Origin: Anaerolineae bacterium
GTDB lineage: Bacteria > Chloroflexota > Anaerolineae > Promineifilales > Promineifilaceae
DNA: 32,888 nucleotides
NCBI GenBank assembly: GCA_015486215.1
Contig: WFSA01000187.1
Location: 1-32,888 of the forward strand
Reading direction: 5' to 3'
Shown here: one piece after another, positions 1 through 32,888 of the stretch
How positions within the stretch are numbered: position 1 is the first letter of the stretch
Layout of the letters: each line of letters opens with the position of its first letter
Translations under genes and position numbers: made by a program
The notes under the pieces: model-generated
Databases searched by the model: none
What the model saw: the letters and a program-made list of their open reading frames with translations, nothing else
Told to the model about the DNA's origin: nothing

Positions 1-235
1 AACAGCGGCCGTTGATCCCGGTTTGATCGGTATCATGGACATGCGCTTGTTGGCAATGCAATTTGCTGGCGAAGAAACGCCCGATAACTACGATTTGGAA
101 GCACGCTTAGTTAGAGGCAGTGACTTAACCCCAGACACAACGATGTTGACATTGAACGAAATCATTCCCGGCTGGGGCGAATCTGATGCTTTCAACCAAC
201 CATGGATGGACGCATTGCGTGCTATGAATGAATAG
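1..235 (+). CDS. Sugar ABC transporter substrate-binding protein, C-terminal fragment
   Basis: Only the last ~77 codons are inside the window; the frame is open to the left edge and ends at a TAG at 233-235. The tail (VDPGLIGIMDMRLLAMQFAG...) and the position directly before an RbsA-type ATPase and an RbsC-type permease fit the C-terminal part of a periplasmic binding protein of the RbsB/Peripla_BP_4 class. The fragment carries no diagnostic motif by itself, so the assignment depends mainly on gene order. It would be the extracytoplasmic receptor that sets the substrate of the importer, which I infer to be a pentose such as 5-methylthioribose or 5-deoxyribose. Confidence 0.6.
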   Translation, partial: TAAVDPGLIGIMDMRLLAMQFAGEETPDNYDLEARLVRGSDLTPDTTMLTLNEIIPGWGESDAFNQPWMDALRAMNE

Positions 236-361
236 CAAGTAAGCAAGTTTGCAAGCAGGCATGTTTGCAAAATGCGGGTATGCAAGCAGGCAGATGTACT
301 TGCCGCTTGCAACCCTGCACACTTGCAACCCTGCACACTTGCACACTTGCATATTTGCACT
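236..361. repeat. 8-bp periodic tandem array forming a long imperfect inverted repeat
   Basis: The gap between the binding-protein gene and the ATPase gene is built from degenerate 8-bp units. The left half repeats GCAAG-type units (GCAAGTAA, GCAAGTTT, GCAAGCAG) and the right half (306-361) repeats the complementary CTTGCACA/CTTGCAAC type, including a 16-bp unit repeated exactly at 306-321 and 322-337. The halves can pair, so the transcript could form a long stem between the first two cistrons. Such a stem often keeps binding-protein mRNA more abundant than that of the membrane components; that role is inference. Confidence 0.7.
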
Positions 362-373
362 TCGAGGTGTCTT

Positions 374-1894
374 ATGGACTCACAACAAAAACATAGCATT
401 GAGATGAAAGGTATCTCAATTGAGTTTCCGGGCGTGAAGGCGTTGACGGATGTTGATTTTAAGATTGGAAGTGGAACGATCCACGCTTTGATCGGGGCGA
501 ATGGGGCGGGAAAATCAACGCTGATGAAGGTGTTGGGCGGCGTGTATAACCATTATATGGGAACGATTACCTTTGATGGAACGGCCGTTAACATTAAAAC
601 TCCTCGTGATTCTATCAAACTTGGCGTGGCCGTCGTCTATCAAGAAGTAGATACCGCTCTCATTCCTTATTTGAGCATCGCCGAAAACATCATGCTCGAT
701 GCCCTTGTCAACGACATGGGACACAGACAATTTGTTAATTGGAAGGGCATTCGCGCCGCCGCAAAAGAGTATTTGAAACGTGTAAATCTTGATTTGGATA
801 TCCGCACATTGGTACAAGATGTCTCTTTGGCTGACAAGCAGCGCATTTTAGTGGCGCGGGCGTTGGCTGGCAACAGTCGATTTCTCATCCTTGATGAGCC
901 GACTGCCCCCTTGAGCCAAACCGAAACGGATGAGCTTTTTGAATTGATGCGCGATTTGGCACAGAATCAAAATGTTGGCATCATTTTCATCTCCCATCGC
1001 CTGCCAGAGATTTTTGAAATTTGTGATACGGTGACAATTTTGCGCGATGGCGAAAAAGTTGCTGAGAAGCCAATCAGCGAGTTTACTCAAAAAGATATTG
1101 TTGAGCATATGCTGGGGCGAAAGTTTGATGAAACGTACCCCAAAACGGCCGTTGACATTGGTAGCACCCTCTTTGAAATAAAGAATCTTTCCGAAGCAAA
1201 CGGCGCGATCCATGATGTAAATTTGGCCGTGCGGGCGGGCGAAATTGTCGGTGTGACTGGTCTCGTTGGCGCGGGCAAGACAGAGTTGTGCAAAACCATC
1301 TTCGGCGCGTTGCGAATAGGGTCTGGCGACATTATTTTGAATGGTAATCCATTAAAAATAAACTCCCCGCATACGGCTGTTAAACAGGGATTAGCCCTCG
1401 TTCCCGAAGAGCGGCGCAAAGAAGGCGTACTGGTCGAAGAACCCGTCTATATCAACTTGACCGTCGCCAGCCTGAACAATTTTTCCAACCGCTTTGATTT
1501 TGTAAACACGACATCCGAACGTGTTGCCGCCAAAAAAATCATTAACGAGTTGGGCATTCGTACCCCTAGCGAAAATCAAAAAGTTGCCTTTTTATCGGGC
1601 GGCAACCAACAAAAAGTCGCTGTCGGCAAATGGTTGATCGCAGATGCCGATGTATATATTTTTGACGAGCCAACCAAAGGGGTAGATGTTGGTGCAAAGC
1701 ATGATATTTTTGAACTGATTGGGCAATTGGCGAGCGACGGCAAAGGCATCATTTATGCGTCAAGCGAAATTCCTGAAATCATGGGTATTTCTGACCGCAC
1801 CTATGTGATGTATGACCGCACAATCGTTAAAGAGTTAGAAACCACCGAAACCACCGAAGAAGAAATCCTCTTCTACTCCGCTGGAGGACAATAA
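374..1894 (+). CDS. RbsA-type sugar ABC transporter ATP-binding protein (two ABC domains)
   Basis: This 506-aa protein has the duplicated ATPase architecture of the RbsA/MglA family. Domain 1 has Walker A GANGAGKSTLMK and Walker B FLILDEPTAPL with a degenerate signature (VSLADKQRILVARAL). Domain 2 has Walker A-like GLVGAGKTELCK, signature LSGGNQQKVAVGKW and Walker B VYIFDEPTKGVD. I chose ATG 374 because GAGGTG lies a few bases upstream; the open frame extends back to 272 but only through the 8-bp repeat array. It would energise import through the permease 2 bp downstream. The length is normal for the family. The sugar cannot be read from the ATPase; the downstream mtn genes suggest a 5-modified ribose. 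Confidence 0.93.
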   Translation: MDSQQKHSIEMKGISIEFPGVKALTDVDFKIGSGTIHALIGANGAGKSTLMKVLGGVYNHYMGTITFDGTAVNIKTPRDSIKLGVAVVYQEVDTALIPYLSIAENIMLDALVNDMGHRQFVNWKGIRAAAKEYLKRVNLDLDIRTLVQDVSLADKQRILVARALAGNSRFLILDEPTAPLSQTETDELFELMRDLAQNQNVGIIFISHRLPEIFEICDTVTILRDGEKVAEKPISEFTQKDIVEHMLGRKFDETYPKTAVDIGSTLFEIKNLSEANGAIHDVNLAVRAGEIVGVTGLVGAGKTELCKTIFGALRIGSGDIILNGNPLKINSPHTAVKQGLALVPEERRKEGVLVEEPVYINLTVASLNNFSNRFDFVNTTSERVAAKKIINELGIRTPSENQKVAFLSGGNQQKVAVGKWLIADADVYIFDEPTKGVDVGAKHDIFELIGQLASDGKGIIYASSEIPEIMGISDRTYVMYDRTIVKELETTETTEEEILFYSAGGQ

Positions 1895-1896
1895 TT

Positions 1897-2901
1897 ATGA
1901 GTGCAACAACGAGTGAAACGAGTAAAGCTCGTAAAAAGAGCATCGGGGCAATAGCATTAGATTTTTTTGGTAAGTGGGGTACGCTCCTGACCATCGCCTT
2001 CTTGCTTGTCTTCTTTTCAATAAAAATGCCGCCATTTAAGTCAATGGCAAATATGGAGACTATCTTCCGCAGCATCTCTATTGTGACGGTAGTCGCCATC
2101 GGCATTACTATATCTTTAACGGTTGACGGCTTCGATTTGTCGGTGGGGTCCGTTGTTACCTTTGCTGACACATTAGTTATTTCTATGTTCGTCTGGTATG
2201 AATTTGGCACAGTATTGGGTATTTTTCTTGCCATTTTTATCTCCTTATCCGTCGCTGTTATCAACTCCTTTTTGATTGTCAAACTGAAAATTTTCGATCT
2301 GCTCGCCACGCTTGCTGTCATGTTTATCTTTGAAGGGGTGGCGTTGACATACACGGGCGGCGGCTCGATCAGTCAAGGGATGCCGCGCTTGGACGGCACG
2401 CCGACGTTTGGCAGAATTCCAGACGCTTTCCGTCTCATCGGCCAATCCCCCTATATTATCATTTTGATGCTGGTTATCGTGGCGACTGTTCATATTTTTT
2501 TGAATTATACGAAACACGGCCGTTATCTTTACATGGTCGGCGGCAACAGAGAAGCGGCCAGATTATCTGGTATTCCCGTAGATCGTTACCGCACAATAGC
2601 GTATTTCTTATCCGCCTTTTTCGCCTCCATCGGCGGTATTATGTTGGGCGCACGCATCGGCTCATCACAGGTGAACGCAGGCGCAGGCTTTTTGATGCCC
2701 GCCGTCGCCGCCGCTTTTATCGGCTACTCCGTCGCTGGTGTTAAAAAACCGAATGCCATCGGCACGCTTGTCGGCGCAGTCTTGGTCGGCGTATTGGAAA
2801 ATGGGCTGATTATGCTGTCTGTTCCCTATTATTCGTTGAATATCGTGAAGGGGCTTGTCTTGGCGATTGCGTTGGCCGTTACCTATTATAGTAAAGATTA
2901 G
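1897..2901 (+). CDS. RbsC-type sugar ABC transporter permease
   Basis: This 334-aa, very hydrophobic protein has the BPD_transp_2 pattern: about 8-10 membrane segments, the conserved block TISLTVDGFDLSVGSV (about residues 69-84) and the loop GRYLYMVGGNREAARLSGI, which contacts the ATPase. It starts 2 bp after the ATPase stop and is preceded by GGAGG, so the two are one operon. Only one permease gene is present, so the channel is probably a homodimer as in the ribose transporter. A strong hairpin follows the stop. Confidence 0.93.
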   Translation: MSATTSETSKARKKSIGAIALDFFGKWGTLLTIAFLLVFFSIKMPPFKSMANMETIFRSISIVTVVAIGITISLTVDGFDLSVGSVVTFADTLVISMFVWYEFGTVLGIFLAIFISLSVAVINSFLIVKLKIFDLLATLAVMFIFEGVALTYTGGGSISQGMPRLDGTPTFGRIPDAFRLIGQSPYIIILMLVIVATVHIFLNYTKHGRYLYMVGGNREAARLSGIPVDRYRTIAYFLSAFFASIGGIMLGARIGSSQVNAGAGFLMPAVAAAFIGYSVAGVKKPNAIGTLVGAVLVGVLENGLIMLSVPYYSLNIVKGLVLAIALAVTYYSKD

Positions 2902-2916
2902 GGCGACTCATGAAAA

Positions 2917-2977
2917 GGGCGACCCAGCGGGTCGCCCCTACCATATCGTCCCGTAGGGGCGACTCGCTGGGTCGCCC
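2917..2977. repeat. GGGCGACCC-type inverted repeat (25-bp arms)
   Basis: Arms at 2917-2941 and 2953-2977 match 24 of 25 bases with an 11-nt loop. The sequence begins GGGCGACCCAGCGGGTCGCC. It lies between the permease and the first MtnA-like gene and overlaps no coding region. It has no T-run, so it is more likely a dispersed intergenic repeat or an mRNA stabiliser than a classical terminator. Related GGGCGACC/GGTCGCCC segments occur inside the 150-bp elements near 19500 and 30200 and at 22268. Confidence 0.8.
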
Positions 2978-2994
2978 AAAATTTGGGAGAAGTT

Positions 2995-4101
2995 ATGAAT
3001 GTGTACGGTAAACATTATCGCACGATTTGGTTGAGTGAAGATGACCAAAACGTGGTGCAAATTATTGATCAGCGTCATTTGCCGCATAAATTTATTATCG
3101 AAGAGTTGACAACGGTTGACGAGATGGCGGTCGCTATCAAAGATATGCACATTCGCGGCGCAGGGCTTATCGGCGCGGCAGCTGGGTGGGGCATGTATTT
3201 AGCCGCTTTGCACGCTCCCGAAGATGGCTTTATGCAATCTTTGATTGCTGACGGGGACAGGTTGAAGGCGACACGCCCAACGGCCGTCAATCTCGCATGG
3301 GCCGTTGACCGCCAGATTGAAGCGATGGCGGCCAGCGCAGATGGTAAAGCGGCCAAAGTTGATCTTGCTCGGAAAACGGCCGTTGCCATCACCGACGAAG
3401 ATGCCGACTACTGCCGCCGCATCGGCGAGCATGGCGTTTCCATCATCAAAGAGATCAGCAAAAAGAAAAACGGTGAGACCGTCAACATCCTCACCCATTG
3501 TAACGCAGGCTGGCTCGCCTTTGTCGATTACGGCTCGGCGACCGCGCCAATGTATGCCGCCTATGATAAAGGGATTGACATTCACATCTGGGTAGACGAA
3601 ACCCGCCCCCGTAATCAGGGCGCACGCCTTACCGCATGGGAATTGGGGCAACATGGCATTCCGCATACCGTCATCGCTGACAATGTGGGCGGCCACCTCA
3701 TGCAGCACGGGCTGGTTGATATGGTCATCACTGGCACAGATCGCACCACCTACACCGGCGATGTCGGTAACAAAATCGGCACTTATTTGAAAGCATTAGC
3801 CGCCTTTGACAACGATGTCCCCTTCTACACCGCCTTACCCTCCTCAACATTTGATTGGGTCATGCGCGACGGGGTGAAGGAAGTCCCCATCGAACAGCGC
3901 GACGGCACGGAGGTACGCTATATTCAAGGAATGCACGACGGCGAAATAACGGCCGTTTTGCTCACCCCCGAAGACAGCCCCGCCGCCAATTACGCCTTCG
4001 ATGTAACCCCCGCCCGTCTGGTGACAGGCCTCATCACCGAACGCGGCATCTGTGATGCGTCGGAAGAGGGCGTGTTGGGTTTATATCCAGAGAAGAGATA
4101 G
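2995..4101 (+). CDS. MtnA-like aldose-1-phosphate isomerase (divergent paralogue)
   Basis: This 368-aa member of the MtnA/eIF2B-alpha-like family is expected to isomerise a 1-phospho-aldose to a 1-phospho-ketose. The catalytic pair is present: Cys169 in THCNAGWLA and Asp249 in GTDRTTYTGDVGNKIGTY. It differs from the canonical MtnA encoded at 6649: the substrate-site loop reads RGAGLIGAAAGWG rather than [13 protein letters not shown], and GTDR replaces GCDR. These changes suggest a different substrate, for example 5-deoxyribose 1-phosphate rather than 5-methylthioribose 1-phosphate, but this is inference. ATG 2995 is preceded by GGGAGAAG; a TTG at 2983 is less likely. It follows the importer genes and probably belongs to the same transcription unit. 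Confidence 0.85.
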   Translation: MNVYGKHYRTIWLSEDDQNVVQIIDQRHLPHKFIIEELTTVDEMAVAIKDMHIRGAGLIGAAAGWGMYLAALHAPEDGFMQSLIADGDRLKATRPTAVNLAWAVDRQIEAMAASADGKAAKVDLARKTAVAITDEDADYCRRIGEHGVSIIKEISKKKNGETVNILTHCNAGWLAFVDYGSATAPMYAAYDKGIDIHIWVDETRPRNQGARLTAWELGQHGIPHTVIADNVGGHLMQHGLVDMVITGTDRTTYTGDVGNKIGTYLKALAAFDNDVPFYTALPSSTFDWVMRDGVKEVPIEQRDGTEVRYIQGMHDGEITAVLLTPEDSPAANYAFDVTPARLVTGLITERGICDASEEGVLGLYPEKR

Positions 4102-4160
4102 AGAATGTTGGTGATTCTTCAAGAAGCTGAATTTTTTATCAAAAAAGAACTATCATCATT

Positions 4161-4397
4161 ATGACTTCTACTCATATGGAGCTTTCTATTAAACAAGCGG
4201 CAGACTTTCTCAATGTTTCACGGCCGTTTTTGGTGCAGTTATTAGAAAATGGAAAAATCCCTTTTCACAAAATCGGTACCCATCGGCGAGTCAAATCGAG
4301 CGATCTCATGGAATATAAACAAGAAATTGAGCAACAGCGATTACATACACTTGATGAACTGGCTGAACAGGCACAACGGTTAGACATGGGGTATTGA
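4161..4397 (+). CDS. Helix-turn-helix (excisionase-type) antitoxin
   Basis: A 78-aa protein with an excisionase/MerR-like DNA-binding domain. The core SIKQAADFLNVSRPFLVQLL followed by GKIPFHKIGTHRRVKSSDL is typical of the HTH_17 family, and the C-terminal tail (HTLDELAEQAQRLDMGY) is the type that binds a PIN toxin. It ends one base before the toxin gene starts, the normal antitoxin-toxin order. By family knowledge it would neutralise the toxin and autorepress the operon. Start 4161 has no strong ribosome site; ATG 4176 is an alternative. One ACGGCCGT palindrome at 4221 suggests long residence in this genome. Confidence 0.82.
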   Translation: MTSTHMELSIKQAADFLNVSRPFLVQLLENGKIPFHKIGTHRRVKSSDLMEYKQEIEQQRLHTLDELAEQAQRLDMGY

Positions 4398-4398
4398 T

Positions 4399-5107
4399 GT
4401 GAGAAAACTCATTGTCATTTATGATGCTTGTGTTTTATACCCTGCACCATTGCGAGATTTGTTAATGCACTTAGCTTTGACAACTCTGTTTCGTGCCAAA
4501 TGGAGTACCACAATTCACGAAGAATGGATTCGCAATGTTTTGAAAGTGCGTCCCGATCTGACACGGAAACAATTAGGGCGAACACGCACGCTTATGGATG
4601 CCCATGTGCAAGATGCCGTAGTTGAAGGATATGAGGCTTTGGTGGAAAGTATAAATTTTCCTGATCCAAATGATCGTCATGTTCTTGCCGCAGCTATTAT
4701 GAGTAAGGCGAGTTTGATTATTACATTTAATCTTAAAAATTTTCCACAAGCATCATTGAAATCTTACGGTATTAAGGCGCAGCATCCTGACGAATTTGTT
4801 ATGAGGTTGATGGATACAGCCCCTGACGATGTGTATACGGCCGTAAAAAGACACCGTGCTAGTATAACTTGGCCTAAGTTCTTAGATGATATACGCCGCC
4901 TGTATCGGGAATCGGAATTCCCGATACCTATTTATGGGAGTTGCGGGAATTCCGATTCCCGCAACAAATAACATATAAGGACTTCCGCCAGCGTGTACTA
5001 GTTTGAAAAATCCACCTAAAAATGTAACTGACTATCTGCATATTCTGGAACGGCAGGGATTATCTGCAAGCGTGGCACGGTTATGGGAATATGCAGATTT
5101 GATTTAA
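4399..5107 (+). pseudogene. PIN-domain toxin gene, 3' end interrupted by a short element
   Basis: The open frame 4399-4971 (GTG start, 190 aa) encodes a PIN-domain (PIN_3-like) ribonuclease with acidic residues at Asp9 (VIYDACVLYP), Glu42 (IHEEWIRN) and Asp92 (PDPNDRHVLAAAI). From residue 155 on, the sequence ITWPKFLDD... does not look like the family and comes from an inserted element. The lost C-terminus is still present downstream: 5003-5107 reads LKNPPKNVTDYLHILERQGL and on to a TAA. Removing 4864-5002 (139 bp, ending in a second CTAGT) joins RHRAS to LKNPP in frame and restores a normal tail. The present product has a foreign ~36-residue tail and may be inactive. The antitoxin is intact. 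Confidence 0.82.
4864..4997. mobile_element. 134-bp non-autonomous inverted-repeat element in the PIN gene
   Basis: The element is flanked by the 5-bp direct repeat CTAGT (4859-4863 and 4998-5002), which reads as a target-site duplication. The ends carry imperfect inverted repeats (about 18 of 24 matches between TTGGCCTAAGTTCTTAGATG and the reverse of the right end). The centre holds two palindromic arms containing GGGAATCGGAATTCCCG and CGGGAATTCCGATTCCCG at about 4906-4966. It encodes no protein and supplies a premature stop to the toxin gene. Confidence 0.65.
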
Positions 5108-5148
5108 TGTGATTTTACAGAGCGTAATCATTACGCAATGAAAAAAAG

Positions 5149-5260
5149 GTATCTTCTCAATAAATCGTGGACAAGACTTGACAAATTTCATCAGCACTTT
5201 ATTTTACACGAGTATCATTAGGAAAATTTGTCAAATCTCCCCAGAATACTGAGAAGATAC
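5149..5260 (-). mobile_element. Family A 112-bp MITE, copy 1
   Basis: Full-length 112-bp copy with the termini GTATCTTCTCA and TGAGAAGATAC and a perfect 8-bp target duplication AAAAAAAG (5141-5148 and 5261-5268). It sits directly before the mtnK ribosome-binding site, which lies partly in the right-hand target duplicate. In this orientation it carries TTGACA at 5177, 16 bp, then TATTTT, a plausible outward promoter toward mtnK. Confidence 0.9.
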
Positions 5261-5277
5261 AAAAAAAGGAGTATGCA

Positions 5278-6528
5278 ATGGATTACTATCCTCTTGATAC
5301 AACAACAGTAACTGAATATGTGAAAACACGTCCCGCATTGAAGGACTTTTTTCCAGAAGACGCAACGCTTGTAGCGCGGGAAGTGGGCGATGGCAATTTG
5401 AACTTCGTGTTTTTTGTTGAAAATGCGGACGATTTGACGAATTCTATCGTCGTGAAACAGGCATTGCCTTATTTGCGTGTGATTGGCGAATCGTGGCCGC
5501 TAACGCAAGAGCGCGTGCGGTATGAAACGCAAGCGTTGCGGAAGCAGTATGAAGCCGCTCCCGGACTGTCCCCAAAGGTGTATGACTATAATGATGAGAT
5601 GTCTACCTTGATTATGGAACATTTGCGGGAACATGAGATTATGCGTTTCCCGATGGTGGCGCGTAAACGCTTCCCCAAATTTGCCGATCACATCAGCACT
5701 TTTTTGGCGAACACCCTTTTCTACACCTCTGATTTATATATGACGGGCGAAGAAAAGAAGAAGTATATGGAACTGTTCACCAATGAAGAGCTGCGGAAAT
5801 TGCAGGAGGATTTCGTTTACACCAATCCGTACATGGATTCTGAGGAGAATAATTGGAATCCGTTGGTTGATGATGCGGTAACGGCCGTTCGCCAGAACGC
5901 CGAGCTAAAGATAGCCATCGCTGAAGCAAAACGGGCGTACACCACCCACGCCGAAGCCCTTATCCACGCCGATTTACACACTGGCTCCATCATGCTGAAT
6001 GAAGAAGATACACGGGTGATCGATCCCGAATTCGCCTTCTTTGGCCCGATGGGTTATGACATTGGTGCAGTATTGCAGAATCTGATTTTGAACTATCTTT
6101 CCCATTACGGACACACGCCAGACAAAGCCGAACGTGAAAGTTACCAAGCGTATATTTTGGAGACGGTCGCTGCTATTTGGAATGGATTTGCGGCTAAATT
6201 TGATACATTGTGGAAAGAAAATAATCGCGGTGATGCTGTTCCGGCCAAGTATTGGGAGTTCGAAGGCGGCGAAGAGGCGTTTGCTGAGTATCGGCGGCGG
6301 TATATTTTAAGGTTGTTGCGGGAAACGGCCGTTCACGGCGGCACAAAATTCCTGCGGCGGATGATGGGCATTGTTTCCGTCTGGGACATCAGCAGCATCG
6401 AAGATGAAGAGAAGCGGGCCGTTGCCGAACGGGCAGCCATCGCCATCGGCTCCCGCTGGCTGCTGGAAAAAGAGAGCTTCAACAGTATTGATGATATGCT
6501 CGCTATTGTGAAAGAAGAAACAGGTTGA
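5278..6528 (+). CDS. mtnK: 5-methylthioribose kinase
   Basis: This 416-aa protein phosphorylates C1 of 5-methylthioribose with ATP in the methionine-salvage pathway and is cytoplasmic. The MtnK signatures are clear: EVGDGNLNFVF near residues 35-45 (nucleotide loop), the catalytic loop HADLHTGSI at 230-238 with Asp232, and DPEFAFFGPMGYDIG at 249-263, the metal-binding DPE that replaces the DFG of kinases. Length is normal. ATG 5278 follows AAGGAG at 5266-5271. A family A MITE lies immediately upstream and may have replaced or altered the native promoter. With the MtnA homologues on both sides it starts the intracellular part of the pathway; 5-deoxyribose is a possible second substrate. Confidence 0.95.
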   Translation: MDYYPLDTTTVTEYVKTRPALKDFFPEDATLVAREVGDGNLNFVFFVENADDLTNSIVVKQALPYLRVIGESWPLTQERVRYETQALRKQYEAAPGLSPKVYDYNDEMSTLIMEHLREHEIMRFPMVARKRFPKFADHISTFLANTLFYTSDLYMTGEEKKKYMELFTNEELRKLQEDFVYTNPYMDSEENNWNPLVDDAVTAVRQNAELKIAIAEAKRAYTTHAEALIHADLHTGSIMLNEEDTRVIDPEFAFFGPMGYDIGAVLQNLILNYLSHYGHTPDKAERESYQAYILETVAAIWNGFAAKFDTLWKENNRGDAVPAKYWEFEGGEEAFAEYRRRYILRLLRETAVHGGTKFLRRMMGIVSVWDISSIEDEEKRAVAERAAIAIGSRWLLEKESFNSIDDMLAIVKEETG

Positions 6529-6648
6529 TAATGGATAATGAATAATTAACAATTAATAATGAAGTACGTTAACGCGTTATGGTATCGCGGAAGCAGTAAT
6601 ACTAAATGTGGCGACACTTAATAATTCATTATTCATTATTTTTCTACT
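6529..6648. repeat. AT-rich intergenic inverted repeat (TAATGAATAAT type)
   Basis: The mtnK-mtnA gap begins with ATGGATAATGAATAATTAAC and ends with the near-complementary TTAATAATTCATTATTCATT, separated by about 60 bp without recognisable features. The same vocabulary (AATGAATAATGAACAATT) recurs at 14650-14834, 25201-25262, 25919-25943 and 31014-31101, so it is a dispersed intergenic repeat. No clear promoter can be distinguished in it. Confidence 0.6.
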
Positions 6649-7707
6649 ATGAGCGCATTTAATAGTATCGGATGGGGTGAGGGCGGTGTTGTGCGGATGT
6701 TGGATCAGCGCAAGTTGCCGCATGAGACGGTTTATAACGATTATCATACCTATGGCGAAGTCGCGCAGGCGATTACGGATATGGTGATACGGGGTGCGCC
6801 GGCGATTGGGGCGGCGGCGGCGTATGGATTGGCGTTGACGGCGCATCGAACAACGGCCGTTTCCCCCGTCGCCCTCCGTGCCGAATTAGCAAAAGCGGCC
6901 GAACTGTTGAGAGCATCACGGCCAACGGCCGTAAACCTCTTTTGGGCGATAGATCGCATGACGAAAACGATCGCCGATCCTGCCCTCAACACCGTTTCCG
7001 CATTACAAACGGCAACCTTGTTTGAGGCCAACGCCATCGCCGCCGAAGATGTGGCGATTAACAAACAGATCGGGCAAAACGCCCAACCCCTCATCCCCGA
7101 CGAAGCGACCATCATCCATCATTGCAACACAGGCAGCTTGGCGACGGTTGATTATGGCACGGCATTAGGCATCATCCGCATGGCGCATGAACAGGGCAAA
7201 AAGATATTTGCTTTGCTGGATGAGACGCGCCCCCGCTTGCAAGGAGCGCGATTGTCGGCGTATGAATTGAAGGCGCAGGGCGTGCCGTTCAAAGTTATCG
7301 CCGACAGCGCATCAGGCCATTTTATGCGTACCATCGGCGTGGATTTATGCGTGGTCGGTTGTGATCGGGTGGCGGCAAATGGAGATACGGCTAATAAAAT
7401 CGGCACGTATAATTTGGCCGTTGTCGCCCGTGCAAACAATGTCCCCTTTTACGTTGCCGCGCCGACAACGACGATTGATATGGCGACGGCAACGGGGGAT
7501 GAGATTGAAATTGAGGAACGGCCGTCACGCGAAATTACCCACGTCGGCAATTGTCAAATCACCCCCGATGGTATAGAGGTCGGCAACCCTGCTTTTGATG
7601 TGACACCGAATGAGTATATAACGGCCGTTATCACTGAAAAAGGGATCGTCTATCCCCCATTCAAAGAAAATTTGGCAAAATTGATGCGGAGTGGTGAAAT
7701 AGCGTAA
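6649..7707 (+). CDS. mtnA: S-methyl-5-thioribose-1-phosphate isomerase
   Basis: This 352-aa enzyme converts 5-methylthioribose 1-phosphate to 5-methylthioribulose 1-phosphate. Family motifs are canonical: [15 protein letters not shown] (47-61), the catalytic Cys159 in [26 protein letters not shown] (191-202), and the catalytic Asp239 in [18 protein letters not shown]. It is the standard member of the family, in contrast to the divergent paralogue at 2995. No clear Shine-Dalgarno sequence precedes ATG 6649. It lies directly downstream of mtnK, the usual pairing, and uses the kinase product. Confidence 0.94.
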
Positions 7708-7768
7708 GTGACTGTCACGGGGCGAACGGACTTCGTTTACCCGAAACTACACGCCCCGTGATTGTCAC
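7708..7768. repeat. Inverted repeat after mtnA (17-bp arms)
   Basis: GTGACTGTCACGGGGCG (7708-7724) pairs with CGCCCCGTGATTGTCAC (7752-7768), 15 of 17 matches, immediately after the mtnA stop. A stable transcript hairpin is expected. No U-run follows, so termination is uncertain. It may be a REP-like sequence. Confidence 0.7.
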
Positions 7769-7821
7769 TTCTACCAAAATGAAACGGGTGTGTTTCATTT
7801 GCTTTAACAGTAGCGGAGACC

Positions 7822-7879
7822 GAGCTTGTCGAAGTCGTAGCGGCTTCTGCACTCGACCGCCTTTACCTTCGACAAGCTC
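7822..7879. repeat. Inverted repeat GAGCTTGTCGAAG / CTTCGACAAGCTC
   Basis: Perfect 13-bp arms at 7822-7834 and 7867-7879 flank a 32-nt loop. This is a common type of dispersed intergenic repeat in environmental bacteria. No coding potential. The 7708-8055 gap therefore holds three successive palindromic units (this one, 7708-7768 and the family B element). Confidence 0.65.
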
Positions 7880-7898
7880 AGGCGACGGCTATTCCTAA

Positions 7899-7988
7899 GG
7901 GAAGGTTCGTTTTTAACTTTGGACTTTCAGGTGACAGGCACTTGCCAAGTGCCTGTCACCTTGGCCACAGTTATTTATGAGTTTTCCC
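7899..7988 (+). mobile_element. Family B 90-bp element, copy 1
   Basis: This 90-bp element begins GGGAAGGTTCG and ends GAGTTTTCCC. It is flanked by TAA (7896-7898 and 7989-7991), a putative 3-bp target duplication. The centre is a near-perfect hairpin, GTGACAGGCACTTG and its complement separated by one base. Nearly identical copies lie at 14839 and 23123. Confidence 0.85.
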
Positions 7989-8055
7989 TAAGTAAATGAA
8001 ACACACCATTTTGATTTTGCAACCTCGCAACTCCGTAACCATACAAGGTGAAAAA

Positions 8056-8973
8056 ATGAGTAACAACAATTGGCTTACAGAAGCCAAAAACGTCGCACAA
8101 GGCATCCGCCGTCAAGTGCTGGCACATACGATTAAAAATAACGGCGGCTATTTGAGTCAAGCGTGCAGTTCATCCGAGATTTGGGCATCCCTTTACACCC
8201 GCATCCTGAACATCAGCGCGAGCGAAGCCCCGATGATACCCGCTCCTTTTCCCGGCGTTCCCAGCGCAGCGAATAAAAATTACTTTACGGGACAGGCGTA
8301 TAACGGCCGTAAATCCCCCGACCTTGACCGCTTTTTCCTTTCTCCTGTCCAATACGCCCTCGTTTTATACGCCACATTGGTCGAAGTCGGCCGCATGTCG
8401 CCCGAAGGATTGGCGCAATTTAACACCGATGGAAGCACCGTCGAAATGATCGGAGCCGAACATTCTCCCGGCCATGAAATCACGGCAGGCTCGCTCGGGC
8501 AGGCTCTCAGTCAGGTGGCTGGGATTGCATTTGCGCGGCGGAAGAAAGGGGAAAACGGCCGTAATTGGGTTTTCATGTCCGACGGCGAATTCCAAATTGG
8601 GCAAACATGGGAAGCGTTAGAGATTCTCAGCTTTTACAAGCTGAATAACGTCGCCGTCATCGTCGATGTCAACGGTCAGCAGGCCGACGGCGCGATGAAA
8701 GATGTGCTGAATATTGAACCGTTAGACGAGCGGCTGAAAGCGTTTGGCGCACACGTCATCAAAGTGGATGGTAATAATATAGAAGAGATAGTTGCCGCCT
8801 CAGAAGTTATTCCTGATGGCAAACCACTCGTCATCTTGGCGTACACCAGCCCGTATTGCGGCATTGACCTGCTCCAATCCCGCTTTCCCACCCTGCATTA
8901 TGTCCGTTTCAAGAGCGAAGAAGAACGAGCGCAGTATACAGAGTTACTAACAGAACTGGAGGCGGCATTATGA
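8056..8973 (+). CDS. Transketolase, N-terminal (TPP-binding) subunit
   Basis: This 305-aa protein corresponds to the thiamine-diphosphate-binding half of transketolase. The cofactor motif is SDGEFQIGQTWEAL (175-188) with the closing Asn206-Gly in VDVNGQQ. Further landmarks are AEHSPGHEITAGSLGQALS (134-152) and the N-terminal GGYLSQACSSSEIWASLY block. ATG 8056 follows AAGGTG at 8045. The stop overlaps the start of the C-terminal subunit by ATGA, so the two are translationally coupled and should form one alpha2beta2-type enzyme. Split transketolases are common in catabolic clusters (for example apulose-4-phosphate transketolase AptAB). Here it could cleave C2-C3 of a 1-substituted xylulose 5-phosphate, which is inference. 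Confidence 0.9.
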   Translation: MSNNNWLTEAKNVAQGIRRQVLAHTIKNNGGYLSQACSSSEIWASLYTRILNISASEAPMIPAPFPGVPSAANKNYFTGQAYNGRKSPDLDRFFLSPVQYALVLYATLVEVGRMSPEGLAQFNTDGSTVEMIGAEHSPGHEITAGSLGQALSQVAGIAFARRKKGENGRNWVFMSDGEFQIGQTWEALEILSFYKLNNVAVIVDVNGQQADGAMKDVLNIEPLDERLKAFGAHVIKVDGNNIEEIVAASEVIPDGKPLVILAYTSPYCGIDLLQSRFPTLHYVRFKSEEERAQYTELLTELEAAL

Positions 8974-9977
8974 AAACAATGAGCCGTGTTCACGCTAAAA
9001 AATTAGTCGAATGGGCGAAAGATAAGCCAGAAGTGTTGGTCTTGTCGGCCGATTTGACTAGCAATACCGAAGTCAAACTATTCCGCGAAGCGTACCCCGA
9101 CCGCTTTTTATCCATGGGGATGACCGAGCAGAATATCGTCAGCTTTGCCGGCGGGCTGGCACGCGAAGGGTTCGTCCCCTTCTTCCACACCTTCGCCATC
9201 TTTATTTACCGACGGGCATTGGATCAAATCTCAATGTCGGTGGCGTATCCCAATTTGAAAGTGCGCTTGGTCGGTTTTTTGCCAGGCATTATGACCCCCG
9301 GCGGCGCAACCCATCAGGCGACGGATGACATCGCCATTTTACGCGCTTTGCCCAATATGACCATCGTCGAGCCGGGCGATGCAAATGAGGTGGCGCAAGT
9401 TTTGGATAGTATCGAAGATATTGACGGCCCTGTTTACATCCGTCAATTGCGCGGTGAAGTGCCGATTTTGTTTGACGAAAATGAACCGATGCGGCTGGGG
9501 CGGGCACGGCCGTTACGCGAGGGGAGCGACATCACCCTGTTTTCTAGTGGAATTTGCACGGAGGAGGCGATGCGGGCAACGGCCGTTCTCCAAAAACGGG
9601 GCGTGTCCATCAACCATCTGCACGTTTCCACCCATAAACCATTCACCGATCCCGCCATTTTGGCCGCCGCCGGCCAGCCCAAATACGGCGTAATCACGAT
9701 GGAAAACCACACTATCGTCGGCGGACTGGGCAGCGAAGTGGCTGAGGTGATGGCCGAAGCGGGCGTGGGTAAAAAGCTGGTACGAATCGGTTTGCAAGAC
9801 ACTTACGCCCACGGTGCCAGCCGCCCCTATCTGATGCGGACGCACGGGCTGGATGCGATGGCATTGGTACAAAAAGCAGAAAAAATGGTCGGCGAAAAGC
9901 TAAATATCAGCGAAGAAGACCTTCAATCTGTCCGTTTGCAAGCGATGCACAGCGACGCGAAAGCGGAAGCACTGTAG
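8970..9977 (+). CDS. Transketolase, C-terminal (pyrimidine-binding) subunit
   Basis: This 335-aa subunit carries the PYR and C-terminal domains. The catalytic glutamate that activates thiamine diphosphate is Glu53 in SMGMTEQNIVSFAGGLA, and MTPGGATHQATDDIA (108-122) is the substrate/phosphate-loop region. It starts in a 4-bp ATGA overlap with the N-terminal subunit. Its last codons (AEAL) and the stop lie within a 47-bp sequence that recurs at 10707, just before the RLP gene, so the two genes were probably adjacent before the brnTA cassette came in. The natural acceptor and donor are unknown; central-pathway transketolases are usually single-chain proteins. Confidence 0.9.
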   Translation: MKTMSRVHAKKLVEWAKDKPEVLVLSADLTSNTEVKLFREAYPDRFLSMGMTEQNIVSFAGGLAREGFVPFFHTFAIFIYRRALDQISMSVAYPNLKVRLVGFLPGIMTPGGATHQATDDIAILRALPNMTIVEPGDANEVAQVLDSIEDIDGPVYIRQLRGEVPILFDENEPMRLGRARPLREGSDITLFSSGICTEEAMRATAVLQKRGVSINHLHVSTHKPFTDPAILAAAGQPKYGVITMENHTIVGGLGSEVAEVMAEAGVGKKLVRIGLQDTYAHGASRPYLMRTHGLDAMALVQKAEKMVGEKLNISEEDLQSVRLQAMHSDAKAEAL

Positions 9978-10011
9978 GTCAATTTTGCAAAATTGACTTA
10001 CAGATCGGAGA
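9965..10011 (+). repeat. 47-bp direct repeat, left copy, at the brnTA insertion
   Basis: Begins GGAAGCACTGT, the end of the transketolase gene, and ends GGAGA. It matches 10707-10753 at 40 of 47 positions without gaps. Each copy contains a 28-nt palindrome. The pair frames the brnTA cassette and marks it as inserted between two operon genes. Confidence 0.8.
9974..10001 (+). promoter_or_regulatory. Intercistronic 28-nt palindrome 1
   Basis: GTAGGTCAATTTTG is followed at once by its near-complement (13 of 14 pairs plus a G-T). The palindrome overlaps the transketolase stop codon. Similar 28-nt palindromes sit at 10716 and 11889, each just before the ribosome-binding site of the next gene. A role in mRNA stability, processing or translational control is inference; there is no T-run. 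Confidence 0.55.
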
Positions 10012-10050
10012 GCCATTTATCATCTTTCGTATAATAAGTATGATATAATT

Positions 10051-10365
10051 ATGGGATATTTGCGATTTAATTGAGATACGCAGAAAGCAGAAGAGAATAT
10101 CCGAAAGCATGGTGTAACTTTTGAGGAAGCACAGGATGTTTTCTATGATGATCGTGCAGTTGAATTTTACGATGATGAACATTCTGATTGGGAAGATCGT
10201 TTTCTTCTAATTGGTGTAAGTTCAAAATCTCGTTTACTGTTGATATGTCATTGTTATCGAGAAAATGATGACGTTGTTCGCATTATCTCAGCTAGAGTGG
10301 CAACTGAAAATGAATCTCAGCTGTATCTTCTCAGTATTCTGGGGAGACTTGACAAATTTTCCTAA
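10051..10365 (+). pseudogene. brnT: BrnT-family toxin gene with a nonsense codon and a MITE-derived 3' end
   Basis: The reading frame from ATG 10051 gives MGYLRFN, then TGA at 10072-10074, then DTQKAEENIRKHGVTFEEA..., the classic BrnT ribonuclease fold (KHGVTFEEAQDVF, EDRFLLIGVSS, RIISARVAT). BrnT proteins have Trp at the position of the TGA (FEWD), so one base change (TGG to TGA) broke the gene. No good downstream start exists. The 3' end is also altered: the family A MITE at 10323 replaces the last codons by LYLLSILGRLDKFS. Removing the MITE and one target duplicate restores ESQLYTG and a TAA shortly before brnA. Confidence 0.85.
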
Positions 10366-10434
10366 TAATACTTGTGTAAAATAAGGTGCTGATGACATTT
10401 GTCAACTCTTGTCCACGATTTATTGAGAAGATAC
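10323..10434 (+). mobile_element. Family A 112-bp MITE, copy 2 (inside brnT)
   Basis: Full-length copy with GTATCTTCTCA and TGAGAAGATAC ends and a perfect 8-bp target duplication TCTCAGCT (10315-10322 and 10435-10442). It lies across the 3' end of brnT and provides the stop codon now in frame (10363-10365). Confidence 0.93.
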
Positions 10435-10459
10435 TCTCAGCTTTATACAGGATAACAAT

Positions 10460-10678
10460 ATGAAAGACGAATATGACCTCTCAAAAATGAAATCAAGACC
10501 TAACCCCTATGCTAAACGTCTTAAAAAACAGGTGACATTGCGTATGAGCGAGCATGTCGTTGAGTATTTTAAAGAGATGGCTGGAGACACGGATATTCCA
10601 TATCAGAACCTAATCAATTTTTACCTTATAGATTGCGTAACTTCTAAACGGAAATTACAGATGGTATGGTCGTCATGA
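10460..10678 (+). CDS. brnA: BrnA-family antitoxin
   Basis: This 72-aa protein matches the BrnA/CopG-type ribbon-helix-helix antitoxin: MKDEYDLSKMKSRPNPYAKR at the start, the DNA-binding strand KKQVTLRMSEHVVEYFKEMA, then GIPYQ-like DIPYQNLINFYLIDCV. By family knowledge it binds BrnT and represses the operon. It follows the broken brnT in the usual order. With no working toxin it may be a free antitoxin or simply a remnant. No ACGGCCGT palindrome occurs in the cassette, in contrast to the flanking operon genes, which fits recent acquisition. Confidence 0.9.
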   Translation: MKDEYDLSKMKSRPNPYAKRLKKQVTLRMSEHVVEYFKEMAGDTDIPYQNLINFYLIDCVTSKRKLQMVWSS

Positions 10679-10706
10679 TTCTTGACAGCTAATGACAGCA
10701 AAAAGG

Positions 10707-10753
10707 GGAAGCACTGTGGGTCAATTTTCCAAAATTGACCCACACAGGGGAGA
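10707..10753 (+). repeat. 47-bp direct repeat, right copy, at the brnTA insertion
   Basis: Second copy of the 9965-10011 sequence. It repeats the last codons of the transketolase gene out of context (GGAAGCACTGT) and ends in the GGGGAGA that is the ribosome-binding site of the RLP gene. This copy probably represents the original transketolase-RLP junction. Confidence 0.8.
10716..10743 (+). promoter_or_regulatory. Intercistronic 28-nt palindrome 2
   Basis: GTGGGTCAATTTT and AAAATTGACCCAC form 13-bp arms with a 2-nt centre, ending four bases before the RLP Shine-Dalgarno sequence. Homologous to the palindromes at 9974 and 11889. Function not known. Confidence 0.55.
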
Positions 10754-10758
10754 AAATT

Positions 10759-11892
10759 ATGATACCACATACATCTTTAAACTTATCTGGTGAACGCTTT
10801 AATGTCATATATAAATTTCGTGGCGATGAGGCGACTGCGCGAGGAAAGGCTCGCGGTATCTGCTTTGAGCAGACGATTGAATTTCCGGCTGATTTAGTTG
10901 GGGATGATGATATTCGCGGACAGATTTTTGGCCGCGTGGAATCCTTTCGCCCATTAGACGATATTCATTTTGAAGCGACTGTCAGCTATGCGGCCGAGAG
11001 TTCTGGTTTTGAATTAACGCAGCTGCTCAATGTCATTTTGGGCAATAGCAGCATCAAGCCGGGCATTCGGGTGCAGCGATTGGAGTTGTCAGAGCGTTTG
11101 TTGGCGGCGTTCAAAGGGCCGCGCTTTGGGCGGGATGGATTGCGTGAGCGATTGGGGGTGAAGGAACGGCCGTTACTCGCCACCGCTCTCAAACCGATGG
11201 GACTAAGCCCCGAATCATTAGCCGATTACGCCTATCAATTCGCATTGGGGGGCATTGACATCATCAAAGACGATCATGGATTGGCAAACCAATCGTTCTC
11301 CCCGTTTAAGGAGCGGGTTGAACTATGCGCCGCCGCTGTCGCCCGTGCCAATGCAGAAACAGGATTTAACAGCATATATATGCCTAATCTTACTGCCCCT
11401 GCTGACCAAATTATGGATAAAGCCCGCTTTGCCAAACAGGCAGGTGCGGGCGGGTTGATGATCGCGCCTGGTTTGGCTGGTTTCGATGGGATGCGCCGTT
11501 TGGCAGATGATGACAATATCGCGTTGCCGATTTTGACTCATCCCGCTTTTCAGGGCAGTTTTGTCACATCTCCCGACAATGGCATCTCTCATTACACTCT
11601 TTTTGGGCAGATGGCACGATTGGCGGGAGCGGATGGAACGATCTTTCCTAATTATGGCGGCCGTTTTTCGTTTAGTCGGGATGAATGTGGCGAGATTGTG
11701 GAGGGAACGGCCGTTTCCATGCACAATCTCAAACCGATTTTCCCCGTTCCCGGCGGTGGAATGTATTTAGACAGCATTGCTGACATGTCTGCTTTTTATG
11801 GGCAAGATGTGATTTACCTTATCGGCGGCGGATTGCATAGAGGAGATGGTTTGGCCGAAACATGCCGCCGTTTTCGGCAATTGATTGCGTAG
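10759..11892 (+). CDS. RuBisCO-like protein (form IV), probable phospho-ketose isomerase or enolase
   Basis: This 377-aa protein is a RuBisCO large-subunit homologue that cannot be a normal carboxylase. The first catalytic lysine is kept (Lys145 in ATALKPMGLSPE), but the KPK motif is shortened to KPMG, so the second lysine is missing. The carbamylated lysine and neighbouring Asp are kept (Lys170, Asp172 in GGIDIIKDDHG), but the metal-binding Glu is His173. The loop-6 lysine is absent (GTIFPNYGGRFSFS). His261 (LTHPAFQGS) and the glycine-rich phosphate loops PGGGM and IGGGLHRGDG remain. Known RLPs act on 5-methylthioribulose-1-phosphate derivatives (enolase MtnW, or the 1,3-isomerase of Rhodospirillum rubrum) or on oxo-isoapionate phosphate. 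The mtnK/mtnA context favours the first. ATG 10759 follows GGGGAG. Confidence 0.9.
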   Translation: MIPHTSLNLSGERFNVIYKFRGDEATARGKARGICFEQTIEFPADLVGDDDIRGQIFGRVESFRPLDDIHFEATVSYAAESSGFELTQLLNVILGNSSIKPGIRVQRLELSERLLAAFKGPRFGRDGLRERLGVKERPLLATALKPMGLSPESLADYAYQFALGGIDIIKDDHGLANQSFSPFKERVELCAAAVARANAETGFNSIYMPNLTAPADQIMDKARFAKQAGAGGLMIAPGLAGFDGMRRLADDDNIALPILTHPAFQGSFVTSPDNGISHYTLFGQMARLAGADGTIFPNYGGRFSFSRDECGEIVEGTAVSMHNLKPIFPVPGGGMYLDSIADMSAFYGQDVIYLIGGGLHRGDGLAETCRRFRQLIA

Positions 11893-11916
11893 GACAAGTT
11901 TGCAAACTTGTCCTAC
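11889..11916 (+). promoter_or_regulatory. Intercistronic 28-nt palindrome 3
   Basis: Perfect 14-bp arms (GTAGGACAAGTTTG and complement) overlap the RLP stop codon and end just before the AAGGAAAAG ribosome site of the epimerase gene. Same layout as the palindromes at 9974 and 10716. Confidence 0.55.
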
Positions 11917-11926
11917 AAGGAAAAGT

Positions 11927-12586
11927 ATGAATATAAAAATTTCACCATCGTTGCTTTCATCTGATTTAACGCGGCTGGGAGAACAGGTAAAAGAGGCCGA
12001 AGCGGGCGGCGCGGAGTGGCTGCATATTGATGTGATGGACGGCCGTTTTGTCCCCTGGCTCACCTTCGGCGCACCCATCGTCAAAGCGTTGCGCCCCATC
12101 ACAGATATGGTGCTGGACGTGCATCTGCTCACCGCCAATCCAGAACGGCTCATCCCCGCTATCGCTGAGGCGGGCGCGGACATCATCACCGTGCAGGTGG
12201 AAGCGTGTACCCATCTGCACAATACCATTCAGCAGATCAAAAGTTTGGGCATCAAAGCGGGCGTTGCCCTCAATCCAGCCACCCCATTATCAACCATCAA
12301 GTGCATTGTGGAAGAGTTGGATTTGATCATGATTTTGGCAGTCGATCCCGGCTTTCAGGGAATGCCATCTTACGCCAAAAGTGTGTGGAAAGTGGCACGC
12401 GCCCGCAAAATGGTAGACGACTTTGGGCTGGAGAATGTGGACATACAGGTTGATGGCGGTATTAAAGCGAACAATATCGCTGAGTATGTGACGGCTGGGG
12501 CGACAGCTTTTGTGGCAGGATCGGCCGTTTTTAATGACAAAGAAAGCGTGGCAACAAACATCGCCACGTTACGAGAACAACTATAA
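11927..12586 (+). CDS. Ribulose-phosphate 3-epimerase family protein
   Basis: This 219-aa TIM-barrel protein has the metal-binding set of Rpe: His33 and Asp35 in HIDVMDGRF, His66 in LDVHLL, Asp176 in QVDGGI. Two positions near the substrate differ from typical Rpe: FVPN is FVPW (Trp44) and the loop normally SVNPGFGGQ reads AVDPGFQGM. The enzyme should invert C3 of a ketopentose 5-phosphate, and the changes suggest a modified substrate such as a 1-methylthio- or 1-deoxy-ketopentose 5-phosphate produced by the RLP. That is inference; it could also serve the normal pentose-phosphate pathway. ATG 11927 follows AAGGAAAAG; the open frame extends back to 11885 through a palindrome and is not used. 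Confidence 0.9.
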   Translation: MNIKISPSLLSSDLTRLGEQVKEAEAGGAEWLHIDVMDGRFVPWLTFGAPIVKALRPITDMVLDVHLLTANPERLIPAIAEAGADIITVQVEACTHLHNTIQQIKSLGIKAGVALNPATPLSTIKCIVEELDLIMILAVDPGFQGMPSYAKSVWKVARARKMVDDFGLENVDIQVDGGIKANNIAEYVTAGATAFVAGSAVFNDKESVATNIATLREQL

Positions 12587-12594
12587 GAATTTAA

Positions 12595-12706
12595 GTATCT
12601 TCTCAGTATTCTGCAGAGACTTGACAAATTTTCCTAATGGTACTCGTGTAAAATAAAGTGCTGATGAAATTTGTCAAGTCTTGTCCACGATTTATTGAGA
12701 AGATAA
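12595..12706 (+). mobile_element. Family A 112-bp MITE, copy 3
   Basis: 112-bp copy between the epimerase and lsrF-like genes. Its last base is changed (GAGAAGATAA). The target duplicates GAATTTAA (12587-12594) and GAGTTTAA (12707-12714) differ at one base. It is the most degenerate of the 112-bp copies at its boundary and so may be older. Confidence 0.85.
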
Positions 12707-12722
12707 GAGTTTAATAATAGAT

Positions 12723-12806
12723 GATCCGCAGATTATGCAGGTTTTCGCAGATTGGCAACATGGTTGCTTAAAGATAATCTGCGTGAATCTGCATAATCTG
12801 CGGATC
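12723..12806. repeat. GATCCGCAGATTATGCAG inverted repeat
   Basis: Perfect 18-bp arms at 12723-12740 and 12789-12806, with further pairing inside (CGCAGATT / ATAATCTGCG). It lies upstream of the lsrF-like gene and resembles the CGCAGATT-rich segments at 26907-26968 and 31880-31911. A dispersed intergenic repeat with no evident coding or promoter role. Confidence 0.75.
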
Positions 12807-12829
12807 AATTGAAATAAAGGAGAAAAATT

Positions 12830-13618
12830 ATGAACTGGGGTATGAAAAATAGAATGTCACGGATTTTTAATCCAGAGACGGGTAGAACATTGATGTTTGC
12901 AGTAGATCACGGTTACTTTATGGGGCCGACGACAGGGTTGGAGAATATCACCAAAACCGTCGATCCATTGCTGCCTTATGCGGACACGCTGATGCTGACC
13001 AGAGGCGCGTTGCGTAACTATATCGCGCCTGAAAAAGACACATCCATCATTATGCGCGTCTCTAGCGGCACGAGCATTTTGAATAAAAACTTACTGCACG
13101 AAGGATTATCCGTCTCTATGGAAGAGGCGTTGCGGATGAACGCATCGGCTGTTGCATTTTCCATCATGGTGGGGGCGGAGTTTGAACGGGATACGCTATT
13201 GGCGTTCTCAAGCTTAGTTGACCAAGCAGAACGGTACGGAATGCCGACATTGGCAGTAACGGCCGTTGGCAAAGGGCTAGAACGAGATGCCCGTTACTTG
13301 GGCTTGGCGAGCCGTATCGCCGCTGAATTGGGCGCACGCATCGTCAAAACGTATTATTGCGAAAATTTTGAACACATCACCAGCACCTGCCCTGTGCCCG
13401 TCGTCATTGCTGGCGGCAAGAAAGTGCCAGAGCAAGATGCGCTGACTACCGCTTATAAAGCGATCCAAGCGGGCGCGGCTGGTGTCGATATGGGACGCAA
13501 TATCTTCCAATCCGAAAGCCCAGTAGCGATGGTGCAAGCCGTCCGTGCCATCGTGCATGACAACGCCACACCAGATACAGCGTTTGAACTGTATAACGAT
13601 CTGACTCTTGGAGAATGA
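12830..13618 (+). CDS. LsrF-like class I aldolase/thiolase
   Basis: This 262-aa protein closely resembles E. coli LsrF, which thiolytically cleaves 3-hydroxy-5-phosphonooxypentane-2,4-dione with CoA to DHAP and acetyl-CoA in autoinducer-2 processing. Shared blocks include WGMKNRMSRIFNPETGRT, FAVDHGYFMGPTTGLE, VVIAGGKKVPEQDAL and GVDMGRNIFQS. The Schiff-base lysine is Lys173 in IVKTYY, equivalent to Lys203 of LsrF; the ~30-residue N-terminal extension of LsrF is absent. No lsrG or lsrK homologue is visible here. The next gene is a dehydrogenase whose C4 oxidation of 5-deoxyribulose 1-phosphate would generate exactly the LsrF substrate. A plain DhnA/FbaB-type aldolase role is the alternative. 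Start supported by AAAGGAG. Confidence 0.88.
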   Translation: MNWGMKNRMSRIFNPETGRTLMFAVDHGYFMGPTTGLENITKTVDPLLPYADTLMLTRGALRNYIAPEKDTSIIMRVSSGTSILNKNLLHEGLSVSMEEALRMNASAVAFSIMVGAEFERDTLLAFSSLVDQAERYGMPTLAVTAVGKGLERDARYLGLASRIAAELGARIVKTYYCENFEHITSTCPVPVVIAGGKKVPEQDALTTAYKAIQAGAAGVDMGRNIFQSESPVAMVQAVRAIVHDNATPDTAFELYNDLTLGE

Positions 13619-13619
13619 C

Positions 13620-14651
13620 ATGCGCGTTGCGATGTATTACAACAATAAAGATGTGCGTTTGGAAGAGATGGGCGTGCCTGAAATTGGGGCGGGCGAGGTG
13701 CTGGTGAAGGTTATCGCCAGCGGTGTTTGCGGCTCGGATGTGATGGAGTGGTATCGCATCAAAAAAGCCCCCATCGTTTTGGGGCATGAGGTGACGGGTG
13801 ACATCGCTGCTGTTGGCGAAGGGGTTGACGGGTTTACGGCCGGCGACCGCGTTGTGTTTACCCATCATGTGCCTTGCCACGATTGCCGCCACTGCCAAGC
13901 GGGACAGCAGACATTGTGCCACACATTGCACAATACCACATTTTATCCGGGCGGCTTTTCAGAATATGTGCGTGTGCCAAAAATCAATGTAGATAGGGGC
14001 GGTGTAATTAAATTGCCTGATTCTATGTCCTATGAGACGGGAACATTTACCGAACCGTTGGGTTGTGCCGTGCGTGGTCAACGCAAAATGGAGATGAAGC
14101 CGGGCGCGAGCGTTTTGGTGCTGGGCAGCGGTCTTTCTGGCTTGTTGCACATCAAATTGGCGATGGCATTGGGCGCAGGGCGCGTGGTGGCGACGGACAT
14201 CAGCGAATATCGGTTGAAAGCGGCCGTTGATGCGGGTGCGGAACTGTCCTTCAACGCCCTAGAAGATGGATTGGTCGAGCGGCTGATCGAAGCGAACGAT
14301 GGACGCGGCTATGATCAGGTGATCGTTTGCACGGCCGTTCCCATCGCCTTCCAACAAGCCCTCCAAGCGGCCGACGCGGGCGGCGTGGTGCTGCTCTACG
14401 CCATCAACACGCCGGGCACAGAAGTCCCCTTCGCCATCTACGACTTCTATCACAAAGGGATCACGCTGATGAACACCTATGGCGCAAGTCCATTGGATTT
14501 GCAAGAGGCGTTGGCGTTGCTGCAACACGGCCGTGTGGAAGTTGATTCACTCATCACCCATCGGCTGCCCTTAGCCGAAACGGTTGAAGGATTCCAACTA
14601 ACGGTAAAAGCACAAAATTCGATGAAAGTAATCATCGAACCGCAGAAATAA
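13620..14651 (+). CDS. Zinc-dependent alcohol dehydrogenase (sorbitol/threonine dehydrogenase type)
   Basis: This 343-aa medium-chain dehydrogenase has catalytic zinc ligands Cys37 (GVCGSD) and His56-Glu57 (GHEVTG) plus Glu145 (FTEPLGCA). Four structural-zinc cysteines are at 86, 89, 92 and 100, and the NAD(P)-binding loop is VLGSGLSGL (168-176) followed by ATDISEYRL. It begins two bases after the lsrF-like stop, with GGAG within the preceding gene, so the two are coupled. Polyol/ketose dehydrogenases of this group oxidise secondary alcohols. I infer oxidation at C4 of the 1-phospho-ketose from MtnA; reduction of a released aldehyde is the alternative. It is the last gene of the metabolic run. 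Confidence 0.9.
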   Translation: MRVAMYYNNKDVRLEEMGVPEIGAGEVLVKVIASGVCGSDVMEWYRIKKAPIVLGHEVTGDIAAVGEGVDGFTAGDRVVFTHHVPCHDCRHCQAGQQTLCHTLHNTTFYPGGFSEYVRVPKINVDRGGVIKLPDSMSYETGTFTEPLGCAVRGQRKMEMKPGASVLVLGSGLSGLLHIKLAMALGAGRVVATDISEYRLKAAVDAGAELSFNALEDGLVERLIEANDGRGYDQVIVCTAVPIAFQQALQAADAGGVVLLYAINTPGTEVPFAIYDFYHKGITLMNTYGASPLDLQEALALLQHGRVEVDSLITHRLPLAETVEGFQLTVKAQNSMKVIIEPQK

Positions 14652-14834
14652 CAATGAACAATGAACAATGAGTAGTATCTTCTCAATAAATCGTGGACAA
14701 GAGTTGACAAATTTCATTAGCATTTTATTTTACACGAGTATCATTAGGAAAATTTGTCAAGTCTCCCCAGAATACTGAGAAGATACAATGAGTAATGAGC
14801 AATTTGTTCTTTGTTCATTACTCATTGTTCATTG
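14650..14834. repeat. AATGAACAATG-type palindrome split by a MITE
   Basis: The left arm (AACAATGAACAATGAACAAT, 14650-14669, and following) and right arm 14811-14834 (TTGTTCATTACTCATTGTTC) are complementary. The family A copy 4 was inserted into the left arm. Without the MITE the sequence forms a hairpin right after the dehydrogenase gene, which might end the operon transcript; no clear T-run is present. Confidence 0.6.
14675..14786 (-). mobile_element. Family A 112-bp MITE, copy 4
   Basis: Full-length 112-bp copy in reverse orientation with a perfect 8-bp target duplication AATGAGTA (14667-14674 and 14787-14794), inserted into an AATGAACAATG palindrome. Confidence 0.93.
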
Positions 14835-14838
14835 CTAA

Positions 14839-14928
14839 GGGAAGGTTCGTTTTTAACTTTGGACTTTCAGGTGACAGGCACTTGCCAAGTGCCTGTCACC
14901 TTGGCCACAGTTATTTACGAGTTTTCCC
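14839..14928 (+). mobile_element. Family B 90-bp element, copy 2
   Basis: 90-bp element flanked by TAA (14836-14838 and 14929-14931), nearly identical to the copy at 7899. Its right end lies 10 bp before the start codon of the solute-binding protein, and the junction CCCTAAGGG supplies an AAGGG that can act as the ribosome site. Confidence 0.87.
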
Positions 14929-14938
14929 TAAGGGTGTG

Positions 14939-16084
14939 ATGTTGAATATTATTGGACCAAATGATCCCGCGTTGGATGTGTTGGCGGCGGCGTTGGATGC
15001 ACGGCCGTATTTGGATGCAGAGTTGACGATTATCCCGTGGCCTGAGTATCGGGAACAATTGATGGCGGTGTTGACGGCCGATACGGCTCCCAGTCAGGCG
15101 GTATTCGTTCCCGGCCATATTTGGTTGCCAGAGTTTGCGGCGGCGGGATATTTGGCTGAAATTGCCCCTTTGATGCAAACGGCTCCCCCCGATCTGCTGA
15201 CTAAGTACGATCCTGACGATATTGTGGCATCGGTTGCTGACGAATGTCAATATGAGGGAAAGCAGTATCAACTGCCCTTCTTTTCTGATGGGCATATCAT
15301 CTTTTATCGTGCCGATCTGATTGAATTGGATGAAAGTGACGGCGTGCCTGTGATTTCTACTCAAGATATATTCTCATTGGCAACGGCCGTTCACAACCCG
15401 CCGCACGTTTACGGGCTTGCGCTCAAAGCGGACGGGAGCGAGATTTTTACCGATTGGCTGCCGTACTTGTGGGAAGCAGGCGGGCGGATTTTTGATGAAA
15501 ACGGCCGTCCTGACCTCGATAACCCGATCAATATCGAAGCATTGGAACTGTATTGCAGCCTGCGTGCCCTTTGCCCGCCAGAAACGGCCGTTTACGGCAA
15601 TGGTGAAATTGCAGAGGTACTCCGCAAAGGAGAGGCGGCCATCGCTGCCAATTGGGGCGGGCAGAGTGCGCCGATTGTGTTGGGTGATGGCGAAGGGCGG
15701 GGGTATAAGACGGCCGTTTTTCCCGTCCCGTGGAACGCCGTATGGGGCATTGCCATCCCGCAGAATCAACCAGATGCTGTCCAGCAGCATACCATTTCTG
15801 TGTTGATGCAGCTGTTAGGAACAGAACAGGATAAACAGATCACGCGCATTGCCGGCAGCCCCGTGCGCCAAAGTAGCTATGCGCCATCAGAAATGGCAAA
15901 ATTCTCATGGCTGGCCGCCCAACGTGAGATGTTGGGACGTGCCAAATTATTGCCCGCCCGACCAGAATTGGGCAATTTCTTGGGATTGCTTTATCGAGCT
16001 GTCCATCAAGCGTTTACAGGTGAATTATCTGCGGCGGAAGCGTTGGCGGATGTGCAGGCAAAGGCGTTGGCGACTGTAGGATAA
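14939..16084 (+). CDS. Family 1 extracellular solute-binding protein homologue without signal peptide
   Basis: This 381-aa protein resembles the SBP_bac_1 (maltose-binding-like) fold. Landmarks are ELTIIPWPEYREQLMAVL near the N-terminus, QYEGKQYQLPFFSDGHIIFYR, WLPYLWEAGGRIFDENGRPD and the C-terminal LLGTEQDKQITRIAGSPVR. It begins directly at the mature-protein level (MLNIIGPNDPALDVL); no signal peptide or lipobox is present. Upstream in frame is only a family B element and the AATGAACAATG repeat. Insertion may therefore have removed the leader and left a cytoplasmic or non-functional protein. Seven ACGGCCGT-type sites show it is native DNA. No transporter genes for it are adjacent. Confidence 0.72.
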   Translation: MLNIIGPNDPALDVLAAALDARPYLDAELTIIPWPEYREQLMAVLTADTAPSQAVFVPGHIWLPEFAAAGYLAEIAPLMQTAPPDLLTKYDPDDIVASVADECQYEGKQYQLPFFSDGHIIFYRADLIELDESDGVPVISTQDIFSLATAVHNPPHVYGLALKADGSEIFTDWLPYLWEAGGRIFDENGRPDLDNPINIEALELYCSLRALCPPETAVYGNGEIAEVLRKGEAAIAANWGGQSAPIVLGDGEGRGYKTAVFPVPWNAVWGIAIPQNQPDAVQQHTISVLMQLLGTEQDKQITRIAGSPVRQSSYAPSEMAKFSWLAAQREMLGRAKLLPARPELGNFLGLLYRAVHQAFTGELSAAEALADVQAKALATVG

Positions 16085-16139
16085 TACTGGGGGATGGGGC
16101 GCAGATTTTCAGAATTTTCAGGATAGGCGCAGGTTCTTG

Positions 16140-17273
16140 TTATCCAGTTTTTGGGGTGACGGGAGAGAGTAAATTGCTGACCGCACGCAGAGCCGCCTCC
16201 ACAGAAACGGTCTCATCCCAGATGAAGGGGATATAGTCGCGCTTTTCCTGTGCTAATACGGATAGACGATCTGTGTGCATGGTGTAAGGCTGCGAAATAC
16301 GGGGATCGCTGGGGCCGAAGATGGTGAGGACGGGGCAGTCAACGGCCGTTGCCACATGCGTCGGCCCTGTATCATGCCCGATATAGAGATCGGCCACCTC
16401 GCTTAACGCCCCAATTTCGCCTAAATCCATTCGCCCAGACCAATCTGCGGTGGGAACAGAGGTTAATCCGTTTATTTTATGGACTAACGGCTTATCGTCA
16501 CTATCACCGACGAGCAGGAATTGGGCATTATATTTTTTATCTAAACCGTTGATGAGACGGACAAACCGCTCCAACGGCCACTGTTTATTTCTATTTGTGC
16601 GGATAGGATTGCGCCCACCGCCGGGATGGATGATGAACAGTTTCTTTTGTCCCAGCCAATCCACATCATCAATGAGCCGTTTGGTAACGGCCGTTCTGGC
16701 ACTATCCGGCGGGTAAAATTCCATCCTGGCGGTGGCAATCAGATCGTCTGATACTTCTGATGCAGCGGCCAGAGAGAGGTAAACGGCCGCTTCCTGCATC
16801 ACCTCATCGGCGGGAACGACGGTGTGCGTGTGGGCAAAGCCGCGCCCGTCAACTTGCAAGCCGACACGCTGGGGAATATGTGCCATCCACGCTAAAAGGG
16901 ACAATATCGTGGAGCGGCTGGGAGTGAACACCGTGTCATACGCTTCCCGTTGCAATCGTTTGGCAAGCGTGGAGAGGTCACGCCAGCTTAATCCGTCCAG
17001 CCCCCCTTTACTGGTGCTGATCAGCTCTGTCAGGCGCGGATTACCGATAATGGCAGGACGCGCCCAATCGCTGATCGCCCAATCGAAGCGGGTATCGGGA
17101 TATTGTTGGCTGAGAGCGGTGAGTAAAGGGGTGGTCAGCATCACTTGGCTGACGCAGCATGGTTTGAGGATGAGGGCTTTTTTTGGCGGGGCAAACGGCC
17201 GTTCCCCTTTTAATGCAAACGGGATGTGTGCCAGACGGGAACATACGGCCGTAAACGTGGACTCTTTAGGCAT
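16140..17273 (-). CDS. Glycosyltransferase family 9 (heptosyltransferase-like)
   Basis: This 377-aa GT-B glycosyltransferase has the GT9 pattern: an N-terminal block ALILKPCCVSQVMLTTPLL with PDTRFDWAISDWARPAI (first Rossmann domain), the donor-binding region LFIIHPGGGRNPIRTNRNKQWP near residue 216, and the C-terminal DLYIGHDTGPTHVATAVDCPVLTIFGPSDP motif. Family members transfer heptose or other sugars to cell-envelope glycans from nucleotide-sugar donors. In a Chloroflexota-type cell, which usually lacks typical LPS, the acceptor is unclear. The gene runs convergent to the solute-binding gene and is 16 bp downstream of comEA on the same strand. Confidence 0.88.
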   Translation of the reverse strand: MPKESTFTAVCSRLAHIPFALKGERPFAPPKKALILKPCCVSQVMLTTPLLTALSQQYPDTRFDWAISDWARPAIIGNPRLTELISTSKGGLDGLSWRDLSTLAKRLQREAYDTVFTPSRSTILSLLAWMAHIPQRVGLQVDGRGFAHTHTVVPADEVMQEAAVYLSLAAASEVSDDLIATARMEFYPPDSARTAVTKRLIDDVDWLGQKKLFIIHPGGGRNPIRTNRNKQWPLERFVRLINGLDKKYNAQFLLVGDSDDKPLVHKINGLTSVPTADWSGRMDLGEIGALSEVADLYIGHDTGPTHVATAVDCPVLTIFGPSDPRISQPYTMHTDRLSVLAQEKRDYIPFIWDETVSVEAALRAVSNLLSPVTPKTG

Positions 17274-17289
17274 TTTTCACCGTCTGCGG

Positions 17290-17940
17290 CTACTCTTCAA
17301 CCGTGATCAGCGCACTCATGGCCGCGAATTTTGCTTCACCGATGCCGGTAACGTCCATGATCGCGTCTATACTGGGGAAATCCCCATTTTCTTGACGATG
17401 GGTGATGATTTTTTGGGCGGTGCTGGGGCCGACACCGGGTAAGGATTCTAATTCGGCGGCGGTCGCGCTATTGATATTGATCATGCCGCTCTCATTACTG
17501 CTGCTTTCAGCGGGGACGGCTTCAATGACGATGGCGCGGGAGTCGGTAACGGCCGTATCCGTCTCTCCTTCATCAATCGTCGGCACATGAATCTGTACGC
17601 CGTCATGCAGCGGCTGGGCGAGATTGATGATCGTTGTGTTGGCCTCGTCGGTGAATCCGTCCGCCGCTTGGATCGCATCCTGCATACGGCCGTCGGCGGG
17701 AATCTCCACTAATCCGGGCGAAACGACGGCTCCATTCACAAAAACGGTCAGCGGCGAGGGCGTGGGGGACGGGGCTTCTGTCGCCGCTGGTTCGGGCGGA
17801 ACGATGACAATTGGGGCGGGTTGAACGCGGTTGCTGAGGGCGAAGGCAACGGCCGTTCCCGTCACACCCATAAAAAGGGCGACAAACAACCATAACCAAT
17901 GTACTGTATTTCCCTGTTTTTGCCTGCGCCGCTCGTCCAT
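17290..17940 (-). CDS. comEA: ComEA-family helix-hairpin-helix DNA-binding protein
   Basis: A 216-aa membrane-anchored protein: a short basic N-terminus, one membrane segment (WLWLFVALFMGVTGTAVAFA), a Pro/Ala/Thr linker, an SLBB domain (LTVFVNGAVVSPGLVEIPAD through VQIHVPT), a second linker and a C-terminal HhH domain (ININSATAAELESLPGVGPS, then AQKIITHR and DVTGIGEAKF). ComEA binds incoming double-stranded DNA at the cell surface during natural transformation. No comEC or comEB lies nearby in the window. Start: ATG 17940 or GTG 17946, six bases apart; neither has a strong ribosome site. Confidence 0.9.
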   Translation of the reverse strand: MDERRRQKQGNTVHWLWLFVALFMGVTGTAVAFALSNRVQPAPIVIVPPEPAATEAPSPTPSPLTVFVNGAVVSPGLVEIPADGRMQDAIQAADGFTDEANTTIINLAQPLHDGVQIHVPTIDEGETDTAVTDSRAIVIEAVPAESSSNESGMININSATAAELESLPGVGPSTAQKIITHRQENGDFPSIDAIMDVTGIGEAKFAAMSALITVEE

Positions 17941-17959
17941 GATCACTCGCTAATAATTA

Positions 17960-18598
17960 TCAATTATCAATTGTTAATCGCTTTTCTAATGTATGCAACG
18001 CCGTTTCCAACTGCGCTTGCCGTAAACTTGTTGTCACATCGCCGCGTGTGCGTTCCAAAACGGCACGCACCGTATCGGTGCGCCGTCGCAAGCCGCCCGT
18101 GATCGCGTCATTGAAATCGACCGTCACCAATACGCTGTAAATATCGTTCATATTGTCTAGCAGCCGTTCAGCCTCATCGCTATGCCCATGCCGAATGATG
18201 TCCAGAATACGGCGACGCTGTTCGGTGGCGGCTTCGGCTAAGCCGTTGAGCCATGTATTGGATTCGACATTCAGATCTTGCGGTGTGGGCAACGGCAAAT
18301 CGCGCACTATGGCGTAGGTGAGTTTGGCTTCGACGAACTCTTTGATCGCGTCTTGGGTATAGCCTGCGTGGTAGAGGGAGGTGTATCCGTCTACGCCGGC
18401 GATTAGGGTGGAAACGGCCGTTTGCGCCTCATTAATTAACCCGTCCGCCACCTCCCACTCTTTGCGGTGGACAGCACGGATAGCACGGGCGCATAAACTG
18501 ACTAATTTACGCGACCGTTGGTACGCTGTATCACGCACCGCGCTTTTTCGTTCAAACTCTTCTCGAATATCGTCAACGATTTTGCTTAATTGTTCCAT
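17960..18598 (-). CDS. Translin-family protein
   Basis: This 212-aa, almost entirely helical protein matches the translin/TRAX fold. Family-like blocks are EFERKSAVRDTAYQRSRKLV, CARAIRAVHRKEWEVADGLI, YHAGYTQDAIKEFVEAKLTY with the following AIVRDLPLPTPQDL, DIIRHGHSDEAERLLDNMND and GLRRRTDTVRAVLERTRGDV. Translin oligomers bind or cleave RNA and single-stranded DNA in eukaryotes and archaea; bacterial members are uncommon and their role is unknown. It is 20 bp upstream of comEA on the same strand, so a link to nucleic-acid handling is possible but unproven. The TRAX-type catalytic acidic residues cannot be confirmed by eye. Confidence 0.85.
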   Translation of the reverse strand: MEQLSKIVDDIREEFERKSAVRDTAYQRSRKLVSLCARAIRAVHRKEWEVADGLINEAQTAVSTLIAGVDGYTSLYHAGYTQDAIKEFVEAKLTYAIVRDLPLPTPQDLNVESNTWLNGLAEAATEQRRRILDIIRHGHSDEAERLLDNMNDIYSVLVTVDFNDAITGGLRRRTDTVRAVLERTRGDVTTSLRQAQLETALHTLEKRLTIDN

Positions 18599-18635
18599 TA
18601 TTTTCTATCACACGCTCAGAGTGACCCTTGTTCTA

Positions 18636-18959
18636 TTACTCTTGCCCATCTTTTGGCGGGGTGAAGAATTGTTGTGCCAAATTACGCGGCATTTGAATCG
18701 GCCCAAATTGACGCTCATAATTAGCGATATTCTGCTTCAAGGCTGCTTGCAGCATTTTAGCGTGCATCGGTGACATGATCACGCGAGCTTTGATCTGCCC
18801 GCGCGGGGTACGGGGCAGCATTTGGGCAAAATCAACCACCATCTCAGCAAAGGTGTGACTGATAAAGGCGAGATTGGCGTAAACCGCCTCCAAATCTTTG
18901 GGTATGTCAACAGCAACCTGTTTTGGCTGCACTGGCACTATTGGTTTTTGTTCGCTCAT
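18636..18959 (-). CDS. DUF3467 family protein
   Basis: A 107-aa protein with the DUF3467 pattern: an N-terminal variable tail (MSEQKPIVPVQPKQVAVDIP), then AVYANLAFISHTFAEMVVDFAQMLP, ARVIMSPMHAKMLQAALKQN and IANYERQFGPIQMP. The function of the family is not established. I chose ATG 18959 because AAGGAAAAC precedes it; the open frame reaches back to 19028 without support. It stands 37 bp upstream of the translin gene on the same strand. Confidence 0.85.
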   Translation of the reverse strand: MSEQKPIVPVQPKQVAVDIPKDLEAVYANLAFISHTFAEMVVDFAQMLPRTPRGQIKARVIMSPMHAKMLQAALKQNIANYERQFGPIQMPRNLAQQFFTPPKDGQE

Positions 18960-19100
18960 ATGTTTTCCTTGAGGAGTTTTCTTTCTGTTTTTAGGCAGAC
19001 CTAGCAGGGCATTTCTAGAATCGCCCACTATGACTCAATTTCAATAAACAAGACAGTGTAAATATAATCTATTGTATACCTTTTAGCAATGGAGGGGCGG

Positions 19101-19378
19101 CTAGGGCGATTGCAACCTCGCCTTAATTCGCGATCGTGATCGTTTTCGTGATCGAAAATCGAAAAAACATATCTTCTCAGTATTCTGGGGAGACTTGATA
19201 AATTTTCCTAATTTGTCAAGTCTTGAGAAGATACGAAAAAACCGATCACGAAATACGATCACGACAATCATAACGCATAAACTCCCCGCAATTCATATAT
19301 TATGTCAATTGCGGAGCTACTAAAAACAGTATAAATTTGGAATTTAATAGTGCGATTTGGAGGTTGCAATCGCCCTAG
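19101..19378. mobile_element. 278-bp element with perfect 19-bp inverted termini, hosting a MITE
   Basis: CTAGGGCGATTGCAACCTC (19101-19119) recurs as its exact complement at 19360-19378. Inside are CGTGATCG palindromes (about 19130-19153 and 19242-19264), and the family A copy 5 is inserted in their loop. The termini allow a TA or CTAG target duplication, which is ambiguous because CTAG is itself palindromic. No coding capacity. It occupies most of the 19029-19438 gene-free stretch. Confidence 0.75.
19169..19234 (+). mobile_element. Family A MITE, copy 5 (66-bp internal-deletion form)
   Basis: Both termini are kept (first base changed, ATATCTTCTCA; end GAGAAGATAC) and a perfect 8-bp target duplication GAAAAAAC flanks it (19161-19168 and 19235-19242). 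Compared with the 112-bp form, a 32-bp and a 14-bp internal segment are missing, leaving an even better hairpin. Confidence 0.88.
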
Positions 19379-19438
19379 AAGATGCACTGCCGCACTCGCC
19401 CGCTTACAAACACCTGATATAATTTGTGCTGGATTGTT

Positions 19439-19588
19439 GACATGGTTTATTTGACGCAAGATGATCTTTACACTTTGAGGGCGGGCACAAGGCCGCGCCC
19501 CTACAATTTACTCCTGTAGTGGAGACTTTTATGGTCGCCCGATCACGCAACAATTGTAAAGACGATTCACCCTAATTTGAACCATATC
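19439..19588 (+). mobile_element. Family C 150-bp MITE, copy 1
   Basis: 150-bp element with ends GACATGGTTTA and TTGAACCATATC and a perfect 8-bp target duplication GGATTGTT (19431-19438 and 19589-19596). The interior contains GGGCGGGCACAAGGCCGCGC and a GTCGCCC segment, and the complementary CTTTACA and TGTAAAG near each end. No ORF. A second complete copy is at 30152. Confidence 0.9.
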
Positions 19589-19661
19589 GGATTGTTTATA
19601 GTTCAGGCAAATGATGTCTGGCAAAATTAGTTCTTGTAAAAAGAAAGGAGAATAAGGAAAA

Positions 19662-21827
19662 ATGTTATCCAAACGAAACCTTGCTGTACTGTTGATGCTG
19701 CTGTTGAGCATGTTGTTTGTTGCTTGCGGTGGTGATACAGAAGAAACGGCCGTTGAAGAATCACCAGCGGCAGTTGAAGAAGCACCCGCAGAGGATGCAC
19801 CCGCAGAGGAAGCACCCGCAGAGGAAGCACCCGCAGAAGAAGTTGCCCCTGCTGTCGAAGGCGACTGTGGTGATGAAGGCGTGTTCTGTGTTGGCCTCGT
19901 CACTGACGTTGGCGAAATTGATGATAAATCCTTCAACCAATCCGCTTGGGAAGGCGTATTACGCGCCCAAGAGGAATTAGGCGCACAGGTTGATTATATC
20001 GAAACTGGCGATGCAAAAGATTACGCATCCAACATCAGTTTATTTGCTGAGAACGGATACAATGTCATTGTCACCGTTGGTTTTGCGATGGGCGAAGCGA
20101 CTGCCGTAGCCGCATCCGAATACCCTGACATCACCTTCATCGGTGTTGACCAATTCCAAGGCTGGGCATTCGATGATGATACCAGCAATGACATCCCCAA
20201 TCTCTCTGGCCTCATTTTCCACGAAGAGCAATCTGGCTTCTTGGCCGGCGCATTAGCCGCAATGATGACTGAAACAGGCAAAGTTGGCGCAGTGTTAGGC
20301 ACAGACCTCGTTCCCCCCGTTGTCAATTTCAAAGAAGGGTACGAAGCAGGCGCACTATACATAAATCCTGATATCGAACTGATCTCCACCTTCCACCCTG
20401 GCGGTATGGATGTTGCGTTCACCGATCCAGAATGGGGCGCGACGACAGCACGCCAAGCGTTGGATCAAGGGGTTGATGTTATCTTTGGTGCCGGCGGTAA
20501 AACGGGCAATGGCGCATTGATTGAAGTGGCAGCCGAAGAAGGTGCACTTTGCATCGGTGTTGATTCTGACCAATGGGAAACTGTTCCCGAAGCACATAAC
20601 TGCCTCATCTCCAGCGCGATGAAACTCATCATGCCCGGCGTGTTTGACCTTGTAAGTGCTGCCAGAAATGGCTCTTTTGAAGCTGGCAATTTCTTCGGTG
20701 GCTCTGGCTTAGCCGATTTCCATGATTTTGCTGATATGGTTCCGCAAGAAGTGAAAGATGAGCTGGAAGCGATTGATGTTGGTTTGAAAGACGGCTCCAT
20801 CATTCCCGGCGAAACAGTACGCATGGATGCCCCCGACATGCCCGAAGAAAGCGTTGTGGCCGTTATGGATGGCGAATGTGGCGAAGAAGGCGTTTTCTGT
20901 GTTGGTCTTGTGACTGATGTTGGCGAAATCGACGACAAATCCTTCAATCAATCCGCTTGGGAAGGCGCATTACGCGCCCAAGAGGAATTAGGCGCACAGG
21001 TTGATTATATTGAAACTGGCGACGCAAAAGATTACGCCTCTAATATCGCCTTGTTTGCCGAGGGTGACTACAACGTCATCGTGACGGTTGGCTTTGCGAT
21101 GGGCGAAGCGACTGCTGCTGCCGCCGTGGAATATCCCGAGATCAATTTTATTGGTGTTGACCAATTCCAAGGCTGGGCATTTGATGACGATACTAGCAAC
21201 GACATCCCCAACCTTATCGGTCTGATCTTCCACGAAGACCAATCTGGCTTCTTGGCTGGCGCATTGGCCGCGATGATGACCGAAAGTGGCAAAATTGGTG
21301 CTGTGTTAGGCACAGACCTCGTTCCCCCCGTTGTAGCGTTCAAGGAAGGGTACGAAGCGGGTGCATTGTATATCAATCCTGATATTGAATTGATCTCCAC
21401 CTTCCACCCTGGCGGTATGGATGTTGCTTTCACCGACCCAGAATGGGGCGCGACGACAGCACGCCAAGCGTTGGATCAAGGGGTTGATGTTATCTTTGGT
21501 GCCGGCGGTAAAACGGGCAATGGCGCATTGATTGAAGTGGCAGCCGAAGAAGGCGCACTTTGCATTGGTGTTGATTCTGACCAATGGGAAACTGTCCCTG
21601 AAGCACATAACTGCCTCATCTCCAGCGCGATGAAATTGATCACGCCCGGCGTGTTCAACCTCGTGAATGATTCTCTGCAAGGCTCTTTTGCAGCAGGCAA
21701 CTACTTCGGCGGTTCTGGTTTAGCTCCATTCCACGACTTTGACGATGCTATTCCGCAAGATGTGAAAGATAAATTGGAAGCGATTGATGCTGGTTTGAAA
21801 GATGGCTCTATCGAAACTGGATATTAA
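19662..21827 (+). CDS. BMP/PnrA-family nucleoside-binding lipoprotein with two tandem binding domains
   Basis: This 721-aa lipoprotein has a signal peptide with lipobox LFVACGG (lipidated Cys22), then an acidic Ala/Glu/Pro linker encoded by 15-bp tandem repeats (19784-19845). Two complete BMP (PnrA/Med-like) domains follow, at about residues 67-403 and 404-721. Both carry GVFCVGLVTDVGEIDDKSFN, VIVTVGFAMGEATA, FIGVDQFQGWAFDDDTSNDI, QSGFLAGALAAMMTE and VIFGAGGKTGNGALIEVAAE. The repeat period is exactly 1011 bp (337 codons) and parts are almost identical in DNA. Known BMP proteins have one domain and bind purine nucleosides for an ABC importer; no such importer is adjacent. ATG 19662 has AAAGGAG and AAGG upstream. 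Only the linker contains an ACGGCCGT site. Confidence 0.93.
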   Translation: MLSKRNLAVLLMLLLSMLFVACGGDTEETAVEESPAAVEEAPAEDAPAEEAPAEEAPAEEVAPAVEGDCGDEGVFCVGLVTDVGEIDDKSFNQSAWEGVLRAQEELGAQVDYIETGDAKDYASNISLFAENGYNVIVTVGFAMGEATAVAASEYPDITFIGVDQFQGWAFDDDTSNDIPNLSGLIFHEEQSGFLAGALAAMMTETGKVGAVLGTDLVPPVVNFKEGYEAGALYINPDIELISTFHPGGMDVAFTDPEWGATTARQALDQGVDVIFGAGGKTGNGALIEVAAEEGALCIGVDSDQWETVPEAHNCLISSAMKLIMPGVFDLVSAARNGSFEAGNFFGGSGLADFHDFADMVPQEVKDELEAIDVGLKDGSIIPGETVRMDAPDMPEESVVAVMDGECGEEGVFCVGLVTDVGEIDDKSFNQSAWEGALRAQEELGAQVDYIETGDAKDYASNIALFAEGDYNVIVTVGFAMGEATAAAAVEYPEINFIGVDQFQGWAFDDDTSNDIPNLIGLIFHEDQSGFLAGALAAMMTESGKIGAVLGTDLVPPVVAFKEGYEAGALYINPDIELISTFHPGGMDVAFTDPEWGATTARQALDQGVDVIFGAGGKTGNGALIEVAAEEGALCIGVDSDQWETVPEAHNCLISSAMKLITPGVFNLVNDSLQGSFAAGNYFGGSGLAPFHDFDDAIPQDVKDKLEAIDAGLKDGSIETGY

Positions 21828-21841
21828 AAATTGTTCTTTTA

Positions 21842-21872
21842 GATAGTCAGCTTCTTTGAGAAGTTGGCTATC
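21842..21872 (+). promoter_or_regulatory. Hairpin after the BMP gene
   Basis: GATAGTCAGCTTCT pairs with AGAAGTTGGCTATC (12 of 14) around a short loop, just downstream of the stop codon. It precedes the strong terminator and may protect the 3' end of the mRNA. Confidence 0.5.
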
Positions 21873-21880
21873 ATGGAACA

Positions 21881-21919
21881 AAAAAAAGCGTTGCACAGGT
21901 ATTGTGCAACGCTTTTTTT
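21881..21919. terminator. Intrinsic, probably bidirectional terminator
   Basis: An A-run (21881-21887), stem GCGTTGCACA (21888-21897), 5-nt loop, complementary TGTGCAACGC (21903-21912) and a T-run of seven. It ends the BMP-protein transcript on the + strand, and the A-run allows function for transcripts from the right as well. Confidence 0.9.
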
Positions 21920-21979
21920 GTATCTTCTTAAAAAAATTGAGGGTATGAGTACAGCAGATTTGGAAAAGAATAGATTGAC

Positions 21980-22099
21980 GTAACTACTCAGCCTATCAAT
22001 TATTTCACCACAAAGAAACAAAGATCACGAAGAAAATCTTAAAAAACTTCGTGTTCTTCGTGTTTTTGCGGTGAATTTGGACAATGGCTGAGTAGTTAG
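21980..22099. mobile_element. Family D 120-bp MITE
   Basis: Ends GTAACTACTCAGCC and GGCTGAGTAGTTAG are inverted repeats (13 of 14), with a perfect 8-bp target duplication AGATTGAC (21972-21979 and 22100-22107). The interior is a second inverted repeat (TTCACCACAAAG / TTTTTGCGGTGAA, and CACGAAGAA / TTCTTCGTG). The first 12 bases match the end of family A (GTATCTTCTCAG) at 10 positions. No ORF. Confidence 0.87.
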
Positions 22100-22228
22100 A
22101 GATTGACTTGACTGGCGCAATTTGTTCCTTTCTTCATTTGTTGTACTCACCCGGATATATTGAGATATTATCTTTTTTTGTTGGTTGTTGTAAACGGCCG
22201 TTTCTCTCATCAAAATCATGGGCATGTT

Positions 22229-22290
22229 GGCATGGTTCATTTTGTGCGGAATGATTTTTACAATTTAAGGGCGACCCAGCGGGTCGCTTC
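22229..22290 (+). mobile_element. Family C-type element, left-end fragment
   Basis: GGCATGGTTCATTTTGTGCG, then ATGATTTTTACA and GGGCGACCCAGCGGGTCGC, matches the left part of the family C MITE. The right half is missing, and the fragment stops just before the rsmA stop codon. The remaining 22108-22228 sequence shows no gene, only one ACGGCCGT at 22195. Confidence 0.65.
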
Positions 22291-22296
22291 CTGCTC

Positions 22297-23109
22297 TTAC
22301 ATCATCACTTCATACAACTGCACCCATTCAGAAATGGAGAGGGATTGGGCGCGGCGGCTGGGGGCGATACGCGCTTTTTCCATTTTTGCGATGATTTGTT
22401 CACGGGGGAAGCCTAAGGCACGCAGGTTTTTTTGTAATTGTTTTCGTTTTTGAGCGAAACCGACTTTGACCAAACGGAAAAATTTCTTTTCGTCGACAGT
22501 GCTGGTATCAACGGCCGTTTCCCCCATCAAATCAATCAGCAGAACGGCGGAATCCACTTTAGGGCGCGGCCAGAACGCGCCCGCTTTGATCGTATCCACG
22601 ATGGACACCTGTCCGTAAAATTGCACGCTGACCGCTAACATACTCATCTGGGGCGGAACGGCCGTTATCCGTTCGGCCACCTCTTTTTGCATAGTCAACA
22701 CCATGCGGGAAGGTTTGGGCGTGCTGCCCAAAAGGTGGCGTAAGATCGCCCCAGTGATGTAATATGGCACATTGGCGATCACTTTATACGGTTTTGTGAA
22801 ATATTCTGCTGGATTTTCCGTCAAAATATCACCGTGTACGATGGTGACTGTATCGCAGGGGCTGAGTTCATTTTGCAAAATGGGGATGAGACGATTATCT
22901 AGTTCAACGGCCGTTACCGATGCCGCTTCTTGAGCCAGCACGATAGTCAACGCCCCGATACCCGCCCCAATTTCCAGTACATTGTCAACGGCCGTTACCT
23001 CGCCCGCGCTCACAATACGGCGCAAAATCCCCTCATCAAACAAAAAATTTTGCCCCAAACTCTTCTTTGGCAAAATCTGGTGATACTTCAAAATCTCTTT
23101 TGGATGCAA
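22297..23109 (-). CDS. rsmA: 16S rRNA (adenine1518-N6/adenine1519-N6)-dimethyltransferase
   Basis: This 270-aa enzyme (KsgA) dimethylates two adjacent adenines in the 3' hairpin of 16S rRNA with S-adenosylmethionine, late in 30S assembly. Motifs are the N-terminal KKSLGQNFL, the SAM-binding VLEIGAGIGALTIVLA, VELDNRLIPIL, GDILTE, and the catalytic NVPYYIT (about residues 114-120). The C-terminal domain has FWPRPKVDSAVLLID and FAQKRKQLQKNLRALG. The start appears to be TTG 23109, with AAGGAG at 23116-23121 spaced six bases upstream; that sequence lies at the edge of a family B element. Confidence 0.95.
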   Translation of the reverse strand: MHPKEILKYHQILPKKSLGQNFLFDEGILRRIVSAGEVTAVDNVLEIGAGIGALTIVLAQEAASVTAVELDNRLIPILQNELSPCDTVTIVHGDILTENPAEYFTKPYKVIANVPYYITGAILRHLLGSTPKPSRMVLTMQKEVAERITAVPPQMSMLAVSVQFYGQVSIVDTIKAGAFWPRPKVDSAVLLIDLMGETAVDTSTVDEKKFFRLVKVGFAQKRKQLQKNLRALGFPREQIIAKMEKARIAPSRRAQSLSISEWVQLYEVMM

Positions 23110-23122
23110 AACACTCTCCTTA

Positions 23123-23212
23123 GGGAAGGTTCGTTTTTAACTTTGGACTTTCAGGTGACAGGCACTTGCCAAGTGCCTGTCACCTTGGCCACAGTTATTT
23201 ATGAGTTTTCCC
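23123..23212 (+). mobile_element. Family B 90-bp element, copy 3
   Basis: 90-bp element flanked by TTA (23120-23122 and 23213-23215), almost identical to the copies at 7899 and 14839. Its left edge forms part of the rsmA Shine-Dalgarno sequence on the minus strand (CCCTAAGGAG). Confidence 0.87.
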
Positions 23213-23271
23213 TTAACAATTAGCAATGAACAATGAACAATTAGGAACGAGGATTTATTTAACCACCGAAG

Positions 23272-23534
23272 TTGTCATTCCCGCCCCCATCCCCACCTTC
23301 GTGAGGACAGGCACTTCATGAGGGTAAACTCTTTTAGGCGGGAATCCAACGTCTTCTCAATAAATCGTGGACAAGAGTTGACAAATTTCATCAGCACTTT
23401 ATTTTACATGAGTATCATTAGGAAAATTTGTCAAGTCTCCCCAGAATAATAAGAAGATACGGAATCCACTCCTCGAAAACATATGGATTCCCGTCTTCAC
23501 GGAGCCTGCCCTCACGAAGGTGGGGGAATGACAA
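23272..23534. mobile_element. GTCATTCCC-type inverted-repeat element, interrupted by a MITE
   Basis: TTGTCATTCCC (23272-23282) and GGGAATGACAA (23524-23534) are exact inverted ends. Inner arms CCACCTTCGTGAGG and CCTCACGAAGGTGG also pair. The family A copy 6 sits in the middle. Removing it leaves ~143 bp. I see no clear target duplication. With family B copy 3 it fills the 23110-23578 gap; no gene is visible there. Confidence 0.7.
23349..23460 (-). mobile_element. Family A 112-bp MITE, copy 6
   Basis: 112-bp copy in reverse orientation inside the GTCATTCCC element, with perfect 8-bp target duplication GGAATCCA (23341-23348 and 23461-23468). Its outer four bases on the left are altered (ACGTCTTCTC). 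Confidence 0.88.
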
Positions 23535-23578
23535 ATGTGTAATTATTTTTCATGAATGGCCTTATTAATTGTTCATTA

Positions 23579-24991
23579 TTACGGTAGTCCTTCGGGGATC
23601 AAATAGTTGATGTCTTCTGCGGGCGGCACGGGGGTCAGCCAATAGACCATTCGTGAACCCGACCACGCTTCGTATGCGTCTTCATCGAACCCTAAATCAA
23701 CCCAACGGCCGTGAATTCCCCCGCCTGTATCGCCCACAAAGCCGATGCCGTATCCGTCGATATATAATTCTGATAAAAATGGCACTACAGAGCGGTCTAC
23801 GCCGACAACGCCCTTGCCCGCCATCTGTCCGCTGGCGGTGATGCCATATGCTGGATCATCAGGCTCTTTGCCTGATGTTGCCGCCGTGTAAGACGTTACC
23901 CGCATTTCCATTTTGCGCCAATACTCACGCGCCCCTTGCTCTGTCTCCACTACGCCGATCTCGATTCGCGTGCCGTAGCCGATAATTTCATTTACAGGCT
24001 CAACTTCTACCCATTCGCCATCTATCGTTTCGCTGACCTGCACCCCGTTTTCGTACTGAATCCGAATCCGTTGGCGTTGAATACCAGCCGATCCCGTGCT
24101 GATCATCGCTTTTGTGTCAATGAGCAGATCTGCACCCGCCTGCCAAATCGTTTGATATGGGATGGGTGTATCTTCTATCCGAAAATCTTCTGTCACGCGC
24201 ACGACTACAATGTCGCTATGGGGCGTGATTGGTGTATCGGCGGCAGGACGGCTGAAATCTTCGCCGGTAAGTGTGATGCCCGCCTCTGCCAATGCGTCTG
24301 ATACGAGGCCGCCGTGTGTGTTGGTCTGGATAATCGTGTCATCAACGTAGATGGCCAGGGGGATGGCATGCTGGACAACGATTTCCATGTCGGGAGCGAG
24401 TGGGCGGTCGAGCGGCGGTTCTATGCCATCTGCGGGGCGGATGATGATGCCCGCTTCATCTAATGCGTCGCCGACGGTGGCGGCGTTGGTGCGGATGGTC
24501 TGATGATTTTGTCCATCACGGATGACGACTGTGTTAAAACGGCCGATCTCAATCAGATCAGGCAGGGGGGTGAACGCAATGGCGTTTAATTTGAGACGAC
24601 GGCCGTCGGCATATATCTCATCACTCCTTCCCAATGTGATACTGTTCTCGTGCAGGAATGTGCCGATGTTGTTCTCAGCCGTCCAAATAATGCGTGACTC
24701 GTCTTTTGTTCGTATAGTGACGGGGATGGCGCGTTGAATCTGAATGGGGGTGACGGTATCGGGCGGGGCGGAAAGGGCGGGCTGGACAATATCCTCATCG
24801 CGTAGGCTGATCATCACGCTGTCAAGCAGGTCGGCGTTGGTTTTGTACTTGCCAACTGCCGTTATCTGTTCATCCCCATCATAAATGATGTACTCTGGCG
24901 GCTTTATGGAACGGGAAACGGCCGTTAGCAGACTTAACACTCCAAGAATCGCTAATAAAACGGCCGTTATACGTTTTCCAGATAATTGCAT
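23579..24991 (-). CDS. Secreted DUF348/G5/3D-domain protein
   Basis: A 470-aa exported protein with one N-terminal membrane segment (ITAVLLAILGVLSLLTAV). Ubiquitin-like DUF348 repeats follow (for example TVVIRDGQNHQTIRTNAATV, LAIYVDDTIIQTNTHGGLVS). A G5 domain comes next (QRQRIRIQYENGVQVSETID to IIGYGTRIEIG), then a C-terminal 3D domain of the RlpA/MltA double-psi type: MRVTSYTAATSGKEPDDPAY, GVVGVDRSVVPFLSELYIDG, VGDTGGGIHGRWVDLGFD with Asp residues of the 3D motif. This layout is that of YabE/Rpf-like cell-wall proteins, probably acting on peptidoglycan. I chose ATG 24991 because the frame upstream to 25057 runs toward the SRP RNA gene and has no signal character. Confidence 0.88.
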   Translation of the reverse strand: MQLSGKRITAVLLAILGVLSLLTAVSRSIKPPEYIIYDGDEQITAVGKYKTNADLLDSVMISLRDEDIVQPALSAPPDTVTPIQIQRAIPVTIRTKDESRIIWTAENNIGTFLHENSITLGRSDEIYADGRRLKLNAIAFTPLPDLIEIGRFNTVVIRDGQNHQTIRTNAATVGDALDEAGIIIRPADGIEPPLDRPLAPDMEIVVQHAIPLAIYVDDTIIQTNTHGGLVSDALAEAGITLTGEDFSRPAADTPITPHSDIVVVRVTEDFRIEDTPIPYQTIWQAGADLLIDTKAMISTGSAGIQRQRIRIQYENGVQVSETIDGEWVEVEPVNEIIGYGTRIEIGVVETEQGAREYWRKMEMRVTSYTAATSGKEPDDPAYGITASGQMAGKGVVGVDRSVVPFLSELYIDGYGIGFVGDTGGGIHGRWVDLGFDEDAYEAWSGSRMVYWLTPVPPAEDINYLIPEGLP

Positions 24992-25073
24992 ATGAGAAAA
25001 ATAGGGGGAAGGAGAGTTCGATGTGGAGACAGTTCTAGCTCTGCCTTTACACGCCAACTTGATATAAACATGG

Positions 25074-25188
25074 AACCGATAGCCAGCAGGTTGATCTGGA
25101 CACCCGAAGGGGAAATCTTAGTGCTGCTTCCTTCCGGACCTGACACGGTTCGATAGCCTTCGCCGCCAGGGACCCACTGATTATCGGT
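25074..25188 (-). ncRNA. ffs: Small bacterial signal recognition particle RNA (4.5S-like)
   Basis: The minus strand contains the invariant SRP helix 8 sequence GTCAGGTCCGGAAGGAAGCA (complement of about 25125-25144), including the GGAA tetraloop and the asymmetric-loop bases bound by Ffh. The ends pair (ACCGATAATCAGTGG at the 5' side with CTGCTGGCTATCGGTT at the 3' side), giving a hairpin of about 115 nt. This is the small form without an Alu domain. The boundaries are estimated from pairing and may be off by several bases. Confidence 0.93.
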
Positions 25189-25218
25189 CTCATATCTATA
25201 TCAATTGTTAATGGGGCA

Positions 25219-25247
25219 ATTATCAATGAATAATGAACAATTGTCAA
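25219..25247 (-). promoter_or_regulatory. Possible sigma-70 promoter for ffs
   Basis: On the minus strand TTGACA (25247-25242), 17 bp, then GATAAT (25224-25219), about 30 bp before the predicted RNA 5' end. The surrounding DNA is the AT-rich AATGAATAATGAACAATTG repeat, so a chance match is quite possible. Confidence 0.35.
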
Positions 25248-25257
25248 TTATCCATTA

Positions 25258-25761
25258 TCAATTAAATATACTAAACCGCTCGGGGCCGCGATCTAGTTCC
25301 CATGGATAGATCATGTACGCATCGGTGATGGCGGCGTAATAGGTGGGAGATTTGCTGGGATAAAGAGAGGTGGTCGGTTTGTAATGGAGGACGCATGTTT
25401 CGGGTGTGCCGCCAGCGGCGGCGATGCGATTGGCGACGGTGATGCTGTTGCGCCCTTTTGTCCACACATCATCCACAACAAGCACGCGGCGGTCACGTAG
25501 CGCGTCATCGGAGGGGAATTCGATAAATTCGGGGATGGCGTACCGTATCTGTTCAGGATCGTGCATGCCGGGAAAATCGGCTGGAAAACGAACAGATGCG
25601 GTGAGGATGTAGGTGATGTTTAACGCTTCGGCCAAGAAGCCGCCAGGGATCATGCCTCCGCGCGTGATGACGACCATAGAATCAAAACGGCCGTGTATCT
25701 GCGGCACTAAATAATCAATCAATTTATCTACATCCGACCATGTTAAGACTTCTCGACGCAT
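25258..25761 (-). CDS. Purine-type phosphoribosyltransferase
   Basis: This 167-aa type I phosphoribosyltransferase has the PRPP-binding motif RRVLVVDDVWTKGRN (about 104-118), with the two acidic residues that contact ribose, and the pyrophosphate loop VVITRGGMIPGG. The C-terminal ITDAYMIYPWELDRG resembles xanthine/hypoxanthine-guanine transferases (Gpt/Xpt-like). It would attach a purine base to PRPP to give a nucleotide. ATG 25761 is preceded by GAGG with five-base spacing; the frame upstream to 25872 is unsupported. The exact base is not readable from the sequence. Confidence 0.85.
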   Translation of the reverse strand: MRREVLTWSDVDKLIDYLVPQIHGRFDSMVVITRGGMIPGGFLAEALNITYILTASVRFPADFPGMHDPEQIRYAIPEFIEFPSDDALRDRRVLVVDDVWTKGRNSITVANRIAAAGGTPETCVLHYKPTTSLYPSKSPTYYAAITDAYMIYPWELDRGPERFSIFN

Positions 25762-25788
25762 AATATCCTCAATGTACTCATATAAAAC

Positions 25789-25823
25789 GAAACATCTTTG
25801 CCATAAAATGTGACAAAGATGTT
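25789..25823 (-). promoter_or_regulatory. Hairpin upstream of the phosphoribosyltransferase
   Basis: ACATCTTTG and CAAAGATGT form perfect 9-bp arms, followed on the minus strand by TTTCGTTTT. It lies about 30 bp upstream of the start codon and could be a terminator for an upstream transcript or an attenuator. The rest of 25824-25993 contains only AT-rich repeat vocabulary and no gene. Confidence 0.4.
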
Positions 25824-25993
25824 TAATTTGTTGATTCTTAATTTTGACAAAAGGCGCACATCTGCACGCCAAGCGAAGATGCTACCCGCTCCCTTAAAAT
25901 GTGTCAATAATTAGTGGTGGATAATTAACAATTCGTAATGAATAGTACGTGAAGAATGCACTGTTACTCGTGGTGACGCGAGGTACATACTTA

Positions 25994-26806
25994 CTATTTG
26001 TCGTTTGTTGTTTCCAATGCGCCAATACGTGTCAATTTTTCCTCTAATCCTGCCTCTGTTTCATTCATTCCTATCTCCACATGCGGATAGATGAGCCAGA
26101 CGAGCGACAGGCCGAATAGTGCGCCAGTCGCGGTGCGAATTAATGGCGGACTTTCGCGCAGGGGGAAGATTTTGCCCATTGCGGCCGCAAATCCAATTGC
26201 CGCCGAGCCGTCAAGGGGAGTGGCAAAGTAGCCAAAAAGCTGGCTGAATCCATCCAGCCCGATGGGGACGAGACCAACCAGCAGAAACGCCCATGCAGGC
26301 ATTCCTTTTATGTTGCGACGACGGCGCAATACGCCATAGAGCAAGCCACCGAGCAGAATAAAGCCATAAATGGACATATCACGGGCGCAAAGGGCGGTTT
26401 TGTACCCCATCCGTGAGTTGCCCAAGAATTTGCGGGCGGCTATTGTGAATGCAGCCCAATTAAATTTATTAATGCCGTCAAATTCGGGGATGTCGGGCAT
26501 ATACTCTTCGATGGGTTTGTACGCGCTGTGGGCGATTTCGCGCGGGTAAAAGGGCTGCTCGCCAAATATGAAGATGGATCGGGAGGCCATTTGATGGCAC
26601 ATGGGGCCGTAAATGGTGTAGATAAAACGGGCGGGGGCGACTGCGCCCGCGTTCATAAGAACGGGGGCGAGCAGGGGCAGGCCGACATAAATAGCGACAA
26701 GGAGATTGAAGGCGGCGAGCCAATGTTTGCTTAATAGATAAATTGCTTTATCTAATCCGATGACGATAGCACGCTGTCGGCCTGTGATGGGTTGTTTTTG
26801 TGCCAT
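25994..26806 (-). CDS. DUF2085 integral membrane protein
   Basis: A 270-aa multi-span membrane protein (about five or six segments). The DUF2085 signatures are present: CHQMASRSIFIFGEQPFYP near residues 70-88 and MGYKTALCARDMSIYGFILLGGLLYG, the CxRxxxxYxG-like motif. The function of the family is unknown. ATG 26806 is used here. The longer frame starting at 26848 uses an ATG inside the inverted end of an inserted element (26844-27176), so that start is probably not ancestral. Neither start has a clear ribosome site. Confidence 0.82.
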   Translation of the reverse strand: MAQKQPITGRQRAIVIGLDKAIYLLSKHWLAAFNLLVAIYVGLPLLAPVLMNAGAVAPARFIYTIYGPMCHQMASRSIFIFGEQPFYPREIAHSAYKPIEEYMPDIPEFDGINKFNWAAFTIAARKFLGNSRMGYKTALCARDMSIYGFILLGGLLYGVLRRRRNIKGMPAWAFLLVGLVPIGLDGFSQLFGYFATPLDGSAAIGFAAAMGKIFPLRESPPLIRTATGALFGLSLVWLIYPHVEIGMNETEAGLEEKLTRIGALETTNDK

Positions 26807-26843
26807 AATGAGGTTAAGGTCAATAGACTTGATAGGTTTTTTT

Positions 26844-27176
26844 TGCATGGTTCAAAACGGGATAAATCATCTTTACAGTTTTATAAAATAATGGGACGCG
26901 GATGGGGCGGATTTAACGGATAAACGCAGATTTTTCTTTTTTTATCCGCGTTTATCCATTAAATCCGCGTACGAAGCTATCTATGTTCCATTTTTACGTT
27001 AAGTTATGCAATACTAGTATCTTCTCAGTATTCTGGGGAGACTTGACAAATTTTCCTAATGATACTCGTGTAAAATAAAGTGCTGATGAAATTTGTCAAC
27101 TCTTGTCCACGATTTATTGAGAAGATACCAATACTACTATACTGTAAAGCCGGTTGTTAGTTTTTTGAACCATGTC
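26844..27176. mobile_element. 333-bp family C-related element with a nested MITE
   Basis: The ends TGCATGGTTCAAAA and TTTTTTGAACCATGTC are inverted repeats like those of the 150-bp family C, and a perfect 8-bp target duplication GTTTTTTT flanks it (26836-26843 and 27177-27184). Inside are a 21-bp-arm palindrome (26907-26927 with 26948-26968, GCGGATTTAACGGATAAACG) and the family A copy 7. Without the nested copy and its extra target repeat the element is 213 bp. No ORF; it fills the gap between the DUF2085 and tlpA genes. Confidence 0.8.
27017..27128 (+). mobile_element. Family A 112-bp MITE, copy 7
   Basis: Full-length copy with intact ends and perfect 8-bp target duplication CAATACTA (27009-27016 and 27129-27136), inserted into the 333-bp family C-related element. 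Confidence 0.93.
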
Positions 27177-27202
27177 GTTTTTTTGATAGAGATCTGTCAG
27201 GT

Positions 27203-27787
27203 CTACTCAACAAGATAATCTTCGATATGTTTTTCGGTGAGACTGCCACGATGAACGGCCGTTACCACCCCGTCCTTATTGATAAAATAAGTCGTCGGAT
27301 AGGTGAATACGCCATATTTATCAGCGATAATGCCGCCGTCGTCGAGTAATGCGGTAAATGTCAGCCCCAAATCATCGCGGAAAAATTTGTTCACACGGTC
27401 TGCTGGTTCATCAATGTTGACGGCGATGATGGCGAGTTCCCCGTCGGGATGATTCTCGTAAACCTTTTGAAATTCGGGCATTTCGATGCGGCATGGGGCG
27501 CACCATGTTGCCCAAAAGTTGAGAATGACGGGACGGCCGTGTAACTCGCTCAATGTGATCGCCTTATCATCCAAATCTGGTAAGGTGAAGTCGTAAGCAA
27601 CTGCGCCAATCTCTTGAATACCAGCAGAATCAGATAAATCGGTTTCATTTGCCACTTGGGGCAGAGCGGCAGGGTCACTCTTATTGAGTAAATCGCCGCC
27701 AAAAAGGAGCATAGCGATGGTGATTCCGGCTAAGACAGCTGCGGCTATGAGCAGGAAATCTTTACGGCCGTTATCTCCACTCATCAT
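27203..27787 (-). CDS. TlpA/ResA-like membrane-anchored thioredoxin
   Basis: A 194-aa protein with one N-terminal membrane anchor (FLLIAAAVLAGITIAMLLFG) and an extracytoplasmic AhpC/TSA-Redoxin domain with the active site NFWATWCAPCRIEMPEF (Cys96, Cys99), plus YPTTYFINKDG with the cis-proline. ResA/CcmG-type proteins reduce the CXXCH cysteines of apocytochrome c before haem attachment. ATG 27787 overlaps the ccdA stop by four bases (ATGA), so it is coupled to its predicted electron donor CcdA. The final gene of the cytochrome maturation cluster. Confidence 0.92.
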   Translation of the reverse strand: MMSGDNGRKDFLLIAAAVLAGITIAMLLFGGDLLNKSDPAALPQVANETDLSDSAGIQEIGAVAYDFTLPDLDDKAITLSELHGRPVILNFWATWCAPCRIEMPEFQKVYENHPDGELAIIAVNIDEPADRVNKFFRDDLGLTFTALLDDGGIIADKYGVFTYPTTYFINKDGVVTAVHRGSLTEKHIEDYLVE

Positions 27788-28887
27788 CCACCTGTAAAGA
27801 TATGTACCAGCCACTCCTCAAAACCAACGATATACGTTTCGTATAGATCAGTGGGAATGAGATTGTTAAACACGGTTAATTTGCCGCTTAACATTAACAA
27901 ACCGATCATGATGAATAGTGCGCCGCTGACCAATTGAGTTGAATGCAGATGGACGACTACTTGACGCTCTTTTGAACTGGTGAGTATCCATAAAACAGCG
28001 GCGATGAAAACCAATAGCAATATGCCGATCTCATGTGTCTGCGTAAATTCAAAATTAGGCATCGGCCCCAGCGGGCGGGTGAGGTAGTTAGCAACGGAAA
28101 CGATGATGCGCCATACCGCTAATGCCCAGATGAAGGCGACGACGAAAATGGAGGTGCTCCAATCCCATCCTTTACCGCGTAATGCCCGCCAAAATAGACT
28201 ATTGCGGCTCATGCGTCCAAAAAATGTGGAGACGATGAGCAAGGGCATTCCCAATCCCATCGTATAGATGAATAGCAGCATCATGCCGTTCCAAACAGAG
28301 CTGGTTTGAGCAGCCAATGTCAGCACCGCGCCTAAAATCGGCCCCACACAACTAGACCAACCGACAGCAAATGTCAGGCCAAATAGATAAGAGCCTTTCA
28401 TCGTGGCACTTTGTGGCTGCAATCCGCTTTCACCTTGAACGCCGCCGAACCCGTTTCCCAGCAGGCTCATCACACCAAAAAGGACGATAATGCCGCCACC
28501 AAAAAGCATGATGAGGGCTTGGCTGCGAAGGAGGTAGCGGCCTAAGTAGAAGCCGACTGCACCAAAGAGGCTGAATGTTGTTGCCAGCCCCAGCATAAAG
28601 GCGAGGGTGTTGGATGCGATCTGTTTACGGCCGCTTTGGAAAGCGAATGCAAAATAAGCGGTCAATACAGGCAGGGTACAGGGTGAGATAAAGCTCAAAA
28701 TGCCGCCCGCGAAGGCTAAAATCGCCAGTATGATAAAGGGTTGTGTCTGGATGCCGAAGGCAAATTCGTTATCAGCTTTGCCGCCGCTGATGGAGCCGAT
28801 GATAAGAAATGCGATGACAAGAGCAACGATGAGAAGCAAAAGCCGCTTAGTCGATGACATTTTTTGGATAAAAGAGGGTAATTTCAT
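27784..28887 (-). CDS. ccdA: CcdA/DsbD-type transmembrane thiol-disulfide carrier
   Basis: This 367-aa membrane protein moves reducing equivalents from cytoplasmic thioredoxin across the membrane to ResA/TlpA. It has the CcdA core with the redox cysteines Cys70 (SFISPCTLPVLTAYFAF) and Cys180 (AVGWSSCVGPILGA) in symmetric membrane repeats. It is longer than typical CcdA (about 230 aa): an extra N-terminal segment (residues 1-50) and a C-terminal extension with about three more membrane spans (residues 240-350). ATG 28887 lies at the far end of a ~200-bp gap after the ccmD-like gene. The product partner tlpA is coupled downstream. Confidence 0.92.
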   Translation of the reverse strand: MKLPSFIQKMSSTKRLLLLIVALVIAFLIIGSISGGKADNEFAFGIQTQPFIILAILAFAGGILSFISPCTLPVLTAYFAFAFQSGRKQIASNTLAFMLGLATTFSLFGAVGFYLGRYLLRSQALIMLFGGGIIVLFGVMSLLGNGFGGVQGESGLQPQSATMKGSYLFGLTFAVGWSSCVGPILGAVLTLAAQTSSVWNGMMLLFIYTMGLGMPLLIVSTFFGRMSRNSLFWRALRGKGWDWSTSIFVVAFIWALAVWRIIVSVANYLTRPLGPMPNFEFTQTHEIGILLLVFIAAVLWILTSSKERQVVVHLHSTQLVSGALFIMIGLLMLSGKLTVFNNLIPTDLYETYIVGFEEWLVHIFTGG

Positions 28888-29084
28888 ATTGTTTTCTCCG
28901 TGAACAGAGTGGTTAGGCCATTCATGAAAAATAATTACACGTTTGTCATTCTCGTCTTCACGGGAATGATAAATAAAATTTTGGGTGATTTAGATTTAGA
29001 AATGACCTTAATCAGAAATCAGATGTACATCAGTTTAACAGAGGAGATGTGTTTGCAATGTAAGCGGCCGTACAAGCCGATTGT
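28888..29084. other. Gap with a GTCATTC-type palindrome
   Basis: The ~200-bp space between ccdA and the ccmD-like gene contains a short palindrome (GTCATTCTCG...CACGGGAATGAT, about 28936-28970) related to the element at 23272 and one GCGGCCGT near 29064. I see no gene and no clear promoter. Confidence 0.5.
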
Positions 29085-29258
29085 TCACTCATCGTCCTGC
29101 AAAATTTGCTGCATTAATCGAATATCTGCTTTTAGATTCCTCTGCCGCACAAATAGAGTGCTGACATAAATGACACCCATCAGCCACATGACAAAGTAGC
29201 CGAGCAGCAAATAGTTATTGAATTGATTAGCGACATCTTGTACAAATAGAGCGTTCAT
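29085..29258 (-). CDS. CcmD-like small membrane protein
   Basis: A 57-aa protein with one membrane span (YLLLGYFVMWLMGVIYVSTL) followed by a basic, then acidic helix (RQRNLKADIRLMQQILQDDE), the general shape of CcmD/haem exporter D. Position between ccmC and ccdA supports the call; sequence alone is too short for certainty. CcmD helps release holo-CcmE from the CcmABC complex. ATG 29258 follows AAGGA with seven-base spacing; the upstream ATG at 29273 is less well supported. Confidence 0.75.
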   Translation of the reverse strand: MNALFVQDVANQFNNYLLLGYFVMWLMGVIYVSTLFVRQRNLKADIRLMQQILQDDE

Positions 29259-29330
29259 AATGGATTCCTTCATAGTTGAGTATAGTTGAGTATCATCTCT
29301 GCGAAAGCGGCAGCAGCGTGATAATGATCA

Positions 29331-29382
29331 AAGTGACTGGCACTTGCTAAGTGCCAGTCACCTAAAACGAACATTCCCTTAG
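29331..29382 (-). repeat. Family B-related hairpin fragment
   Basis: On the minus strand TAAGGGAATGTTCGTTTTA is followed by GTGACTGGCACTTAGC and the complementary GCAAGTGCCAGTCAC. It matches the left end and central hairpin of family B with several changes; the right arm is absent. It ends at the ccmC stop codon and could serve as an intercistronic hairpin. Confidence 0.65.
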
Positions 29383-30110
29383 CGGTTGCTTAGGCGCATT
29401 TTTAGGGCGGTGACAGATTCGTTTAGATGCTGCAGACGGATACGATTGAAGAGCCATGCGGTGAATAGTACCGAGAAATTGATCACACTGATGTTGAGGG
29501 AGATGATCATTTTTGTGGCTAACCCATCTTCAAATTCTTGTAATCCTTGTTCTGCTCCTTTTGCTGAGTCGGCCATGCCGCCCACAAGGACGGGGTGAAT
29601 GTCACGCATTAAACGGACGCTGAGGAAGGTCAAAATAATGGTGAGGAAGGCGACGATGACGTAAACGGCCGCAAATCGTCCCCGTTTTTCTTCATCTTCA
29701 ATTGCTCCGCGTAGCATAAAATAAGCCGCATAGGTCAACCAAGCGACGGTGATCATTGTGAGGCGGGGACTCCACAGCCACCATGTATTCCATGCGGGCT
29801 TGCCCCAAACAGAGCCGGCCACAGTCGCCATGCTGAGGAAAATCAGCCCGATCTCGACGGAGGCGAGAGCGATGGTGTCATATTTGCGGTCGGGCTTGCG
29901 TAAATAGAGTATGCCAGCGACGAGGGCGACAAAAAAGGCGACAGCACCAACCCACGCCGCGCCGACGTGGAAGTAGAAGATGCGTTGTACATTGCCCATC
30001 AGTTTTTCTGGCGGGGCGTAGAGGAAGACGACGGCGAGGTTGATGATCATGGTGGCAACGGCCGTCCAGTTCAAAATTGTTATTCTACGGTCTAATTTAG
30101 TTGAGTTCAT
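29379..30110 (-). CDS. ccmC: Haem exporter protein CcmC (cytochrome c assembly)
   Basis: This 243-aa protein has six membrane segments and the tryptophan-rich haem-handling motif WGKPAWNTWWLWSPRLT (residues 102-118) of the CcmC/CcmF/CcsA superfamily. His48 in YFHVGAAWVG and the later His in RDIHPVLVGG match the conserved haem-ligand positions. CcmC presents haem to CcmE on the outer face of the membrane. The WWDxRLT consensus appears as WSPRLT, a small divergence. ATG 30110 follows GGAG with good spacing. It lies between ccmB and the ccmD-like gene. Confidence 0.93.
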   Translation of the reverse strand: MNSTKLDRRITILNWTAVATMIINLAVVFLYAPPEKLMGNVQRIFYFHVGAAWVGAVAFFVALVAGILYLRKPDRKYDTIALASVEIGLIFLSMATVAGSVWGKPAWNTWWLWSPRLTMITVAWLTYAAYFMLRGAIEDEEKRGRFAAVYVIVAFLTIILTFLSVRLMRDIHPVLVGGMADSAKGAEQGLQEFEDGLATKMIISLNISVINFSVLFTAWLFNRIRLQHLNESVTALKMRLSNR

Positions 30111-30151
30111 AAGTTTCTCCAGCAAGGCGGGATAGGATTCTAATAGTTTGT

Positions 30152-30301
30152 GGCATGGTTCATTTTATGCGAAATGATCTTTACAGTTTAAGGGCGGGCA
30201 TAAGGCCGCGCCCCTACAATTTACTCCTGTAGGGGCGATCCTTGTGGTCGCCCAATCACGCAACAATTGTAAAGATGATTCACCCTAATTTGAACCACGT
30301 C
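30152..30301 (+). mobile_element. Family C 150-bp MITE, copy 2
   Basis: 150 bp with ends GGCATGGTTCA and TGAACCACGTC and a perfect 8-bp target duplication TAGTTTGT (30144-30151 and 30302-30309). Same length and high similarity to copy 1 at 19439. It lies between ccmB and ccmC, inside the presumed operon. Confidence 0.92.
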
Positions 30302-30320
30302 TAGTTTGTCAATTTTGCGC

Positions 30321-31013
30321 CTACGATTCTACAATGTAATGGTAAGTTGTAAACCCGGCCGTCAACATCAACGCATCATACAGCATAATGAGCATGATCG
30401 GAGTCTGCACCTCAGCAAAGAGCGGCTGCTGCGGGAACATATAGGCGGCCGTTGCCATTGCCGCAGGCAGCACAAGCGGCAGGGAAAGCGGTAGCAAAAG
30501 TACGGGCAGCAACACATCCCGTGCACGGGTTTGAATGGACATCGAAGCGATGAGTACACCAGCGGCTACATAACCGATTGTGCCTAAAAAGAGAATGAGC
30601 AGTACGGGAGGCCGCCATAGCGGTTTATTAAAAAAGACGATGAATAACAGCACCAAAATGAGTTCTAATGCCAGCGTAAAAATTGTGGTACTTAACACTT
30701 TGCCCGCATAGATAGCGTTGCGGTTGATAGGAGCCATCAGCAAGGTGTCCATCGCTTGATTTTCCCGTTCGACAGCCATCGTGCGGTTTAGTCCCAGTGT
30801 GCCAGCCAACAAAATGGTCGCCCATAACAGGCCTGTGGCCACATTACGCGCGGCATCGAGATTGGTTTCCAGCGCGAAGTTGAACATGACGACGGTGACG
30901 AGCGAGAACATGACCATCACGCTCATAATTTGGCGGGTATGTTTTTCGATTTGCAGATCTTTCCACGCAATTGTCCATGCGGTGGAGAAGAATGAGGAAG
31001 TGGTCGGTTTCAT
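30321..31013 (-). CDS. ccmB: Haem exporter permease CcmB
   Basis: This 230-aa protein with six membrane segments matches CcmB: N-terminal WTIAWKDLQIEKHTRQIMS, VMFNFALETN, LLWATILLAGTLGLNRTMAVERENQAMDTLLM, and the late PLSLPLVLPAAMATAAYMF. It pairs with the CcmA ATPase to drive release of holo-CcmE from CcmC. The region upstream (31014-31101) is AT-rich repeat DNA, so no ribosome site is evident at ATG 31013. Confidence 0.92.
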   Translation of the reverse strand: MKPTTSSFFSTAWTIAWKDLQIEKHTRQIMSVMVMFSLVTVVMFNFALETNLDAARNVATGLLWATILLAGTLGLNRTMAVERENQAMDTLLMAPINRNAIYAGKVLSTTIFTLALELILVLLFIVFFNKPLWRPPVLLILFLGTIGYVAAGVLIASMSIQTRARDVLLPVLLLPLSLPLVLPAAMATAAYMFPQQPLFAEVQTPIMLIMLYDALMLTAGFTTYHYIVES

Positions 31014-31101
31014 AATAATGAATAATGAATAATGAATAATGAAGGTTTAATAATGAATAATGAAGGGTGTGCTCTATTCATTATTCCCAATTTATTAATC
31101 A
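31014..31101. repeat. AATAATGAATAATGAA intergenic repeat
   Basis: A stretch of repeated AATAATGAATAATGAA on the left and complementary TTCATTATTCCC and TTAATCATTATT on the right, between ccmA and ccmB. Same repeat vocabulary as 6529-6648 and 25201-25262. It can form a weak hairpin. Confidence 0.6.
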
Positions 31102-31803
31102 TTATTTTTTGCGCGTATGGTTGGTGTAAATTTTAAGAAATTGGGATGGGGTGATGGATTGGCTGTCTACTTCATAGGCGATTTTGCCGCGATTGAGGAT
31201 GACGGTGCGGTCGCATAGGTTTAAACCGTGTGTGAGGTCGTGGGTGATCATGAGAATGGTACGGCCGTTTTCACTTTCGCGCCGTAATAAATCATCCAAT
31301 AAATGGGACGCATCCTGATCCAATCCCGTGTATGGCTCGTCTAGCAGCAACACCTCAGGCTCATGCAATGTTGCGCGGGCGATGGTCAGCCGCTGCACCA
31401 TCCCTCGTGAAAAAGAGGCGACAGTATCCCGCTTGCGGGCAAAAAGGCCGACCGTTTTTAATGCGCGTTCCACGCGCTTTTCGGCATTGTCTAGTTCGTA
31501 TAAACGGGCAAAAAAGGTGAGATTTTCACCAGCTGTCAAGTCGCCGTAGAGTAGAGCTTGATGGGAAACCATTCCTAAATGTTGGCGTACGCGGGCAGAT
31601 TGCTTGGGCAATGCCCATCCACCGACAGAAACTTGTCCGGCCGTTGGTGAGAGCAAGGTGGCGATAATGCGCAGCAGTGTTGTTTTGCCGGCGCCATTGT
31701 TGCCAACTAGGGTGACAAATTCGCCTGTTTGCAGGTGCAAATTTACGCCGCGCAAAACGGGGTTTGTGCCGTAATTTTTGGTCAATCCTTCTATCTTGAT
31801 CAT
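31102..31803 (-). CDS. ccmA: CcmA, ATP-binding subunit of the haem/CcmE-release ABC transporter
   Basis: A 233-aa single ABC ATPase with Walker A LVGNNGAGKTTLLRI (about 33-47), Q-loop region, signature FSRGMVQRLTIARA, Walker B VLLLDEPYTGLD and the H-loop ITHD. Length and the ccmB/ccmC neighbours support CcmA; the ATPase alone could not be told from other ABC exporters. It is the first gene of the ccm cluster. A 21-bp palindrome lies 48-68 bp upstream of the start. Confidence 0.9.
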   Translation of the reverse strand: MIKIEGLTKNYGTNPVLRGVNLHLQTGEFVTLVGNNGAGKTTLLRIIATLLSPTAGQVSVGGWALPKQSARVRQHLGMVSHQALLYGDLTAGENLTFFARLYELDNAEKRVERALKTVGLFARKRDTVASFSRGMVQRLTIARATLHEPEVLLLDEPYTGLDQDASHLLDDLLRRESENGRTILMITHDLTHGLNLCDRTVILNRGKIAYEVDSQSITPSQFLKIYTNHTRKK

Positions 31804-31850
31804 ATATAAAAAGATGGGCGTGGTTCAGATATAGTGCCTTATTAGTGATG

Positions 31851-31871
31851 TTCTTGTACCATGTACAAGAA
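31851..31871. promoter_or_regulatory. Palindrome upstream of ccmA, possible operator
   Basis: TTCTTGTAC and GTACAAGAA are perfect 9-bp arms around CAT, 48-68 bp upstream of the ccmA start codon. The size and position fit an operator for a dimeric regulator of the cytochrome maturation genes. The neighbouring 31876-31911 sequence is CGCAGATT-type repeat DNA. Confidence 0.45.
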
Positions 31872-31918
31872 ATTGCCCGCGGATTTCGCAGATTAACGCA
31901 GATTTATCTGAGACAGCC

Positions 31919-32888
31919 TTATTGGAAAATAATATAAACAGGTACGGGGTCTAATGCTGTCATCACCTGTTGGGGCAGCATAAATGGGACATCGTAGATA
32001 AGTTGGTCATTTATTTGGTCGGTGAATAGTTTGAAGCCGCCATATTCAAAGCCGGGTTCGCCTGCGTATTTGAGATAATTCCGCATTTTGGGGCCGGGAG
32101 GGCCGTAGCCATCGCCGTTGATGAGTAATTCAACATTGGGATAGTTGATAATGTTTTGTTTATTGCTGATCATTGGACCGCGTGAATGGTCGAATTGATG
32201 AATGATGAGAACTTTGTTCACGCCAATTTGCTCGGCTATCTGTTGTAGTTCGGCTTGAATGGCGTTGATTTCGGCGGCATCAAGCGAGCCGATTTGTTGA
32301 TTCGGTGTTTGCTCGGCGGTCATATCAAATTCAGGGTCAAGGGCGACGTGGGCGTGGGGATAGCCGTCGGCGATTAACGGCCGTATCCGCATAAATTCAT
32401 CATACATCGACGAACGGCCGGGTTGAATATCAAACACAATTGCCGCGTTATTGTTGCGGGCGAATGCCAGATATTCCCATAACCAATCCTCCTCAACACG
32501 GTGGATACATTGGTTATCTGCGGTACACGGTTTGGCGATGGTGGCGATGGTGTGGATGACGGGGATGAGTTGACGGCCGTCGGTATTATAGGGCGCGTAT
32601 TCAGCGATTACGCCGCGTATCATATCCATCGTTTGACGGCCGTTTTGGTTGCCCAATATCCCTAATCCGCGACTAAATAAGCTGCCATAAAAGCCAATCA
32701 ATCGAAAACGGCTCAAATAACCAGAGCCAGAAAGCGCGGGCGCGGGCAGGTGGGCGGGCAACGGATCGGGCGCGTTTTCAGGATGCCAGAGCCATGTCAA
32801 AATATCCCAAGGAACGGGGATGGGCGTGCTGGTCGCCGTTGCGGTGGGTGTTTCTGTTGGCGGCGGGGTATCGGTTGGCATGGGGGTG
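31919..32888 (-). CDS. Secreted protein with Thr/Pro-rich linker and TIM-barrel-like domain, N-terminus outside the window
   Basis: The frame is open to the right edge, so the start and any signal peptide are missing; ATG 32881 lies within the linker (TPPPTETPTATATSTP) and is not a real start. The ~285-residue domain that follows has strand-like blocks typical of a beta/alpha barrel: FRLIGFYGSLFSRGLGIL, LIPVIHTIATIA, AAIVFDIQPGRSS, HAHVALDPEFDM, KVLIIHQFDH, VELLINGDGYG and GGFKLFTDQ. Two cysteines in PCTADNQCIH may form a disulfide. I do not recognise the function with certainty; a cell-surface glycosidase-like or lipoprotein domain is likely. Five CGGCCG-type palindromes mark it as native. 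Confidence 0.75.
   Translation of the reverse strand, partial: TPMPTDTPPPTETPTATATSTPIPVPWDILTWLWHPENAPDPLPAHLPAPALSGSGYLSRFRLIGFYGSLFSRGLGILGNQNGRQTMDMIRGVIAEYAPYNTDGRQLIPVIHTIATIAKPCTADNQCIHRVEEDWLWEYLAFARNNNAAIVFDIQPGRSSMYDEFMRIRPLIADGYPHAHVALDPEFDMTAEQTPNQQIGSLDAAEINAIQAELQQIAEQIGVNKVLIIHQFDHSRGPMISNKQNIINYPNVELLINGDGYGPPGPKMRNYLKYAGEPGFEYGGFKLFTDQINDQLIYDVPFMLPQQVMTALDPVPVYIIFQ

Follow-up and report, generated by a model that had tools for sequence, protein, structure and literature searches.

An apparently lineage-specific in-frame doubling of a BMP/PnrA-type binding domain within one Anaerolineae lipoprotein

The window, that is, the whole 32,888-nucleotide stretch of DNA analysed here (contig WFSA01000187.1 of Anaerolineae bacterium assembly GCA_015486215.1), carries on its forward strand an intact open reading frame (19662–21827) with an ATG start, 721 codons and zero internal stops, encoding a two-domain BMP/PnrA-type lipoprotein of 721 residues. 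Pfam PF02608 matched two stretches of this single chain (322.5 bits against a curated cut-off of 24.1), a sequence match that assigns the protein to the BMP/PnrA family; our genome search placed the stretches at 19896–20687 and 20907–21656, and the two copies repeat with a period of exactly 1011 bp. These results confirm the two complete BMP domains in one chain, with a 1011-bp period, described in the initial annotation. Weak matches to Methyltransf_4/TrmB at residues 465–501 were dropped, since they span about 30 residues within a well-folded BMP domain and form no independent stretch; the NCBIfam model ABC_BMP_B6 scored 105.7 bits, under its cut-off of 400, and hence we claim no vitamin B6 role.

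The chain begins with a signal peptide (19662–19727, + strand) that was read from the sequence and ends in LLSMLFVAC, with a lipobox-like FVA-C whose cysteine, Cys22, lies at 19725–19727. Of the 32 relatives in the alignment, at least 90% keep A21 and C22, and the protein thus carries the lipoprotein-type signal of the BMP/PnrA family, with predicted lipidation. An acidic, E/A/P-rich low-complexity tether follows (19728–19859; TRF, with pLDDT below 50 at residues 23–42 and 44–61), containing a 15-bp tandem repeat at 19779–19842 (TRF). Domain 1 (D1, residues 67–384, 19860–20813; Pfam, tree and AlphaFold2 model) is joined to domain 2 (D2, residues 404–721, 20871–21824; Pfam, tree and VIA-align) by a 19-residue linker (residues 385–403, 20814–20870) that is predicted to be disordered (pLDDT below 50 at 384–402), and a reading of the linker sequence ahead of D2 revealed no signal peptide or lipobox. 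A single N-terminal signal helix (residues 4–21) and no permease domain were found in the chain by Pfam and AlphaFold2. Directly 3′ of the gene, a consensus scan detected a strong intrinsic-terminator-like hairpin on the + strand with 18 pairs and a T tail (21881–21919).

Elsewhere in the window, a cluster at 272–14651 encodes a ribose-type ABC ATPase and permease, two S-methyl-5-thioribose-1-phosphate isomerases (MtnA), an S-methyl-5-thioribose kinase (TIGR01767, 500 bits), a split transketolase, a ribulose-phosphate epimerase, a Zn-dehydrogenase, a RuBisCO-like protein scoring under all NCBIfam cut-offs and an LsrF-like thiolase scoring above its cut-off (408 bits); the gene content resembles that of an island for the catabolism of methylthioribose or a related pentose. 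At 31014–31064, a seven-fold AATAATG tandem repeat separates a ccmB-like gene from an ABC ATPase gene in a cytochrome c assembly cluster.

We then compared D1 with D2, which align without gaps at 89.3% identity in protein and 85.5% in DNA (dN 0.069, dS 0.60); these rates indicate that both domains have been kept under constraint. The copies differ at 34 residues, of which 11 are derived in D1, 11 are derived in D2 and 12 are unclear, and comparison with orthologues from other genera finds synonymous sites close to saturation. Silent differences between the copies are not randomly placed: up to 37 consecutive synonymous codons are identical (p = 0.0002 in a repeated permutation test, in which the synonymous comparison sites were permuted and the longest identical run was scored). 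The corresponding patch lies at 20380–20624 on the D1 side and, offset by 1011 bp, at 21391–21635 on the D2 side (both on the + strand), and consists of exact runs of 37, 116, 29 and 36 bp. Positions 20380–20619 are 97.5% identical to the offset copy (234/240), with the longest exact match of 116 bp at 20427–20542, in agreement with the stretch of near-identical DNA noted in the initial annotation; outside the patch, 31–72% of synonymous sites differ in each 40-codon window. Local constraint does not explain the patch, since the patch windows are as diverged as the remainder of the gene when compared with two orthologues (L045 and L046), and the patch looks like the product of a later gene conversion. 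As negative controls, the old two-domain genes L159 (p = 0.997) and L139 (p = 0.95) gave no conversion signal in the same run test, whereas L155 (p = 0.0008), L158 (p = 0.0026) and L149 (p = 0.0038) behaved like the window gene. Of the "recent duplication or continuing gene conversion" initially proposed, the conversion part thus fits the patch, but the doubling itself, with a dS of about 0.6, is not very recent; the patch alone is recent.

The origin of the doubling was investigated with a maximum-likelihood phylogeny built from 89 BMP domains. D1 and D2 group together as sisters at 100/100 support, within a set of single-domain orthologues that belong to other genera, which indicates that the doubling arose in the organism's own lineage and supports a lineage-specific in-frame tandem duplication of the whole BMP domain. 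The nearest orthologue, from an Anaerolineae MAG (G062), has a single domain, as do the orthologues, at 65–76% identity, from further genera in the family. Genomes labelled Promineifilum are among the relatives, which places the window in an uncultured member of the Chloroflexota from that family-level group. An older duplication, later homogenised over its full length, is the counter-reading to this gene-tree logic and keeps a small residual probability. In its broader form, the two-domain state would be ancestral and lost in most lineages, with conversion within the protein making D1 and D2 look like sisters; the conversion-like patches in the window gene, L155, L158 and L149 are in line with it, as is L158, whose second domain is D1-like while its relative L159 retains a diverged D2. 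We consider this rather improbable, given that nearly all orthologues are single-domain proteins, among them the ones from the closest genera and from G005, a congener of the doubled G025, that D1 and D2 are evenly diverged apart from the patch, with no recent homogenisation, and that the older two-domain BMP genes tested lack a conversion signal.

The same data bear on whether the assembler joined two single-domain genes or strain variants, a concern that a draft, metagenome-like assembly of 341 contigs naturally raises. The joint keeps the reading frame and is interrupted by neither a stop codon nor intergenic sequence nor another signal peptide; the copies differ all along their length (dS about 0.6) and group together rather than with different species; and similar doublings occur in other, independent assemblies. 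An assembly artefact therefore appears very unlikely from the sequence. Among the genome contigs searched, a set from which the own genome and very near genomes may be absent, we found no second assembly of the same species; the viral contigs searched held no relative of the doubled protein, and matches in the plasmid records searched were all below 60% identity.

Structural comparison suggests that each domain adopts the two-lobed periplasmic-binding fold. The AlphaFold2 model has a mean pLDDT of 84; given its pTM of 0.53, it does not fix how the two domains are placed relative to each other. Among the structures listed, the best matches cover D2, whose predicted fold aligned with C. thermocellum Lbp bound to guanosine (7x0r) at a VIA-align Z of 36.0 over 289 residues (2.2 Å rmsd), with BmpD bound to adenosine at Z 35.2 and with T. 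pallidum PnrA bound to inosine at Z 34.9; these matches to nucleoside-bound PnrA, BmpD and Lbp span 289–296 residues (Z 35–36), and the best match of D1 itself was 4pev (Z 31.9). All ten nucleoside-pocket residues of BmpA (D19, D24, F27, D98, F151, F176, A200, V224, D225 and K242; PMC13325309) are present in both D1 and D2 by alignment, including the aromatic sandwich and the ribose-contacting Asp and Lys of a nucleoside pocket. A nucleoside is accordingly the probable ligand, although BMP-type pockets also take other ligands.

The two domains could instead have diverged for different ligands, as in GlnPQ of Lactococcus lactis, whose tandem binding domains differ in specificity (PMC8025302). 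The 34 residue differences give some room for this, and one of them, N222 in D1 against A559 in D2, adjoins pocket residue F223 (alanine is ancestral, being present in 12 of 12 relatives). The ten named pocket residues, however, are identical between D1 and D2, many of the differences fall in the C-terminal part, and dN/dS is low; we regard specialisation as unlikely.

We next considered the gene neighbourhood. A homologous permease gene lies directly 3′ on the same strand in 36 of the 54 scorable orthologues, most of which show the full order of binding protein (SBP), permease, permease and ATPase; the other 18 have no adjacent permease. The window gene is an orphan: upstream is a DUF3467 gene on the other strand, and downstream the terminator-like hairpin is followed by ksgA, also on the other strand. 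Relatives keep the block of phosphoribosyltransferase-like, G5-3D protein and ksgA genes with no BMP gene alongside. The window gene is thus not encoded with cognate ABC permeases and an ATPase, a usual feature of the BMP/PnrA family rather than a strict requirement. Within the same genome, an ATPase gene is found on contig C314 together with genes for the cognate permeases, which are 76% and 71% identical to their G062 counterparts; a BMP gene was sought beside these permeases and not found in this fragmented draft of 341 contigs, in which a second SBP gene may have gone unassembled, and the expected SBP position on C314 is taken by an unrelated, divergent frame of 657 codons. Pairing of the window protein with the C314 importer, from which its gene lies apart, is suggested by orthology. 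Two-domain orthologues adjoin permeases in G025 (a complete operon) and in Anaerolineaceae 4572_78 (permeases seen to the contig end), which indicates that SBP doubling and this transporter are compatible; in the window gene, unlike in G025 or 4572_78, the doubling accompanies relocation.

An orphan gene of this kind might encode a sensor or decoy, the doubled protein having left its operon to serve ligand sensing or surface capture with no feeding of an importer. The lack of an adjacent permease in those 18 orthologues as well would agree with this, as would the fusion of some BMP domains of the class to signalling domains (TIR in L107, Ser/Thr kinase in L142). On the other hand, the genome has retained the permeases, and no protein in it other than the window protein is closely homologous to the SBP paired with them in relatives; we therefore give a sensor or decoy role a low probability.

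The protein was further compared with known systems. Each domain matches the BMP/PnrA lipoproteins (T. pallidum PnrA/TmpC, S. pneumoniae PnrA, B. burgdorferi BmpA/BmpD and C. thermocellum Lbp) in fold and pocket residues, a lipoprotein signal is common to both, and orthologues of the window gene sit with two permeases and an ATPase; the window protein differs in having two domain copies per chain and a gene outside the operon. GlnPQ, the closest analogue studied, likewise has two binding domains per chain, a short linker (14 aa in GlnPQ; PMC8025302) and one importer type, but its domains belong to another SBP class, differ from each other in ligand and are fused to the transmembrane subunit, whereas in the window two near-identical domains form a lipoprotein of their own. 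With no such fusion in its chain, the window protein may work like GlnPQ but is not a GlnPQ. The tandem domains of GlnPQ bind independently, without cooperativity, and the tandem arrangement has no effect on ligand binding itself, but linker length affects transport (PMC8025302). By analogy, any gain from a second site would more probably lie in capacity or delivery than in cooperativity.

Two-domain BMP proteins are not confined to the window. Older Anaerolineae examples (e.g. C23 in the same genome, 708 aa) likewise have two PF02608 domains in a lipoprotein-sized chain, and the C23 gene, unlike the window gene, adjoins its permeases. In this second set, which is common in the class, the domains are 50–73% identical and each most resembles the domain that holds the same position in proteins of other species, which marks this doubling as old and separate. 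Within this old family, L158 holds a D1-like domain at the D2 position, as if D1 had overwritten the D2 that L159 retains.

A best-hit test, which asks whether the closest match of each domain in the sample is its partner in the same chain and therefore depends on sampling, identified nine sister-like two-domain proteins in the sampled Chloroflexota (the window protein L044, L074, L141, L146, L147, L148, L149, L155 and L164); these are sister-like pairs rather than proven independent events, at least four of which have support from the tree. In it, G025 (100/99), 4572_78 (100/99) and, in another subfamily, G031 (100/97) each show a separate sister pair of domains, and G005, congeneric with G025, has one domain. 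In four of the nine (L141, L146, L147 and L164), the domains are about 99% identical (98.0–99.3% in DNA) with clustered differences, a pattern that may reflect very recent doubling, conversion or assembly effects. The initial view that typical BMP proteins have one domain holds for nearly all orthologues of the window gene, but in the class two-domain BMP proteins are common. Copy number does vary among relatives between one- and two-domain forms, and no protein with more than two BMP domains was seen among the doubled genes surveyed; homogenisation signals in other doubled BMP genes lend the proposed recombination-prone locus weak support. Doubling is thus real yet recurrent, a fairly ordinary variation in the class and of moderate novelty. 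Our literature search, which covered few subscription papers, turned up the GlnPQ tandem domains and no report of doubled BMP proteins.

BMP domains also occur in other composite frames. At L107:4912–6930, an orthologue of the window gene and a TIR domain share one open frame (read stop to stop), and at L142:5170–8070 (− strand) a Ser/Thr protein kinase, a Peripla_BP_6 and a BMP domain in one frame resemble a receptor kinase that carries a pair of binding-protein domains. Mixed multi-SBP proteins occur in Chloroflexota as well, with BMP fused in single frames to Phosphonate-bd, SBP_bac_3, SBP_bac_5 and SBP_bac_8 domains (L111, L126, L141, L143, L144 and L145).

Taken together, we consider it probable that a lineage-specific doubling produced an anchored, two-site nucleoside-type SBP serving a distant importer, with its copies kept alike by purifying selection and conversion. 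An in-frame tandem duplication would have turned a single-domain BMP/PnrA-type lipoprotein into a two-domain one, which after export would be anchored by its N-terminal lipid; D1 and D2 would bind one and the same nucleoside, or similar ones, for handover to the two-permease/ATPase ABC importer on C314. The benefit would lie in more binding sites per anchor, and higher nucleoside capture by two sites is plausible; purifying selection and occasional gene conversion would hold D1 and D2 alike.

More tentatively, and with somewhat less than even confidence, the BMP domain of Anaerolineae may have been doubled repeatedly within single genes, with copies kept alike by conversion, so that SBP valency would be an evolvable and repeatedly selected trait, and relocation out of the operon would free the doubled gene for expression separately from its importer. 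One orthologous importer system occurs here with single-domain and with several separately doubled SBPs, inside and outside operons, and this offers a natural comparison set for the role of a second, nearly identical site, and hence for asking what certain importers gain from anchors that bear several binding domains.
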